Origin: Allohoeflea poritis
GTDB lineage: Bacteria > Pseudomonadota > Alphaproteobacteria > Rhizobiales > Rhizobiaceae
Direction: 5' to 3'
DNA: 64,000 bases
NCBI RefSeq assembly: GCF_027889715.1
Contig: NZ_JAPJZH010000001.1
Coordinates: 62,001-126,000 of the forward strand
The position numbers and the translations under genes were made by a program. The stretch's first letter is position 1; the number at the start of each line of letters is the position of its first letter. Shown piece after piece: positions 1-64,000 of this stretch. Below the pieces are notes generated by a model, which was not told where the DNA came from, ran no database searches, and saw nothing but the letters and a program-made list of their open reading frames with translations.

Positions 1-381
1 GTCGGAGAGGCAGGGCATGTCTTTCCGCCCATAGGTGCTCAAGGTCTCAATCTTGGTCTGCGGGACGTTCTGGAATTCGTTTCGGCGCTTGACCGAGCGG
101 GCGGTCCAGCCAATGCAGCCGCAGTGACGCGCCATTACGATCGGGCCCGGCGCAGCGATGTGGTCTCCAGAACGGCCAGCGTCGATATGCTGAACCGGAC
201 GCTGTTGAACGACTTTCTGCCGGTCCAACTGTTGCGATCCGGTGGTCTTGCCGCGCTTTCGGCGATCGCACCCTTGCGTATTTTAGCCATGCGGGAGGGC
301 ATGAAGCCCGGCAGCGGTTTCAACGCCCTTGGGCGGGCGACGCAGCGGGAAAAAGATCAGCCGGAAGCAGTCCGGAGGTAA
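1..381 (+). CDS. UbiH/UbiF/COQ6-family FAD-dependent hydroxylase, C-terminal part
   Basis: The window opens inside this gene. The frame is open from base 1 and stops with TAA at 379-381, leaving the last 126 residues. The first residues read GEAGHVFPPIGAQGLNLG, the second FAD-binding (GD-type) motif of the flavoprotein monooxygenases that hydroxylate the ubiquinone ring. The tail (YDRARRSD..., then a hydrophobic stretch before MREGM) fits the C-terminus of UbiH/UbiF/VisC proteins. The likely role is aerobic ubiquinone biosynthesis at the inner membrane. The substrate position (C5, C6 or C1) cannot be told from this fragment. Its 3' end overlaps the convergent AEC carrier gene by 62 bases. Confidence 0.85.
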   Translation, partial: VGEAGHVFPPIGAQGLNLGLRDVLEFVSALDRAGGPANAAAVTRHYDRARRSDVVSRTASVDMLNRTLLNDFLPVQLLRSGGLAALSAIAPLRILAMREGMKPGSGFNALGRATQREKDQPEAVRR

Positions 382-1306
382 TGGCGTAGAGCAAGGCCGT
401 GACCGATAGAACGGAGAGCACGGTGGTTATCAGAACCGTGGCCGAGCTCCGTTCGACCCAGACATTATATTGTTGCGCGAGCACAAAGACGTTCGTTGCC
501 GTGGGAAGCGAAGCCAGAAGGACGGCGGTGAATATCCAGGTGCTGTCGAAATCACCCACCAGGCCCATGGCGACGTAGACAAGAAGCGGGTGGACAATCA
601 GCTTCGCCGGTACAATGTAGGACAGCTCAAGCGGTATCCGGCGCAGCGGCCGCAATGCAAGCGTCACGCCCATCGCAAACAGCGCGCAAGGCGCGGCGGC
701 CTGCGAGAGGTAGTCTATAAGGCGTTGCGGGGCGTCCGGGATGGGCAGTTTCAGCCATGCCACCGTGACCCCTGCGATGGTTGCCAAAATGAACGGGTGC
801 AAGATGATGCGCCGTGCAATGAGCGCAACCAGCGTCGGCAAGGAATGTTTCTCGCTGCCGGAAATTGCCATCATGCACGGAACTATGGCGAAATGCATGA
901 TGTTCTCGAAGCAGAAAATGAGTGCGACGGGAACGGCTGCCTTTTCGCCGAAGGCCAGAATGGCCAGGCTCGGGCCCATATAGCCGATATTGCCGTATGC
1001 GGCGGCCAGACCCTGTATCGTGCCGGCGGCTATTGATGCGCGTATGGCGACGACCGCAAACGCGAAGACGACCGCAAAGACCGTGTAGGTGGAAAGCAGG
1101 CTTGCCATGATGAAATCAAGGCGGGCCAGTTCCTCAATCGGCGTGCGCGAAAGCAGCTTGAAGAAGAGCGCTGGAAGCGCCAGGTACAGCACGAATATAT
1201 TGAGCCAGCCCAACGCGTCGGACGGCTGCCGCACGAGCCGGGCTGTTACGTAGCCCAGAAAGATGAGCCCGAAGAGCGGGAGAATGAGCGCTGCGATTTG
1301 TGACAT
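320..1306 (-). CDS. AEC-family transporter (auxin efflux carrier type)
   Basis: The protein has 328 residues and is almost wholly hydrophobic, with about ten predicted membrane segments in two halves separated by a more polar stretch, as in the AEC family. The N-terminus (MSQIAALILPLFGLIFLGY) and the Asn/Gly-rich segment AYGNIGYMGP are characteristic; LASLPTATNVFVLAQQYN near the C-terminus is the repeat counterpart. Bacterial members export or import small organic acids such as malate or malonate. The substrate here is unknown. The ATG at 1306 is used, with no strong Shine-Dalgarno sequence. It is a single gene, convergent with the ubiH-type gene. Confidence 0.85.
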   Translation of the reverse strand: MSQIAALILPLFGLIFLGYVTARLVRQPSDALGWLNIFVLYLALPALFFKLLSRTPIEELARLDFIMASLLSTYTVFAVVFAFAVVAIRASIAAGTIQGLAAAYGNIGYMGPSLAILAFGEKAAVPVALIFCFENIMHFAIVPCMMAISGSEKHSLPTLVALIARRIILHPFILATIAGVTVAWLKLPIPDAPQRLIDYLSQAAAPCALFAMGVTLALRPLRRIPLELSYIVPAKLIVHPLLVYVAMGLVGDFDSTWIFTAVLLASLPTATNVFVLAQQYNVWVERSSATVLITTVLSVLSVTALLYAITSGLLPADLFPAASPAQGR

Positions 1307-1445
1307 TGGCTGGCTTTGGTGTTGCGATACAGCTTGTATTCACAAATAACGCATAATCAAGCGGTAGTAGCCGGCGAAGGAAGAGAAGATCAGCAACCGG
1401 CTTCGGCAATGTTACCGTTTTGTTACTGGATTCGCCCAAAAGGCG

Positions 1446-1475
1446 TTGAAATTGCAAGCGCCTTGCCTCTATTAG
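1446..1475 (+). promoter_or_regulatory. Candidate hspQ promoter
   Basis: TTGAAA (1446-1451), 18 bases, then TATTAG (1470-1475). Shifted slightly, GTTGAA-N17-TCTATTA also resembles the alphaproteobacterial RpoH (sigma-32) pattern, which would suit a heat-shock gene. Transcription from here would start just before the AGGAGG at 1483-1488. This is a by-eye call. Confidence 0.35.
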
Positions 1476-1497
1476 TGTTTCCAGGAGGCATTCATCG

Positions 1498-1830
1498 ATG
1501 CTCAAATCGCGAACGGCAAAATTTCAGATCGGACAAACGGTTAAGCACCGCGTCTACCCATTCAGGGGCGTCATTTTCGATGTCGATCCGGTTTTTGCCA
1601 ACACGGAGGAATGGTATCAGTCCATTCCTGAAGATGTCCGCCCGCACAAGGAACAGCCCTTCTACCATCTGTTTGCCGAAAACGAGGATACCGATTACAT
1701 CGCTTATGTATCGGAGCAGAATCTTTTGCCCGACGACAGCGGCCAACCGGTTCAACACCCTCAAATCTCGGAAATTTTCGAAGGTTCCGATGACGGCGTG
1801 TACAAGCTCAGAGGGCCCGTCGGCCACTGA
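1498..1830 (+). CDS. hspQ: Heat shock protein HspQ
   Basis: The protein has 110 residues, the normal length for HspQ. The sequence carries the family core: AKFQIGQTVKHRVYPFRGVI near the N-terminus (residues 7-26), a DPVF...EEWYQSIP stretch, and PFYHLFAENEDT...YVSEQNLLPD in the middle. In enterobacteria HspQ is a hemimethylated-DNA-binding protein that stimulates Lon-dependent proteolysis. That function is known for the family, not shown here. The start at 1498 is supported by AGGAGG nine bases upstream. It is a monocistronic gene ending at a bidirectional terminator. Confidence 0.93.
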   Translation: MLKSRTAKFQIGQTVKHRVYPFRGVIFDVDPVFANTEEWYQSIPEDVRPHKEQPFYHLFAENEDTDYIAYVSEQNLLPDDSGQPVQHPQISEIFEGSDDGVYKLRGPVGH

Positions 1831-1859
1831 CAGCGGCCCATGAATGCATCGGATGGCAA

Positions 1860-1893
1860 AAAGGCGCGGCTAAACCGCGCCTTTCTCTTTTTT
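1860..1893. terminator. Bidirectional rho-independent terminator between hspQ and the first ialB-type gene
   Basis: A perfect 10-bp stem (1860-1869 with 1875-1884, core GGCGCGG/CCGCGCC) closes a 5-base loop. It is followed on the plus strand by TCTCTTTTTT-like sequence to 1893 and on the minus strand by a run of Ts. It can serve both convergent genes, and its right edge touches the stop codon of the minus-strand gene. Confidence 0.85.
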
Positions 1894-2512
1894 AGTTCGA
1901 TTCCTTGGCCTTTTGCTGGGCCTCTTCAAGCTTCTGTCGCGCTGCCTGTGCCTTGCGCTGCATCTCTTCCTGCAACAGGCGCTGGCGTTCCTGGAGCTCG
2001 GACTGGGCGACCGGCTCGCCGTCGAACGCATCGGTGAAGCCCTTCAGCGATACCTTGATCGGATTGGGTGCGCGCTGGAAGTTCACGGAAGTGAAGACGA
2101 CCTCGCCGCCCCTTTTGAACGAGCTGACAATGGCATCGGTCAGCGGCACCTGGGCGACGCATTTGTCGGGCATGCAAACCGAATAGGGAACGCGCTGGGC
2201 TTTACCGCCGTCAATCTGCATGTTGACGCCCGGAGGAATGGTGCGGGCCGAGGGGACAGACACCTGAAGCGTCTTGTTGTTGACCTTGCCTTCGACCAGG
2301 ATCAGCCCGACGGCGGTCAGAAGTTGTCCGGTGGAGGCGGTGGTGATGTTCTGCACCACGCAGACGTCGTTGTCTTCCTGTTTGGTGCACACTTTGAACC
2401 AGCCCTGATTCGGGCCCTGCGCATGCGCGGCGCCTGCGAGCGACAAGGCAGCAGTCCCTGCGAACACGGTCGCCAGTGCGGTCCTTGCGACTTTTGAGGT
2501 CCTGAAGGTCAT
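1892..2512 (-). CDS. Invasion-associated locus B (IalB) family secreted protein, copy 1
   Basis: The protein has 206 residues from the ATG at 2512, which has GGAGAA upstream; longer upstream frames lack a signal sequence. A typical signal peptide ends AGAAHA, and the mature part starts QGPNQGWFKVC. Four cysteines of the mature domain (KVCTK, DVCVVQ, SVCMPDKC) probably form periplasmic disulfides. The last ~45 residues are a Q/E/K/R-rich amphipathic helix. The IalB family is named for a Bartonella invasion locus, but free-living Rhizobiales carry many members whose function is unknown. The gene at 2902-3525 is a close paralogue in the same orientation. Confidence 0.88.
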   Translation of the reverse strand: MTFRTSKVARTALATVFAGTAALSLAGAAHAQGPNQGWFKVCTKQEDNDVCVVQNITTASTGQLLTAVGLILVEGKVNNKTLQVSVPSARTIPPGVNMQIDGGKAQRVPYSVCMPDKCVAQVPLTDAIVSSFKRGGEVVFTSVNFQRAPNPIKVSLKGFTDAFDGEPVAQSELQERQRLLQEEMQRKAQAARQKLEEAQQKAKESN

Positions 2513-2901
2513 TCTTGCGTTTTCTCCTGGGCTTTCAATATCTGGTTTCGGCGACGGCGCCGCTTGTTTCCCGCCCGAAGCTGGCTTTAACCGTCGTTTT
2601 TTCGACCGTCGCCCAAGCCAACCGAACCGCCTCATAAATCGCGCACTCCCTGTACCCGAAATAAGGCCATTGCAAGGCTTTTCACGCCGGTCGTTCATCC
2701 GTTGTCTAAGCGCAAAAAGCTGCAATGTCACGCTGTTTAGCACAGACAAACTCCGTTTCCGGTCGATTTCCTGCAATAGGCTTAATCCGCCGGCGGTTGC
2801 AGTCTGCGGCGAATGGTCCCGACAATTGGGCCAGCCAGATGTAGAAAAGGCGCGGATCATGCCGCGCCTTTTGCTTCGGTTCTACTGGAGCGCGGTCCTC
2901 T
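2513..2901. other. Intergenic region between the two ialB-type genes
   Basis: 389 bases without a convincing gene. It holds the terminator of the upstream copy (2845-2872) and the presumed promoter of copy 1. TCCCTGTACCCGAA at 2647-2660 recurs at 3582-3595 ahead of copy 2. On the minus strand each occurrence is preceded, at the same distance, by CCTTGC, so the promoter region seems to have been duplicated with the gene. Confidence 0.6.
2845..2872 (-). terminator. Rho-independent terminator of ialB-type copy 2
   Basis: An 11-bp perfect stem (2845-2855 with 2862-2872) with the same GGCGCGG core as the terminator at 1860-1893 closes a 6-base loop. On the minus strand it ends in TTTTCT. It lies 30 bases past the stop of the gene ending at 2902. 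Confidence 0.75.
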
Positions 2902-3525
2902 TCAGTTCTGATCTTTGGCCTTTTGCTGGGCTTCCTTGAGTTTTTCCCGGACCGCCTGCGCCTTTTGCTGCAACTCCTGCTGCAACAATTGTTGCCGCTC
3001 CTGCAGTTTCGACGGGGTCAAGGCCTCTCCGTCAAAAGCGTCGGTGAAGCCCTTGAGCGAGACCTTGATCGGGTTCGGCGCGCGCTGGAAGTTCACCGAG
3101 GTGAAGACGATCTCGCCACCTTGTTTGAACGCGTTGACCATGGCATCGGTCAGGGGCACCTGGGCAACGCATTTGTCGGGCATGCATACGGAATAGGGAA
3201 TCTGCTGGGCCTTTCCGCCATCGACCTGCATGGCGACGCCGGGCTCGATGGTGCGGGCCGAGGGAACAGAAACCTGAAGCGTCTTGCTGTTTACCTCGCC
3301 TTCGACCATGACCAGGCCGGTGGCCGTCAGAAGCTGCCCGGTGGATGCGGTGGTGATGTTCTGCACGACGCAGATGTCGTTCTCGCCCTGCTTCGTGCAC
3401 ACTTTGAACCAGCCCTGATTCGGGCCCTGCGCGTGTGAGGTCTCTGCCGGGTGCAGCAGGGTCGCCGCTGCCGCGAACACGGCTGTCAGCGCTGTTCTCA
3501 TGACGATTGGGTTTTTGATGGTCAT
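2902..3525 (-). CDS. Invasion-associated locus B (IalB) family secreted protein, copy 2
   Basis: The protein has 207 residues from the ATG at 3525, supported by AGGAGA nine bases upstream. The signal peptide ends near ETSHA and the mature protein starts QGPNQGWFKVC. The mature domain is nearly the same as copy 1, including the four cysteines and the segment VNFQRAPNPIKVSLKGFTDA. The signal peptide and the C-terminal Q/E/K-rich helix have diverged more. Presumed periplasmic. It has its own terminator, so the two copies are probably transcribed separately. Confidence 0.88.
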   Translation of the reverse strand: MTIKNPIVMRTALTAVFAAAATLLHPAETSHAQGPNQGWFKVCTKQGENDICVVQNITTASTGQLLTATGLVMVEGEVNSKTLQVSVPSARTIEPGVAMQVDGGKAQQIPYSVCMPDKCVAQVPLTDAMVNAFKQGGEIVFTSVNFQRAPNPIKVSLKGFTDAFDGEALTPSKLQERQQLLQQELQQKAQAVREKLKEAQQKAKDQN

Positions 3526-3793
3526 TCCTGCTCTGTCTCCTGGAAATTCGGATTGTGTCGCTGGCAGTCCCAAGTCCGCATTCCCTGTACCCGAATGAGA
3601 GCGATCGCAAGGCGGGCGCTGTAAACCTTTGTTACAGTGAATGCCGGCGGTTGTTTTCCGAACCCTTGTGGCATCGGGCGGTATGCGGCGCCCCTGCGTT
3701 TCATGCAAAAGGCGTATTCTGCAGGCAAAGGCCGACGCGTTGGAATGGTGCAGGAACGTGGTACGGTTTGCCGCGAATCAGCGAAGGGATGCC
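3526..3793. promoter_or_regulatory. Divergent promoter region with inverted repeat CTGTAA-N7-TTACAG
   Basis: 268 bases separate the divergent ialB-type copy 2 and the peptide-binding protein gene. The sequence shared with the copy 1 promoter lies at 3582-3595. A 6-bp perfect inverted repeat with a 7-base spacer spans 3619-3637 and could be an operator for either gene. No binding protein can be named. Confidence 0.4.
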
Positions 3794-5617
3794 ATGCAGA
3801 TGTTTTTACGAATTCTGACCGCAATGCTGCTTGTCGTCAGTGCGAGTAAAGGTGTTGCATTTGCCGAAGGTGCGAAGCACGCCATCGCCTCGCATGGCGA
3901 GCCCGCATTGCCGCCGGATTTCCAGTACTTCCCCTACGTCAATCCGGACGCGCCGAAAGGCGGCCGCATTTCGTACGGCGTCAAAGGTACATTCGACAAT
4001 CTCAATCCGTTCATCCTTAAAAGCATGCGAACGACGGCGCGTGGTATGTGGGATCCGCAGTTCGGCAACCTGACCTATGAAAGCCTGATGCAGCGTTCGC
4101 GGGACGAGCCGTTCACGCTTTACGGGCTGTTGGCGGAAACGGTCGAGTTCGATGAGGATCGGACATTCATCCAGTTCAACATCAACCCGCTGGCCAAATG
4201 GTCGGATGGGGAACCGGTAACGGCAGATGACGTGATCTTCACGTTCAAGCTGCTTGAGGACAAAGGCCGCCCCCCTTTTTCAGACCGGCTCAAGAACGTC
4301 GTGGAGATGGAGAAGACAAGTCCACTAAGTGTTCGGTTTACGCTCACGGAGGATGCTGGACACGAATTCCCGCTGATCCTCGGCCTAAGTCCCATTCTCG
4401 CCAAGCATGCGACGAACCCGGATACATTCGACCAGACGACGTTCGAAACACCGGTAGCCTCGGGGCCATACAGGATCAGTGACGTCAGGCCTGGAGAGAA
4501 AATCACTTTCGAGCGACGGCCCGACTACTGGGCCAGGGACTTGCCGGTCAAGCGCGGCACTGACAATTATAACGAGATATCGGTGGAGTATTTTCTGGAC
4601 GAAAATGCCCAGTTCGAGGCGTTTAAAAAGGGCATCTATGATATCCAGTTCGAGGGCAGTCCAACCAGTTGGCGGCGGTCTTACGATTTCCCAGCTGTCG
4701 AGAACGGTGATGTTCAAAAAACCGTTTTCGAAAGCAAGCTGCCGGCCGGCATGCACGGGTTTGTTTTCAATACACGGAAGGAAATGTTCAGCGACGTACG
4801 CGTCAGGCGGGCATTGGCGATGCTTTTCGATTTCGAATCGGTAAACAGAAGTCTTTTCGACGACGCCTACAAACGGACGGAAAGCTACTTCCAGCACTCC
4901 GATTTATCGTCGATCGGCATACCGGCCAGCGAGCGAGAGCGCGCACTTTTGTCACCATTCCCCGGTGCGGTCGAAGAAGTGGTCATGCAAGGGACCTATC
5001 ACGCCACAAAGACCGACGGCAGCGGCCGGGATCGGACCGTCCAGCGCAAGGCTTTAACATTGTTCAAAGAGGCGGGTTACGCGATCAGGGACGGAAAGCT
5101 GGTTGATGGTGCCGGGCGGCCGCTCACCTTCGAGGTTATGACCCAGAACGACGGCCAGGAAAAGATCGCGCTTGCCTATCAACGCAACCTCGCGCCTCTC
5201 GGCATAGACATGGGAATCCGGACAGTCGATGACGCGCAATATCAGCGGCGCACCCGGGATTACGAGTATGATATGATCATCAAGACCTACGCGGCATCGC
5301 TTTCGCCAGGTGCAGAGCAGATATGGCGCTGGGACAGCCGTTCCCGGGATATTCCGGGCACATTCAACTATGCGGGCACCGCCGAACCGGCAATCGATGC
5401 GATGATCCAGGCGTTGCTGGATGCGCGCGCGCAGGAGGATTTCGTGGCCGCGGTGCGCGCCTTCGATCGGGTTCTCATTTCCGGGCACTATGTCGTGCCG
5501 CTATACTATCTTCCCGGCCAGCGCGTCGCTTACCGGTCGTATCTTGAACATCCCGAGGTTACGCCCATTTACGGCTATGTGCTGCCGACATGGTGGGACA
5601 AGAGAGCCGAGAAATAG
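3794..5617 (+). CDS. Extracellular solute-binding protein, family 5 (YejA-like, oligopeptide type)
   Basis: The protein has 607 residues from the ATG at 3794; a second ATG at 3800 is equally placed relative to AAGGGA. The signal peptide ends near KGVAFA. The mature N-terminus, including LPPDFQYFPYVNPDAPKGG and GTFDNLNPF, is the hallmark of YejA/microcin C-type binding proteins. FNINPLAKWSDGEPVTADDV is the usual SBP_bac_5 core. Members deliver peptides to YejBEF-type ABC transporters. No permease or ATPase lies beside it, so it either works with a distant transporter or has a lone role. A DsbA-like gene follows after 22 bases on the same strand. Confidence 0.85.
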   Translation: MQMFLRILTAMLLVVSASKGVAFAEGAKHAIASHGEPALPPDFQYFPYVNPDAPKGGRISYGVKGTFDNLNPFILKSMRTTARGMWDPQFGNLTYESLMQRSRDEPFTLYGLLAETVEFDEDRTFIQFNINPLAKWSDGEPVTADDVIFTFKLLEDKGRPPFSDRLKNVVEMEKTSPLSVRFTLTEDAGHEFPLILGLSPILAKHATNPDTFDQTTFETPVASGPYRISDVRPGEKITFERRPDYWARDLPVKRGTDNYNEISVEYFLDENAQFEAFKKGIYDIQFEGSPTSWRRSYDFPAVENGDVQKTVFESKLPAGMHGFVFNTRKEMFSDVRVRRALAMLFDFESVNRSLFDDAYKRTESYFQHSDLSSIGIPASERERALLSPFPGAVEEVVMQGTYHATKTDGSGRDRTVQRKALTLFKEAGYAIRDGKLVDGAGRPLTFEVMTQNDGQEKIALAYQRNLAPLGIDMGIRTVDDAQYQRRTRDYEYDMIIKTYAASLSPGAEQIWRWDSRSRDIPGTFNYAGTAEPAIDAMIQALLDARAQEDFVAAVRAFDRVLISGHYVVPLYYLPGQRVAYRSYLEHPEVTPIYGYVLPTWWDKRAEK

Positions 5618-5639
5618 CGCCTCGAAGAAAGGAACGACA

Positions 5640-6314
5640 ATGCCTTCCGTCAATATCGACATCGTTTCCGATGTCATGTGTCCGTGGTGCTATATCGGCA
5701 AGAAGCGGCTTGAGGCCGCGATCAAGGAGTTGCCCGAAGATATCGAGGTCGATGTTCGCTGGCGGCCGTATCAGCTCGATCCGACCCTGCCGAAGGAAGG
5801 CAAGGACAGGGAACAGTATCTTTCTGAGAAATTCGGCGGTTCGGAGCGCGCCAAACAGATATACGCCAACATCGTTGACGCCGGGCGGGAGGAAGACATT
5901 CCATTCGATTTCGAGGCAATTGCCGTGTCGCCGAACACGCTTGACGCCCATCGGGTTATTCGCTGGGCGGCCTCGGAAGCACCGGGCGTGCAGGACAGGC
6001 TGGTCGATATCCTGTTCAAGGCCTTCTTCATCGATGGAAAGAATGTCGGCGACGATACCGTTCTTCTGGACGCGGCGGAGCAGGCCGGCATGGACCGGAC
6101 AATCACCGAAGGCCTGCTCGCCGGTCAAGCCGATTGCATGGAGATGGAGCAGGAAATCGAGATCGCCCGAAAGATGGGCGTGACGGGCGTTCCCTGTTTC
6201 ATACTTGAAAATAAATATGCGGTGATGGGTGCACAGTCGGCTAATGTCCTGACCAATGCCATCCGCGATGTGGCCAAGGAAAAGGAAACTGCCAGCGCGC
6301 CGCAAACCGCCTAA
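5640..6314 (+). CDS. DsbA-family oxidoreductase (FrnE / 2-hydroxychromene-2-carboxylate isomerase-like)
   Basis: The protein has 224 residues and a thioredoxin-fold N-terminus carrying CPWC (residues 14-17), followed by the all-helical insert. The cis-proline region reads VTGVPCFIL. There is no signal peptide, so it should be cytoplasmic, like FrnE-type proteins. The start at 5640 has AAAGGA about seven bases upstream. It follows the YejA-like gene and may be cotranscribed with it. Its stop overlaps the convergent mfd stop by four bases. The exact substrate is unknown; disulfide oxidoreductase activity is inferred from the intact CxxC. Confidence 0.85.
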   Translation: MPSVNIDIVSDVMCPWCYIGKKRLEAAIKELPEDIEVDVRWRPYQLDPTLPKEGKDREQYLSEKFGGSERAKQIYANIVDAGREEDIPFDFEAIAVSPNTLDAHRVIRWAASEAPGVQDRLVDILFKAFFIDGKNVGDDTVLLDAAEQAGMDRTITEGLLAGQADCMEMEQEIEIARKMGVTGVPCFILENKYAVMGAQSANVLTNAIRDVAKEKETASAPQTA

Positions 6315-9300
6315 ACCGCTTCGGCGATTTCCGCGAGTTTCGTCATGATCACCGCGGCGCCGCCGAGCCGCTTTTCAGCGCTGGGCAGATCGCGCAGGAA
6401 GAATACGCTTTGATCCGGCCTGATCTTCGCCAGTGAGCCGAGTGCGCCGAGATGGGAAACCAGCCCGGCCGGGTTGGGGAATTCCGCGTTTCGGAACTGG
6501 ACCACAACACCTTTCGGTCCCGCGTCGAGCTTTTCGACATTCGCCTTGCGACAGAGCGATTTCATGTAAACGATCTTCAGAAGGTGCTGCACTTCCTGTG
6601 GCAGCGGACCGAAACGGTCGATGAGTTCGGCGCCGAAGGCATCGATCTCGTCGGGCGTCGTGAGATCGCCAAGGCGCCGGTAGAGGCCAAGTCTGAGGTG
6701 AAGATCGGGCACATAGCCATCGGGTATCATCACCGATGTTCCAACGGTGATCTGCGGCGACCAGCCGGTATCGACCAGATCCTCCTCGCCTTTCAGTTCG
6801 GCGACGGCTTCCTCCAGCATGTGCTGGTAGAGTTCGAAGCCCACTTCCTTGATGTGTCCGGACTGCTCCTCGCCCAAGAGGTTTCCAGCGCCGCGGATAT
6901 CGAGGTCATGACTTGCGAGCTGGAAGCCCGCGCCCAGTGTGTCCAGCGATTGCAGCACTTTCAGCCGGCGGTCCGCGGTTGCAGTCAGCGTGCGGTTGAC
7001 CGGTAGTGTGAAAAGGGAAAAGGCGCGGACCTTGGAGCGCCCCACCCTGCCCCGCAACTGGTAGAGCTGCGCCAGGCCGAACATGTCCGAGCGGTGCACG
7101 ATCAGCGTGTTGGCCGTTGGAACGTCAAGACCGGATTCAACGATCGTCGTCGAAAGCAGGACATCGTACTGGCCGTCATAAAAGGCGTTCATGATGTCGT
7201 CGAGTTCGCCCGCCGGCATCTGGCCGTGTGCGACAGCGACCTTGAGTTCGGGAACATCGGATTCGAGAAAGGCGTGAATTTCACCCAGGTCGGAGATGCG
7301 CGGGCAGACGTAAAAACTCTGACCGCCGCGATAGTGTTCGCGCAGCAGTGTCTCGCGTATCACCAGCGGGTCGAAGGGCGATATGAATGTGCGGACGGCC
7401 ATGCGGTCGACCGGCGGCGTGGTGATCAGCGACAGCTCGCGCACGCCCGTCATGGCAAGTTGCAAGGTACGCGGGATCGGTGTTGCGGACAGCGTCAGAA
7501 CATGAACGTCGCTCTTGAGTTCCTTGAGCCTTTCCTTGTGCTTGACGCCGAAATGCTGTTCCTCGTCGATGACCAGCAGCCCGAGATTGGCGAATTTGAT
7601 CGCCTTGCCGAGCAGCGCGTGGGTGCCGATGACAATATCCGTCTTGCCGTCGGCCAGTTCCTTTTTCGTCAGGCTCAGTTCCTTCTGGCCTACCAGCCGG
7701 GAGGCCTGCTGCACGCGGATCGGATACCCGCGCAGGCGTTCGGAAAACGTCTTGTAGTGCTGGCGGGCGAGCAGTGTCGTGGGAACGACGACGGCAACCT
7801 GCACACCGTTCATGGCCGCGATGAAAGCCGCGCGCAGCGCAACCTCCGTCTTTCCGAAGCCGACATCGCCGCAGACCAGCCGGTCCATCGGTATGCCGCC
7901 GGCGAGATCGGAGAGTACGGCGTCGATCGCATTGCCCTGATCCTCGGTTTCCTCATAGGGAAAGCGCGCCGCGAACTCGTCATAGAGCCCGTCCTGCATT
8001 GTCAATTGCGGCGCGTTGCGCATCTGACGTTCGGCGGCGATGCGGATCAGCGCCCCGGCCATATCGAGTAGCCGTTTCTTCAGCTTTGCCTTGCGCGCCT
8101 GCCAGGCGACGCCGCCGAGCTTGTCGAGGATGGCCCCGGCTGCGTCGGATCCGTAGCGCGACAACAGCTCGATGTTTTCCACCGGCAGGAAAAGCTTGGC
8201 GTCCTCCGCATAGCGCAGTTCGAGGCATGCATGTGGAGCACCGGCGGCTTCGATGGTGCGCAATCCGATGAATTTGCCGATGCCGTGTTCGGCGTGGACG
8301 ACAATGTCGCCTTCTTCGAGACCCGAAACCTCGGTGATATAATCGGAGCCCTTCTGGCGTCGACGCCCGCGTCGCACCAGGCGATCGCCGAGGATATCCT
8401 GCTCGCCAATGACCGACAGGCCATCGATTTCGTAGCCGCTCTCCAGATTGAGTATGGCTGCGGCGGCCTCACCGGTCTTCAGGTCATTGGCTTCGGATAG
8501 GGAGCCGATCCGGCGTACGCGCTCGAGCCCGTGTTCACCGAGTACTTGCAATAGGCGATCGAGCGATCCTTCCGTCCAGGCCGTTATGACGACCTTGAAC
8601 CCATCCGCGCGTTTCTTGCCGATATGCCGAACCACCTGCTCAAAGACATTCACCCGTGCGGTCTCGGCATCCTTCTGCTCAACGGTGCTCGCCCAGCGTG
8701 GCCCGGCATGGGCCTCGATATTGATGACCTGGCGTCCTGCCAGGTCCTCTTCCATGAAGGGCGACAGGGTCACGGCGTTGGTAATGTTCAGGGATTCTGT
8801 CAGTTCATCCGGCGAAAGATAAAGCTGCTCCACCGGCACCGGATTGTAGGGTGTCGCCTGCGCCGTCGACATCTCGGCCGAGAGATTATGGCGTGCCTCG
8901 AAGTGATCGATGACCTGTGTATGGCGCTCCCGCGCTGCCTCGACGGCGTGCCGGTCGGCATAAATCGAGAAGCCGGAAAGGTAGTCGAACACCGTCTCCA
9001 GCCGTTCATAAAACAGCGGCAGCCAGTGATCCATGCCGGCGAACCTGCGGCCTTCGCTTATCGCCTGATAAAGCGCGTCTTCCCGTGTTGCCGCACCAAA
9101 CAGCGACAGGTAATTCTTGCGAAAACGGCTGATCGTGTCTGCGTCGAGCGATACTTCGCTCATGGGATGCAGTACGAGTTTGCGGGCCTGGCTGGTGGTT
9201 CGCTGGGTCGCCGGGTCGAAACTACGGATGCTTTCGAGCGTATCACCGAAGAAGTCGAGACGCAGGGGCTCTTCGTAGCCCGGCAGATAGGCGTCGAGAA

Positions 9301-9814
9301 TGCCGCCGCGGATCGCAAACTCTCCGACTTCACGCACCGTCGGCACCCGCTCGAAGCCATTGTTCGACAGCCGGGTCGCCAGTTCGTCCATTCTGATCTG
9401 ATTTCCCGGCCTTGCGGCAAAGCTCAGGCCTGCAAGCTTTGAGCGGGGCGGAACCCTTTGCATCAGCGCATTGATCGAAACCAGAACGATCGCCGCGTGC
9501 GGATTGGCCTGATGTTCGATCAGGGCGCTGAGCGCCGACAGTCTGCGTGCCGCCGCATCGGCGCTGGGCGAGACACGGTCATAGGGGAGACAATCCCAGC
9601 CGGGGAGCTGCAAGACTGGAATATCCGGGGCGATGAATTCCAGGTTCTGCGCCATGTCGGCCATACGCTGGCCGTCGGACAGGATATGAGCAACTGCCCG
9701 GCCCTTTCGCGCAGCTTCGGCGAGGATGAGCGGTTCTGCGCCCGCGGGCACGTTCGCCAGGACCGTCGGTGCCTTTGTATTGTAGATCCTGTCGGCCGTT
9801 ATGCTTGTCAGCAT
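6311..9814 (-). CDS. mfd: Transcription-repair coupling factor Mfd
   Basis: The protein has 1167 residues, the usual length. From the N-terminus it has a UvrB-like module, an RNA-polymerase-interacting CarD-like domain (EGDIVVHAEHGIGKFIG, about residues 501-517), and the RecG-like motor with Walker A GDVGFGKTE (about 649-657) and the DEEQ box (about 750). The C-terminal domain is present. Mfd removes RNA polymerase stalled at lesions and recruits UvrA. The start at 9814 is chosen because it begins the conserved region and sits 7 bases inside the end of sdhE, which suggests translational coupling; a longer in-frame extension to 9901 would run through sdhE. Confidence 0.97.
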   Translation of the reverse strand: MLTSITADRIYNTKAPTVLANVPAGAEPLILAEAARKGRAVAHILSDGQRMADMAQNLEFIAPDIPVLQLPGWDCLPYDRVSPSADAAARRLSALSALIEHQANPHAAIVLVSINALMQRVPPRSKLAGLSFAARPGNQIRMDELATRLSNNGFERVPTVREVGEFAIRGGILDAYLPGYEEPLRLDFFGDTLESIRSFDPATQRTTSQARKLVLHPMSEVSLDADTISRFRKNYLSLFGAATREDALYQAISEGRRFAGMDHWLPLFYERLETVFDYLSGFSIYADRHAVEAARERHTQVIDHFEARHNLSAEMSTAQATPYNPVPVEQLYLSPDELTESLNITNAVTLSPFMEEDLAGRQVINIEAHAGPRWASTVEQKDAETARVNVFEQVVRHIGKKRADGFKVVITAWTEGSLDRLLQVLGEHGLERVRRIGSLSEANDLKTGEAAAAILNLESGYEIDGLSVIGEQDILGDRLVRRGRRRQKGSDYITEVSGLEEGDIVVHAEHGIGKFIGLRTIEAAGAPHACLELRYAEDAKLFLPVENIELLSRYGSDAAGAILDKLGGVAWQARKAKLKKRLLDMAGALIRIAAERQMRNAPQLTMQDGLYDEFAARFPYEETEDQGNAIDAVLSDLAGGIPMDRLVCGDVGFGKTEVALRAAFIAAMNGVQVAVVVPTTLLARQHYKTFSERLRGYPIRVQQASRLVGQKELSLTKKELADGKTDIVIGTHALLGKAIKFANLGLLVIDEEQHFGVKHKERLKELKSDVHVLTLSATPIPRTLQLAMTGVRELSLITTPPVDRMAVRTFISPFDPLVIRETLLREHYRGGQSFYVCPRISDLGEIHAFLESDVPELKVAVAHGQMPAGELDDIMNAFYDGQYDVLLSTTIVESGLDVPTANTLIVHRSDMFGLAQLYQLRGRVGRSKVRAFSLFTLPVNRTLTATADRRLKVLQSLDTLGAGFQLASHDLDIRGAGNLLGEEQSGHIKEVGFELYQHMLEEAVAELKGEEDLVDTGWSPQITVGTSVMIPDGYVPDLHLRLGLYRRLGDLTTPDEIDAFGAELIDRFGPLPQEVQHLLKIVYMKSLCRKANVEKLDAGPKGVVVQFRNAEFPNPAGLVSHLGALGSLAKIRPDQSVFFLRDLPSAEKRLGGAAVIMTKLAEIAEAV

Positions 9815-10098
9815 GCCGCGTCGCCCTGCCGGTAGGCACGAATCTGCGCAAACAGCGGCGTGTTGTGCTCTTGCGGCACGTCGATCTCGCCGGTTACCCA
9901 TTGTATGAGGTCACGGTCGTCAACGGCCAATAACGATTCGAAAGTGTCCAGTTCATCAAGGCTTAGCCGATCGATGTTCTGGTCTGCGAAATGACCCAGA
10001 ATCAGGTCCATTTCCCTGATTCCGCGATGCCAGGCGCGGAACAGGATGCGCCGCCGCCGGGGATCCATATGTGCACTTGTGCGGGTGGTGCCGGTCAT
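9808..10098 (-). CDS. sdhE: FAD assembly factor SdhE (succinate dehydrogenase flavinylation)
   Basis: The protein has 96 residues from the ATG at 10098. RAWHRGIREMDLILGHFA contains the RGxxE motif of the SdhE/YgfY (TPR_div1, DUF339) family, which promotes covalent attachment of FAD to SdhA. The start is preceded by AGGAA at about 12 bases; longer upstream frames lack the family's Arg-rich N-terminus (MDPRRRRIL). It overlaps mfd by 7 bases and is divergent from recG. The sdhE-mfd and recG pairing is common in Rhizobiales. Confidence 0.93.
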   Translation of the reverse strand: MTGTTRTSAHMDPRRRRILFRAWHRGIREMDLILGHFADQNIDRLSLDELDTFESLLAVDDRDLIQWVTGEIDVPQEHNTPLFAQIRAYRQGDAAC

Positions 10099-10221
10099 GG
10101 TCGATTTGAATTCCTGATGATTATGCGTCTCTATAGCGAAGGCCATTGGAAATGTCAGCTTTGCGATCAAAGTTCGGCGTGCTTCGTGATAGTTTCTCAG
10201 CGATCGAGATACGGGGACTGA

Positions 10222-10299
10222 ATGAAAGATCATTTGGGAGGAATTTGGGACGGCAAGCGCCATGCTGACGCAATTTTTGTCGGAAGCGGAGCCGGGTAG
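10222..10299 (+). CDS. Possible 25-residue leader ORF abutting recG
   Basis: An ATG at 10222 with GGGGA just upstream opens 25 codons that end with TAG at 10297-10299, directly touching the recG ATG. It lies wholly in the 201-base gap between sdhE and recG. Such a stop/start junction would allow coupled translation. No protein similarity is recognised and the ORF may be accidental. Confidence 0.2.
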   Translation: MKDHLGGIWDGKRHADAIFVGSGAG

Positions 10300-12405
10300 A
10301 TGCGACCCAGCCTGCTCGACCCGCTTTTCGTTCCGATCACATCATTCTCCGGCATAGGTCCGAAAATCGCCGCATTGATCGCCCGTGTCCTTGGACGCGA
10401 AAGCGGCGATGACGCGCGTGCCGTCGACCTGATTCTCCTGCCGCCGCACCGCGTGATCGACCGCAGGAACCGGCCCGGCGTAGCGTTCGCACCCGAACAT
10501 TCAATCGTGACACTGGCGCTTCATGTCGACAGGCACCAGCCTGCACCGCGCGGAAAGCGCAATGTGCCCTACCGTGTCTTTGCCCATGACGAGACGGGAG
10601 AGATCGCGCTGACCTTCTTTCACGCGAGGCAGAACTGGCTTGAGAAGGCGTTGCCGGTCGGCGAGACCGTACTGGTCAGCGGCCGGGTCGAGTGGTTCAA
10701 CGGCCGCGCATCGATGGTCCATCCCGATCACATGGCGCTTGAGAAAGATGCCGACAGTTTTCCACTCGTCGAACCGGTTTACCCGCTGACCGCCGGGCTG
10801 TCTCCCAAGCTGCTGCAGCGCGCAATTGATGGTGCTCTTGCCACCCTGCCCGCTTTGCCCGAGTGGCTTGATGCAGCCTTTCTCGAAAAGAACGGGTTTC
10901 CCGATTTTGCGAACGCAGTCAGCCGGCTGCACGATCCGCGTGACGAGGCTGACATCAGTGCAAGCGCGCCGGCGCGCCGCCGCCTGGCCTATGACGAACT
11001 GCTTGCCGGGCAGTTGTCGCTGGCGCTCGTGCGCCAACGTGTGCGCCGACTCCCCGGAAAACCGGTTTCGGGCGACGGATCACTGCGCGAAAGGCTGCGG
11101 GCCGCCCTTCCGTTCAGCCTGACCGGCAGCCAGGAAAAAGCGATTGCCGATATTGTTGCCGACATGCAGAGCACTGAGCGCATGCTTCGGCTGCTGCAGG
11201 GCGATGTCGGTTCAGGCAAAACGGCCGTTGCATTGTTTGCCATGGCCGCCTGCGCGGAAGCGGGCGGACAGGCGGTCCTGATGGCGCCGACCGAAATCCT
11301 TGCCCAGCAACATTTCGCCACCATCGGTGCCCTTGCCGAGCAGGCCGGTCTGAGCGTTCAGCTGCTGACCGGCCGCACCAAGGGAAAGGAGCGGGAAGCA
11401 GCGCTTTCCCGCATTGAATCCGGCGAAGCTCAGCTGATCGTCGGAACCCACGCGCTCTTTCAGGAAACCGTCAACTATCATGACCTGTTGCTTGCCGTTG
11501 TCGACGAGCAGCACCGTTTCGGTGTGCATCAACGGCTGCGTCTGACCGCCAAGGGGTCCGCACCGCATATGTTGGTCATGACGGCAACACCGATACCCAG
11601 GACTTTGGTCCTCGCCGCCTTCGGCGACATGGATGTCTCGCGCCTGACGGAGAAGCCGGCGGGAAGGCAGCCGATCAGGACGGTGACCATTGAGCTCGAA
11701 CGCATCAGCGATATCGTGATGCGTCTGCGGGACGCGATATCGAAAGGCAGGAAGGTCTATTGGATTTGTCCACTCGTGGAAGAGTCCGAACTGTCGGAAC
11801 TCATGTCAGCCGAACAGCGCCATGCCTATCTGGCCGCTGAGTTCGGTTCACTCGTCGACGTCGTGCACGGGCGCATGACCGGTCTTGAAAAGGATCGCGC
11901 CATGCAGGATTTCAAGTCCGGAAAAACCCGCATTCTCGTCGCAACGACCGTCATTGAAGTGGGTGTCGATGTTCCAGACGCTTCGATCATGGTGATCGAA
12001 CATGCGGAACGATTTGGCCTCGCTCAGCTTCACCAGTTGCGTGGCCGTGTCGGGCGAGGATCGGAAGCGTCCAGTTGCATCCTGCTTTACAAGGCGCCCC
12101 TGAGCGAGACCGCGCGGGCGCGTCTGTCCATTATGCGCGAAAGCGAAGACGGATTCCGCATCGCCGAGGAAGATCTGCGATTGCGCGGCGAAGGCGAATT
12201 GCTTGGAACGCGGCAATCGGGTACGCCGGGGTTCAGGCTCGTTGAGCTGGAAGCCCATAGGGACCTGCTGGAGGCCGCGCGTGACGATGCGCGCTATGTC
12301 CTGCAGAAGGATCCGGAACTGACGACCGAACGTGGCCAGGCATTGCGGTACCTGCTCTATATCTGGCGGCGCGACGAGGCCATCCGGCTGCTGCAGGCCG
12401 GTTAG
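10300..12405 (+). CDS. recG: ATP-dependent DNA helicase RecG
   Basis: The protein has 701 residues. The N-terminal wedge domain starts with the GIGPKIAALIARVLGR helix-hairpin-like stretch. The motor has Walker A GDVGSGKTA (301-309), the DEQH box (about 402-405), the SAT-like MTATPIPRTL and motif VI QLRGRVGRG. RecG reverses stalled forks and resolves branched DNA. The start at 10300 has GGAG nine bases upstream. A DUF1801 gene follows after nine bases. Confidence 0.97.
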   Translation: MRPSLLDPLFVPITSFSGIGPKIAALIARVLGRESGDDARAVDLILLPPHRVIDRRNRPGVAFAPEHSIVTLALHVDRHQPAPRGKRNVPYRVFAHDETGEIALTFFHARQNWLEKALPVGETVLVSGRVEWFNGRASMVHPDHMALEKDADSFPLVEPVYPLTAGLSPKLLQRAIDGALATLPALPEWLDAAFLEKNGFPDFANAVSRLHDPRDEADISASAPARRRLAYDELLAGQLSLALVRQRVRRLPGKPVSGDGSLRERLRAALPFSLTGSQEKAIADIVADMQSTERMLRLLQGDVGSGKTAVALFAMAACAEAGGQAVLMAPTEILAQQHFATIGALAEQAGLSVQLLTGRTKGKEREAALSRIESGEAQLIVGTHALFQETVNYHDLLLAVVDEQHRFGVHQRLRLTAKGSAPHMLVMTATPIPRTLVLAAFGDMDVSRLTEKPAGRQPIRTVTIELERISDIVMRLRDAISKGRKVYWICPLVEESELSELMSAEQRHAYLAAEFGSLVDVVHGRMTGLEKDRAMQDFKSGKTRILVATTVIEVGVDVPDASIMVIEHAERFGLAQLHQLRGRVGRGSEASSCILLYKAPLSETARARLSIMRESEDGFRIAEEDLRLRGEGELLGTRQSGTPGFRLVELEAHRDLLEAARDDARYVLQKDPELTTERGQALRYLLYIWRRDEAIRLLQAG

Positions 12406-12414
12406 GAAAAAGCG

Positions 12415-12843
12415 ATGACACCTTTTCAATCCGCCGAAGTTGAAGCCGTTTTCTCAACTTATCCCGAGACCGTGAGGTCAAGCATGCTTGCATTGCGCGA
12501 GCTTGTATTCGATGCCGCACGTCAAACGCCGGGTGTCGGCACAGTGGAAGAAACACTGAAATGGGGTGAGCCCAGCTATCTGACGCACCATCCAAAAAGC
12601 GGTTCGACCATACGCATGGACTGGAAACCGGACCGGCCGGACCATTGCTCGATTTTCTTCCATTGCCAGACCAACCTGATTGCGACGTGCAGCGAACTCT
12701 ATCCGGATCAATTTGAGTTCGAAGGCAATCGCCGTATGTCCTTTGTCGCGAAAGATCCTCCTCAATCCGATGTAATCCGGCATTGTCTGGCATTGGCACT
12801 GACCTATCACCAGCGGAAAAAGACCGACAGACGTGCGGGATAA
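12415..12843 (+). CDS. DUF1801 domain protein
   Basis: The protein has 142 residues. VEETLKWGEPSYLTHHPKSG is typical of the DUF1801 (YdhG-like, PF08818) fold, which is related to frataxin-like proteins of unknown role. It starts nine bases after recG with AGGAAAA upstream, so cotranscription with recG is likely. No catalytic motif can be pointed out. It is cytoplasmic by lack of a signal. Confidence 0.8.
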   Translation: MTPFQSAEVEAVFSTYPETVRSSMLALRELVFDAARQTPGVGTVEETLKWGEPSYLTHHPKSGSTIRMDWKPDRPDHCSIFFHCQTNLIATCSELYPDQFEFEGNRRMSFVAKDPPQSDVIRHCLALALTYHQRKKTDRRAG

Positions 12844-12939
12844 GCCAAACAACCCGCAGTCGGCAAACCTTGCCTTGCCGCCCTGCAATTTCAACGCTAC
12901 TAGGATGCGGGCGCAATCAAATCCCGGGAGCTGGTTTTC

Positions 12940-13791
12940 GTGGCATCGAAGCACAAGGTGGTCTTTGCGGGCCTGGCGCGCGACTGTGCACACGCACTTC
13001 CCGGCATACTTCAGACGATCGAAGATTTCGGCGAGGAACTGAGCGATTGGGGCTACGTGTTTCTGGAGAACAACTCCGTCGACAACAGTTTCCAGGTGCT
13101 CAGTGCCTTTGACCGGCGACTGCAGCGCGGCATCGTAAGATCATTCGGGGACCTGCAGGCCGAATTTCAGTTGCGCACCGAGCGGCTCGCCATGCTGCGC
13201 AATCGTTGCATCGAAGAGATTTTTGCAGATAGCCGGTTGCGTGAATTCGACTATCTGATCGTCATGGATCTCGATGCGGTCAATGAACAATTCGACAAGA
13301 GCCGGATCCTCGAACTCCTGGACACACGCAACCCCGAATGGACTGCCATGTTCGCCAACCAAAGCGAACGCTACTATGACATCTGGGCGTTGAGACATCC
13401 GACTTTATCACCGGACGATTGCTGGCGACGGGTCAGGGAACGGCCGGAAAACATGTCCAAGGAAGAGGCGCTCCAGGAATTCGTGGTGAAACGGCGCAAA
13501 AAACTCGATCCGAGCCGTGGCTTCATCCCGGTTGACAGCGCATTTGGCGGATTTGGCCTGTACCGCCTTCAGCCGCTGAACGGATGCCGTTACGTGGGTG
13601 TCGCCGCAGACGGCGAGGAAACGTGCGAGCACGTGGCGTTTCATGAGTGCCTGACGAAGAACGGTGGTCAATTGTTCATAGACGCTTCGCTGATCAACGG
13701 CCGGGGAAACCACCGCCACAATGCGGGAATGAGCTTCAAGACAAAACTTCTGCGCAAGATCAACAAACGACTGAACCGTTCACCCAACTGA
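12940..13791 (+). CDS. Glycosyltransferase-like protein with GT-A features
   Basis: The protein has 283 residues and starts at GTG 12940, with GGGAG nine bases upstream. The N-terminal beta-strand/turn VFLENNSVDNS and VMDLDAVN (DxD at D110/D112) look like the nucleotide-sugar and metal-binding elements of a GT-A fold. RTERLAMLRNRC between them resembles the region preceding the DxD in cryptococcal-mannosyltransferase-like and related proteins. The end is basic (LLRKINKRLNR). No membrane segment is seen. The donor and acceptor are unknown. It is not part of a visible polysaccharide cluster and ends one base before the convergent DUF502 gene. Confidence 0.6.
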   Translation: MASKHKVVFAGLARDCAHALPGILQTIEDFGEELSDWGYVFLENNSVDNSFQVLSAFDRRLQRGIVRSFGDLQAEFQLRTERLAMLRNRCIEEIFADSRLREFDYLIVMDLDAVNEQFDKSRILELLDTRNPEWTAMFANQSERYYDIWALRHPTLSPDDCWRRVRERPENMSKEEALQEFVVKRRKKLDPSRGFIPVDSAFGGFGLYRLQPLNGCRYVGVAADGEETCEHVAFHECLTKNGGQLFIDASLINGRGNHRHNAGMSFKTKLLRKINKRLNRSPN

Positions 13792-13792
13792 C

Positions 13793-14515
13793 TCATTCGG
13801 CGGCTGTCTGGTTGCCTTCCCGTTCCCGCTCTTGCTGTTCCAGCGCTTCCTTTGCCAGTTGACCGGTCTTTGCATGATACTCGGGTGCCACGAGACCGGC
13901 GGAGATAACCATCTTGGCGGCTTCCTCCACCGTCATATCCAGTACGATGATCTCGTCGCTGGGAACGAACAGCAAGAAACCTGATGTCGGGTTCGGTGTC
14001 GTGGGCAGAAATACCGACATCGTATCCTTGCCCGCGTCATGAAGCCGGGCGTCCACCTCGCCCTTGGTATCTGTCGCCAGGAAAACGATCGACCAGATTC
14101 CCTTGCGCGGATATTCGATCAATCCCGCCCTGTTGAAGGAGTTGTTCTGTTCTGCGAGCACTGTCTGAAAGATCTGTTTCAGACCCTTGTAAACGCCCCG
14201 GATCAGCGGCATGCGATTGAGTATCGATTCGCCATAGGCGATGATGGTGCGGCCGATCAGGTTTGCGGTCAGAAAGCCGACCAGGGTGATGACCACGAGG
14301 GCCGTCAGCAGGCCGAAACCAGGGATCGAAAAAGGCAGGTAATTGTCAGGATTGTAAACCGCCGGCAGATAGGGTTTTACCCAGCCGTCGACCCAGCGGA
14401 TGAAGGACCAAGTCAGATAGGCCGTGATCGCCAGTGGCGCACAAATGATAAGGCCCGTCAGGAAATAGTTCCTGATCCGTGTCGATGCTGACAAGCGCGT
14501 TTGTTTTTCAGACAT
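13793..14515 (-). CDS. DUF502 family membrane protein
   Basis: The protein has 240 residues with two membrane segments: IRNYFLTGLIICAPLAITAY and the FGLLTALVVITLVGFLTAN stretch. PLIRGVYKGLKQIFQT is the family signature. A soluble domain with GFLLFVPSDEI follows and the end is acidic. DUF502 proteins are of unknown function and are often found near glmS/recG in Rhizobiales. The ATG at 14515 is the first of the family-like sequence; the Shine-Dalgarno sequence is weak. Confidence 0.85.
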   Translation of the reverse strand: MSEKQTRLSASTRIRNYFLTGLIICAPLAITAYLTWSFIRWVDGWVKPYLPAVYNPDNYLPFSIPGFGLLTALVVITLVGFLTANLIGRTIIAYGESILNRMPLIRGVYKGLKQIFQTVLAEQNNSFNRAGLIEYPRKGIWSIVFLATDTKGEVDARLHDAGKDTMSVFLPTTPNPTSGFLLFVPSDEIIVLDMTVEEAAKMVISAGLVAPEYHAKTGQLAKEALEQQEREREGNQTAAE

Positions 14516-14651
14516 TCACCAGGCCGCGACGGGAAGCAGACAATACGAATGACAATATAGGAAGAACGGCGTCGGGCAACAAGCGCCGATCCTTTCGGGT
14601 GTCAACGCGGTTAATGTAACAATCTGGAATAAATGTGCTTTTTGATGCCGC

Positions 14652-16478
14652 CTATTCGACCGTGACGGATTTTGCCAGATTGCGCGGCTGGTCCACGTCG
14701 GTGCCCATGAACACGGCCGTATGGTAGGCAATCAGCTGGATCGGCAAGGTGAATATGAGCGGCATCATCAACTCATCGACGTTCGGCAGCGTTATGGTCG
14801 CCATTGTGTCGAGCGTCGCTGCCGCTGCGCCGTTCTCGTCCGTTACGAAGATTATGCGTCCGCCGCGTGCCGCCACCTCCTGCATGTTGGACATGGTCTT
14901 TTCGTAATGGCGGTCGTAAGGCGCAATGACGATAACCGGCATGTTCTCGTCGATCAGCGCGATCGGCCCATGTTTCAGCTCGCCCGCGGCGTATCCTTCC
15001 GCGTGGATGTAGGAAATCTCCTTGAGCTTGAGTGCCCCTTCCATGGCCAGCGTGTAGTTCGTTCCGCGCCCGAGATAGAGCACATTCCTGTATCTTGAAA
15101 GTTCCCGCGAAAGGTTCTCAAGCTGCGGCTGGATTGTATTGAGGACCGAAGACGCGATCCGGGGCGCTTCCGACAGCGCACGGACCATATTGGCCTCTTC
15201 ATCGGCGATAAGCGTTCCGCGCGCCCGGCCGGCCGCTATCGCCAGAGCGGCGAAGGTCGCCAACTGGCATGTGAAAGCCTTTGTGGAGGCAACACCGATT
15301 TCGGGACCTGCCAAGGTCGGGAAGACGACATCGGCCTCGCGGGCAATGGTCGATTCGCGCACATTGACAATCGCTCCGATTTTCAGTCCGTGTTCCTTGC
15401 AATAGCGCAGCGAAGCGAGCGTGTCGGCGGTCTCGCCTGACTGCGACACGAAGAGCGCCGCCTGGTTGCCCGGCAAGGGCATCTCCCGGTAACGGAATTC
15501 CGATGCGACATCGATCTCCACCGGCAGGCGCGCATAACGCTCCAACCAGTATTTGCCGATCTGCCCCGCATAAAATGCTGTACCGCACGCCGCAATCTTG
15601 ATGGAATCAATCGCCGAGAAATTGAGGTCGGGCGCAATGTTGCGCACCTTGCCGGCCGTGAAGTCCACATAGTGAGCCAGGGTGTGCGAGACGACTTCCG
15701 GCTGCTCGTAAATCTCCTTTTCCATAAAGTGGCGATGGTTGCCTTTTTCCACCTGGGCGTAGGCGGTGGAAGCTTTTGAACGTGGGCGCTCAACCACATT
15801 GCCGCTGGTATCGAATATTTCGACGCCGTTCCGATCGATCACGGCCCAGTCGCCATCTTCAAGATAGGTGATTTCGTCCGTGAAGGGCGAAAGAGCAATC
15901 GCATCTGAGCCCAGGAACATTTCACCTTCGCCATGGCCCACCGCCAGCGGCGGTCCGTTGCGGGCGCCCATGATCTGCCCCTCCTCGCCATCGAAGAGGA
16001 CAGCCAGCGCGTAGGCGCCCTTGATCAGGCCCAACGTCGCCTGCATGGCTTCGCGCGGTGTCTTGCCGTTCCGGATCAGGCTGGCGAGAAGCTGTGCGAC
16101 GACTTCGGTATCCGTTTCGGTGGTGAACTGCGCGCCGCGGGCCGTCAGCTGATCGCGGATTTCCGCGAAATTCTCGATGATGCCGTTGTGCACGACGGCG
16201 ACGCCCTCGCAGAAATGCGGATGGGCGTTTTGCTGCGTCGGGGCGCCATGGGTTGCCCATCGCGTGTGGCCGATGCCGACCTTGCCGTCCAACGGGTGAC
16301 GCGTCAGCTCGGTTTCCAGGTTTACCAGCTTGCCTTCCGCCCTGCGGCGGTCAAGCTGGCCTTCTTTCAGCGTTGCCACACCAGCCGAATCGTAGCCACG
16401 GTATTCGAGCCGCTTGAGCGAATCGACAAGCAGCGGCGCAACCGGCTGTTTGCCGATGATTCCAACGATTCCGCACAT
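14652..16478 (-). CDS. glmS: Glutamine--fructose-6-phosphate aminotransferase (isomerizing)
   Basis: The protein has 608 residues and makes glucosamine-6-phosphate, the first step to UDP-GlcNAc. Cys2 (MCGIVGIIG) is the glutaminase nucleophile. The GHTRWATHG motif, two SIS sugar-isomerase domains (SQSGETADT in the first) and the canonical C-terminus DQPRNLAKSVTVE are all present. The start has GAGGGG seven bases upstream. It lies 120 bases after glmU on the same strand, and the two probably form a UDP-GlcNAc operon. I saw no glmS ribozyme in the gap. Confidence 0.97.
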   Translation of the reverse strand: MCGIVGIIGKQPVAPLLVDSLKRLEYRGYDSAGVATLKEGQLDRRRAEGKLVNLETELTRHPLDGKVGIGHTRWATHGAPTQQNAHPHFCEGVAVVHNGIIENFAEIRDQLTARGAQFTTETDTEVVAQLLASLIRNGKTPREAMQATLGLIKGAYALAVLFDGEEGQIMGARNGPPLAVGHGEGEMFLGSDAIALSPFTDEITYLEDGDWAVIDRNGVEIFDTSGNVVERPRSKASTAYAQVEKGNHRHFMEKEIYEQPEVVSHTLAHYVDFTAGKVRNIAPDLNFSAIDSIKIAACGTAFYAGQIGKYWLERYARLPVEIDVASEFRYREMPLPGNQAALFVSQSGETADTLASLRYCKEHGLKIGAIVNVRESTIAREADVVFPTLAGPEIGVASTKAFTCQLATFAALAIAAGRARGTLIADEEANMVRALSEAPRIASSVLNTIQPQLENLSRELSRYRNVLYLGRGTNYTLAMEGALKLKEISYIHAEGYAAGELKHGPIALIDENMPVIVIAPYDRHYEKTMSNMQEVAARGGRIIFVTDENGAAAATLDTMATITLPNVDELMMPLIFTLPIQLIAYHTAVFMGTDVDQPRNLAKSVTVE

Positions 16479-16598
16479 AGATTACCCCTCAGAACATAGC
16501 CTTGATAGACAATTGGCCGTGCAGTGCAAACGGTGCCCGTTTCACATTCGATAACATGGTAAAATCTGATTTCATAAGGCCAAATGGCCGCAAACGCT

Positions 16599-17960
16599 TT
16601 AATCGCCGGCTTTTTCCCGCCGTTCCTTGTCCGCCTGCAGACGCTCGCGAAGCTTTTTCCCCAACCCTTGCTTGTTGGCCTGCTGGGCGCGGCCGAATGC
16701 CAATGCCTCGTCCGGCACATCGCGCGTAATGACGCTGCCCGAGGCGACGTAAGCCTGCGCGCCGATGGTTACCGGAGCGACCAGCGAAGAATTCGAGCCG
16801 ACGAAGGCCCCTTCCCCGATGGTCGTCCTGTGCTTGTTGAAACCGTCGTAGTTGCAGGTGATCGTGCCCGCGCCGATATTGGCCTTTGCGCCGATTTCGG
16901 CGTCGCCAACATAGGTGAGGTGGTTGACCTTGGCGCCCTCGCCGATCTCGGCATTCTTGACCTCGCAGAAATTTCCGACTTTTGCGCCTGCCTGGAGGGA
17001 CGCGCCCGGCCGCAGCCGGGCAAAGGGTCCGACAGAGCATCCGCGCTCGACTGTGGCACCTTCAATGTGACTGAATGCATGGATGGTGGCGCCGCTGCGC
17101 ACGGTCGCCCCCGGGCCGAAAACAACGTTTGGCTCGATTACCGCATCGGCCTCGATCAGCGTATCGTGACTGAGAAACACGGTTTCCGGGGCGCGCATCG
17201 TCACGCCGGCCATCAGGAGATCATGGCGCTTGCGCGCCTGCCACAGCGCCTCGACGCGCGCCAGTCCCGCACGCGTGTCGACGCCAAGAACCTCTTCCGC
17301 GCTGGCCTCGATCGCCGTAACCGTACCGCCGTTTTCACGCGCAAGGCCGACAATGTCCGTGAGATAGTACTCGCCCTTTGCGTTCTCATTGCCGACGGCG
17401 TCGAGAAGTTTCAGCGCCTTGTTTCCGGCAATTGCCATCATGCCGCCATTGCAGAAGGTGATTTTCCGCTCTTCCTCGGATGCATCCTTGTGTTCGCGGA
17501 TTGCGACCAGTTCGCCGTCTTCTTCGATCAGGCGGCCATAGCCGTGCGGGTTTTCCGTTCGAAATCCGATCACAACCACATCTGCGCCGTCATCAAGCGA
17601 TTGCCGGGCGTTGCGGAGTGTCTCAGCGGTGATGAGGGGCGTGTCACCGAAAACCACCAGAATGTCGTCGAAACCACGTTCGATGGCCTCCCGCGCGGCA
17701 AGAACCGCGTGCGCTGTGCCCAGTCGTTCCGTCTGCTCATGGGTGGATATGGGAAGGCCTGTGTTGGCGGCGGAAGCAACGGCATCGGCATCCCTGCCGA
17801 CAACGAGTGAAACCGCATCGACTTTTGCGGCCTGGGCGGCGCCGACCACGTGGGCAATCATCGGCAGATTGCCGACCGAATGCAGAACCTTGGACTTTGC
17901 GGATTTCATTCGCGTGCCCTCGCCTGCCGCAAGCACCACCGCCAGACAATTGCGGGCCAT
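16599..17960 (-). CDS. glmU: Bifunctional UDP-GlcNAc pyrophosphorylase / glucosamine-1-phosphate acetyltransferase
   Basis: The protein has 453 residues from the ATG at 17960, which has GGAG six bases upstream; a TTG at 17972 would add four residues. The N-terminal nucleotidyltransferase has [11 protein letters not shown]. The C-terminal half is a left-handed beta-helix of hexapeptide repeats (for example [19 protein letters not shown]-type), ending in an Arg/Lys-rich tail. It makes UDP-GlcNAc for peptidoglycan and lipid A together with glmS downstream. Confidence 0.97.
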
Positions 17961-18055
17961 AGCATTCTCCAATTCCGGTTCTTTTGTTGCCGCAAATCCT
18001 ATACAGGACGTCTAAAGAATTTGTTCTTGTTGCGAAAGTCCGCTTCACCCCGCCC

Positions 18056-18985
18056 ATGACACCGTCAGATCAGCCCATCGGCAATTCTTCGCTGCGCATG
18101 CCCGCCGCCTATGCGGTGATGCTTTTCACTCCGTTGCTTTTCGCCAGTAACGGTGTCATCGGGCGCGCGACCGTCGCCGAGGTATCGCCTTTCACTCTGG
18201 CCTTCCTGCGTTGGGGCGCCTGCGCAATCATCCTGCTTCCGTTCGTACTGCGATCGGGGCGCGAGAGCCTCGAACTGGTGAAGGAAAGACCGGGGACCAT
18301 CCTGGCGCTCGGTTTTCTCGGCATGTGGCTGTCCGGCGCGGGCTTTTATGCATCGCTGCAATATACGACCGCAACCAACGCGACGATGATCTACACCACG
18401 TCGCCGTTGTTTATTATCCTTCTGGAGCGAATCCTGTTCGCTCGCGCGATTCGCGGAAGGGAGGTGATCGGCATTGCCGTTTCCTTCGCCGGCGTTGCAG
18501 CCATTCTCTTTCAGGGCAGCCTGACGAAGTTGCTTTCCGGATCGCTGAATATCGGCGACCTGGGTGTCGTCATCGCCGCCGCCTCATGGGCCGGTTACTC
18601 GATCATCTTTCGAGGGCCGCGCCTTTCGCGCGTGCCGATCATGGCGCTCTTCGGCCTGGTCTGCGCATCGGGCGCGCTGCTGTTGCTGCCCGTTGCCGCA
18701 TTCGAATATATTTCGGGCGCCCGCATGCCGGCCTCGGCTGCCGCCTGGCAGGGGATCGCCGGCATCATCGTATTCTCGTCACTGCTCGCTTTTACGGGCT
18801 TTCAGCTGGGCCTGCGTCTGTTGGGTGCTTCCGTGACCGGAATATTCATGTATCTGATGCCGGTCTACGGTGTCGTGCTTGCCTACCTGTTTTTGGGCGA
18901 AAGACTGCAGACTCATCACGTCGTGGGCATCGCGCTTGTGCTCGGGGGCGTGTTGATGGCGACATTGCCGTCGCGGCGAAACTGA
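18056..18985 (+). CDS. EamA/DMT-family transporter
   Basis: The protein has 309 residues from the ATG at 18056; the ribosome-binding site is not clear and a second ATG at 18098 is possible. It has ten hydrophobic segments in two EamA repeats. The first repeat contains SNGVIGRATV and FLRWGACAIILLPF; the second contains FMYLMPVYGVVLAYLFLGE, the usual second-repeat signature. Members export amino acids, nucleosides or other metabolites; the substrate is unknown. It is divergent from glmU with 95 bases between them. Confidence 0.85.
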   Translation: MTPSDQPIGNSSLRMPAAYAVMLFTPLLFASNGVIGRATVAEVSPFTLAFLRWGACAIILLPFVLRSGRESLELVKERPGTILALGFLGMWLSGAGFYASLQYTTATNATMIYTTSPLFIILLERILFARAIRGREVIGIAVSFAGVAAILFQGSLTKLLSGSLNIGDLGVVIAAASWAGYSIIFRGPRLSRVPIMALFGLVCASGALLLLPVAAFEYISGARMPASAAAWQGIAGIIVFSSLLAFTGFQLGLRLLGASVTGIFMYLMPVYGVVLAYLFLGERLQTHHVVGIALVLGGVLMATLPSRRN

Positions 18986-18991
18986 TCGGCA

Positions 18992-19735
18992 TCAGCCGAT
19001 CGTCGCAAACACCGGAAACGTCTCAAGCAGCCAGAAGGCCATGCGCTGCATGCCGCCGGTCAGAAACAGGATGCCGGTCAGCACGAGCAGGCCGCCCATG
19101 GCTTTCTCGACGGTGCCGAGGTGGCGACGGAAGCGGGTCAGGAATCGCATGAACATGCCTGAAAAACCCGCGGCGATCCAGAACGGCACCGCCAGCCCCA
19201 GTGAATAGGCCGCAAGCAGGAAAGCCCCCTCGCCGACCGTCTCGCGCGAGCCGGCCACACCAAGAATAGCGCCGAGGACCGGGCCGATGCACGGCGTCCA
19301 GCCGAAGGCAAAAGCAAGCCCCATAATGTAGGCGCCGGTGATTGTGGCGGGTGTGCCGCCGCCCTGAAAGCGCGCTTCCCGGGCAAGGATGCCGATCCGG
19401 AACAGGCCGAGAAAATGCAGCCCCATGACAATGATGACAACGCCGGCAATCTGCGCCAGCAAATCGATATGGGCGCGCAGCAATCCGCCAATGCTGGATG
19501 CACCCGCGCCCAGGGCGATGAACACGGTGGAAAAGCCGAGGGTGAAGAACAGCGATGCCAGCATGATCGAACGCCGGGCACCATGATCGCGCTCCTGCCC
19601 GGACTGAAAATCCTCGACGCTGACGCCCGCCATGTAACAAAGGTAAGGCGGCACAAGCGGCAGAACGCATGGCGACAGGAAGGAAAGTCCGCCGGCGAAA
19701 ACGGCAACCAGGATTGAAATATCCGCTACGTTCAA
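18992..19735 (-). CDS. ccdA: CcdA/DsbD-like membrane thiol transporter
   Basis: The protein has 247 residues and six membrane segments. The redox cysteines are in FLSPCVLPLVPPYLCYMAG and FGWTPCIGPVLGA. It carries electrons across the inner membrane for periplasmic thiol reduction, as in cytochrome c maturation. The start used is TTG 19735, because the conserved N-terminus NVADISIL follows directly and GGAAGAG lies about five bases upstream. A GTG at 19786 would add 17 unconserved residues. Its stop lies 6 bases from the convergent EamA gene. Confidence 0.85.
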   Translation of the reverse strand: MNVADISILVAVFAGGLSFLSPCVLPLVPPYLCYMAGVSVEDFQSGQERDHGARRSIMLASLFFTLGFSTVFIALGAGASSIGGLLRAHIDLLAQIAGVVIIVMGLHFLGLFRIGILAREARFQGGGTPATITGAYIMGLAFAFGWTPCIGPVLGAILGVAGSRETVGEGAFLLAAYSLGLAVPFWIAAGFSGMFMRFLTRFRRHLGTVEKAMGGLLVLTGILFLTGGMQRMAFWLLETFPVFATIG

Positions 19736-19853
19736 GGGTCTCTTCCGGTTTGTGTCAGGCCCTCTAATAGGCCGACTGTCGATCACGCGCCAGTCACCTT
19801 TTTGCGCAGTGAAATCAATTTACCAAAAGTCGCAGAATCATGTCATTTTGCAG

Positions 19854-19882
19854 TTGACCCGGTCAGACGGCATGCATATGTT
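19854..19882 (+). promoter_or_regulatory. Candidate tRNA-Lys promoter
   Basis: TTGACC (19854-19859), 17 bases, TATGTT (19877-19882). It would start transcription about 30 bases before the mature tRNA. The spacing is optimal and both boxes are near consensus. Confidence 0.5.
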
Positions 19883-19919
19883 CCGCGCAATTCTTGGGAG
19901 CGGCCGTCGGGCCCTTCGG

Positions 19920-19995
19920 GAGCCGATAGCTCAGCTGGTAGAGCAACTGACTTTTAATCAGTAGGTCCAGGGTTCGAACCCCTGTCGGCTCACCA
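19920..19995 (+). tRNA. tRNA-Lys (anticodon UUU)
   Basis: A full cloverleaf can be drawn by hand. The acceptor stem is GAGCCGA with TCGGCTC. The D arm contains GCTCAGCTGGTAGAGC. The anticodon arm is ACTGA-CTTTTAA-TCAGT with TTT at the anticodon. The T arm is CAGGG-TTCGAAC-CCCTG. The discriminator A at 19992 is followed by an encoded CCA (19993-19995). Confidence 0.97.
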
Positions 19996-20040
19996 ATAAT
20001 CAGCCAAAATCCCTATATAGCCGAACAGACCCAGGCGGTT

Positions 20041-20433
20041 TTATTCGACACGCGTCCATTCCTGGGAACGGCAGATCGGGCCCTTGCAGCCTGAAACGGT
20101 CAGCTTGCTGCCGTCCAGTGAAAGCTTGCCGTTTGCCGTGATGTTGGCTTCCGGCGACCAGACCTTGCCGTCGTCCCATTTGCCGGCGCCGTCCGGCTTC
20201 ATGTCCCAGATCATTTGTTTGCCATCATTCTTGTATCCTGCAACAGCCTTGCCATCGGAGGTGAAGGCACCGGCGATCGTGCCGCACAGATTTGCTCCGC
20301 AAGCTTCAATCCTAACCTGAAGATATCCGCCGTTGGAGGCGGATTGCGTGCGCCAGAGGCCGGTTGCATCCGCGGCAACAGCCGGCGCGGACATTGCCAG
20401 GATTATCAGGGTCGCGAACGTCAGTTTCTTCAT
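20041..20433 (-). CDS. DUF2147 domain secreted protein
   Basis: The protein has 130 residues from the ATG at 20433. The signal peptide ends APAVAA. The mature protein begins DATGLWRTQ, the usual DUF2147 start, and contains CGANLCGTI and a C-terminal CKGPICRSQEWTRV. Four cysteines probably pair in the periplasm. It is expected to be a small lipocalin-like beta-barrel of unknown function, found across alphaproteobacteria. It ends 45 bases after the tRNA on the opposite strand. Confidence 0.85.
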   Translation of the reverse strand: MKKLTFATLIILAMSAPAVAADATGLWRTQSASNGGYLQVRIEACGANLCGTIAGAFTSDGKAVAGYKNDGKQMIWDMKPDGAGKWDDGKVWSPEANITANGKLSLDGSKLTVSGCKGPICRSQEWTRVE

Positions 20434-20629
20434 CGCAGGCTTTTCCGTGTTGTGAATCCTCATGGGGTATTCATGGCAGGAGATTGTGCCAAGTTTATCG
20501 CAATCCTGCATTTGGCTCCATTTTTTGCAATTGTTTGCTTAAGATCAAAGAAAGCGGCTGGTTTTGCTCAAATATTGGGCAGATTGCGTGTTGGGCGGAT
20601 TCGATTTGGCGAATTTTGTGGGAACCGTG

Positions 20630-21349
20630 ATGGGAACGGAAACTTTAAGCGACGAAGCCGGCCCGCTGCCGGACATTTTTCTGACGACGGATGACAACAG
20701 CCCCTGGCGCAGGCGTTTCGACCAGATTCACATTGCGCTTCGGCAGCGCATTACAACGCTGCAATATCAGCCGGGGACCCGGCTTGACGTCGACCGTCTC
20801 AGCGAAGAATTCGGTGTCAGCCGTACACCAGTGCGGAACGTGCTGCAAAGGATGGACCAGGAAGGTCTTGTGGTAACCCGGCACGGGGTGGGAACGATTG
20901 TCGCCCCGCTCGATCTGGAGCAGTCGCGTCAGGCCGTGCAAATGCGCATCGAACTGGCGCCGCTGATCGGCGTTCTTGACCCAAAGCCGATCGATGACGT
21001 CATGGTTGCCGCCATTCGCGGGTCGCGAGAGTCTTACGGCAGGATCCTGGATGAGGCGGACCCTGCCTTTTTCGCCAGTGCGGATATGGAGCTTCATACC
21101 GCGGTTTGCCGCATGATCGGAAATCCGCTGCTGCTGCGCACCTATGACGAGCTTTATTATCGGACCGCCCGCCTCTGGTTTCATTATCTGCCCAGCCTGG
21201 ACCAGACCGGAGAGGTGTCTATTTTTCTCAATGATATCGATCTGATCGTCGCGGCCGCTGAATTCCGCGACGTCAAAGGCGTGGGTTATGCGTTGCGCAA
21301 CGCCATATACAACGCTTTTGCGCGCCTCGATCACTTCACCAGGGCTTGA
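20630..21349 (+). CDS. GntR-family transcriptional regulator (FCD-like C-terminus)
   Basis: The protein has 239 residues from the ATG at 20630, with GTGGGAA upstream; a GTG directly before it is an alternative. A winged helix spans about residues 25-90. The recognition part is FGVSRTPVRNVLQRMDQEGL, followed by the wing GVGTIVAP. The rest is a helical ligand-binding domain with ADMELHTAVCRMIGNPLLL, an FCD-type signature. FadR/GntR proteins usually sense a small carboxylate or amine. It lies tail to tail with an XRE regulator and close to the desaturase cluster, so it may share that regulation. Confidence 0.85.
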   Translation: MGTETLSDEAGPLPDIFLTTDDNSPWRRRFDQIHIALRQRITTLQYQPGTRLDVDRLSEEFGVSRTPVRNVLQRMDQEGLVVTRHGVGTIVAPLDLEQSRQAVQMRIELAPLIGVLDPKPIDDVMVAAIRGSRESYGRILDEADPAFFASADMELHTAVCRMIGNPLLLRTYDELYYRTARLWFHYLPSLDQTGEVSIFLNDIDLIVAAAEFRDVKGVGYALRNAIYNAFARLDHFTRA

Positions 21350-22246
21350 TCAGCTCTCTTCGGACAGGGCGCCGGAAAGACCGACAATGAACTCCGACAC
21401 ACGGTCGGGGCCATATCGTGCAATGCGAATCAGTTGGTCGAAGTGACCGGCAAGCGCCCGGATGTGTTCGACTGAATTGACCACGAGGTACATATTGCCC
21501 AGGTAGACGGCCGCCCTCAGCGGGCCGAACAGTGTATACGGCGCCGCATAAGCCTCCCTGCCATCATATAGAAAAAGCCGGAAGGTGGGATAGAGTTCCG
21601 TGATCAGCGCCACCATGTGGTCAAGCTGTTCGCGCCGGATATCGACCGGAAGACCGCGCCAGACCCCCTGCCCCCTGGCAAACTCCTCCAGCCTTTGCAA
21701 CGGCATGCAGACCTCCATGTCGGTCTCGGGCCGGCGCGAATAGATGAGCTGGTCCCTGGCGAGCTGGTCGCGCACCTGCCGGTCGTCGCGGTCATGGGTA
21801 TAGAATTCGAAGTTGCGGACCGATTCCGTGCGCAGAAGATCGGGCAACGCACTTGGCACATATCTTATCTTGTAGCCCATTGCCTCACGGTGCCAACCGG
21901 CGATCATGCGGCTGCCGGCGTCGTCCGTCACCCTTTCCACCTCAAGCATCGGCGCCTTCTCCTCGCCGAAGGTTTCAGCGGCAATCAGGCCCATCAACCA
22001 GTCTAGCGACACACCACAGGTGCGTGCGATCGCGCACAGGGTTTCTGCCCGCGGCAAACGGGTGGAACCTGGGGCGAGAAACTGACTGAGGGCGGACCGG
22101 TCTATGCCGATGCTCTTGGCGAAGCGGCTGAGATTGAATCCCTTCTGCGCAATGAGCAATGCCATGCGGTCACGGAACACTTCCGCGACGTCCCGCTTGT
22201 CCGTGTATTCTGTCTCCATATGTTGTGTAATATCACGATTATTCAT
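21350..22246 (-). CDS. XRE-type helix-turn-helix regulator with large C-terminal domain
   Basis: The protein has 298 residues from the ATG at 22246, which has GGAAA just upstream; an ATG at 22219 has no such site. The N-terminal HTH reads LSRFAKSIGIDRSALSQFL, followed by the XRE-like GVSLDWLMGL. The C-terminal ~190 residues form an unrecognised domain, probably a sensor. Its stop TGA abuts the GntR stop TGA in the palindrome TGATCA. It is divergent from the desaturase gene across 117 bases, so it is the best candidate regulator of that operon. Confidence 0.82.
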   Translation of the reverse strand: MNNRDITQHMETEYTDKRDVAEVFRDRMALLIAQKGFNLSRFAKSIGIDRSALSQFLAPGSTRLPRAETLCAIARTCGVSLDWLMGLIAAETFGEEKAPMLEVERVTDDAGSRMIAGWHREAMGYKIRYVPSALPDLLRTESVRNFEFYTHDRDDRQVRDQLARDQLIYSRRPETDMEVCMPLQRLEEFARGQGVWRGLPVDIRREQLDHMVALITELYPTFRLFLYDGREAYAAPYTLFGPLRAAVYLGNMYLVVNSVEHIRALAGHFDQLIRIARYGPDRVSEFIVGLSGALSEES

Positions 22247-22363
22247 CAATTTCCATTTTCCACACAATCAAAGTCGCATTCTCATTTTTATTCGCGCATT
22301 CCCACATTGTCTATGGGCACCGGATATGGCCAAAATCCGTGCGTGTTGATTGGGGACAAAGGA

Positions 22364-23266
22364 ATGATTCTTAAAGATAATACCGAGTGGCGCACGGCCA
22401 CTCTCATTGCAGTTTGTTATATTTCATGGGCAGCGCTCGTTTTCGGCCTGTCCGCCTATCTGCCGATACTGGCCGCCCTGCTGACAATTCCCGTCATAAC
22501 GTTGCATTCTTCACTGCAACATGAATGTCTGCACGGACATCCGTTTCGCCATGCATGGCTCAATGACGCCATCGTGTTGCCGCCGATCGGTCTTTTCATC
22601 CCGTATCTGCGCTTCAAGGATGTGCATCTCGAGCATCATCAGAACGCCAGGATCTGCGATCCCTACGATGATCCGGAAAGCTGGTATCTGGAACAGGATT
22701 TCTGGAAGCGCCTGCCGCGGTGGCTGAAGCTGGTGTTCGAAGCCAACAATACACTGTTCGGCCGCGTGCTGCTCGGGCCGACCATCGCGCTCATCCGGCT
22801 GGTTATCTCGGATGGCAGATCGATCATCGAGGGCGATCGCCGGGTTCTGCTGGCTTGGGCGCTGCATGCCATGCTCTTGCCGCCGGTCATTTTCGCGATT
22901 GTCCTGTGGTCCGCTTTTCCGCTGCCTGTCTATCTCCTTTGCGCCTATGCGGGCCTGTCGCTGCTGATGGTCCGCACCTATCTGGAGCACCAGGCCGAAG
23001 AATCGCTGCGCGGCCGTTCGGTCATCATCGAGGATCGCGGCCCCTTCAGCCTGCTGTTTCTCAACAATAATCTGCATGCGGTGCACCATGCCTATCCGGC
23101 CGTTGCCTGGCACCAGCTACCGTCGCTCTACCGGCGCAACCGGGAGCGGTTTCTGGCAATGAACAAGGGTTATTTCTTCAGCAGCTATGGCGAGATATTC
23201 CGGCGCTTTGCGTTTCACCGCAAGGAACCGGTGGTCTACCCCCATGATTCCGGGCACGGGCACTGA
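22364..23266 (+). CDS. Fatty-acid-desaturase-family membrane di-iron oxygenase (MocD-like)
   Basis: The protein has 300 residues from the ATG at 22364, with GGGGA seven bases upstream. Three histidine boxes are intact: HECLHGH (53-59), HLEHH (88-92) and HAVHH (238-242). Hydrophobic segments flank them, so it is a membrane di-iron enzyme. The family includes acyl-lipid desaturases, alkane hydroxylases and MocD, the oxygenase of rhizopine demethylation. The following genes (a PhnD-like binding protein and a DAO oxidoreductase) point to oxidation of a small amine or ether rather than a lipid. That is inference. It overlaps the next start by one base (TGATG). Confidence 0.82.
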   Translation: MILKDNTEWRTATLIAVCYISWAALVFGLSAYLPILAALLTIPVITLHSSLQHECLHGHPFRHAWLNDAIVLPPIGLFIPYLRFKDVHLEHHQNARICDPYDDPESWYLEQDFWKRLPRWLKLVFEANNTLFGRVLLGPTIALIRLVISDGRSIIEGDRRVLLAWALHAMLLPPVIFAIVLWSAFPLPVYLLCAYAGLSLLMVRTYLEHQAEESLRGRSVIIEDRGPFSLLFLNNNLHAVHHAYPAVAWHQLPSLYRRNRERFLAMNKGYFFSSYGEIFRRFAFHRKEPVVYPHDSGHGH

Positions 23267-24057
23267 TGTCGGCGACCGCGTTTGTCGCCGCATTGCCCAT
23301 GTATGACTGGCCGGAAGTTCAAACCGACAACGATCGTTTCTGGAACAAATTGCGGGAAAGTCTGCGCGCGCATGGATTCCCGGCTCCGGACAGGATGCAA
23401 CGCGATGTTCCGGAAAGCGATCTTTGGCAACATCCGGATCTCGTGCTTGGTCAGACCTGCGGCCTGCCGCTCGTGCGCGATCTGATGCAAAAGGTTCGCG
23501 TTGTCGGCACGCCCGCATATGACATTGCATGCGGAGCGGGCAGCTACTACAGCGTCATGGTCGTTCATCGTGACAGTGCGATTGAGAAGATTTCGGACCT
23601 CAAGGGCAAACGGTTTGCCTATAACAGCCTTTGCTCGCAGTCCGGTTATGCCGCGCCGGCCTATCATCTTCGTGAAATTGCCGGGGCGACTCCGATATTT
23701 TCATCCAAGGTGCAAAGCGGATCGCATCGCGGCTCGATCCGGATGGTGGCGGGCAATGAAGCCGATGTGGCCTCCATCGATGCCGTGGCATGGCGTCTGG
23801 CCGAGCGGCACGAAGAAGCCGCGAAGGAACTGCGCGTGCTGGCAACCACGGAGCCGATGCCCGGATTGCCGGTGATTTGCGCGCGGCGTGCAGAATGGTC
23901 TAACGACCGGATGCATCTGGCGGTCGTGGAAGCGATGGCCGCGCTGGAGCCTGAGGTGGCCGAAGCGCTTTTGCTGACCGGCTTTGCGCCACTATGCGAC
24001 TCCGATTATGCGATTATTCAACGACACGCAGAGATCGCCGACAAGGTTTCGCTTTAG
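23266..24057 (+). CDS. PhnD/SsuA/transferrin-like substrate-binding protein without signal peptide
   Basis: The protein has 263 residues. Its fold looks like periplasmic phosphonate-binding proteins: LPMYDWPEV near the start, LVLGQTCGLPLV, and LKGKRFAYNSLCSQSGY as the conserved hinge region. There is no hydrophobic N-terminus and no ABC permease or ATPase nearby. It is therefore probably cytoplasmic, either a ligand-binding partner or an enzyme-associated protein. The start is fixed by the TGATG overlap with the desaturase gene. Confidence 0.75.
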   Translation: MSATAFVAALPMYDWPEVQTDNDRFWNKLRESLRAHGFPAPDRMQRDVPESDLWQHPDLVLGQTCGLPLVRDLMQKVRVVGTPAYDIACGAGSYYSVMVVHRDSAIEKISDLKGKRFAYNSLCSQSGYAAPAYHLREIAGATPIFSSKVQSGSHRGSIRMVAGNEADVASIDAVAWRLAERHEEAAKELRVLATTEPMPGLPVICARRAEWSNDRMHLAVVEAMAALEPEVAEALLLTGFAPLCDSDYAIIQRHAEIADKVSL

Positions 24058-24086
24058 GGGCCGGCGAACGAGGAGGAAGGACCGCC

Positions 24087-25400
24087 ATGCCTGCACATTC
24101 GTCCTATGATGCTATTATCATCGGCGCCGGGGTCATCGGCGCATGCACAGCCTTTGAACTGGCAAAGAATGGCATGCGCACACTTTCAATCGACAAGCTT
24201 CCGGAAGCCGGTTACGGCTCCACATCCGGTTCCTGCGCGATTATCCGGACCTACTACTCGGCTTTTGAATCCTGCGCCATCGCCTATGAGGGCTGGCACT
24301 ACTGGAAGGACTGGAAGGGCTATATCGGTGTCGATGATGAACAGGGCCTGATCAAATACCACAATACGGGCTGCCTGGTGATCAAGACGGAACACAATCA
24401 CCGCCTCGAGCGTGTATGCGAGATGATGGACCGCATCGGATGCCCCTACGAACACGTGGGCGTCGGCGATATCGCGCAACGCATGCCGAATGCCGACACG
24501 CACCAGTTCGAGCCCGCCAAGCGCCCGGAAGATGAGGGTTTTGGACAGCCGACTGGTCCAAGTGTCGATGGTGCGGTGTTCTTTCCGAATGGCGGCTATG
24601 TCAACGACCCGAAACTCTCGGCACACAATGCCCAGCGCGCGGCCGAAGCGCATGGTGCCGAATTTCTGTTCAACCGCGCAGTGGTCGAGATACTCAAGAC
24701 CGGGAACCGGGTCTCGGGTGTGGTCCTCGACGACGGCAGCCGCATCGAAGCACCGGTGGTGGTCAATGTTGCCGGTCCGCACTCGTCAAAGATCAATGCC
24801 ATGGCCGGTGTTGACGGCACCATGAGCATCTCCACCCGGGCATTGCGCCATGAAGTCGCGCATGTTCCGGCGCCGGAAGGCGTCGATTTCGAGCATCAGG
24901 GCGTGGTCTATTCGGACAGCGATATCCATACCTATTGCCGCCCCGAAGTCGGCAATCACATTCTCATCGGGTCCGAGGATCCCGAATGCGACGAGAAGGA
25001 ATGGGTCGACGACCCCGACAGTTTTGACGGGAATTTTTCCGAGCAATGGAATGTCCTCGTGATGCGCATGGCGCAGCGCATGCCGGACCTTCGCATACCG
25101 GGCACCGCGCGTGGTGTCGTCGCACTTTACGACGTTACCGATGACTGGATGCCGATCTATGACCGTAGCGATCTTGACGGGTTCTACATGGCCGTCGGAA
25201 CCAGCGGCAATCAGTACAAGAATGCCCCGGTTGCCGGCAAGATGATGGCCGCCCTTATCAAGTCTTGTGAAAACGGTCACGACCACGACAACGATCCCGT
25301 TCGTTTCCATCTCGATCACGTGGACCTTGATATTTCGCTCGGCGCGTTTTCCCGCAATCGCGAGATCAATCAGGATTCGAGTTTTTCCGTCATCGGGTGA
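24087..25400 (+). CDS. DAO-type FAD-dependent oxidoreductase (sarcosine/glycine oxidase-like)
   Basis: The protein has 437 residues from the ATG at 24087, with AGGAGGAAGG directly upstream. The N-terminal Rossmann motif is IIIGAGVIGACTAFELA. STSGSCAIIRTYYS follows, as in the soxB/DAO family. The C-terminal FMAVG-like segment is FYMAVGTSGNQYKNAP. It probably oxidises a secondary amine or N-methyl amino acid, which would fit an upstream monooxygenase that prepares the substrate. No soxA/G/D partners are seen. The last 31 bases overlap the convergent FkbM gene. Confidence 0.85.
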   Translation: MPAHSSYDAIIIGAGVIGACTAFELAKNGMRTLSIDKLPEAGYGSTSGSCAIIRTYYSAFESCAIAYEGWHYWKDWKGYIGVDDEQGLIKYHNTGCLVIKTEHNHRLERVCEMMDRIGCPYEHVGVGDIAQRMPNADTHQFEPAKRPEDEGFGQPTGPSVDGAVFFPNGGYVNDPKLSAHNAQRAAEAHGAEFLFNRAVVEILKTGNRVSGVVLDDGSRIEAPVVVNVAGPHSSKINAMAGVDGTMSISTRALRHEVAHVPAPEGVDFEHQGVVYSDSDIHTYCRPEVGNHILIGSEDPECDEKEWVDDPDSFDGNFSEQWNVLVMRMAQRMPDLRIPGTARGVVALYDVTDDWMPIYDRSDLDGFYMAVGTSGNQYKNAPVAGKMMAALIKSCENGHDHDNDPVRFHLDHVDLDISLGAFSRNREINQDSSFSVIG

Positions 25401-26239
25401 AGCAACAAAAGGTTCTCACCGGTATTGGCGGCAATCCGGTAGCCGAGGTCCTTCAGACGCGCAATGCAGTCATGCTCCCAAAGGTTCTTCAGGACTGTCT
25501 CGATCAAGACGGCTCGCGGCCAGCAGGCCTTATGCTGGTCTACGAGCAAGGGCATCAGCGCACGATCCTCGAACCCTTCAATGTCGATCTTCAGAAGGTC
25601 AATCCGCTCGATCATGCGCGCTTTCAGCGCTTCGGCGAGTGGTGCAACCTTGACGTCGACAAACTGATGATCGGTTGCCGCTTCCGGTAAAATCGAGGCA
25701 GTGCCGATATTCGTTCCGCCGCTGGAATAGAGCCGCATACGGGCCTTTTGCGGTCCGACGGCCTGATTGATGGTCTCGATCGAGGAAAATCCGTTTGCGC
25801 GTACATTGAAGCTGAGCTTGCTGAAGGTTCTTGGATGCGGTTCGAAGGCGAGGATCGTGGCTTCGTCTCGACAGTGGCTCGCCACGTACATGCTGTAGCT
25901 GCCCACATTTGCGCCGATGTCGACAAAAACCATGCCGGGCTTGAGGAGTGGTTCGATAAGACCGCGCTCCGGGATTTCCGGCAGGTTGCCCCGGCCAACT
26001 GCGATGCGGTCGTCATAGTTCTCCAGCGGATAGGCACGCATCAGGATGCCTTCGACCTTGACGTCGTAGGGCCCGGGAAAGCGGCGCGCGAAATTCTTGC
26101 GAATGAACTTCCGCCGCTGCCTGTCGATGTCGCGGTGTGTCGCCAGCTTCCAGATGAGATGCGGCAAAAAACCGAGCTTGCGGGTTCCGAAGTCGGAAAT
26201 CAGGTCAAGCTCCCGCTCCTTTATCAATTCCCGCTCCAT
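25370..26239 (-). CDS. FkbM-family methyltransferase
   Basis: The protein has 289 residues from the ATG at 26239; a GTG at 26245 would add two. The SAM-binding motif VFVDIGANVGSYSMYVAS and the downstream IDLLKIDIEGFED box are the FkbM signature. Members O-methylate sugars or polyketides. The lone location between a catabolic cluster and an MscS channel gives no clear substrate. A surface sugar is plausible given the glycan genes that follow. The 3' end overlaps the FAD oxidoreductase by 31 bases on the opposite strand. Confidence 0.85.
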   Translation of the reverse strand: MERELIKERELDLISDFGTRKLGFLPHLIWKLATHRDIDRQRRKFIRKNFARRFPGPYDVKVEGILMRAYPLENYDDRIAVGRGNLPEIPERGLIEPLLKPGMVFVDIGANVGSYSMYVASHCRDEATILAFEPHPRTFSKLSFNVRANGFSSIETINQAVGPQKARMRLYSSGGTNIGTASILPEAATDHQFVDVKVAPLAEALKARMIERIDLLKIDIEGFEDRALMPLLVDQHKACWPRAVLIETVLKNLWEHDCIARLKDLGYRIAANTGENLLLLHPMTEKLES

Positions 26240-26341
26240 TGCCACCGCACGAAATCAGCGAACTTTCGCCGACTCTGACGCCATTTACAACACAAAGCTT
26301 TCATGTCCGGCGTTTCTCCAGAGCGCCTGACGTGGCCGCCC

Positions 26342-28792
26342 TCATCGCTCTGATGCCGCGACCTTGGAGGAATCGGGTGCGCCGCTGCGTGCCCGCTGCG
26401 CGTCTTCCTCGTCGATGACACTGCGGACCGAACCGGTGATCGCTTCCTTTTGCTGCGGCGTCAGGTTGTTCGCCTGTCCTTCCTCAGCGAGCCGGACTGT
26501 AACCTCGCGATGTGCAAAGGTAATACCCTCCTTCTCGAACAGATCCCTGATGGCGCCGTAGATGACCTTGCGCGTCACGAACTGATCACCGGGACGGGTC
26601 ATGAATTTGACCCTGATGATCATCGCCGAGTCTTCCATGGCGTAAACGCCCTGGGATTTCAGTGGTTGGAGAAAAAGGTGGCCGATCTGATCATGTTCGA
26701 GCAGTTGCTGGCCCAGTTTCTTGATCAGCTTTCGCACCCGCTCGACATCCGTTCCGTAGGTCAGCCGCAGCGGAAGCTTCATCATCACCCAATCGCGCGA
26801 ATAGTTGGTCAGTTGCTTGATCTCGCCGAAAGGAATTGTGTGAACAGCCCCGAGGTGGTGGCGAAGCTGGAATGAGCGCATGGAGATTTTCTCGATGACG
26901 CCCTTGACGGTTCCGACCTCGATATACTCGCCCTTGCGGAAGGCGTCGTCGATCAGGAAGAAAACACCGGAGAAGATGTCGCGGATCAGGGTCTGGGCGC
27001 CAAAACCGATCGCAAGACCGACCACTCCCGCACCGGCGAAGAGCGGTGCGATGTTGACACCCCAATCCGACAGGATGAAGGCGATCGACACCATGACGAG
27101 CAAAACGATGAACACGCTGCGGAAGATCGGCAGCAGGGTGGCCATGCGCGATTCACCGGTTCCGCCCTCGCTGTCCCCCTCGCCCGGATTGACCGGCGTG
27201 TCATCGAGCGAGCCGCCCTCTTCGATGATCTTCTGGTCGATGAAGAGGTTGACGGCCTGATAGGCCAGATAGGTGTAGACGACGATGAGAATGCTATCGA
27301 GGATCGTGGCCAGCGGATGGCCGCCGGCACGGTCGTAGTCGACGCCCCAAAGCCGGCCAAGCTCGCCCACCGCAAATATGAAGATGAGCGTGACGATCGC
27401 GTTCTCGATCAGGCGCTTGAAGAGCGGCCTGTATTCCAGGTCGACGTCCTCTTCCACAGGCGGCTCGACATGATGCACGATCATCTCCTCGCCCTCGCCG
27501 ACCATCGCCTCCTCGTCTATTTCGGCTTCCGCCGCCATGCGTTCGGCTGCTTCGCGGCGGCGCGCCTCCGCCCTGGCCCGCCGAAGCTTTATGATCTGCA
27601 TGTGCCGGAAATTCTTGGCCCGCCGTTCATAGATGCGGTCGAGAACGATAATCGCGACAGCATAGATCATCGCGCCGCCGATGAAGACGATGATGGGCGC
27701 CATGATGATGATGTAGCCGCCCGGCAAGCCAAGCGACAGGCGGAACGAGCTCGCCACCCAGGATACGATAATGTAGAGGAGCAATAGCGGCGTTATCGCC
27801 CGGGCAGCGAAGTTGCGCCATGGCGAAACCACGCCTTCCTTGCCGATGCCTCGGACAATGTCATAGGTGTCCCTGCGGTGTATGATCGTCAGGGATGCCG
27901 TCAGGATGCATGCGACACCGAGGCCACCGATTGCCAACAGCCGGTAGCTGTCATTGTCGATGCCGAGCCCGCGAACCCAGGCAATCACGCCGAGGATGTA
28001 GCTCGAGGCCAGAAGGACGTAGATCCAGTCGTTGTAGAGCTTGCGCGCCCGCTTGTCGTCGAGATTGATCATCCGGTGGTTCGGCAGGTCAGGCGCGAAG
28101 AAGTTCAGCATGATCACGTATCTGAGAATGCGATAGCACGCATATGTCGCCACGATGGTGAATATGGTCATGCGGGACGGCTCATGCTCGTAGTCGAGCA
28201 CGACAGCAACCACGATCGCGACGGAAAACATGATCGCGGTCGAGAACAGGATAAGGCCGCCGCGCAGCATGAGATAGGTGAGCTTGTCGGCGCGCGTCAG
28301 ATTTTCCGCCTTGTAGTATCCGGCGAACTGGTTGCGTATCCATCCGCCGACAAGCTTGTATATGCCGAGCCCCAACACCATGCCGAAGACGGCGGTGCCG
28401 ACGGCCCAGGCAAGCCACCAGGGCGTTCCGTCAGGGCTTGCGCGCTCAAGGGCCGTCACAAGCCTTTCGCGGAAATCGCCGGCACCGATGAACATGCGCC
28501 GGACATTGTTTCGCGCCATCAGCAGCATTTCGCTGTTTATCGTCATTGCGACGGCGTTTTCGTCCGCCGTAGAGGTCGCCGATGGCGGTGCAATAACGAT
28601 GACGGTCGCCCCCTCGGCCTGGGCGTCCTCGATCAGGGTGTTTAAAGATCCCGCGCTGCTTTTCTCAGCGGTGGTTTCGCCGGTGACGGATTGCAGAAGC
28701 GATGTCTGTGCAGGCACCTTTTGCGGCTGCACCAGGAGCATTATCGCCGCGAGCAGCACCGCACTAACCAGCCAAACCAATGTCGATTTCAT
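26342..28792 (-). CDS. Large MscS-family mechanosensitive ion channel
   Basis: The protein has 816 residues. A signal-like N-terminus is followed by a periplasmic domain, many transmembrane segments, and a cytoplasmic linker of about 60 residues rich in Ala, Arg and Glu. The C-terminal MscS module has the pore helix GVVGLAIGFGAQTLIRDIF and the beta-domain segment DDAFRKGEYIEVGTVKG. It is much longer than E. coli MscS (286 residues), so it belongs to the MscK/YbiO-like large class. It probably relieves hypo-osmotic stress at the inner membrane. The end is Ser/Ala/Arg-rich. Confidence 0.88.
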   Translation of the reverse strand: MKSTLVWLVSAVLLAAIMLLVQPQKVPAQTSLLQSVTGETTAEKSSAGSLNTLIEDAQAEGATVIVIAPPSATSTADENAVAMTINSEMLLMARNNVRRMFIGAGDFRERLVTALERASPDGTPWWLAWAVGTAVFGMVLGLGIYKLVGGWIRNQFAGYYKAENLTRADKLTYLMLRGGLILFSTAIMFSVAIVVAVVLDYEHEPSRMTIFTIVATYACYRILRYVIMLNFFAPDLPNHRMINLDDKRARKLYNDWIYVLLASSYILGVIAWVRGLGIDNDSYRLLAIGGLGVACILTASLTIIHRRDTYDIVRGIGKEGVVSPWRNFAARAITPLLLLYIIVSWVASSFRLSLGLPGGYIIIMAPIIVFIGGAMIYAVAIIVLDRIYERRAKNFRHMQIIKLRRARAEARRREAAERMAAEAEIDEEAMVGEGEEMIVHHVEPPVEEDVDLEYRPLFKRLIENAIVTLIFIFAVGELGRLWGVDYDRAGGHPLATILDSILIVVYTYLAYQAVNLFIDQKIIEEGGSLDDTPVNPGEGDSEGGTGESRMATLLPIFRSVFIVLLVMVSIAFILSDWGVNIAPLFAGAGVVGLAIGFGAQTLIRDIFSGVFFLIDDAFRKGEYIEVGTVKGVIEKISMRSFQLRHHLGAVHTIPFGEIKQLTNYSRDWVMMKLPLRLTYGTDVERVRKLIKKLGQQLLEHDQIGHLFLQPLKSQGVYAMEDSAMIIRVKFMTRPGDQFVTRKVIYGAIRDLFEKEGITFAHREVTVRLAEEGQANNLTPQQKEAITGSVRSVIDEEDAQRARSGAPDSSKVAASER

Positions 28793-29091
28793 CGTGTCAC
28801 CCGCTGCCGACGTTACATATTATGGATATGCTGCTAAGCCCTCGCTCGAACACTACCAGCCTATCCCGCCGGAAAACCAGTCGAATCGCTTGTTCCGGCA
28901 TTTCAACTCGGTTCACATTCGCGCAAAAGAACCGTGACATATGGGCCGCAACCGCCTATGTACCTTCCAACGAATTCCGGGTTTTAGTATTAAGAACCTG
29001 TCAGGATCAGGTATATATAATTCCGAGGCAGGGGAGCCTCGCTTCAACCCGACGATCTGCGGCGAACCAAGGTTTAAACTCCGAACATGGT
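28793..29091. promoter_or_regulatory. Divergent promoter region ahead of the glycosyltransferase operon
   Basis: 299 bases between the mscS-type gene and the first glycosyltransferase. It contains a perfect TATAAT (29016-29021), preceded by the poor AGAACC at 17 bases or by TTAAGA (28990-28995) at 20 bases. It is followed by a hairpin, GAGGC (29025-29029) with GCCTC (29036-29040), that would sit at or near the transcript start. No coding sequence is recognised. Confidence 0.4.
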
Positions 29092-30309
29092 ATGATGGCA
29101 CCCGTGAGCAAACCTGCGCACCTCATTCTCTACAGCCACGACACCTATGGTCTCGGCCATATTCGGCGTAATCGGAAAATAGCGAGAGCGCTTGTCGACG
29201 CGTTCCCCGCCTTGCAAGCCACGATCATTACCGGATCGGGCCTGTCGGGTGAATACGCATCCCATCCGCGCATTCGTTTTGTCGAGATCGAGCAGGTCGA
29301 GAAACAGCCGAACGGAGAATACCGGGCCGCAAGTCCTGATCTGGACATAAATCAGGCGATTGAGGCGCGCCGTTCCGTTATTTCAAACTATGTTCGCGAG
29401 CACCCGGCCGACATCTTCATCGCGGACAAGGAGCCGCTCGGCCTGCATGGTGAACTCACGGATGCACTTGGTCACCTGAAGGCGCGAGGCACGACGCTGA
29501 TCCTTGGATTGCGCGATGTGCTCGATGAAGCCGAAAAGCTCAAGAAAGAATGGAAAAACAAAGGAATATACGGGTCCATTGAAGGTCTTTATGATCAGAT
29601 ATGGATCTATGGCTCAGAGGATTTCTACAATCCGCTCGCCCATCTCGATCTGCCGCAGTCCGTTCTGAGTCGCTGCAGCTATACCGGCTATCTCTACCAG
29701 CCCCATCCTGAATTCGAGCAGGTACCGGTGCCCGGTGTGCCGACGGATTACCTGCTGGTTACCGCCGGTGGCGGCGGCGACGGCGATTTTCTCATGAACG
29801 CGGTCCTGAGTTCTTATGAGCACGACACGACAATTCCCTGTCCGGCCGTATTGTTGCTCGGACCGTATTCGGGCGCACAGCACGAGAAACAGATCAGATC
29901 CCGGGCCGAGATGATCAAGGGCGTTCAGGTCATTGGCTTCAATGCCGAGCCTGAAGCGCTTATCCGGCAATCCAAGGCGGTTATCGGCATGTGCGGTTAT
30001 AACACTTTCTGCGAGGTGATCGCACGCGAAAAACCTGTGCTTTTCGTGCCACGGCAAACGCCGCGCATGGAGCAGCTGATCCGGGCCGAACGCGCCAGGG
30101 AACTTGGTCTTTGTGCGGTCTTGAAGGCTGAGGACGCCGCCAATCCCGTCGCGTTCGCCTCCGCAATTCGGGAGCTCATCGCCGGTGCGGACGCGCAGGG
30201 GCAGGACTACAGATTCGATTCCTCCGGTCTTCAGCGTATCTGCCAGAAAGTCGGATCGATCCTCGAAGCACGCAGCAGCGCGTCTTTCGAGGTGGAGAAT
30301 GTAGGCTGA
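29092..30309 (+). CDS. GT28/MurG-like glycosyltransferase, first gene of a four-gene operon
   Basis: The protein has 405 residues. The start is ambiguous between the adjacent ATGs at 29092 and 29095. The N-terminal GT-B motif LYSHDTYGLGHIRRNRKIAR resembles the GGHxxR glycine-rich loop of MurG/GT28 enzymes. The C-terminal half has VTAGGGGDGDFL and IGMCGYNTFCEVIAREKPVL, the donor-binding region of that family, so nucleotide-sugar transferase activity is likely. It lacks a signal peptide. The next gene starts two bases past its stop. Confidence 0.78.
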   Translation: MMAPVSKPAHLILYSHDTYGLGHIRRNRKIARALVDAFPALQATIITGSGLSGEYASHPRIRFVEIEQVEKQPNGEYRAASPDLDINQAIEARRSVISNYVREHPADIFIADKEPLGLHGELTDALGHLKARGTTLILGLRDVLDEAEKLKKEWKNKGIYGSIEGLYDQIWIYGSEDFYNPLAHLDLPQSVLSRCSYTGYLYQPHPEFEQVPVPGVPTDYLLVTAGGGGDGDFLMNAVLSSYEHDTTIPCPAVLLLGPYSGAQHEKQIRSRAEMIKGVQVIGFNAEPEALIRQSKAVIGMCGYNTFCEVIAREKPVLFVPRQTPRMEQLIRAERARELGLCAVLKAEDAANPVAFASAIRELIAGADAQGQDYRFDSSGLQRICQKVGSILEARSSASFEVENVG

Positions 30310-30310
30310 T

Positions 30311-31570
30311 ATGGGCGGCAATATCGTCGTTGTCCTGAAAGGCTATCCCCGGCTATCGGAAACCTTCATTGCCCAGGAACTGCTGGAATTGGAGCGCGCC
30401 GGATACAATCTGCATCTGTTTTCGCTGAGACGACCGACAGACAAAGCGTGCCATCCCATTCACGACGAGATCAAGGCAAAAATCACCTACCTGCCGGAAT
30501 ATCTGCACGAGGAACCGATGCGTGTCCTGCGCGGTTGGATGTCCAGCAGGAGATTGAAAGGCTACCGCCTGGCGGTTCGGACTTTTCTCAAGGACCTTTT
30601 GAGAGACCGTACCCGCAACCGGATCCGCCGTTTCGGACAGGCGCTGGTTCTGGCCCGCGAGCTTCCCGGCGATACCGACTGGCTCTATGCGCATTTCATA
30701 CATACGCCCGGGTCCGTGACATATTACGGCCATCTGATGACCGGCGTCGGCTGGAGTTGCTCAGCTCACGCCAAGGATATCTGGACATCGCCCGACTGGG
30801 AGCTTTCGGAGAAACTCGACAACGCGTCATGGACCGCCACATGCACCAGGAGCGGATTTGAACATCTTCGGAACCTGGCGACGGACAAGGGCAGTGTTCA
30901 TCTGGTCCATCATGGCCTCGATCTCAGCCGGTTTCCGCCGCCGGAAGCTTCATCCTCAAAACGCGACGGCAGCCAGGCGGACGATCCGGTGCGCATCGTC
31001 ACGGTCGGCCGGGCCGTTGCCAAGAAGGGCCTCGATACTCTGCTTGATGCCCTGGCCTTGCTGCCGCCGGATATTCACTGGAAATGGACCCACATCGGCG
31101 GCGGCGTGTTGTACAAGGAACTGGCCGAGCAGATCACGCGCCTCGGCCTGTCCGACCGGGCGGAAATGATCGGTGCGAAACCACAGGAATTCGTGCTGCA
31201 AACCTATCGTGACAGCGATCTTTTCGTGCTGCCCTGTCGCATCGCGGCAGATGGCGACCGCGACGGATTGCCGAATGTTCTGGTCGAGGCGCAGAGCCAG
31301 GGGCTGGCCTGTATCTCCTCGCCGATATCCGGCATTGTCGAACTTATCGAGGACGGTAGAAACGGTTTGCTGACGCCGCCGGACGATGCACAACAACTTT
31401 CCCGGGCTATTGAAGAACTCGTGCGCGATCCGGTGCGGCGCGGGCAAATGGGGGCCGCCGGCGCGAGAAGAGTTACGACGGAGTTTGACCATCTCGTCGA
31501 GATAAAGCGGCTGCTTGCATTGTTTGCGGAAGTCGGCGTGGAAGCAGGCTACCAAGAAGCGGCACAATGA
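30311..31570 (+). CDS. GT4-family glycosyltransferase, second gene
   Basis: The protein has 419 residues and a GT-B fold. It begins VVVLKGYPRLSETFIAQELL, seen in many EPS glycosyltransferases. The GT4 core is RIVTVGRAVAKKGLDTLLDA, with the EX7E-like stretch DGDRDGLPNVLVEAQSQGL near residue 320. It is cytoplasmic with no membrane segment. Gene spacing (2 bases upstream and a 4-base overlap downstream) shows a tightly coupled operon. Confidence 0.85.
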   Translation: MGGNIVVVLKGYPRLSETFIAQELLELERAGYNLHLFSLRRPTDKACHPIHDEIKAKITYLPEYLHEEPMRVLRGWMSSRRLKGYRLAVRTFLKDLLRDRTRNRIRRFGQALVLARELPGDTDWLYAHFIHTPGSVTYYGHLMTGVGWSCSAHAKDIWTSPDWELSEKLDNASWTATCTRSGFEHLRNLATDKGSVHLVHHGLDLSRFPPPEASSSKRDGSQADDPVRIVTVGRAVAKKGLDTLLDALALLPPDIHWKWTHIGGGVLYKELAEQITRLGLSDRAEMIGAKPQEFVLQTYRDSDLFVLPCRIAADGDRDGLPNVLVEAQSQGLACISSPISGIVELIEDGRNGLLTPPDDAQQLSRAIEELVRDPVRRGQMGAAGARRVTTEFDHLVEIKRLLALFAEVGVEAGYQEAAQ

Positions 31571-32727
31571 AATCGCAGCCAACAGTCCTGTACTATGTGC
31601 AGCACCTATTGGGCGTCGGACATGTCTTTCGCACCATGCGCATCACCGCGGCGCTCGTGCGAGCCGGCTTCAGGGTCGAACTGATCTATGGCGGCGAGAA
31701 GCTCCCGCACTTCGATGACCATGGCGCGCTTGTCCATTTCCTTCCTCCTCTCACATCTTCCAAGGGCGATTTTTCGAACCTTGTGACCGGGGATGGCTCC
31801 ATCGCGGATGACGCATACAGGGTTTCGCGGCGTGAGAAGGTTCTCAATATTCTGAAGGAGTGCAGTCCCGACATTCTCGTAACCGAAGCATTTCCCTTCG
31901 GCAGGCGCCAGATGCATTTCGAATTGCTTCCGCTCATGGAAGCGGCGATTGCGATGCAGCCGCGACCCAAAATCTTCGCGTCGGTCCGCGACATTCTTCA
32001 GGAGGGCAACAAGCCGTCCAAGGACCGGCAGAGCGTCGATCTCCTGCGGCGGTATTTCGACGCGGTGCTTGTTCACGGTGACGACCAACTCGTTGACCTG
32101 TCGGCGACCTTCCCACTTGTCGACGAAATCAGCGATCTTGTGCATTACACCGGTATCGTCACGCCGCAACTAACGGACGAAATACTCGATGCCGATGACC
32201 AGTATGATGTGGTCGTCTCTGCAGGTGGTGGGCTGTTGGGCCGCGAACTCCTGTTCGCCGCCGCCGAAGCCAAGGCGATGTCTCCGCTCAGTGATGCGCG
32301 CTGGTGCCTGTTGACCGGGCCTTTTGGGGATGCAGGCGAAAATGAGAGGCTTGCCGGCTACGGCTTGACCGTTTTGCAGTTCGTTCCGGATCTTTACCGC
32401 TTGCTCAAGACTGCCCGGCTCTCAGTGTCGCTCGCGGGCTACAATACAGTTGCCGATATCATGGCGGCCGGCTGTCGTTGCATCATGGCACCGCAGTGGA
32501 ATGACAAGGAAACCGAACAATTGCGCAGGGCGCAGCTTCTCGATGCACGTGGGCTGGCGGTCATGCTGCCGCATGAAGAAAAGACACCATCGGCACTTTG
32601 CGAAGCCATAGAGCGCACCCTCGCCCTGCCGGCACCGGATTGGAACAGCATCCGCCAGAACGGCGCCGAGGAAACCGTGCGATACCTGCACAAGGCCCTC
32701 GCCGGCTCGGATGCGTTCCGGAAATGA
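31567..32727 (+). CDS. GT28/MurG-like glycosyltransferase, third gene
   Basis: The protein has 386 residues and a GT-B fold related to the first gene: LYYVQHLLGVGHVFRTMRIT at the N-terminus and SLAGYNTVADIMAAGCRCIM near the C-terminus. It overlaps the second gene by four bases (ATGA). The first and third genes are therefore diverged paralogues flanking a GT4 gene. The donor sugar is not deducible. Confidence 0.78.
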   Translation: MKSQPTVLYYVQHLLGVGHVFRTMRITAALVRAGFRVELIYGGEKLPHFDDHGALVHFLPPLTSSKGDFSNLVTGDGSIADDAYRVSRREKVLNILKECSPDILVTEAFPFGRRQMHFELLPLMEAAIAMQPRPKIFASVRDILQEGNKPSKDRQSVDLLRRYFDAVLVHGDDQLVDLSATFPLVDEISDLVHYTGIVTPQLTDEILDADDQYDVVVSAGGGLLGRELLFAAAEAKAMSPLSDARWCLLTGPFGDAGENERLAGYGLTVLQFVPDLYRLLKTARLSVSLAGYNTVADIMAAGCRCIMAPQWNDKETEQLRRAQLLDARGLAVMLPHEEKTPSALCEAIERTLALPAPDWNSIRQNGAEETVRYLHKALAGSDAFRK

Positions 32728-33842
32728 CCAGGAACATAGCATTTTACGCACCGCTCAAATCGCCGGATCATCCCATTCCCTCCGGTGACCGCGAGATTGC
32801 GCGGCTGATGATGCGTGCGCTGAGGCTTGCCGGTTATCAGGTAAGCCTGGTCTCGGAGGTGATCAGCTATCAGAAACGGCCCGAGGCGGAACTCTACGAC
32901 AAGCGCCGTGCCGAGGTCCGGGCCGAGGAAGAGCGCCTGCACCAATTGTGGAACGCGGATCAATCCCGGATTCCCGATCTCTGGTTTACCTACCATCCCT
33001 ATTGCAAGTCGCCGGACTGGCTGGGACCGCCGCTATGCCGCGCGTTCGACATTCCCTATGTCACTGCCGAGGCCTGCAGGACGCATCAGGGCGGGCCCGA
33101 AGACTGGCTTGCCGGAAGAGCCGCGGCGCAGGATGCCGTGCGCTTGGCGGAAGCCAATTTCGTTCTCAAGGACAGTGACTGGCGCTATCTTGAAACGTTT
33201 CTGCCCGACATGGGCACAGCGATACGCATACCGCCCTTTATTGATCTATCCGCCTTGCCGCCTGCTCGAGAGAGCGCAGCGGCAAGAGATGTTCCATCGC
33301 TGCTGGCGGCGGGGATGATGCGGCCCGGCCACAAGATGCAGAGCTATTCCCTGCTTGCCGAGGCGCTTGGGAAACTCGGTCACATTCCCTGGACCCTGAC
33401 CATTGCCGGTGACGGGCCGGAGCGCGAGGCGATAGGTCAATTTCCAGCCTTTGCCGATCCCGACCGGGTGAAATTTCTCGGCAGCGTCGCCCATGGCGAT
33501 ATGTTCACACTGCTCGATGAGAGCGACGTTTTTGTCTGGCCCGGTATCGGCGAGGCCATCGGGCTTGTCTTTCTCGAAGCGCAGGCTCGAGGTGTGCCGG
33601 TTGCGGCGTTCGATACCGCAGGGGTGCCGCTCGTGGTTGCGAATGAAGTCGGCGGCCTGTTGGCGCAGGAGGGCGACACGGAGGCCTTCGTCAATGCCCT
33701 GGTGCGGTTGCTGAAAGATCCGCAGCTCCGCGCGACGCTTGGCGATCGGGCACGCGCATACGTCCGTGACCATCACGATGTACGCGCCGTGGCAGCGAAC
33801 TTCAAATCAACGATTGAGCCGTTGTTCGACCGGGATCACTGA
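32724..33842 (+). CDS. GT4-family glycosyltransferase, fourth gene
   Basis: The protein has 372 residues, starting in a 4-base ATGA overlap with the third gene. It begins RNIAFYAPLKSPDHPIPSGD. The GT4 donor site is LTIAGDGPEREAI and GIGEAIGLVFLEAQARGVPV. With its three upstream partners it probably builds one oligo- or polysaccharide. Its stop overlaps the stop of the convergent ABC permease gene (33836) by seven bases. Confidence 0.83.
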   Translation: MTRNIAFYAPLKSPDHPIPSGDREIARLMMRALRLAGYQVSLVSEVISYQKRPEAELYDKRRAEVRAEEERLHQLWNADQSRIPDLWFTYHPYCKSPDWLGPPLCRAFDIPYVTAEACRTHQGGPEDWLAGRAAAQDAVRLAEANFVLKDSDWRYLETFLPDMGTAIRIPPFIDLSALPPARESAAARDVPSLLAAGMMRPGHKMQSYSLLAEALGKLGHIPWTLTIAGDGPEREAIGQFPAFADPDRVKFLGSVAHGDMFTLLDESDVFVWPGIGEAIGLVFLEAQARGVPVAAFDTAGVPLVVANEVGGLLAQEGDTEAFVNALVRLLKDPQLRATLGDRARAYVRDHHDVRAVAANFKSTIEPLFDRDH

Positions 33843-35014
33843 TACGGGTCTGCCGCGTCCCGAAGTCCATCGCCCATGAAGTTGAAAGCCAGGATGACGA
33901 GGATAACCGGCACCACCGGCAGGATCAGCCACGGATAGAGTACGACGACATTGATGTTCTGTGCTTCGTTCAGCAGCACGCCCCAACTGGTGACCGGGGG
34001 TCTCAGGCCAAGGCCGAGGAAGCTCAGCGACGTCTCGCCAAGGATCATCGCCGGAATTGTGATCGTGGCGGACGCGATCAGGTGGCTCATGAAACCCGGG
34101 ATAAGGTGCCGAAGGATAATACGACGCGGTTTGGCCCCGAGAAGCTGTGAGGCCAGGACATAATCCTCTTCGCGCAGTGACAGAAGTTTGGACCGCACCG
34201 CACGTGCCAGACCGGTCCAGTCCAGCAGCCCCAATATGACCGTTATGCCGAAGTAGATGAGGATCGGACTCCAGGTGACCGGCAGGATCGCGGCGAGCGC
34301 CATCCACAACGGAATGCTCGGGATTGATTGCAGCACTTCGATGATGCGCTGAACGACCACGTCGACCCAGCCGCCATAATAACCGGCAAGTCCGCCGATG
34401 GTTATGCCCAGAACGAAGCTTACCGCAATTCCGATGAGGCCGATGGTGATCGATATGCGCGCGCCATAGATGATGCGCGAGAACATGTCCCGTCCCAGCC
34501 GGTCCGTTCCCAGCAGGAAGAAATGACCGCCCTCCTCGACGCAGAAAAGATGCCGGTTTGCCTCGATCAGGCCCCACAATTTGTAGGAATCACCCTTGCA
34601 GAAGAAATGGATCGCGTAACTCTTGTCGAGATTGGCGGCATATTCGCGTTTCATGGTGTTCAGGTCGAGCGTGCGAACGCGTTGATAGACCCGCGGCCCG
34701 ACGAACTTGCCATCCTCGAAGAGGTGAATGCCCTGCGGCGGCGCGTAAATGTGATCGATGTGCCGGTGCGCCAGATCATAGGGCGCGAAAAACTCGGCGA
34801 AGGCGATGACGAAATAGCAGAACAGCAGGAAGATGGCGGAATAGACCGCCAGGCGGTGGCGCTTGAACTTCCACCAGATCAACTGACGCTGCGAGGCGAA
34901 ATAGTACTTTTCCTGCGCCGGCGTCAGTTTCTCGGCCGCAAGCGGATCGAACGGATCGGAAGACACATAGTGTCCGAGGGGCTCTCCGGGCTTTGGCAGG
35001 GAGGAGTCGCTCAT
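33836..35014 (-). CDS. Peptide-type ABC transporter permease (DppC/YejE-like)
   Basis: The protein has 392 residues. A long N-terminus precedes TM1, then a periplasmic insert with LGTDRLGRDMFSRIIYGARI, the BPD_transp_1 core and the EAA loop GAKPRRIILRHLIPG. It is the second permease of the operon. Its start overlaps the end of the other permease (35011-35014, ATGA), so the two are coupled. It works with the 637-residue binding protein and the fused ATPase. Confidence 0.9.
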   Translation of the reverse strand: MSDSSLPKPGEPLGHYVSSDPFDPLAAEKLTPAQEKYYFASQRQLIWWKFKRHRLAVYSAIFLLFCYFVIAFAEFFAPYDLAHRHIDHIYAPPQGIHLFEDGKFVGPRVYQRVRTLDLNTMKREYAANLDKSYAIHFFCKGDSYKLWGLIEANRHLFCVEEGGHFFLLGTDRLGRDMFSRIIYGARISITIGLIGIAVSFVLGITIGGLAGYYGGWVDVVVQRIIEVLQSIPSIPLWMALAAILPVTWSPILIYFGITVILGLLDWTGLARAVRSKLLSLREEDYVLASQLLGAKPRRIILRHLIPGFMSHLIASATITIPAMILGETSLSFLGLGLRPPVTSWGVLLNEAQNINVVVLYPWLILPVVPVILVILAFNFMGDGLRDAADPYQ

Positions 35015-36009
35015 TTTTGGGCTTTCCCCTGCAGCCGGATACGCGGATCGAGTATGACGAGCGCGATATCCGAGATCAGAACGCCGATAACGGTCAGCAC
35101 CGCAAGGAACATCAGGAAGGTTCCGGCCAGATACATATCCTGGCTTTGCAGCGCCGATATGAGCAGCGGTCCGGTGGTCTCCAGAGACAGAACGATCGCG
35201 ACAACTTCGGCGCCGGAAACGATGGCGGGCAGGATGTTGCCGATATCGGCAATGAAGAAGTTCAATGACATGCGAAACGGGTATTTCAGAACGGCACGGA
35301 CCGGCGGAACGCCCTTGGCGCGTGCGGTGATGACATATTGCTTTTTGAGCTCATCGAGAAGATTGGCGCGTATGCGCCGGATCATGGCCGCCGTCCCGGC
35401 GGTGCCGATGACGATGACGGGAATGACCATATGTTCCATGATCGAGCCGAATTTCGCCAGGCTCATCGGTTCGTTGATATATTGCGGGTCCATCAGGCCG
35501 CCGATGGATGTGCCGAACCAGACCTTCGCGAAATACATCATGACCAGCGCAAGCAGGAAGTTCGGTGTTGCAAGGCCGAGCAGTCCGATAAAGGTGAAGC
35601 CGTAGTCGCCCATGGAATATTTGTGGGTCGCCGAGTAGATACCGATCGGAAATGCGACAACCCAGGTGAATATGATCGTTACGAACGACAACAGCATCGT
35701 CAGGAACAACCTGCTCCCGATCAGTTCCGAAACCGGCCGTTCATATTCGAACGAATAGCCGAAGTCGCCATGGAACATGCCCCAGACCCACTGGAAGTAA
35801 CGCTGCCAGACGGGTTTGTCGAAACCGTATTCGGTCCTGAGAAACTCGATCTTCTTCGGATCGACGGTTTCCCCGGATGCCTCCAGTTCCGCGACATAGC
35901 TTTCGAAAAAATCTCCCGGCGGCAGTTCGACGATCGTGAAGATCAGCACGCTCGCAATTGCGAGCGTGGGTATCATCGCCACAAAACGCAGGAAGATGTA
36001 TTTGAGCAT
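35011..36009 (-). CDS. Peptide-type ABC transporter permease (DppB/YejB-like)
   Basis: The protein has 332 residues with six membrane segments. The N-terminus is LKYIFLRFVAMIPTLAIASV and the EAA region is RAKGVPPVRAVLKYPFRMSL. It forms the membrane channel with the DppC-like permease. It begins 18 bases after the binding-protein gene. Confidence 0.9.
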   Translation of the reverse strand: MLKYIFLRFVAMIPTLAIASVLIFTIVELPPGDFFESYVAELEASGETVDPKKIEFLRTEYGFDKPVWQRYFQWVWGMFHGDFGYSFEYERPVSELIGSRLFLTMLLSFVTIIFTWVVAFPIGIYSATHKYSMGDYGFTFIGLLGLATPNFLLALVMMYFAKVWFGTSIGGLMDPQYINEPMSLAKFGSIMEHMVIPVIVIGTAGTAAMIRRIRANLLDELKKQYVITARAKGVPPVRAVLKYPFRMSLNFFIADIGNILPAIVSGAEVVAIVLSLETTGPLLISALQSQDMYLAGTFLMFLAVLTVIGVLISDIALVILDPRIRLQGKAQK

Positions 36010-36027
36010 CTACTGACGAGTTCCGTT

Positions 36028-37941
36028 CTATTCAGCGAACCAGAAGGTTTCCGGACGGTAGACGCCGAAAAACGAAGACGGCGACCAGGCCCAGATGCCT
36101 TCCTGGGGCACATTCTGAAGCTTGCTGTTGACCACGACGGGCTGGATTACTTCACGCGTCGTTCCGATCGAGAAAACCTCTTCGGAGTAGATCTCCAGCA
36201 TCTCCGACCAGATGGATTCACGCTCTGCGAAATTGGTGGAGTCGCGCCATAACTCATAAAGTTCGAGCAGGCGCTTCGCAGACGGCAGGCTTGGCGGCTC
36301 GCCGGCTTTTCCACCGGTCTGGGTGTACTGGCCCCAAACCGGCCAGTTCGGCTGGGCCGGCGATACCGGCGCCAGTTCCTCCGGATTGAGATCCGGCGTC
36401 GCGAGCCCGATGTTAAGACCCTTGGAAATGGTCATCATGGTCTCACCGGTCAGGAAGCGGCGGCGGTGAATGTCACGCTGCAGGGAGCGGCTGAATGAAC
36501 GAATGCCGATCTGCTCCCAGTGGTAGCGGATCAGTTCAAGCGCATCCGTCTGCTCCGTGCTTTCGCCGGCGCTTTCGATGATGATTTCCATCGGCCTGCC
36601 GTCGGGAAGCAGACGGGTTCCCTGATCGTTGCGCTCGGACAGGCCGAGATCGTCCAGCATCTTGTTGGCAAGTTCCGGATCATGCTGCGTCCAGTTGTGG
36701 GCCAGGTTTTCATTATAGAGCGGCGACTGCTCGAGCACCGTGTCGCCGCCGACCTTTGCCAACCCGAAATAAAGCTGTTCATTCAATTCGGCGCGGTTGA
36801 TGCCGATGGAGATTGCCCGGCGGAATTCCCGGTTCTGGAACAAGTCGCGCCATACTGGGTCCTTGAAGTTCAGGTTCGGATAGATCGAGATCTGCGAGGC
36901 GATGCCGGCGCGCCATGGCAAGACCCGATAGCCCTGTTTTTCTTCACCTTCCTTCAAAAAGGTGAAATTGTCGAAACGCAGATACCGCGCCTGAAGATCG
37001 CTCTCCCCGGCGCCGGTTTTCGCCGGAACGATGTCGGTTGACCCGTGCAGCAGCACCACCTCGTCGATGTAAGGCAGTTGCTGTCCGTTCGGATCGACGC
37101 GGTGGTAAAACGGATTGCGCTTGAAGACGACCCGTTTCGACGGTCCCTCGGTCGTATTGTGCCAGGGCTGGAGTGTCGGCATGTCTGGATTTTCAGGACG
37201 ATACTGGCGACCGAGTGCTGTATGCATGGCCCCCCAGTTGCGGAAGCCGCCGTCTTCTGCCTGTTTCTCAAGTTCGGCCCGGTCATTGTAGTTGACGTGA
37301 TACTGCTTCATGAAATGCGCAGGCTTGTAAATATATGTCGCCAGCGGATAGGCCAGCCCGAGCGGGAATGCCGGATTGGGATCTTCCCAGGTGTAACGTA
37401 CCGTGTATTCGTCGATGACCTCAAACACCGGAGGCTTGCCGTTGGACAAGAGGACCTGCGGAAGCCCGGAGCGTGAGAGCTCTTCATTGTTTGCCACGTC
37501 TTCCCAGTAGTAACGGAAATCCTCGGAGGTGAACGGGTGACCGTCGGACCATTTGTGACCCTTGCGGATCTTCAGTGTGAAGATGCGCCCTTCCTCGACT
37601 TCGAAACCCTCCAGAATGTCCGGCTTGAGTTCGTATTTGTCGGTAAAGCCGATCAGCCGCGCATAACCGTAGACGGTCATCATGCGGATGTCCTTGGCCT
37701 TGCCCATCAGCATTTCAAGTGAACAACAATACTGGCCGATCGTCTTGCCGCTGGAATCAAAATCGACAACCAGGGGATTTTCGGGAAGCCGCTCTTTCAT
37801 CGGCGGAAGTTCCCCGGACTTTACCTGGGGTTCAAGAACCGGCGGTTCCTTCAGTGCCGTGTCCGCCTGAACCGCCGTCAAAACCGTCACTTGCAGAAGG
37901 GCGATCAGTGCCGCCGTCAACGTAAAATTCCTGAACATCAT
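36028..37941 (-). CDS. Peptide ABC transporter substrate-binding protein (family 5)
   Basis: The protein has 637 residues. The signal peptide ends AVQADTAL. KIRKGHKWSDGHPFTSEDF is the SBP_bac_5 core. A large insert (GSTDIVPAKTGAGESDLQAR) is as seen in long peptide-binding proteins. It resembles the YejA/AppA-type binding proteins but with different conserved N-terminal motifs from the gene at 3794. The start overlaps the end of the ATPase gene (ATG at 37941; a second Met directly follows). It delivers peptides or opine-like substrates to the permeases. Confidence 0.88.
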   Translation of the reverse strand: MMFRNFTLTAALIALLQVTVLTAVQADTALKEPPVLEPQVKSGELPPMKERLPENPLVVDFDSSGKTIGQYCCSLEMLMGKAKDIRMMTVYGYARLIGFTDKYELKPDILEGFEVEEGRIFTLKIRKGHKWSDGHPFTSEDFRYYWEDVANNEELSRSGLPQVLLSNGKPPVFEVIDEYTVRYTWEDPNPAFPLGLAYPLATYIYKPAHFMKQYHVNYNDRAELEKQAEDGGFRNWGAMHTALGRQYRPENPDMPTLQPWHNTTEGPSKRVVFKRNPFYHRVDPNGQQLPYIDEVVLLHGSTDIVPAKTGAGESDLQARYLRFDNFTFLKEGEEKQGYRVLPWRAGIASQISIYPNLNFKDPVWRDLFQNREFRRAISIGINRAELNEQLYFGLAKVGGDTVLEQSPLYNENLAHNWTQHDPELANKMLDDLGLSERNDQGTRLLPDGRPMEIIIESAGESTEQTDALELIRYHWEQIGIRSFSRSLQRDIHRRRFLTGETMMTISKGLNIGLATPDLNPEELAPVSPAQPNWPVWGQYTQTGGKAGEPPSLPSAKRLLELYELWRDSTNFAERESIWSEMLEIYSEEVFSIGTTREVIQPVVVNSKLQNVPQEGIWAWSPSSFFGVYRPETFWFAE

Positions 37942-39839
37942 GCCACCAGCCTTGTTGTATCGCAGTTCGGCCGCACAAGAACGTAATGTTCCTTGCCGAC
38001 TTCCATCATTTCCATCTCGGCACCTGGACCCTCGGGTATGAACTGTTCATCCCAGTTTTCCTGAGCGCTGCTTGACAGAATGTCTGTATTTCCCAGCGCC
38101 AGCGGGCAGGCTAAATCCGTTGTCGGAATGGACTGCAAGAGGTTGCGAGTATAGGGGTGTATCGGGTCCCGGAACAACACATGTCCGGGCGCGACTTCCA
38201 CAATGCGGCCGCGGCGCATTACTGCAACGCGATCAGCCACGTAATTCACAACCGCAAGGTTGTGAGAAATGAAAATGGACGTCAGGTTCAGCTCTTTCTG
38301 AAGCCGTATCAGCAAATTGAGAATCTGGGCCTGAACGGAAACGTCGAGCGCGGATACCGGTTCATCGCAGATCAGCAAGTCGGGATCGAGGGCCAACGCC
38401 CGTGCAATACCGATGCGCTGCCGCTGTCCGCCTGAGAAACTATGGGGATAGCGGTTCAGGAAGGTCGGCGAAAGGCCGACCATGTTCATCAGCTCCCGCG
38501 CCCGCTCCATGCGCCACTGCCGGTTTCCCTGTCCATGGATCTCCATCGGCTCCGACAGGATATTCAAGACCGTTGAGCGCGGGCTCAACGACGAAAACGG
38601 ATCTTGAAACACCATCTGGATCCGCTTGCGAATGTCGAAAAGTTCCCTGTGGCTCAAGGACGCCAGATCAATGTCCCTGGTTCCCTCATTGAAATGGATA
38701 GAACCGCCGGACGGCGTTATCGCGCGCATGACCATCTTGCTGAGCGATGTCTTGCCGCAGCCACTTTCGCCGACCAGACCGAAACACTCGCCGAAGCGTA
38801 CGGAAAAACTGACATTGTCGACCGCGATGACCCGGTCCGCCTCGGAACTGACGAGACGACTGCCTTTCTTCGATTCAAAGCTCTTCGACAGGTTGCTGAC
38901 CCGCAGGATTATGTCTTCCGGCGCATGTTTGCGTTTGGCCGCCCGTTCCTTGAAAGACTCGGGAAGCGGCTGGGTTACCTCGCGCAGCGCGACGAGTTTT
39001 TCGCCCGGTTGCATTTCGAGGCGAGGCACCGCCGCCAGAAGCGCTTTCAGATAAGGATGCTCGGGATAATGGAATATGTCCTCAAGGGTTCCAGCTTCCA
39101 TTAATTTGCCGTGGTACAGCACGAGGATTTCATCGGCCATGTTCGCGACGACGCCCAGATCGTGGGTGATCAGAAGCAGCGACATTCCGAGCTTCTTCTG
39201 AACATCCTTGAGCACGGCCAGAACCTGCGCCTGAACGGTCACGTCCAGCGCTGTTGTCGGCTCATCGGCAATCAGCAAGGCCGGATTGCAGACCAGGGCC
39301 ATCGCGATCATGGCCCGTTGACGCAGCCCGCCGGACAATTCCATCGAGTACATGTCATAGGCGCGCGACGGATTAGGAAATCCGACAAGAGCGAGCATCT
39401 GCTCGGTCAGATCGCGGCATTCCTTTTTGCTGACGTCCCGGTGCAGCAGGAGCGCTTCGTCGATCTGGTTGCCCACGGTATGGACGGGGGACAGCGACGT
39501 CATGGGCTCCTGAAAGATGATTGAGATGCGCCCTCCCCGAAGCTGGCGCATCTGTTTTCCGTCCCTCGAAAGCTTTACGATATCGACAGGCTGGTCGCCG
39601 TTGAGCGGATCGTAGAAATTTATGGATCCCCCCGTCACCTCAGCGACATCGGGAAGGATCCCCATAATTGTCTGCGCAATAATGGATTTGCCGGAGCCAG
39701 ACTCGCCGACCAGTGCGACTGTCTTGCCCTTCGGTATGCGGAAACTGACGCCCTTTACAACATCAACCCGGTTTTCTCTGGAACCGATTGCTACCCGCAG
39801 GTCTTCAACGCGCAGCAGATCGGAAGCACCCTTATTCAT
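37938..39839 (-). CDS. Fused dual ATP-binding subunit of a peptide ABC transporter (YejF-like)
   Basis: The protein has 633 residues with two complete ABC ATPase domains: Walker A GESGSGKSIIAQ and GESGCGKTSLSK, signatures LSGGLRQRAMIA and FSGGQRQRIGIA. Each half carries its Walker B and an oligopeptide-transporter C-terminal extension. It energises peptide import. It is the first gene of the operon, an order (ATPase, binding protein, permeases) unlike classical dpp/opp. The start at 39839 has AGGGGAA about eleven bases upstream. Confidence 0.92.
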   Translation of the reverse strand: MNKGASDLLRVEDLRVAIGSRENRVDVVKGVSFRIPKGKTVALVGESGSGKSIIAQTIMGILPDVAEVTGGSINFYDPLNGDQPVDIVKLSRDGKQMRQLRGGRISIIFQEPMTSLSPVHTVGNQIDEALLLHRDVSKKECRDLTEQMLALVGFPNPSRAYDMYSMELSGGLRQRAMIAMALVCNPALLIADEPTTALDVTVQAQVLAVLKDVQKKLGMSLLLITHDLGVVANMADEILVLYHGKLMEAGTLEDIFHYPEHPYLKALLAAVPRLEMQPGEKLVALREVTQPLPESFKERAAKRKHAPEDIILRVSNLSKSFESKKGSRLVSSEADRVIAVDNVSFSVRFGECFGLVGESGCGKTSLSKMVMRAITPSGGSIHFNEGTRDIDLASLSHRELFDIRKRIQMVFQDPFSSLSPRSTVLNILSEPMEIHGQGNRQWRMERARELMNMVGLSPTFLNRYPHSFSGGQRQRIGIARALALDPDLLICDEPVSALDVSVQAQILNLLIRLQKELNLTSIFISHNLAVVNYVADRVAVMRRGRIVEVAPGHVLFRDPIHPYTRNLLQSIPTTDLACPLALGNTDILSSSAQENWDEQFIPEGPGAEMEMMEVGKEHYVLVRPNCDTTRLVA

Positions 39840-39924
39840 TCAGATATTGTTCCCCTGTCGGCCGGCGGCAGGATATGTTTTTGTTCCGTTGTCCACCCAT
39901 GTTGTGGTCATATTTGCAGCATTT

Positions 39925-40560
39925 TTACACCCGTGCCAATGATCCTTTTGAAAAGACATATAACTTATCTTGTGAAATCGGTTCGGAAAGCGCGGTTTCG
40001 CGGTCGAGACTTCCAAGAAGATATAGGCAGACTCTTATGACACCTGTGTGAGTGATCATGATTGTCGGAGATTTCATCTCGGACAGGAACGCCTTCAATT
40101 CGGGTATCCGCGACGCGTGGCTGTCGCCGCCCTGGGGGCGAAAATTCCAGCGGTCGGATTTGCGCGATTTGCGCTCTGCGGGAAATCGCTCCTTGACCTC
40201 GAGGGTCGTCATGCCTTCCCAGGCGCCATAGGACACCTCGCTCAATTCAGACAGGTAGCGGGCCCGCTGCACGTCCAGTTTCAGATGTCTGCATAGTTCG
40301 GTGGTGGTCTGTCGGGCACGCAGCAACGGAGAGGACAAAATTGAAAGCGTATCAGGCGTAATCTTGTTTTCCGCCAGATAACCGTTGAGCTTCATCGCCA
40401 CTATGCGCGCCTGTTCGTATCCGGTCTCGTTGAGCGGGATATCGCTTGCTCCCTGAAACCGGCCGAGCCGATTCCAGTCGGTCTGGCCGTGCCGGATGAA
40501 ATAAAGGTCCGGCAATGCGGACAGTTCCGGATTACGAATTTGCGCTGTGATATCCGTCAT
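39925..40560 (-). CDS. Histidine phosphatase family protein (phosphoglycerate mutase-like)
   Basis: The protein has 211 residues from the ATG at 40560. The RHG motif (LYFIRHGQTDWN) is followed by the second histidine region IMITHTGVIRVCLY, the acid phosphatase/PGM catalytic pair. It is a cytoplasmic phosphoesterase; the substrate (sugar phosphate or cofactor) is unknown. It starts within the last 29 bases of the epimerase gene, so the two are probably cotranscribed. Confidence 0.87.
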   Translation of the reverse strand: MTDITAQIRNPELSALPDLYFIRHGQTDWNRLGRFQGASDIPLNETGYEQARIVAMKLNGYLAENKITPDTLSILSSPLLRARQTTTELCRHLKLDVQRARYLSELSEVSYGAWEGMTTLEVKERFPAERKSRKSDRWNFRPQGGDSHASRIPELKAFLSEMKSPTIMITHTGVIRVCLYLLGSLDRETALSEPISQDKLYVFSKGSLARV

Positions 40561-41557
40561 ACCAGTCGACAAAGGCGGCAAGCCCCTCTTCAAGGGGGGT
40601 ATAGACCTTGAAATCAAAGTCGCGTTCAAGCGCAGAGGTATCGGCAAAGGTCTCGTACACATCACCCGGCTGCATCGGGAGGAACTCCTTGACCGCCTTT
40701 TGACCGGCCACCTTCTCCAGTGTGCCAATCATCTCCATCAGGTTGACGGGCTCGCTGTTGCCGATGTTGTAGAGACGGTACATCGGCGCGACTCCGGGTT
40801 GCTGTTTGTCGGGTGTCGCATCATCGGCCTGCGGCGGTGACAACAGCACCTTGACCACGCCATTCGCGATGTCATCGACATAGGTGAAATCACGGCGCAG
40901 ATTGCCATTGTTGAAAATCTTGATCGGTTTGCCGCTGCGTATGGCGCGGGTAAAAAGATAGACGGCCATATCGGGCCGCCCCCAGGGGCCGTAAACCGTG
41001 AAAAAGCGCAGGCCTGTCGTCGGGATGTTCCACAGATGGCTGTAGACATGGGCCATCAATTCATTGGATTTTTTGGTGGCAGCGTAAAGGCTTATGGGAT
41101 GATCGACGTTCTGATCGGTGCTGTAGGGCACATCCCGGCTGTTGCCGTAAACCGAACTTGAACTCGCATAGGCCAGGTGTTCCACCCCGCAGGCGCGGCA
41201 GCCTTCCAGTATGTTCATGAAACCGGAGACATTGCTTTCAATGTATGCATGCGGATTTTCCAGCGAATAGCGCACTCCGGGCTGCGCAGCCAGATGGGCG
41301 ACATGAGACGGGCCGACATCCTTGAAAATCTCGGACATTGCATGCCTGTCGGCGATATCCACTCGGTGAAAAACAAAACCGTTGCGGCCGGTTAACCCAT
41401 CCAGACGTGCCTTTTTCAGGTCGACATCGTAATAGGCGTTCATGTTGTCTATACCGACAACCTGATGGCCCTGATCCAGTAATATGCGGGCGACGTAAGA
41501 ACCAATAAATCCCGCTGCCCCGGTCACCAGAATCGGAGCTGTCGTCTGGCTGGTCAT
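40532..41557 (-). CDS. lpsL: UDP-glucuronate 4-epimerase-like (LpsL type)
   Basis: The protein has 341 residues. The Rossmann motif is VTGAAGFIGSYVA. The SDR catalytic set is S133/S134 with Y158-x3-K162. NNGNLRRDFTYVDD and FMNILEGCRACGVEHLAYAS fit bacterial UDP-GlcA epimerases such as LpsL. It would convert UDP-GlcA to UDP-GalA, a precursor for lipid A, LPS core or EPS. The start has AGGAAGAG upstream. It is divergent from ugd across 161 bases. Confidence 0.82.
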   Translation of the reverse strand: MTSQTTAPILVTGAAGFIGSYVARILLDQGHQVVGIDNMNAYYDVDLKKARLDGLTGRNGFVFHRVDIADRHAMSEIFKDVGPSHVAHLAAQPGVRYSLENPHAYIESNVSGFMNILEGCRACGVEHLAYASSSSVYGNSRDVPYSTDQNVDHPISLYAATKKSNELMAHVYSHLWNIPTTGLRFFTVYGPWGRPDMAVYLFTRAIRSGKPIKIFNNGNLRRDFTYVDDIANGVVKVLLSPPQADDATPDKQQPGVAPMYRLYNIGNSEPVNLMEMIGTLEKVAGQKAVKEFLPMQPGDVYETFADTSALERDFDFKVYTPLEEGLAAFVDWYDGYHSANS

Positions 41558-41718
41558 GGGCGCTGGTTCTCTTCCTGGCGAGTGATCGGTGGAAATCGAT
41601 GTGGTATGGAATTATTCCGCGAATTGTATATACAGCCCTAAAACCACAATGGAAATGCCGCAAATTGTCTATCGGCGGAGCGGGCCGGACAATCCAGAAA
41701 TAGACCAGTGAGGCTGCT

Positions 41719-43062
41719 TTGATCATAACGATAATCGGAACCGGTTACGTGGGACTCGTGACTGGTGTATGTCTGTCGGAATTTGGTTTCGACGTCACAT
41801 GTGTCGACAATGTCCCAGAGAAAATCGCACTCCTGAAAAACAATGTAAGCCCGATCTATGAGCCCGGCCTTGAGCAGATGATTCGCTCAAACTCGGAAGC
41901 GGGACGGCTGCATTTTCATGGCGATGTCGCGCAATGCGTGCCTGAATCCAACGTCGTTTTCCTGGCAGTCGGCACGCCTTCGGCGGCGAGCGGAGATGAG
42001 ATCGACCTCACCTATGTCTTTTCGGCTGTGGATGATATCGCCCCCCACCTGAGCGATGGCACGGTTGTCATCGTGAAATGCACGGTGGTTCCGGGCACAT
42101 GTCAAACCGTGAAGGAGCGTATCGAGAAACTGCGCCCCGATCTCGATTTCTCAGTCGTCAGCAATCCGGAATTCCTCCGGGAAGGTTCGGCGATACAGGA
42201 TTTCATGCGTCCGGACCGCGTGGTGCTGGGTATTCATGACGAACGCGGGCGCGAAGTCGCTGAAGCGCTATACCGGCCTTTGAAATTGCAGGACACACCG
42301 ATCTCCATAGCGTCCCTGTCCGGCGCGGAAATGAGCAAATATGCCTCCAACGCATTTCTCGCCATGAAGGTCAGCTTTATCAACGGGATTGCCGACCTGT
42401 GCGAAAAAGTCGATGGCAGCAACATCATAGAGGTTTCGGAGATCATCGGCCTCGACGACCGCATCGGCGACAAATTCCTGCGCGCGGGGCCCGGTTTCGG
42501 CGGCTCCTGCTTTCCCAAGGATACGCGCGCGCTGGCTGCTTTTGCGCGAAAGGTCGGTGCTCCGCAGGAACTTGTTGAAACCACAATCCGCGCCAATGAA
42601 ACACGAAAAGATAACATGGCGCGAAGGGTGCTGGAAACGATCGGCGACCCGGCCGGCAAGACCGTTGCCGTTCTCGGTATATCCTTCAAGCCCGACACCG
42701 ACGACATTCGGGAGTCCCCGGCCCTGCCGGTCGTTGAACTGCTTATAGAGAACGGAGTCAAAGTTCGCGCCTTTGATCCAAAGGCGATGGAATCGGCGGC
42801 AGAACTCTACCCTGATGTTATCTGGGCGAGCGATCCTTATGAGGCAGCGATTGGCGCCCATGCGGTCGTCATCATGACGGAATGGAACGTGCTGCGCGCG
42901 CTTGAGCTCGACAGGCTGCGGGAAGCCATGGCGGTGCCCCTGATGATCGACCTGCGAAACATCCACCGGCGCAAGGAACCGACGCGCCACGGTTTCACCT
43001 ATCTCAGTATCGGTCGCGATCGTGCCAAGCCCGCACCGGCCGAAGTTGCCGCTGTGGACTAA
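41719..43062 (+). CDS. ugd: UDP-glucose 6-dehydrogenase
   Basis: The protein has 447 residues and starts at TTG 41719, with GTGAGG upstream. The N-terminus is GTGYVGLVTGVCLSEFG. Cys264 in GFGGSCFPKDTRAL is the catalytic thiol and K207 is the conserved lysine. It oxidises UDP-glucose to UDP-glucuronate, which feeds the flanking epimerase and the decarboxylase at 45.0 kb. The last four bases overlap the convergent SDR gene. Confidence 0.93.
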   Translation: MIITIIGTGYVGLVTGVCLSEFGFDVTCVDNVPEKIALLKNNVSPIYEPGLEQMIRSNSEAGRLHFHGDVAQCVPESNVVFLAVGTPSAASGDEIDLTYVFSAVDDIAPHLSDGTVVIVKCTVVPGTCQTVKERIEKLRPDLDFSVVSNPEFLREGSAIQDFMRPDRVVLGIHDERGREVAEALYRPLKLQDTPISIASLSGAEMSKYASNAFLAMKVSFINGIADLCEKVDGSNIIEVSEIIGLDDRIGDKFLRAGPGFGGSCFPKDTRALAAFARKVGAPQELVETTIRANETRKDNMARRVLETIGDPAGKTVAVLGISFKPDTDDIRESPALPVVELLIENGVKVRAFDPKAMESAAELYPDVIWASDPYEAAIGAHAVVIMTEWNVLRALELDRLREAMAVPLMIDLRNIHRRKEPTRHGFTYLSIGRDRAKPAPAEVAAVD

Positions 43063-43739
43063 CTCGCCCAGCCGCCTGAGAACGGGATCGCCTGCCCGAC
43101 GAAGAAATCGCTCTGGTCGCTGGCCAGGAACAAAGCCAGCGCCGTGTCTTCTTCAGGCTTGGCAAGGCGGCCGAGCGGCACCTGTTCCTTCAGATTTTTC
43201 TGGAATTTCGGATTTTCCTGGAGTTCGGGCGGGTAGTAGGCGGGATTCTCGACCCAGTTCTGGGCGATCAGATTCACCTGCACATTGTGGCGCGCAACCT
43301 CCGCGCCGACCGACTTCACATAGGAAATCTGGGCGCCGCGTGCCGCACTGTAGGCGCACAGACGCCCCATCGGCCGCAACGGCACGGCGCTGCCGAAAAC
43401 AATGATCTTGCCGGATTTCCTGTCGATCATCTGGGGCAGCGTCAGCCTGACCAGGCGATGCATCGGATGAACAAGCAGGTCGAACATCTCCTGCCAGTCT
43501 GCTTCGCCCATTTCGGTCACAAGGGTTCCGTAATGGTTGGGAGCGGCCAGATTGACGATGAGAACATCAATCGCACCGGCGCTTTCGACCAATTCCGCAC
43601 ATGCGTGCTCGGAAGAGAGATCGGCACCATGGGCGATCACGTGTGCCCCCGCGCTTGTAAAACTGTCTACGCATGCAGGCCCCATATAGCGATCAGCGTG
43701 GGTGACGATGACACGTTTGTTTTTTATGGCTTCGTACAT
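43059..43739 (-). CDS. Halohydrin dehalogenase-like SDR protein
   Basis: The protein has 226 residues. Instead of the SDR GxxxGxG cofactor loop it has THADRYMG, that is T13-x4-Y18-x-G20. The catalytic set is S117-x12-Y130-x3-R134, with Arg where classical SDRs have Lys. These are the two motifs used to define halohydrin dehalogenases (HHDHs). QNWVENPAYYPPE (160-172) occupies the position of the halide-binding loop. HHDHs eliminate halide from vicinal haloalcohols to form epoxides and accept cyanide, azide or nitrite in reverse. The ATG at 43739 has AGGAAAA upstream. It sits between ugd and an exostosin-like gene. Confidence 0.75.
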   Translation of the reverse strand: MYEAIKNKRVIVTHADRYMGPACVDSFTSAGAHVIAHGADLSSEHACAELVESAGAIDVLIVNLAAPNHYGTLVTEMGEADWQEMFDLLVHPMHRLVRLTLPQMIDRKSGKIIVFGSAVPLRPMGRLCAYSAARGAQISYVKSVGAEVARHNVQVNLIAQNWVENPAYYPPELQENPKFQKNLKEQVPLGRLAKPEEDTALALFLASDQSDFFVGQAIPFSGGWAS

Positions 43740-43757
43740 AACCGATTTTCCTGGTAT

Positions 43758-44822
43758 TTATGCAACGCGCACTGTTTGATGCGTGGAATTGCCAAGTGGC
43801 GTGTGCGCCGTATCCACGAATGACTGGAATGTCTGGAGCCGCTCCGGCAGGCCGGATGCGCCCACCAACCGCTTTCGCCACCAGTCAAGATAAAGCGGCG
43901 CAAAATCAAACTCCGTCTCAAGAACCCATTCGCGTTTCTGTTCGAGATAGCCGGGTGTGACTTCCGACCAGTCATCGACAATACAGACCGGCAATTTCGC
44001 AAAAAGCGGTGAAATGCCCGATCTCGGCACAATGGGCACGGAACCAAGTAAAATTGCTTCCCAGGTGCGGTGACAATCCAACCCTTCGCCGAACGGGCTG
44101 ATCGTGAAAAGATGTTTCGTATTGTTTCGCCAGGTCAGAATGCGCTCGATATTGAGTTGCTCGAGATGGATTGTGTCATAGGCGACACTGTTGATGCACC
44201 GTAGACGATCACCCCGGCTTAGTATGTGATGCCAGTTACAATAGGCGCGTACCGATTTCTCCCTGAGCGGCGGCGCTCCCCGCCTTGTCTCATTCAACGA
44301 CCTTTCCTGAGCAACTGGCGAGGCGAAATAGCCCCACGGCCTGAACCTGGGACCACTTGAGAGCGTGTGGTAGTCCAGCCCGATCGGGAGTCTGTGTAAT
44401 TTCGGGTGATCGATGTTGCAATTCTGGCCGAACCAAGCCAGCAGCTTTGTATCTTCCAGTAGTTCCATCAGCAAATTCATCTCAATATCGGTGGTGCTGA
44501 TTTCTCCGTCGGTACAACCGGTGACCAGAATGTACTCACTGTCAAACCGTTCCCGGATACGGTCCGCGAAGGTGTGCAGGTGATTTGCCCGCAAGTGTAT
44601 TTTCGGCGGCGAGCCGCCGTTCTGAATCAGTTTTTCCAACTGTTCGGCTGACGGGGGTTTTTCTCGCGGATGCCAATAGTCACAGATCTTCTTCAGGCCA
44701 TGGCTGCCGACAAATTGGCAATTGGTTTCATCCGGTCGCCCGCCTCCAAGCCGATAACGCCAATATCGCAGGCTGGCGCCGGTGTGTCGCGTCAGGCGTC
44801 GGGTGCGTTTTCTTAGACCCAC
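43758..44822 (-). CDS. Exostosin-like (GT47-type) glycosyltransferase
   Basis: The protein has 354 residues and starts at GTG 44822, with GGGA nine bases upstream. FTISPFGEGLDCHRTWEAIL followed by GSVPIVPRS is the exostosin/GT47 nucleotide-sugar region. The N-terminal half has WFGQNCNIDHPKLHRLPIGL, as in bacterial relatives of GT47. It is cytoplasmic with no membrane segment. It is the likely consumer of UDP-GlcA, UDP-GalA or UDP-Xyl made by the neighbouring genes, but the donor is inferred only from location. It starts 198 bases from the divergent uxs gene. Confidence 0.7.
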   Translation of the reverse strand: MGLRKRTRRLTRHTGASLRYWRYRLGGGRPDETNCQFVGSHGLKKICDYWHPREKPPSAEQLEKLIQNGGSPPKIHLRANHLHTFADRIRERFDSEYILVTGCTDGEISTTDIEMNLLMELLEDTKLLAWFGQNCNIDHPKLHRLPIGLDYHTLSSGPRFRPWGYFASPVAQERSLNETRRGAPPLREKSVRAYCNWHHILSRGDRLRCINSVAYDTIHLEQLNIERILTWRNNTKHLFTISPFGEGLDCHRTWEAILLGSVPIVPRSGISPLFAKLPVCIVDDWSEVTPGYLEQKREWVLETEFDFAPLYLDWWRKRLVGASGLPERLQTFQSFVDTAHTPLGNSTHQTVRVA

Positions 44823-44954
44823 TGGTGAGTTCCCGGCTGTTCTTTGCGTCCTGGCAGTAGGTTAGCGCCAGATGATAATCCACGCCAATCGCCGTCAACT
44901 CCATGAGCTGTAAAATCAGGTTGTGACATCTGCCCTCATAAACTAAAGCTCAAG

Positions 44955-45002
44955 GCGAATGATTGGCATTCGCTGATCACAACTCGCGCCCGTCGGCGGG
45001 CG
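44955..45002 (+). other. Two hairpins in the presumed uxs leader
   Basis: GCGAATG (44955-44961) pairs perfectly with CATTCGC (44967-44973) over a 5-base loop. CGCCCG (44987-44992) pairs with CGGGCG (44997-45002) over a TCGG loop, just 9 bases before the GGGAG Shine-Dalgarno sequence. Neither is followed by a T-run. They could affect translation or transcript stability, or the first could be an operator. Confidence 0.4.
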
Positions 45003-45020
45003 GGCAGAATGGGAGATTCA

Positions 45021-45959
45021 ATGCGGGAGACTCTTGTCACGGGCGGATCCGGTTTCCTTGGTTCCAACTTGTGCGATGCGCTGCTCAAGCGCGGATACAG
45101 CGTGCTTTGCGTCGACAATTTCTTTACCGGTCAGCGCAGCAATATCAAGCACCTGCTGGGGCGTACCGATTTCGAGTTGCTGCGCCACGACGTAATCCAA
45201 CCGCTGCATGTCGAAGTCGACCGGATATACAACCTGGCCTGCCCCGCCTCCCCTGTGCATTATCAATTCGACCCCGTGCAAACCACCAAGACCAGCGTAC
45301 TGGGTGCCATCAACATGCTGGGTCTGGCCAAGCGTCTGGGCGTGCGCATCCTGCAGGCGTCGACGTCAGAGGTCTATGGCGACCCGCATGTTCATCCGCA
45401 AAGCGAAGACTATTGGGGTCGCGTCAACCCGATTGGTCCGCGCAGTTGTTACGATGAAGGAAAGCGGTGCGCCGAGACACTTTTCTTCGACTATCACAGG
45501 CAAAACGATGTGCACATCAAAGTCATGCGGATATTCAATACCTACGGTCCGCGCATGCACCCCAATGACGGCCGTGTCATCAGCAACTTCATCGTTCAAG
45601 CGCTTCAGGGAAAGCCCATCACCATCTATGGAGACGGCAAGCAAACGCGCAGCTTCTGCTATGTTGATGACCTCATTGAAGGCATGATCGGGTTCATGGA
45701 CGCTCCGGACGGGTTGACCGGGCCCGTAAATTTCGGAAATCCGAGCGAATTTTCGATGCTGGAGCTAGCCGAAGAAGTGCTGCGCATCGTGGACAGTCGT
45801 TCAGCGCTGGAATTCAAGCCATTGCCCCAGGATGATCCCGTCCAACGTTGTCCCGACATCACGATCGCCTCGACGGAACTTGACTGGAAACCGAAAGTGC
45901 AGCTGGAAGACGGCTTGAAGGAAACGGTTTCCTGGTTCCGGCATGTCCTTGAAATTTAG
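45021..45959 (+). CDS. uxs: UDP-glucuronate decarboxylase (UDP-xylose synthase)
   Basis: The protein has 312 residues from the ATG at 45021, with GGGAGA directly upstream; an ATG at 45009 has none. The Rossmann motif is [20 protein letters not shown] carries the T115 and E117 of UXS enzymes, and Y144-x3-K148 is in [20 protein letters not shown] is diagnostic of UXS versus GalE. It makes UDP-xylose from UDP-glucuronate, after ugd. Confidence 0.92.
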
Positions 45960-46000
45960 GTCGTAAACGCGATTGCCGGTGACAACCGGTTGCTCGAACG

Positions 46001-46029
46001 TTGACAACATACCCGGTAGTATGTACCTC
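46001..46029 (+). promoter_or_regulatory. Promoter and palindromic operator ahead of the TetR-led catabolic block
   Basis: TTGACA (46001-46006) is followed at 17 bases by TACCTC (46024-46029), a weak -10. Inside the spacer lies the perfect inverted repeat ACATAC-N6-GTATGT (46007-46024). It is placed to block RNA polymerase, as expected for autoregulation by the adjacent TetR protein. A second hairpin (TCTCCG/CGGAGA, 46053-46072) lies in the leader. Confidence 0.55.
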
Positions 46030-46110
46030 TTTACTCCGTGATCGACAATCAATCTCCGACAACTTGCGGAGACAACAAACCGGGTCACATCGAGGAGGAA
46101 ATACCGGAAC

Positions 46111-46761
46111 ATGTCTGCTTCGGCGACAGCAAGTCCCATTCGTCCCGTCCATGAGGACATTCTCAATGCTGCTGCCCATTGTTTTATGGAGCGCGGTTAT
46201 TCGGCGACCAGCATAGATGACGTCGCCCGCAGTCTGGGCGCCACCAAGGGTCGGATCTATCATCACTACCGTTCGAAGGCTGATCTGTTCTTTGACGTCT
46301 TTCGACACGGAATGCAGATGAATTTCGACGTTGTGACGCCGATCGCCGAGTCCCCTCGTTCGACTCTGGAAAAGCTCCGGGACATGACGAAAACGCACTG
46401 CGTCGCGATGATACGCACACAGCATTTCCAGCGTTGCGTCTGGGAAGGGGTCGAACTGCTTCAACGGGGTGCGACCACGCCTGAACAGCGTGAAGTGCTT
46501 ATTGAACTGCAGGCCATGCGCGACAACTATGCAGAGATTTTCCGTACCGTGCTTGAAGCGGCCAAACGGGAGGGTATTGCAGAGTTCGAAAGTTCAAGCA
46601 TTGCTCTGCAACTTATGTTCATGTGCCTGAATTCGCCGCTTTTTTGGTATCGTGAGCGCGAAGGTCAGGACGCATCCACAATCGAACATATCGCGAGCCA
46701 GTGCACCGTTTTTGCGTTGCGCGGCCTCGGGATGAAAGAGGAGTTGATCGCCGATGTCTGA
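46111..46761 (+). CDS. TetR/AcrR-family regulator of the catabolic block
   Basis: The protein has 216 residues from the ATG at 46111, with AGGAGG upstream. The N-terminal HTH region is SIDDVARSLGATKGRIYHHY, followed by the usual SKADLF. The C-terminal domain is helical and resembles regulators of acyl-CoA metabolism (KstR2-like in style). Acyl-CoA or CoA-thioester ligands are plausible from the downstream genes. Its last 8 bases overlap the acyl-CoA dehydrogenase start. Confidence 0.87.
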   Translation: MSASATASPIRPVHEDILNAAAHCFMERGYSATSIDDVARSLGATKGRIYHHYRSKADLFFDVFRHGMQMNFDVVTPIAESPRSTLEKLRDMTKTHCVAMIRTQHFQRCVWEGVELLQRGATTPEQREVLIELQAMRDNYAEIFRTVLEAAKREGIAEFESSSIALQLMFMCLNSPLFWYREREGQDASTIEHIASQCTVFALRGLGMKEELIADV

Positions 46762-47992
46762 GATGAATCTGGGGATTACCGACAAGCTTGCGCCGCTTCT
46801 CGAAGATGTCCGCGCAATGATGCGGGAAGACATCATTCCGGTCGAGGAAGAGTATCTGGCAGAGGTGGATGTGGGCGACCGATGGTCCCACACCGAAAGG
46901 CAAACGGAGATTCTCGAAGGTCTCAAGGCAAAAGCCAGGGAACGCGGCCTTTGGAACTTCTGGCTGACCGCCTCAGATCGCGGCTTTGGCCTCACCACGG
47001 TCGAATACGCTTATCTGGCCGAGGAAATGGGCAAGGCGAGCATCGGCGCGGAAGTGTTCAACTGCTCGGCACCTGACACGGGCAACATGGAAGTGCTCGA
47101 ACGCTACGGCAGCGAGGAACACAAGCAACAGTGGCTGACGCCCCTGCTCGCCGGCGAGATCCGCTCCGCCTATCTGATGACCGAGCCCGATGTCGCCTCC
47201 TCGGATGCAACCAATATCGCCATGCGCTGCGAACGCGACGGCGATCACTATGTTCTTAACGGCGAGAAGTGGTGGTCCTCCGGCGCCGGCGACCCACGCT
47301 GCATGATCTATATCGTCATGGTCAAAACCGGCGGCGACGATGCACCGCGCCACCAGCGCCACTCCATGATCCTGGTTCCGGCCGAAACCGCGGGCATTGA
47401 GAAATTGCGGGCCATGCAGGTTTACGGTCATGATGATGCACCGCACGGTCACCTGCACATCCGGTTCACCGATGTGCGTGTGCCCGTTGAAAACATGATC
47501 CTCGGAGAGGGCCGCGGTTTCGAAATCGCCCAAGGTCGCCTTGGGCCGGGTCGGATCCACCACTGCATGCGGGCAATCGGACAGGCCGAACGCGCACTCG
47601 AACTGATGTGCCAGCGATCTCTGCGCCGCGAAGCATTCGGAAAACCGCTGGCGAAACTCGGCGCCAATTACGACATCATTGCCGAATGCCGGATGGAAAT
47701 TGAAATGGCCCGCCTTCTGTGCCTGAAGGCGGCCTGGATGATGGACAAGGGCGATGCCCGTGCCGCTGCCCCGTGGATCAGCCAGATCAAGGTGGTGGCG
47801 CCGCAGGTGGCGCTGAAGGTGACCGATGAAGCCGTGCAGATGTTTGGCGGTCAAGGCGTTTCGCAGGACACGCCCCTCGCCCGGTCATGGACGGCGTTGC
47901 GCACCTTGCGGCTCGCCGACGGACCGGATGCCGTCCACCGCATGCAGGTCGCTCGTACCGAGCTGAAGAAATACACCCAGGAGCGCGTGTGA
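46754..47992 (+). CDS. Acyl-CoA dehydrogenase (ACAD10/11-like)
   Basis: The protein has 412 residues. YLMTEPDVASSDATNI and GHDDAPHGHLHIRFTDVRVP resemble the ACAD10/11-type acyl-CoA dehydrogenases. The C-terminal FGGQGVSQDTPLARSWTALR is the conserved end. It should introduce the 2,3-double bond into an acyl-CoA, passing electrons to ETF. It overlaps the TetR gene by 8 bases and the next gene starts 2 bases past its stop, so it belongs to the same operon. The substrate is unknown. Confidence 0.88.
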   Translation: MSEMNLGITDKLAPLLEDVRAMMREDIIPVEEEYLAEVDVGDRWSHTERQTEILEGLKAKARERGLWNFWLTASDRGFGLTTVEYAYLAEEMGKASIGAEVFNCSAPDTGNMEVLERYGSEEHKQQWLTPLLAGEIRSAYLMTEPDVASSDATNIAMRCERDGDHYVLNGEKWWSSGAGDPRCMIYIVMVKTGGDDAPRHQRHSMILVPAETAGIEKLRAMQVYGHDDAPHGHLHIRFTDVRVPVENMILGEGRGFEIAQGRLGPGRIHHCMRAIGQAERALELMCQRSLRREAFGKPLAKLGANYDIIAECRMEIEMARLLCLKAAWMMDKGDARAAAPWISQIKVVAPQVALKVTDEAVQMFGGQGVSQDTPLARSWTALRTLRLADGPDAVHRMQVARTELKKYTQERV

Positions 47993-47994
47993 CC

Positions 47995-48972
47995 ATGAAG
48001 GCCATCGTCTGCGAGGAGTTCGGCCCACTCGACAAGCTGGTCTACCGGGAGATCGACGATCCGCGTGTCAAGGACCACACCGTCCTCATCCGCCCCGAGG
48101 CCATTGGAGTCAACTATCCGGACGGGCTTCTGGCGCAGGGTCTTTACCAGGTGAAACCACCGACCCCTTTCGTGCCGGGCATGGAAGTTGCCGGCACTAT
48201 CGAAGCTGTCGGAAATGCGGTCGAAAAATTCAAACCCGGCGACCGGGTTGCGGCGCTGGGACAGCTTGGCGGCTATGCGGAACTTGCAGCCGTGCCGCAG
48301 GCGGCCGTGTTCCCCCTGCCCGACGCGATCGACACGGCGGATGCTTGCGCCCTGCTTTGCGCTTATGGCACGTCGCACCATGCGTTGAAACAGAGAGCCC
48401 AACTCCAGCCCGGAGAGACGGTCGCCGTTCTCGGCGCTGCCGGTTCGACCGGTATTGCCGCCATCCAGATCGCCAAGGCGATGGGCGCAAAGGTGATAGC
48501 AGTTGCCTCTTCACCGGAGAAACAGGCGATCGTGCGTCAAAACGGAGCCGACGAAGTCACCGGCTACGATAATCTGAAGGATGAGCTGAAGAAGCTGTCC
48601 GGTGGCAAAGGCGTCGACGTGTTGTTCGATCCCGTAGGCGGCGATGCCTTCGATGCCGCATGCCGCGCGATGGCGCGCAAAGGCCGCCTGCTGGTGGTCG
48701 GATTTGCATCCGGACGCATTCCCGAACTGCCCGTCAACCTGACACTGGTCAAGGAGTATTCCCTGGTCGGCGTGTTCTGGGGTTCGTTCACACAGCACGA
48801 GCCCGAGGTTTACGCGGACAACATGAAAGAACTGGTCGGCTGGTATCTCGAGGGCAAGGTCAAACCGTTGATCGAAGGCCGGTACCCCTTGGCTGACGCA
48901 CCTGCCGTGCTTGAGCGCGTGCTCGCACGCGGCGCCACCGGTAAACTCGTCCTCGTCCCGGAAGGAGCATGA
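47995..48972 (+). CDS. Quinone oxidoreductase-like MDR protein
   Basis: The protein has 325 residues and is a zinc-free MDR oxidoreductase. FVPGMEVAGTIEAVG is the N-terminal GroES-like part and VLGAAGSTGIAAIQIAKAMG is the NADPH-binding motif. Such proteins reduce quinones or enoyl groups; a 2-enoyl reductase role fits the surrounding acyl-CoA genes but is not proven. The start at 47995 lies two bases after the acyl-CoA dehydrogenase stop. Confidence 0.87.
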   Translation: MKAIVCEEFGPLDKLVYREIDDPRVKDHTVLIRPEAIGVNYPDGLLAQGLYQVKPPTPFVPGMEVAGTIEAVGNAVEKFKPGDRVAALGQLGGYAELAAVPQAAVFPLPDAIDTADACALLCAYGTSHHALKQRAQLQPGETVAVLGAAGSTGIAAIQIAKAMGAKVIAVASSPEKQAIVRQNGADEVTGYDNLKDELKKLSGGKGVDVLFDPVGGDAFDAACRAMARKGRLLVVGFASGRIPELPVNLTLVKEYSLVGVFWGSFTQHEPEVYADNMKELVGWYLEGKVKPLIEGRYPLADAPAVLERVLARGATGKLVLVPEGA

Positions 48973-50012
48973 CCTTGAGCGTACCGTCCGAAACATTCGC
49001 ACTCGTCCAGAAACATGACGGCTATTCCGGCAAGGCCGAAGGGCCGTCCATCGAAAGCCTTGATCTTTATCTGGATGCGGCGACCATTCCGCTTCAGGAT
49101 CTTTCTGACGGCCAGGTGCTGATCAAGATGCTGATGGCTTCGATCAACCCGTCCGATCTGCATTACATCAAGGGCGAATACGGGCATCCCCGCGTCAAGG
49201 GTGCGGCCGCCGGCTTCGAAGGCGTCGGAGAGGTTGTCGCCGCAAACGGAGCCTATGCCCAATCGCTTGTCGGAAAGCGCGTCGCTTTCACGGTCGATCC
49301 AGCCGGTTCGGGCGCGTGGGCGGATTATGCGATTACCGCGGCGAATGTGTGCATTCCGGTTCGTGAGGATATGCGAAACGAGGATGCCGCCGGCCATGTG
49401 GTCAATCCGCTGACGGCCATGGCTATGTTCGATATTGTACGCAAGTCGGAAACGTCCAGTTTCATCATGACTGCGGCCAACAGCCAGCTCTGCAAGCTGA
49501 TGACGGCGCTCGGAAGAGACGAAAACATCGCGCCGATCGCAATCGTGCGCAGGCCGGAACAGGCGGCGCATCTGGAAGAACTCGGTGCCCGGCATGTCCT
49601 TTGCAGCACTTCAGACGATTTCCAGGACTCCATCCGGGCCGTCATGAAGCAGGAGAAGCCGCGGGTCCTGCTCGACGCCGTCGCCAATCAGGTCTCGGCG
49701 GATATATTTGCAGCGATGCCGAACCGCGCCCGGTGGGTTGTCTACGGAAAGCTCGACCCGCAGCCGCCGGCCTTCAAGGAAATGGGCCAGTTCGTCTTCA
49801 TGGAAAAGCGCATCGAAGGCTTCTGGCTGACGCGCTGGTTCATGAGCACGCCGCCTGAGGAGCAAATTCGAATCATCGGGGAGGTCCAGGAACGGTTTGT
49901 ATCGGGGAAATGGCAGACCGAAGTGGGCGCGACGATCCGGTTGAAAGACGCGATGTCGGACCTTGCCGACGCATTGCGGAACGCCAATGGAAAGGTCATG
50001 CTGGTTCCGTAG
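48969..50012 (+). CDS. MDR-family oxidoreductase (2-enoyl thioester reductase-like)
   Basis: The protein has 347 residues and begins in a 4-base ATGA overlap with the previous gene. MASINPSDLHYIKGEYG and AAAGFEGVGEVVA are the GroES-like part, as in MECR/2-enoyl thioester reductases. The nucleotide-binding loop is less canonical (FIMTAANSQLCKLMTALG), so cofactor use is uncertain. The role may be reduction of an enoyl-CoA intermediate. Confidence 0.82.
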   Translation: MTLSVPSETFALVQKHDGYSGKAEGPSIESLDLYLDAATIPLQDLSDGQVLIKMLMASINPSDLHYIKGEYGHPRVKGAAAGFEGVGEVVAANGAYAQSLVGKRVAFTVDPAGSGAWADYAITAANVCIPVREDMRNEDAAGHVVNPLTAMAMFDIVRKSETSSFIMTAANSQLCKLMTALGRDENIAPIAIVRRPEQAAHLEELGARHVLCSTSDDFQDSIRAVMKQEKPRVLLDAVANQVSADIFAAMPNRARWVVYGKLDPQPPAFKEMGQFVFMEKRIEGFWLTRWFMSTPPEEQIRIIGEVQERFVSGKWQTEVGATIRLKDAMSDLADALRNANGKVMLVP

Positions 50013-50035
50013 AGGAGGATAAAACGGAACGCCAA

Positions 50036-50052
50036 TTTCGGCGAAGCCGAAA
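50036..50052 (+). other. Strong hairpin between the MDR gene and livH
   Basis: TTTCGGC (50036-50042), loop GAA, GCCGAAA (50046-50052) forms a perfect 7-bp stem. No T-run follows on the plus strand, so it is unlikely to be a full terminator. It may act as an RNA-processing or stability element that sets off the transporter genes. Confidence 0.45.
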
Positions 50053-50088
50053 CAAAAGCACAAACTCAGGCTTCGGGAGGGCCATTGA

Positions 50089-50964
50089 GTGGACATATTG
50101 CAATTGATTGTCAGCGGTCTGGCCAACGGATGTGTTTACGGCCTCATCGCTCTCGGTTTCGTGCTGATCTACAAGGCAACCGAGTCCGTTAACTTCGCAC
50201 AGGGCGACTTCATGATGCTGGGCGCGTTCATCACGCTCGGTTTCACCAATGCCGACTATATGGGACTGCCGTTCTGGCTATCCTGTGCGATGGCGATCGC
50301 CATCATGGGCGTTCTTGGCTATCTGCTGGATCTTGTCGTCCTGCGCCGCATGTTCGGGCAGTCTCAGGTCGCTGTCGTCATTTTGACGATCGCGCTGGGT
50401 TTCGTGATCCGATTTGTCGCCGGCGCGATCTGGGGACACGAGCCGCAATCGCTGGAATCGCCCATCGCCGGTGTCGAATTGCGGTTCGGTGGCCTCGCGC
50501 TCGGCATGGACGAGATATGGGTTATCATCGTCACGGTTCTGCTCACCATATTGCTGTACTTCTTCTTCGCACGCACCAAGCTCGGCGTTGCCATGCAGGC
50601 GTCCTCTCAGAACCAGCTTGCCGCGTACTACATGGGTATCCCGGTCAAGCGGATCCATTCAATGATCTGGGCACTGTCCGGGATCGTGGCGACGATCGCC
50701 GGCATCCTGTTCGCATCCAAGGGCTCCATCGATCCGACTGCCGGACTGCTGGGGATCAAGGCCTTTGCAGCCGCTGTCATCGGCGGCTTCGGCAGCCTGC
50801 CGGGTGCTTTGCTGGGCGGCCTGATCGTCGGGCTGGTCGAGCCATTTGCGGCGCGCTACATGCCGGCAGGCTATTCGCAGATCTTCCCCTATCTCATTCT
50901 CATAATCATGCTGATTGTGCGGCCGCATGGCATCCTGTCGCAGATTCAGACGAAGAAGGTCTAG
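50089..50964 (+). CDS. livH: Branched-chain amino acid-type ABC permease LivH
   Basis: The protein has 291 residues and starts at GTG 50089, with GGGAGG eight bases upstream. It has eight or so membrane segments. LIALGFVLIYKATESVNFAQ is the LivH signature, and AAVIGGFGSLPGALLGGLIV is the C-terminal region. It forms the first permease of the HAAT-type importer with LivM, LivG, LivF and the binding protein at 55.6 kb. In this context it probably carries an organic acid rather than an amino acid. Confidence 0.92.
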   Translation: MDILQLIVSGLANGCVYGLIALGFVLIYKATESVNFAQGDFMMLGAFITLGFTNADYMGLPFWLSCAMAIAIMGVLGYLLDLVVLRRMFGQSQVAVVILTIALGFVIRFVAGAIWGHEPQSLESPIAGVELRFGGLALGMDEIWVIIVTVLLTILLYFFFARTKLGVAMQASSQNQLAAYYMGIPVKRIHSMIWALSGIVATIAGILFASKGSIDPTAGLLGIKAFAAAVIGGFGSLPGALLGGLIVGLVEPFAARYMPAGYSQIFPYLILIIMLIVRPHGILSQIQTKKV

Positions 50965-50973
50965 GGGGTCGCC

Positions 50974-52074
50974 ATGCGAATAGTCTTCAAAACCTCCTAC
51001 GACGCAGATATCCGGCTGTTCAAGCACAATGCCCAGGCATTCTGGTATCTGCTGCTTTTCGCCTTCGCGATCCTGCTGCCGTTTTTGGTCAGCGACTTTC
51101 TGATCGGTGAAGCAACGCTGGTTCTGATCTGGGCCATCTGCGGCATGGGGCTGATGCTGCTTGTCGGCCAGACGGGCCAGGCCAGTCTCGGCCATGCCGC
51201 GTTCATGGCTGTCGGCGCTTATTCGAATGTCATCTATCAGCTCAATTTCAACATGCCGTTCCTGCTGTCTTTTCCGCTCGCAGGACTGACGGCGGGGGTT
51301 GCGGGGGCCCTTGTGGCTTTGCCCACAACCCGCCTGCACGGCATCTATCTCGCCATCGCCACGCTCGCGATATCGGTGCTGACCGAAGACATCATCATCA
51401 TCCTGGAGCCGATCACCGGCGGCATCGCCGGAATATTCGCGCCCGACATCGAGATTTTCGGTTACACATTCAACCGTTACGGCAATCCGGTCGAGCTCTA
51501 CTGGCTTGTGCTGGCGATAACGTTCATCGTGATCTATGCCTACCGCAACATTCTTCGCTCACCGACCGGCCGCGCCTTTGCCGCCGTGCGCGACTCCGAG
51601 GTCTCGGCGAAGGCCATGGGCGTCAATGTCGCGCGGACCAAGATGGTAGCCTTTGCGATTTCCTGCACCATCACCGGCCTCGGCGGCGCGCTGATGGGCC
51701 ATTTCGCCACCGTCTTCACCAACGAGACCTTCAATCTGATCATATCGATCACATTGCTGCTGATCATTGTGGTCGGCGGGCTTGGAACAATTCACGGCGC
51801 ATTTTTCGGCTCCATCGTGTTTGTCATGCTGCCCTTGATGATTTCGCTGACCCGCGATGCGGTCGGCTCCCTTACAGGCTCCGGTTCGATCACGATCCCA
51901 GGCCTTGAAAGCGGTATTTTCGGCGCCATTTTGATCGGGTTCATTTTGTTCGAGCCAATGGGTCTTTATGGCCGGTGGCTCAAGATCAGGACCTATTTCG
52001 AACTCTTCCCGTTCTACCGCAAGGACATGTTCCGTCGGCAGAAGAGCTACCTCAAGACGGAGCGCACGCGATGA
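50974..52074 (+). CDS. livM: Branched-chain amino acid-type ABC permease LivM
   Basis: The protein has 366 residues. GMGLMLLVGQTGQASLGHAA and VGGLGTIHGAFFGSIVFVML are the LivM signatures. The start at 50974 lies ten bases after livH and has GGGGG upstream. The C-terminal end is basic. Its stop overlaps the livG start. Confidence 0.92.
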   Translation: MRIVFKTSYDADIRLFKHNAQAFWYLLLFAFAILLPFLVSDFLIGEATLVLIWAICGMGLMLLVGQTGQASLGHAAFMAVGAYSNVIYQLNFNMPFLLSFPLAGLTAGVAGALVALPTTRLHGIYLAIATLAISVLTEDIIIILEPITGGIAGIFAPDIEIFGYTFNRYGNPVELYWLVLAITFIVIYAYRNILRSPTGRAFAAVRDSEVSAKAMGVNVARTKMVAFAISCTITGLGGALMGHFATVFTNETFNLIISITLLLIIVVGGLGTIHGAFFGSIVFVMLPLMISLTRDAVGSLTGSGSITIPGLESGIFGAILIGFILFEPMGLYGRWLKIRTYFELFPFYRKDMFRRQKSYLKTERTR

Positions 52075-52859
52075 GTTTGCTAGAGCTTTCCAACGTTACG
52101 CTCCGCTTCGGCGGGCTGGTAGCCGTCAACGACGTTTCATTCAACGTGGAGGAAGGCGAAGTCTTCGCGCTGGTAGGGCCGAACGGCGCCGGAAAATCCA
52201 CGATCTTCAACATGATCTCGCGCTTTTATACACCAGCCGAGGGCGACATTTTATTTGAAGGCAAGAGCATTCTGGAAAAGGAAGCGCACGAGATACCCTC
52301 CATGGGCATAGCCCGCACCTTCCAGAATATCGAACTGTTCGAGCAGGCTTCGGTTCTGCAGAACCTGCTGGTCGGCCGGCACACCCACAGGCGCTCCAAT
52401 TTCGTGGCGGACATGGTCTTTACGCCGTTCGTGCGCAGCGAGGAACGCGCGCATCGGGAAGCCGTCGAACACGTCATCGATTTTCTCGATCTGCAGCCCT
52501 ATCGCGAAAAGTTCATCGCCGGCCTCCCCTATGGCGTGCGCAAGGTCGTCGAGATGGGGCGTGCATTGGCAATAAAGCCGAAGCTGCTGCTTCTGGATGA
52601 ACCGGCATCCGGTCTGTCCGTGGAAGAAACCCAGGACGTGGCTTTCTGGATCGAGGACATCAAGAAGGTCATGGGTATCACGGTGCTGATGGTCGAACAT
52701 GACATGCATCTCGTGGGAGCGGTTTCCGACCGTGTCATGGCACTCGCGGACGGGCGCATGCTGGCCATCGGATCGCCGCAGGAGGTGCAGAACGATCCCG
52801 CCGTCATCGAGGCTTATCTGGGTTCGGACGGCATGACGGATGATGGAGAAGCGGCATGA
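52071..52859 (+). CDS. livG: ABC transporter ATPase LivG
   Basis: The protein has 262 residues, with its ATG overlapping livM by four bases (ATGA). Walker A is GPNGAGKS (36-43). The signature motif is in GLPYGVRKVVEMGRAL, the degenerate form usual in LivG. Walker B is LLLLDEPASGLS. It energises the importer with LivF. Confidence 0.93.
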   Translation: MSLLELSNVTLRFGGLVAVNDVSFNVEEGEVFALVGPNGAGKSTIFNMISRFYTPAEGDILFEGKSILEKEAHEIPSMGIARTFQNIELFEQASVLQNLLVGRHTHRRSNFVADMVFTPFVRSEERAHREAVEHVIDFLDLQPYREKFIAGLPYGVRKVVEMGRALAIKPKLLLLDEPASGLSVEETQDVAFWIEDIKKVMGITVLMVEHDMHLVGAVSDRVMALADGRMLAIGSPQEVQNDPAVIEAYLGSDGMTDDGEAA

Positions 52860-53641
52860 AGCAGGACACAAATGCCCCTCTCCTCAAGGTCGATAATCTG
52901 GAGAGTTTCTACGGTCCGATCATGGCGATCCGCGGCGTCAGCCTCGAGGTCAAGGAAGGCCAGATCGTTACTGTCCTCGGCGCCAATGGCGCCGGCAAGA
53001 CGACTTTGCTGAAAACCATTTCGGGCGTTATGGACCCGGAAAAAGGCACGGTCAGGCTGCAGGGTTCGGAGATCCAGGGTTCGGCACCGGACGCGGTCGT
53101 CAACAGGGGTGTCGTTCATGTTCCCGAGGGTCGGGAGATCTTTCCGATCCTGACGGTGGAAGAAAACCTCAAGATGGGTGCCTATACGCGCTCCGATCAT
53201 GCGCAGATCGCTGCGGATATGGAGCTCGTCTACGATTACTTTCCGATCCTGAAGGAGCGACGCACGCAAGAGGCCGGTACCTTGTCCGGCGGCCAGCAGC
53301 AGATGCTTGCCATCGGGCGCGGCCTGATGACCAAACCGCGCATCATGTTGCTCGATGAACCAAGCCTTGGTCTCAGCCCATTGCTGGTCGGTGAGATCTT
53401 CACCATCATCCGCCGCCTCAACGAGGAGCAGAATGTAACGATGATGCTGGTGGAACAGAACGCCAAGGTCGCGCTTGAAGTGGCCCACTATGGCTATGTT
53501 CTTGAACTTGGGCGTATTGTGATGAGCGGCGAGGCCAAAAAACTGCAACAATCGAAAGACATTCAGGAGTTTTACCTGGGTGCGCAGCAGGAATCGCAGC
53601 GCGGACAAAGACGCTGGAAACAGCGCAAGACCTGGCGATAG
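52856..53641 (+). CDS. livF: ABC transporter ATPase LivF
   Basis: The protein has 261 residues and overlaps livG by four bases. Walker A is GANGAGKTT (42-50), the signature is LSGGQQQMLAIGRGL and Walker B is IMLLDEPSLGLS. The C-terminal tail is more basic and longer than in typical LivF (GQRRWKQRKTWR). It is followed after 17 bases by the acyl-CoA ligase. Confidence 0.93.
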   Translation: MKQDTNAPLLKVDNLESFYGPIMAIRGVSLEVKEGQIVTVLGANGAGKTTLLKTISGVMDPEKGTVRLQGSEIQGSAPDAVVNRGVVHVPEGREIFPILTVEENLKMGAYTRSDHAQIAADMELVYDYFPILKERRTQEAGTLSGGQQQMLAIGRGLMTKPRIMLLDEPSLGLSPLLVGEIFTIIRRLNEEQNVTMMLVEQNAKVALEVAHYGYVLELGRIVMSGEAKKLQQSKDIQEFYLGAQQESQRGQRRWKQRKTWR

Positions 53642-53658
53642 GCCGAAGGGAGATACAT

Positions 53659-55548
53659 ATGGGCAACATGGAGTCCATTCCGCCGCAATCGAAGATCAAT
53701 GGCGTGAGCGTCAATACGGATCTGGAAAAGGGTCCTTATTTCCTGGACGGCTGCGACACACTGCCGAAGTTGTTTCATCAACGCTGCAAAGAGCTCGGTG
53801 AGCGCACCTCCCACCGGGAAAAAGACTATGGAATCTGGTTGTCCTACTCATGGAATGATTTTTTCGAGCATTCCAAACTGATCGCACACGGATTGATCTC
53901 TTTAGGTCTCGAGCGCGGCGAAGTCGTTTCGATCCTTTCCGAGGACAACAAGGAATGGGTTTATTGCGATCTCGCAATACAGTGCGCGGGCGGCATCGCC
54001 TCAGGCATCTACACGACCGATTCCTCGAGCCAGCTATCCTATCTCGTCAACGATTCAGACAGCCGGTTCCTGTTTGTCGAAAACGATGAGCAACTGGACA
54101 AGTACCTGACCGTGCGGGATCAGATGCCGGGCCTGAACAAGGTCATCGTCTTCGACCGCGAAGGCCTGCACGATTATCACGACGATCAGGTGATGTTCAT
54201 TGAGGAGTTGTACGATCTCGGCCGTGTCCACGCCAAGAAGCATCCGGAATTGTTCGAGCAGGAGATCGCCAAATCGAAGCCTGAGGACATCTGCATCCTG
54301 GTTTACACATCCGGCACGACCGGTCAGCCGAAGGGTGCCATGATATCGCACAGCAATGTCATGTTTTCCCTGTCCATAGGCGCGTATACGCTTCCGGCTT
54401 TCGAAACCGACGAGCAGGTCTGTTTCCTGCCACTTTGTCATATCCTCGAACGCTTCATATCGGTGCTTTCTCCGATCGCCGCCAGATCGACGGTGAATTT
54501 CGCGGAAAGCCCGGAGACCGTTTTTGACAATGTGCAGGAAGTCAGCCCGCACATATTCACCGCGGTGCCAAGGGTCTGGGAGAAGATCTATTCGCGGATC
54601 TCGATCATGGTCGGCGATGCGACTCCGTTCGGCCGCTGGGCCTTCAAGCTGGCAACCTCGGCCGGTCAGGCGCGTGCCACGCTGATTGAGGACGATGAAC
54701 CTGTTCCGGCACTGCTTGAATTGCGCTACCGGATCCTGGACGCGCTTGTGCTGAAGAACATCCGCAGGATGATCGGCATGGACCGGCTGCGGCGCGGCAC
54801 GACCGGCGCTGCGCCGATCTCGCCGGACCTTTTGCGCTGGTACAAGTCAATCGGCATCGACGTGTTCGAGGGCTACGGCATGAGTGAGACCGCCGGTATC
54901 ATCTCGCTCAACATGTACGGAAAGAACAAGATCGGTACCGTCGGACAGGTCGTGCCGGGCGGCAAGGTACGGATCGGCGAAGGCGCGGAAATTCAGTACA
55001 AGGCCGGCAACGTCTTCGAGGGTTACTGGAAAAAGCCGGACAAGACGCGCGAAACCATGACCGACGACGGCTGGCTGAAAACCGGCGATGTCGGGCACAT
55101 TGACAATTCGGGTTACGTCAACATCACGGGCCGGCTGAAAGACATCATCATCACGGCTGGCGGGAAAAACATCACGCCGGCTGAGATCGAGAACAAGCTG
55201 AAATTTTCTCCTTATATTTCCGATGCCGTGATCATCGGAGACAAGCGCAAGTTCCTGTCCTGCCTGATCATGATTGACCAGGAGAATGTCGAAAAATTCG
55301 CCCAGGACAGACGTGTGCCCTTCGGAGACTTCGCATCGCTCTGCGCAACTGCGGAAGTGCAGGAACTGATCGGCGGGGTGGTCAGCGAAGTGAACGATGA
55401 ATTCGCCCGCGTCGAACAGATCAAGGCATTCCGCCTGATTGATGTCTTGCTGACCGCCGAAGACGATGAATTGACTGCCACCATGAAGCTCAAGCGCAGC
55501 TTCGTGGAGGATAAACACAAAGCGCTCATTGACGAGATGTATGCCTAA
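53659..55548 (+). CDS. AMP-forming acyl-CoA ligase (long-chain fatty acid-CoA ligase type)
   Basis: The protein has 629 residues from the ATG at 53659, with AAGGGAGA upstream. The ATP/AMP motif is YTSGTTGQPKG (about 216-226). GYGMSETAGIISLN is the adenylation motif and TGDVGHIDNSGYVNITGRLK the C-terminal hinge. Its length and style match FadD15-like long-chain ligases found beside liv transporters in alphaproteobacteria. It would trap the imported acid as a CoA thioester. The acid itself is not known. Confidence 0.9.
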   Translation: MGNMESIPPQSKINGVSVNTDLEKGPYFLDGCDTLPKLFHQRCKELGERTSHREKDYGIWLSYSWNDFFEHSKLIAHGLISLGLERGEVVSILSEDNKEWVYCDLAIQCAGGIASGIYTTDSSSQLSYLVNDSDSRFLFVENDEQLDKYLTVRDQMPGLNKVIVFDREGLHDYHDDQVMFIEELYDLGRVHAKKHPELFEQEIAKSKPEDICILVYTSGTTGQPKGAMISHSNVMFSLSIGAYTLPAFETDEQVCFLPLCHILERFISVLSPIAARSTVNFAESPETVFDNVQEVSPHIFTAVPRVWEKIYSRISIMVGDATPFGRWAFKLATSAGQARATLIEDDEPVPALLELRYRILDALVLKNIRRMIGMDRLRRGTTGAAPISPDLLRWYKSIGIDVFEGYGMSETAGIISLNMYGKNKIGTVGQVVPGGKVRIGEGAEIQYKAGNVFEGYWKKPDKTRETMTDDGWLKTGDVGHIDNSGYVNITGRLKDIIITAGGKNITPAEIENKLKFSPYISDAVIIGDKRKFLSCLIMIDQENVEKFAQDRRVPFGDFASLCATAEVQELIGGVVSEVNDEFARVEQIKAFRLIDVLLTAEDDELTATMKLKRSFVEDKHKALIDEMYA

Positions 55549-55583
55549 GCCAAATTAGAGATCTGCATTCCAAGGAGGAAACA

Positions 55584-56747
55584 ATGAAGAATCTCATGAA
55601 AACAATGGCTTTTGCCCTGGCTATGTCTGCGGCCTTCCTGCCGCAGTCAAATGCCCAGACGCAAGGAGTCACCGACACGGAAATCCTGATCGGCTCGAAC
55701 AACGACCTTTCCGGACCGTTCGCAGCGTTCGGCGCGCCGGCGATCGGCGCGGCCAAGCAGTATTTCGATGAGGTGAATGCCGCCGGCGGCGTGCACGGCC
55801 GCCAGCTCAAACTCGTGGCGGAAGATCACGCCTATCAGATGCCGAAGGCCATGCAGAACATCAACAAGCTGGTCAACTCGGACGAAGTCTTTGTCATGCT
55901 GCTTTCGCTTGGCACGCCGATGAACATCGCCAGCTTCCCGCTGCTGGAGCGCAAAGGGATTGCCAATATAAGCCCGCTCACATCGGCGCGTCAGATGCTC
56001 GAGCCGCCGGCACCATACAAGTTCGCCGGGTTCTCATCCTATTACGATCAGATGAAAGCCGGCGTGAACTACCTGAAAGAGAACAATGACAGGAAGGTGT
56101 TCTGCGCCATGTTCCTGCCGACGGACTTCGGCAAGGAAATCCAGGAAGGAACCAAGGACGGGGCAACCGAGCTCGGACTTGAATACAAGGCCGAGACGAC
56201 CCACAAGCCCGATGAACAGGATTTCGTGGGCTCCCTGACCAAGCTCAAGGATGAAGGCTGCGACGCGATCGCCACGGCGCTGACCGTGCGTCAGACGATC
56301 ACCGTTCTCGGCACGGCCAAGAAGATCGGCTGGGATGACGTCGACTTCATCGGTTCCGCAGCGGCCTTTCACACGGCAATCGCTAAGGTTCCCAACGGCA
56401 TCACGGAAGGTTTTTATGCAGCCGCCGGATGGCCGGACCTGAACACACGGCTCGACGATCCCTATGTCGCAAAGTGGGTTGAGGACTACACGGCCGAATT
56501 CGGTGAAGCGCCCAGCACTGGCGCGGTACTCGGCCGTTCGGCAGCCGAAAACCTGGTCATGGCACTTGAAGCCGCCGGGCCGGATCTGACGGCGGAAAGC
56601 TTCCTGAAAGCCATGGAAGGCCTTGACTATATCGACCGCATCACTGGTGTGAAAACAGACTACAGCACCACCGATCATCAGGGCGGCGATGCGATCATCA
56701 TCTCCAAAATCGAAGGCGGTGACTGGCAGGTCAAAGGCCAGAAATAG
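55584..56747 (+). CDS. ABC transporter substrate-binding protein (branched-chain amino acid type)
   Basis: The protein has 387 residues, with AGGAGG upstream of the ATG at 55584. The signal peptide ends LPQSNA. The mature start TQGVTDTEILIGSNNDLSG is the usual Peripla_BP_6 N-terminus. MNIASFPLLERKGIANISPL and GAVLGRSAAENLVMALEAAG are other conserved parts. It captures the ligand for LivHMGF. It lies after the ligase gene, an arrangement common for transporters of aromatic or fatty acids. Confidence 0.9.
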   Translation: MKNLMKTMAFALAMSAAFLPQSNAQTQGVTDTEILIGSNNDLSGPFAAFGAPAIGAAKQYFDEVNAAGGVHGRQLKLVAEDHAYQMPKAMQNINKLVNSDEVFVMLLSLGTPMNIASFPLLERKGIANISPLTSARQMLEPPAPYKFAGFSSYYDQMKAGVNYLKENNDRKVFCAMFLPTDFGKEIQEGTKDGATELGLEYKAETTHKPDEQDFVGSLTKLKDEGCDAIATALTVRQTITVLGTAKKIGWDDVDFIGSAAAFHTAIAKVPNGITEGFYAAAGWPDLNTRLDDPYVAKWVEDYTAEFGEAPSTGAVLGRSAAENLVMALEAAGPDLTAESFLKAMEGLDYIDRITGVKTDYSTTDHQGGDAIIISKIEGGDWQVKGQK

Positions 56748-56765
56748 TCCTGCGCGAAATGCCGG

Positions 56766-56787
56766 CCGGCGCTGTTAGAGGCGCCGG
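56766..56787 (+). other. GC-rich hairpin after the binding-protein gene
   Basis: CCGGCGC (56766-56772), 8-base loop, GCGCCGG (56781-56787). No T-run follows. It may protect the 3' end of the abundant binding-protein message or attenuate readthrough into the fadJ-type gene. Confidence 0.45.
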
Positions 56788-56849
56788 TCGAAAATGACTT
56801 TACACAATTCCAATACAGCCCGTCTCAGAGAGTTTTCCCGGTGAGTGTC

Positions 56850-58976
56850 ATGTCCGAAGCCGTTTCCTATGAAGTTGTGTCCGATGAAGCCGGCGACATT
56901 GCCGTCATCTCCATCGACAATCCGCCCGTCAACGCGGCAAGCCATGCCGTCCGTCAGGGCCTGGCCGATGCCACGAGCAAGTTTGCCGAAGGTTCCGCGA
57001 ATGTCGCGGTCCTGGTCGGCAAGGGCCGCACATTCATCGCCGGAGCCGATATCCGGGAGTTCGGCAAACCAATGCAGGCCCCGGGGCTTGGAGACGTTAT
57101 CGACGCCATCGAGAACCTCGACAAACCGGTTGTCTGCGCAATCCATGGCACGGCGCTCGGCGGGGGGCTGGAAACCGCCCTCTCCTGCCACTATCGCGTC
57201 GCCGTCAAATCGGCCCGCGTAGGGCTGCCGGAAGTTCTTCTTGGCCTTTTACCGGGCGCTGGCGGGACGCAACGCCTGCCGCGACTGACCGGCATCGAGA
57301 CGGCTGCTGAAATCATCACGTCCGGCCGGCATGTGCCGGCGCCGGAAGCGTTGAAACTGGGCATCATCGATGCGGTCGATGATGGCGACGATCCGCTGAC
57401 GGCAGGATTGACCTTTGCCCGTCGCGTGCTGAGCGAGAATATGCCCGTGCGCCGCACGCGTGAGCTTGAAGAGAAGGTGCTTGCCGCACGCGGAAATCAG
57501 GCGCTCTTCGATGAGTTGCGTGCAGGCGTTAAAAGGAAAGCCAAGGGGCAATTGTCACCGCAGCTGTGTCTCGAGGCGGTAATCGCTTCGGCGGAACTTC
57601 CTTTCGCAGAGGGACTGAAGCGCGAGCGCGAGCTGTTCATGGAGCTTATGGCTTCTCCGCAGCGTGAAGCGTTGATTCATGTATTTTTCGCCGATCGGCA
57701 GGTCGGCAAGGTGCCGGAGCTTGAAACCGGCACGCCGCGGCCGCTGGACCGGGCCGCTGTCATTGGCGGTGGCACGATGGGATCGGGCATCACCGTTTCC
57801 ATGCTGTTTGCCGGCATGCCCGTGACGATGATCGAACGGGACGAGGAGAGCGCGGCGTGCGGCCGGCAGAATGTCGAGCGCATACTCGATGACGGCGTGC
57901 GGCGGGGCAAGTTCGACCAGGCGCACCGTGATCGTCTGGCCAATGATCTTTACAGCGTCAGTTCCGACATCTCCGCGCTCGCCGACGCCGATATCGTGAT
58001 CGAGGCGGCCTTTGAGAATATGGAGGTCAAAAAGGACCTTTTCCAGCAGATCGACCAGCATGCCAAGAATGGTGCAGTTCTTGCCAGCAACACCTCCTAT
58101 CTGAATATCAACGAAATTGCTTCGGTGACCGGCCGTCCGCAGGACGTGCTCGGACTGCACTTCTTCTCGCCGGCCCATGTCATGCGTCTGCTTGAAATCG
58201 TGGTCGCCGACAGAACCGATCCGGACGTGGCGGCGACCGGCTTTGCACTGGCCAAGAAACTCAAGAAGGTCGGTGTACGCGCCGGCGTTTGCGACGGCTT
58301 CATCGGCAACCGCATCCTCGAGCGTTACCTCTCGCAGGCTGCCTATATGGTCGAGGACGGCACCAGCCCCTACGATATCGACAAGGCAGTGCTGAGTTTC
58401 GGATATCCCATGGGGCCGAACCAGATGGGCGACCTCGCCGGCCTCGACATCGGCTACGCCAACAGGAAACGCAAACGCGAGGAAGGCTGGGAGGGGCGCT
58501 ACGCGGCCGACTATATGGACCGGCTCGCAGAGCTCGGGCGGCATGGACAGAAAACCGGCCGCGGCTTCTACATCTACGAGGACGGCAGCCGCGTCGGCAA
58601 GCCCGATCCGGAGGTTCTGGAGATCATCAGCCAGGTGCGCTCCGAAAAGGGCATCACACCGGTGGCGCTGGATGAAGAGACAATCATGCGGCGCTACATG
58701 GCTGCCATGATCAATGAGGGCGCGCGCATCGTCGAGGAAGGCATCGCGCTGCGCCCGCTCGATGTCGATATCACAATGCTCTACGGCTACGGATTCCCAC
58801 GCTGGCGGGGCGGTCCGCTGAAATATGCCGACATGATCGGCCTCGACAAAGTGCTCGCCGATATCCGTGAATTCGAGAAGGACGACCCGGTGTTCTGGAA
58901 ACCGGCACAGCTTCTCGTAGACCTCGTGGAGCGCGGTGAGAATTTCGACAGCCTGAACAAAAGCGCCAACCGCTGA
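56850..58976 (+). CDS. Enoyl-CoA hydratase / 3-hydroxyacyl-CoA dehydrogenase fusion (FadJ/PimF-like)
   Basis: The protein has 708 residues from the ATG at 56850; a GTG at 56841 would add three. The crotonase part has GADIREFG and both catalytic glutamates, E108 (GGGLETAL) and E128 (GLPEVLLG). The dehydrogenase part has the NAD motif VIGGGTMGSG (from about 304) and the catalytic HFFSPAHVM (H437). It performs hydration and NAD-dependent oxidation of enoyl-CoA. The order that follows (thiolase, two dehydrogenases) resembles the pim operon. Confidence 0.92.
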   Translation: MSEAVSYEVVSDEAGDIAVISIDNPPVNAASHAVRQGLADATSKFAEGSANVAVLVGKGRTFIAGADIREFGKPMQAPGLGDVIDAIENLDKPVVCAIHGTALGGGLETALSCHYRVAVKSARVGLPEVLLGLLPGAGGTQRLPRLTGIETAAEIITSGRHVPAPEALKLGIIDAVDDGDDPLTAGLTFARRVLSENMPVRRTRELEEKVLAARGNQALFDELRAGVKRKAKGQLSPQLCLEAVIASAELPFAEGLKRERELFMELMASPQREALIHVFFADRQVGKVPELETGTPRPLDRAAVIGGGTMGSGITVSMLFAGMPVTMIERDEESAACGRQNVERILDDGVRRGKFDQAHRDRLANDLYSVSSDISALADADIVIEAAFENMEVKKDLFQQIDQHAKNGAVLASNTSYLNINEIASVTGRPQDVLGLHFFSPAHVMRLLEIVVADRTDPDVAATGFALAKKLKKVGVRAGVCDGFIGNRILERYLSQAAYMVEDGTSPYDIDKAVLSFGYPMGPNQMGDLAGLDIGYANRKRKREEGWEGRYAADYMDRLAELGRHGQKTGRGFYIYEDGSRVGKPDPEVLEIISQVRSEKGITPVALDEETIMRRYMAAMINEGARIVEEGIALRPLDVDITMLYGYGFPRWRGGPLKYADMIGLDKVLADIREFEKDDPVFWKPAQLLVDLVERGENFDSLNKSANR

Positions 58977-58988
58977 GGATCAGATATC

Positions 58989-60170
58989 ATGCGTGAAGCT
59001 GTAATCGTTTCGACTGCCCGAACCGGAATCACCAAGGCCTTCCGGGGCGGTCTCAACATGACCCACGGCGCCGAGTTCGGTGGAGCCGCCGCCCGTGCCG
59101 CCGTGCAACGATCGGGTGTCGATCCCGATCTGATCGAGGATACCGTCATCGGTTGCGGTTTGCCGGAAGGAGCGACAGGCGGCAATATCGCCCGGCAGAT
59201 TGCAATTCGAGCCGGAATGCCTGTGACGACCGCCGGAATGACCGTCAATCGCTTCTGTTCGTCCGGACTGCAGGCCGTGGCGCTCGCCTCTCACGCCATT
59301 ACGCAGCAGGGAGCGACGGCGATGCTTGCCGGAGGGATCGAGTCGATCACTCTGGCGCAGGGCAATGCCAACACCCATATGGCGCAGAGCCCCTGGATCC
59401 TGGAGAACAAGCCGGCAATTTACCTGCCGATGATCGATACCGCCGATATCGTCGCAGACCGTTACGGCATCAGCCGGCAGGCTCAGGACGAATATGCCCT
59501 GTCCTCGCAGCAGCGGACCGCCGCCGCGCAGGAAGCCGGCCGCTACGCTGACGAGATCATCCCGTTTTCCACCGTCATGGCGGTCAAGGACAAGGAAACG
59601 GGCGAGATCTCGAAGCACGAGATCACCATCGAAAAAGACGAATGCAACCGGCCCGGCACGACGCTTGAGGGCCTGCAGTCCCTGGAGCCTGTTCGTGGCC
59701 CCGATCAGTACATTACCGCCGGCAATGCGTCGCAGCTCTCGGATGGTGCATCCGCCTGTGTCCTGATGGAAGCGAGCGAGGCCGAGAAACGCAACATCGA
59801 GCCGATGGGCGCGTTTCGCGGTTTCGTCGTCGCCGGCTGCGAGCCGGATGAGATGGGCATCGGCCCCGTCTTCGCGGTACCGCGCCTTCTGGAGCGCGCG
59901 GGGCTCTCGATGGACGATATCGGCCTTTGGGAACTCAATGAAGCCTTTGCCAGCCAGGTGCTTTACTGCCGGGACAAGCTGGGCATTCCAAGCGAGATCC
60001 TCAACGTCAATGGCGGCTCGATTTCCATCGGTCACCCCTATGGCATGACGGGCGCCCGCCAGGTCGGCCACGTGATGTATGAGGGCAAGCGCCGGGGCGT
60101 CAAGCATGTGGTGGTGACCATGTGTATCGGCGGCGGTCAGGGCGCGGCCGGCCTGTTCGAAATCTACTGA
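58989..60170 (+). CDS. Acetyl-CoA C-acyltransferase (thiolase)
   Basis: The protein has 393 residues. The acylation cysteine is C90 in NRFCSSGLQAV. The HPYGMTGARQ histidine is at about 349, and CIGGGQGAAGL provides the second cysteine at about 379. It completes the beta-oxidation turn, releasing acetyl-CoA and a shortened acyl-CoA. It starts 12 bases after the fadJ-type gene. Confidence 0.92.
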   Translation: MREAVIVSTARTGITKAFRGGLNMTHGAEFGGAAARAAVQRSGVDPDLIEDTVIGCGLPEGATGGNIARQIAIRAGMPVTTAGMTVNRFCSSGLQAVALASHAITQQGATAMLAGGIESITLAQGNANTHMAQSPWILENKPAIYLPMIDTADIVADRYGISRQAQDEYALSSQQRTAAAQEAGRYADEIIPFSTVMAVKDKETGEISKHEITIEKDECNRPGTTLEGLQSLEPVRGPDQYITAGNASQLSDGASACVLMEASEAEKRNIEPMGAFRGFVVAGCEPDEMGIGPVFAVPRLLERAGLSMDDIGLWELNEAFASQVLYCRDKLGIPSEILNVNGGSISIGHPYGMTGARQVGHVMYEGKRRGVKHVVVTMCIGGGQGAAGLFEIY

Positions 60171-60182
60171 TGGAGCTCGATC

Positions 60183-61379
60183 ATGGATCTCAACTACACC
60201 GACGAGGAACTGACCTTCCGCGACGAGGTCCGTTCTTTTCTTGATTCCGAACTGCCGGCCTCGCTCTCCAACAAGGTTAAGGCCGGCAAGCGCCTGACCA
60301 AGGAGGACATGGAGAACTGGCATGCGATCCTGAACCGGCGTGGCTGGCTGGCGGAATCATGGCCGGTCGAATATGGCGGCACCGGATGGAACGCTGTCGA
60401 GCGGCAGATATTCGAGGATGAGTCCTGCGCCGCGGGCGCACCGCGCACGGTGCCGTTCGGCTTGAAGATGCTGGCGCCCGTCTTGATGAAATACGGGTCG
60501 GAAGAGCAGAAGAACCACTATCTGCCGCGCATCCTCGACGGCACCGACTGGTGGTGCCAGGGCTATTCCGAACCCGGCGCGGGTTCAGACCTTGCCTCGC
60601 TCAAGATGCGCGCGGTGCGGGACGGCGACCACTATGTTGTCAACGGCCAGAAGACCTGGACGACGCTCGGCCAACACGCCAACATGATTTTCTGCCTCGT
60701 GCGCACCTCGACGGATGGCAAGCCGCAGGAGGGTATATCCTTCATCCTTGTGGACATGGACACGCCGGGCGTGACCGTCCGGCCGATCATCCTTCTGGAG
60801 GGCACGCACGAGGTCAATGAGGTGTTCTTCGACGACGTTCGCGTGCCGGTGACCAATCTCGTGGGCGAAGAAAACAAGGGTTGGACCTACGCGAAATACC
60901 TGCTGACGCATGAACGCACGAATATCGCCAATGTCGGCGCCAACAAGGTCTCGCTCGATCACCTGAAATATATAGGCCGCACACAGAAGAAGCGTGGCCG
61001 TCCGCTGATCGAGGACCCGCTATTCGCGGCGCGCCTGGCGCAGATCGAGATGGAGCTCGACGCCATGGCGACGACCAATCTGCGGCTGCTGTCATCGCCG
61101 GACAGTGTCGCCAATGCGGGCCCGATGAGCTCCATGCTCAAGATCAAGGGAACGGAAATCCGCCAGGCACTCAACGACCTGACGCGCCGGGCGCTCGGTC
61201 CCTACGCCATGCCGTTTGTCTCCGAAGCGCTGGATGCCGGATTCAACGAAGAGCCGATCGGGCCGGACTACGCGGCACCGGTATCGCAGGAGTATTTCAA
61301 CAACCGCAAGATCACCATCTATGGCGGTTCAAACGAAATTCAGCGCGGCATCATTACCAAGATGATGATGGGACTGTGA
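60183..61379 (+). CDS. Acyl-CoA dehydrogenase (PimC-like large subunit)
   Basis: The protein has 398 residues. GYSEPGAGSDLASLKMRAV and IYGGSNEIQRGIITKMMM are present, and VFFDDVRVPVTNLVGEENKG is the middle motif. The style matches PimC/FadE-type dehydrogenases that pair with the next gene. In PimC/PimD and in the FadE28/29-like heteromers one chain carries the catalytic base; which one here I cannot tell by eye. The start is 12 bases after the thiolase stop. Confidence 0.9.
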   Translation: MDLNYTDEELTFRDEVRSFLDSELPASLSNKVKAGKRLTKEDMENWHAILNRRGWLAESWPVEYGGTGWNAVERQIFEDESCAAGAPRTVPFGLKMLAPVLMKYGSEEQKNHYLPRILDGTDWWCQGYSEPGAGSDLASLKMRAVRDGDHYVVNGQKTWTTLGQHANMIFCLVRTSTDGKPQEGISFILVDMDTPGVTVRPIILLEGTHEVNEVFFDDVRVPVTNLVGEENKGWTYAKYLLTHERTNIANVGANKVSLDHLKYIGRTQKKRGRPLIEDPLFAARLAQIEMELDAMATTNLRLLSSPDSVANAGPMSSMLKIKGTEIRQALNDLTRRALGPYAMPFVSEALDAGFNEEPIGPDYAAPVSQEYFNNRKITIYGGSNEIQRGIITKMMMGL

Positions 61380-61385
61380 GGCATC

Positions 61386-62525
61386 ATGGACTTTAATCAC
61401 ACCGAAGACCGGGCCATGCTCAAGGACATGGTCGCGCGCTTTATTGCCGACAACTACGCCTTGGAGGCCCGCAACGAGACGGTCAAGAGCGCCGATGGGT
61501 TTTCGCGGGAGATTTGGGCCCGGTTTGCCGAACTGGGATTGATCGGCGCCCTGTTCAGCGAGGATGATGGCGGCTTCGGCGGTACCGGCTTCGATATCAG
61601 CGTGCTGTTCGAGGAACTCGGCAAGGGCCTCGTGGTCGAGCCGTTCCTGGCAAGCGCCGTGCTTTCGGGCAGCGTGCTGGCGCAACTCGGCAGTGCGGAG
61701 CAGAAGGCACTGATCGGTGAAATCATTGCCGGCTCCAAACTGCTCGCCCTCGCCCATGGCGAGCCGGACAGTCATTACGATCTTGCGCATGTCGGAACGT
61801 CGGCCGTTCGGGACGGTGACGGTTGGTCGATCAACGGCAGCAAAGCGGTGGTGTTTAACGGCGACAGCGCGGATTATCTGATCGTAACAGCGCGCACCTC
61901 CGGCGATACCTGGGACGAGGACGGAATCTCGGCTTTCCTGCTCCCCGCCGATACGGAAGGAGTCGCCATTCGCGGATATCCGACAATGGATGGCCTGCAC
62001 GCCAGTGAAATAGCGCTGGATACTGTCCAAGTACCCGACAGCGCGCTGCTCGGCGAAGCCGGCCAGGCATATCCGGCAATCGAAATGGCTGCGGCACGGG
62101 CCAATGTCGCCCTGGCCTCGGAAGCGGTCGGCCTCATGGAAGTGTGCCGCGACATGACGCTAGACTACCTGCGCACACGCAAGCAGTTCGGCGTACCGAT
62201 CGGCAAGTTCCAGGCGCTGCAGCACCGCATGGCAACGGTTTTGACCGAAATCGAACAGGCACGCTCTGCGGCCATCAATGCAGCCGGACGGTTGGACCAG
62301 CCACGTGCTCAAAGAGAGATGGCGATCTCGTCAGCAAAGGCCCTGAGCGGCCGCATCGGCAGGCTGGTGGCGGAAGAAGCCATCCAGATGCATGGCGGCA
62401 TCGCCATGACCTGGGAGTACGGTCTTGGCCATTTTGCCAAGCGGCTGATCATGATCGATCACCAGCTGGGCGACGTGGACTATCACACCGCCAGGTTTGC
62501 CGAGTTTTCACGGCAAGCGGCCTGA
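61386..62525 (+). CDS. Acyl-CoA dehydrogenase (PimD-like small subunit)
   Basis: The protein has 379 residues. EIWARFAELGLIGALFSEDD is the N-terminal region. The end IQMHGGIAMTWEYGLGHFAK fits PimD/FadE-type partners, with LDYLRTRKQFGVPIGKFQAL in the helical domain. It begins 6 bases after the larger dehydrogenase. Together they probably form a heteromer acting on one acyl-CoA class. Confidence 0.9.
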   Translation: MDFNHTEDRAMLKDMVARFIADNYALEARNETVKSADGFSREIWARFAELGLIGALFSEDDGGFGGTGFDISVLFEELGKGLVVEPFLASAVLSGSVLAQLGSAEQKALIGEIIAGSKLLALAHGEPDSHYDLAHVGTSAVRDGDGWSINGSKAVVFNGDSADYLIVTARTSGDTWDEDGISAFLLPADTEGVAIRGYPTMDGLHASEIALDTVQVPDSALLGEAGQAYPAIEMAAARANVALASEAVGLMEVCRDMTLDYLRTRKQFGVPIGKFQALQHRMATVLTEIEQARSAAINAAGRLDQPRAQREMAISSAKALSGRIGRLVAEEAIQMHGGIAMTWEYGLGHFAKRLIMIDHQLGDVDYHTARFAEFSRQAA

Positions 62526-62538
62526 TCCCGCTCCGGCG

Positions 62539-62940
62539 ATGAAAGTCATTCGCGACCAGACCGGCACGCAGCAGACGCTGGGCTATATCGTGGAGATCGA
62601 TGCGGGAACCCCGCGTGTTTATCTCGATATCGATCACCGGCACATCAATCGCGGCGACAGCCTGCATGGCGGGGTTATCGCCACCATGCTCGATGCGGCG
62701 TCGGGTTACGCGGTGAGCCTTTCGGTGGACGGCGAAACGCTGCACTACACATCGACATTGTCACTGACCGTGAATTACCTTTCGCGGGTTGCCGAGGGCC
62801 GTGTCGTGGCCACCGCGAAAGTCACCGGCGGCGGCAGGAAGATCGTTTTTGTCGATGCGCTGCTGTCCACGGATGCGGGCGTCCCGGTCGCATCAGCCAC
62901 CGGAACCTTCAAATTATACAGGGACAGCGTGCGCGATTAA
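62539..62940 (+). CDS. PaaI-type hotdog thioesterase
   Basis: The protein has 133 residues from the ATG at 62539; no strong Shine-Dalgarno sequence is seen. HINRGDSLHGGVIATMLDAA is the hotdog catalytic segment, and the end GVPVASATGTFKLY is the usual close. PaaI-type enzymes hydrolyse stalled CoA thioesters. It is the last gene of the block and probably frees CoA from dead-end intermediates. Confidence 0.85.
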   Translation: MKVIRDQTGTQQTLGYIVEIDAGTPRVYLDIDHRHINRGDSLHGGVIATMLDAASGYAVSLSVDGETLHYTSTLSLTVNYLSRVAEGRVVATAKVTGGGRKIVFVDALLSTDAGVPVASATGTFKLYRDSVRD

Positions 62941-62972
62941 ATTCGATGGACCGGAAAAGGCATTGGCAGGGA

Positions 62973-63623
62973 TCAATGATCGTGCGCCCACGGTGTCTCG
63001 ATTGTGGGAGCTTTTGGCGAGGATTTGATATACGAGACGATCACGCGCTCGATTGCGTCTCGCGCCAGCTTATTGTGATCGGGCGAAAAGCCCAGAGTCG
63101 CGACGTAACTCCAATGCGCGTGCATCATCGAAACGAAAACAAAAGATAGCTCCCTGCATGCGGCGGCATCCAGCTCCGGGTGCGCAATCGCCAACTCATG
63201 AACGATAACCTGACCAAGTATTTTGTATTTGTCGCGCAAGCGCTCCCTCAAGGACTCCGAGCCCACCGCATAGGCGAACAAGGCGTCATAAGCCTCGAGA
63301 TTATCAGGCATCGGGTGGTCCTCAGCCAGGCCAAAGAAAAAATCCAGGAAGAACCTGAGGCGCTCAACCTGACGGACTTCAACGATACCTGAAACCAGGC
63401 TGTGCTGATAAACCAACATAAGATGGTCGCATAGATCCAGCATCAAGGCATCGAGATGCGGATAGTAATATCTGACAAGCTGCCGGGACAGACCCGCTTC
63501 GTTTGCCACGGCTTCAAATGACAGCATCTGCAGGCCCTTGACCGTCAGCAGTCGCGTGGTGGCGTTCAGTATCTGAGTTTTTTTGTCGTGGGTCTGATCG
63601 TCTTCTTTTGAATCGTTATCCAA
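62973..63623 (-). CDS. TetR-family transcriptional regulator
   Basis: The protein has 216 residues and starts at TTG 63623, supported by GGGAGG five bases upstream; the first downstream ATG would delete the HTH. VANEAGLSRQLVRYYYPHLD is the HTH. The C-terminal helical domain has no recognised ligand. It is convergent with the thioesterase gene with 32 bases between stops. It may regulate the catabolic block or the genes to its right. Confidence 0.85.
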   Translation of the reverse strand: MDNDSKEDDQTHDKKTQILNATTRLLTVKGLQMLSFEAVANEAGLSRQLVRYYYPHLDALMLDLCDHLMLVYQHSLVSGIVEVRQVERLRFFLDFFFGLAEDHPMPDNLEAYDALFAYAVGSESLRERLRDKYKILGQVIVHELAIAHPELDAAACRELSFVFVSMMHAHWSYVATLGFSPDHNKLARDAIERVIVSYIKSSPKAPTIETPWAHDH

Positions 63624-63978
63624 TTGCCCCTCCCGGAAACCGCGTTGCCGGACGCGATCATACGAAAAATTTGAGTCCGGGAAATAAATTTGAGAGGCGT
63701 TTTCGAATTGAAAGTGTACGATTTTTCAGATCACCAACTCGAACTTGTTCAAGCATTTGTTGTTAATGAACTTGTTTAGGTTGCAACGTTAATTTCGCCG
63801 GCGTTATTTTTCGAAATGAAAGTGCCGGCGTCAATTGACTATATCCTACTGATTTTAATAGTATTTAGTCAGTCGTTTTACTCGGATCTCGGGTGATTGC
63901 GACTGCGAAACTCGATTTTGAATCTCGAAATTGGCTTGAACTAAACCTGGGCGCGTATCGTAACCGGGGGGAAGGTTT
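63624..63978. promoter_or_regulatory. AT-rich intergenic region with repeats
   Basis: 355 bases without a convincing gene and visibly more AT-rich than the rest. Direct repeats are AAATTTGAG (63667-63675 and 63686-63694) and GAACTTGTT (63741-63749 and 63768-63776). The first GAACTTGTT copy starts the palindrome GAAC-TT-GTTC. These are candidate operators for the TetR protein on the left or for a gene to the right. Confidence 0.45.
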
Positions 63979-64000
63979 ATGCGCTCGATGCTACCGCGCC
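63979..64000 (+). CDS. Possible start of a new gene, cut by the window end
   Basis: ATG at 63979 with GGGGGAAGG six bases upstream opens a frame (MRSMLPR) that runs to the window edge. Only seven codons are visible, so no function can be given. Confidence 0.35.

Follow-up and report, generated by a model that had tools for sequence, protein, structure and literature searches.

A very probable halohydrin dehalogenase of Allohoeflea poritis appears to go with a fatty-acid-like breakdown operon and not with the adjacent sugar genes

Halohydrin dehalogenases (HHDHs) are biocatalysts in use, and little is known of the substrates on which they act in nature. In the review by Schallmey and Schallmey (PMC4989007), two HHDH-specific motifs are given (T-x4-F/Y-x-G and S-x12-Y-x3-R) and a nucleophile pocket is described at the place where the cofactor site of SDRs would be. 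The protein studied here, which is encoded in a 64,000-nucleotide stretch of Allohoeflea poritis DNA (the window), found its best PDB matches in HheB and HheD. HheB of Corynebacterium sp. N-1074 (PDB 4zd6, 5b12) shares 49-50% identity with it at nearly equal length, also carries Tyr in motif 1 and was the best structural match of our model, but the residues that separate Ser from Tyr in motif 2 are different, as is the 160-172 loop, which in HheB has His at N161 and Trp at P170. HheD2 and HheD8 (PDB 7b73, 8xxb; 48-49% identity) have the same fold, as modelled, and a similar N-F/W-V-x-N-P loop, but Phe instead of Tyr in motif 1. HheC (PDB 1pwx, 5kwe, 5kvc) shares both motifs and the modelled fold with the window protein; however, it is longer, has 26-29% identity and, unlike the window gene, shares its operon with a gene for an epoxide hydrolase (PMC11976700). 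According to the same source, HheC is believed to detoxify haloalcohols, and its natural substrates probably lie outside the set of epoxides and haloalcohols tried in that study. Named orthologues are one of Nitratireductor sp. XY-223 (84% identity) and three metagenome-derived orthologues from Rhizobiaceae (70-73%), all of which occupy the same locus as the window gene.

Re-reading of the open reading frame confirmed a gene for a 226-residue protein at 43059..43739 on the minus strand, and a motif script found T13, Y18, G20, S117, Y130 and R134 exactly where the first-pass annotation had placed them. Motif 1 (T13-x4-Y18-x-G20, residues 13-20; 43680..43703, minus strand) replaces the NAD(P) glycine loop, and GxxxGxG is absent from the protein, as had been claimed. 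Motif 2 (S117-x12-Y130-x3-R134; 43338..43391, minus strand) provides the putative catalytic triad with Arg in place of Lys. The loop QNWVENPAYYPPE (residues 160-172; 43224..43262, minus strand) begins at the proposed residue and aligns with the HheC segment G-P-N-Y-L, which we take to be the halide-binding loop of that enzyme. Both motifs had been put forward as the published definition of HHDHs, and they agree with the one given in PMC4989007. They are in register with those of HheB, HheD2, HheD8, HheC and 6a41, and in the same alignment a FabG-like SDR from the window genome shows TGASGGIG and Y-x3-K at the motif positions. The pocket-lining motif of HHDHs is present in the window protein as judged from sequence and alignment.

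We aligned 42 homologues that had been chosen by similarity; in all 42 of them, S117, Y130, R134, Y168 and P170 were identical. G20 was found in 41/42 (the remaining row lacks the N-terminus), N161 in 41/42, an aromatic residue (F, Y or W) at position 18 in 41/42, and T13 in 38/42, the others having two Ser, one Ile and one gap. The double motif was absent from 10/10 NAD(P)-type SDR homologues read (seven from the same genome, three from others). Because the motif pair is lacking in these SDRs and is kept among the homologues, its chance occurrence can be ruled out. For five of the 10 ortholog pairs, dN/dS values of 0.05-0.09 were obtained, which are only rough since dS was high (1.3-4.4); the other five pairs gave no dS.

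In the phylogenetic tree, an HHDH group of 41 rows, which includes HheB, HheC, HheD2, HheD8 and 6a41, was separated from nine SDRs with a support of 100/98; HheA and HheG lie outside the tree's set of proven HHDHs. The suggestion that the protein would fall outside the NAD(P)-dependent SDRs was therefore borne out, and placement among the latter did not occur. The Rhizobiaceae HHDH clade was supported at 100/99 in one tree and at 93/97 in the other. HheB joined the clade of the window protein at 92/92 in one tree, and the second tree did not resolve this grouping; an arrangement that unites the D clade with the window clade and the sister of the latter was marginally rejected (p-AU 0.045), a value that is weak because the tested clade was named after the first tree had been seen. 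A monomer model calculated from alignment A1 had an overall fold closest to those of HheB and HheD. This part of the proposed structural check held; the choice between a dinucleotide site and a halide pocket, which belonged to the same check, was looked at via the sequence motifs and the overall fold only (no GxxxGxG, HheB/HheD-like fold). Six of the 29 class-level homologues considered below (L050, L051, L053, L054, L056, L058) are left out of A1 and five (L050, L053, L054, L056, L058) out of the 41-versus-9 tree, and the residue counts for the 42 homologues include all of these rows. Taken together, motifs, best PDB matches, tree placement and predicted fold support the identity as an HHDH, and the gene very probably encodes a dehalogenase that would act on small alcohols, taking off their chlorine or bromine by closure to epoxides. 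Judged by its sequence, the enzyme is ordinary in kind and related to HheB and HheD.

For the large searches, samples of genomes were used and the best seven candidates per genome were scored, and class and family labels of the sampled genomes were taken from named orthologues. With the window genome counted in each case, matches were found in 5/61 relatives (E<=1e-30), in 9/394 genomes of the family sample (E<=1e-28), in 2/397 of the order sample, in 40/385 of the class sample (E<=1e-28) and in 5/398 of the phylum sample. The matches in the family sample comprised seven orthologues with at least 71% identity and two SDRs with a normal glycine loop; the other match in the order sample had 35% identity and both motifs. 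The first-pass annotation had spoken of a small enzyme family, an impression that the 40 matching genomes of the class do not bear out. For 29 of these class-level matches, all from genomes other than the window's, the motifs were inspected, with start codons chosen by script. Motif 2 was present in 29/29 loci, and both motifs in 23/29 by the strict definition or in 26/29 if W is allowed at the aromatic position. L050, L056 and L058 are without motif 1; there is no Thr at position 13 in L050 and L058, and L056 is a partial 161-aa frame without its N-terminus.

The window gene is surrounded by sugar genes. A UDP-glucose 6-dehydrogenase-like gene (ugd; 41719..43062, plus strand) converges on it with a 4 bp overlap of the 3' ends, and a putative glycosyltransferase gene (43758..44822, minus strand) lies 18 bp upstream on the same strand. 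Two NDP-sugar epimerase/dehydratase genes, assigned like ugd by family search, are located at 40532..41557 (minus strand) and 45009..45959 (plus strand). The neighbourhood had been described as ugd and an exostosin-like glycosyltransferase; ugd was indeed found, but the exostosin-like label rests on a Pfam RXYLT1_C match of 20.3 bits, below the cut-off of 27. Several further frames that look glycosyltransferase-like by eye lie past the peptide ABC genes, at 28780-33842 on the plus strand. On the other side follow, all on the plus strand, a gene for a TetR-family regulator (tetR; 46111..46761), an acyl-CoA dehydrogenase and two quinone-oxidoreductase-like genes (46754..50012), which were assigned by family search and synteny, and the remainder of the operon (50089..62525), in which the translations suggest a LivHMGF-like ABC transporter, an acyl-CoA ligase, a LivK-like binding protein, a FadJ-like protein, a thiolase and two acyl-CoA dehydrogenases. 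Homologues of the operon genes from LivH to LivK were seen in relatives.

Comparison of the window genes with six orthologous loci showed that the HHDH gene occupies one site beside the TetR/acyl-CoA dehydrogenase/quinone oxidoreductase/Liv ABC operon in 7/7 carrier genomes from two genera. The order peptide-type ABC genes, histidine phosphatase, epimerase 1, ugd, HHDH, glycosyltransferase-like gene, epimerase 2 and tetR was found in the window genome (G000), G006 and G007, where tetR is followed by the acyl-CoA dehydrogenase, the two quinone oxidoreductase and the Liv genes. In the other four carriers (G026, G151 and G220 of genus g20, and G001), the HHDH gene is directly divergent from tetR. 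The three g20 genomes have ABC genes and histidine phosphatase on the other side; in G026 HHDH is separated from the phosphatase gene by a carbamoyltransferase gene (L025:10756-12333), which matches the Pfam families Carbam_trans N and C, and G151 and G220 have a gap of like size there. In G001 the contig ends 2.3 kb beyond HHDH. G007, which has the sugar genes, appears to be Nitratireductor sp. XY-223. G001, G151 and G220 appear to be the three metagenome-derived genomes mentioned above, and the window's sugar genes were not found at their sites. Four congeners (G002-G005) have the same flanking operons, the tetR/acyl-CoA operon being present in 4/4, and carry no HHDH at the site, where epimerase 1 and ugd (G002, G005) or ugd and epimerase 2 (G003, G004) were found. 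The region 39900-46100 is thus a variable slot between two conserved operons, filled with sugar genes, HHDH and glycosyltransferase-like or carbamoyltransferase genes in varying combinations. The HHDH tree was broadly like that of the operon proteins except for G001, which was placed with weak support (85/58).

Upstream of tetR we found, by comparison and pattern search, an operator-like palindrome, AACATACCCGGTAGTATGTT (46006..46025, plus strand; one mismatch here), which overlaps a TTGACA box. The 23 bases TTGACAACATACCCGGTAGTATG (46001-46023) were identical in 11/11 loci compared. At up to three mismatches, the 20-base palindrome occurred once in the window and in none of 100 shuffles; this sole site is the one at tetR, and the window search found no palindrome at the glycosyltransferase/HHDH promoter. 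With a looser pattern and one mismatch, 8/8 genomes searched had the tetR site and one or more others, but these extra sites are uncertain since a reversed-pattern control gave 0-4 hits per genome. A second operator-like site of the window genome, ACATACCGAGTAGTATGT (L093 near 1501-1518), lies between divergent genes that by eye resemble an SDR and an FAD oxidoreductase. In G026, G151, G220 and G001 the palindrome sits in the intergenic region shared by HHDH and tetR, 68-113 bp upstream of the HHDH start, so that one regulator could serve both genes; in the window, two sugar genes lie between HHDH and the palindrome. From this arrangement we infer that the TetR protein may bind the palindrome and that the HHDH gene may be co-regulated.

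These data suggest that the HHDH gene goes with the fatty-acid-like breakdown operon and not with the adjacent sugar genes. By analogy with HHDHs of types B and D, the enzyme would work without a cofactor. Ser117 would hold the substrate hydroxyl, as in solved relatives (mechanism according to PMC4989007), Tyr130, its pKa lowered by Arg134, would take the proton, and the resulting alkoxide would displace the vicinal halide to form the epoxide. The halide would sit in a pocket of motif 1 and the 160-172 loop, which corresponds to the NAD(P) site of other SDRs, and the reaction would be reversible with anions opening epoxides in the reverse direction. Activity, mechanism and substrate are assigned here by inference. 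As for its role, the gene is very probably not part of UDP-sugar synthesis; it appears to be a long-held accessory gene of the variable site beside the TetR/acyl-CoA operon, and its product would perhaps dispose of halohydrins or epoxides that the acyl-CoA pathway encounters. Such compounds are the most testable substrate idea, and we give this role a chance somewhat below even.

This accessory role is our preferred reading, but plain detoxification of environmental halohydrins or epoxides, by the same enzyme and with no tie to either neighbouring operon, is nearly as likely. The contexts of homologues elsewhere hint in this direction. Apart from the HheC operon described above, a homologue on the Novosphingobium plasmid pSA2 (L089:6805-8678) follows a gene for an epoxide hydrolase at a distance of 11 bp, and genes for aldehyde and acyl-CoA dehydrogenases stand in the same run; motif 1 of this homologue has Ser for Thr, its N161 is His, and it is annotated only as an SDR. 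The homologue of G1096 overlaps a GST gene, which adjoins a TauD-type gene, and neighbours differ outside the two genera. In an all-against-all comparison of 18 regions (the window stretch and 17 loci), the neighbours that wider homologues share outside the two Rhizobiaceae genera were limited to acyl-CoA dehydrogenases, ABC proteins, frames antisense to HHDH and two proteins common to L069 and L070, one of which looked P450-like by eye. In the window genome, searches for the Pfam epoxide hydrolase families EHN and LEH found neither. Against unlinked detoxification stand the single site beside one operon in all carriers of both genera and the fact that a tree built from five proteins of the operon in 11 genomes requires two changes of HHDH presence.

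A role in the sugar pathway, with HHDH co-transcribed with the glycosyltransferase-like gene and acting on a surface glycan, or on its precursor, in epoxide or halohydrin form, appears improbable. The short same-strand gap and the recurrence of HHDH, glycosyltransferase-like and sugar genes in 3/7 carriers would fit it, the glycosyltransferase-like gene being present, among the carriers, in just these three. However, the linkage to ugd and epimerase genes is not conserved: in the other four carriers none of these sugar genes was found at the site (three are covered for about 10 kb in both directions, and the fourth is the truncated contig), and four congeners have the sugar genes but no HHDH, so the sugar genes are not tied to HHDH. 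Moreover, across the three genomes, HHDH is 84 and 77% identical, whereas the glycosyltransferase-like protein reaches 57 and 51%. Synteny thus weakens this reading, and the variable site seems to carry the sugar genes as separate cargo. Finally, an ordinary SDR, NAD(P)-dependent or not, that merely resembles HHDHs is a very improbable reading: the protein has an SDR fold, its Pfam and NCBIfam matches were SDR families only, no NCBIfam cut-off was reached among the matches listed (25 of 186 models), and RefSeq calls the Novosphingobium homologue 'SDR family oxidoreductase', but the lost glycine loop, Arg in place of the Lys of Y-x3-K, the tree split and the structural proximity to HheB and HheD speak against this reading.

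We therefore consider it highly probable that the gene encodes an HHDH and that the sugar genes are incidental. The enzyme call of the first-pass annotation is right, and its context reading, a nucleotide-sugar locus, is misleading, since sugar genes flank HHDH in a minority of carriers and the TetR/acyl-CoA operon in all of them; the oddity of such an enzyme in a sugar locus largely dissolves. Among the open-access papers listed, no title or abstract beginning was concerned with this clade or on a link between HHDHs and acyl-CoA metabolism. More speculatively, and in our view unlikely, the HHDH of these Rhizobiaceae might, under the control of TetR, serve specifically an operon for the import and beta-oxidation of lipids or branched acids and convert halohydrins of the operon's substrate (for instance chlorohydrin lipids) to degradable epoxides. 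If this were true, HHDHs would gain a natural, non-xenobiotic role. The pairing with the TetR/acyl-CoA operon brings the role of this HHDH clade in nature within reach of tests, and its single chromosomal site together with a strictly kept palindrome in the divergent promoter of four genomes offers a handle on the purpose of the enzyme via inducer, regulon and knockout.
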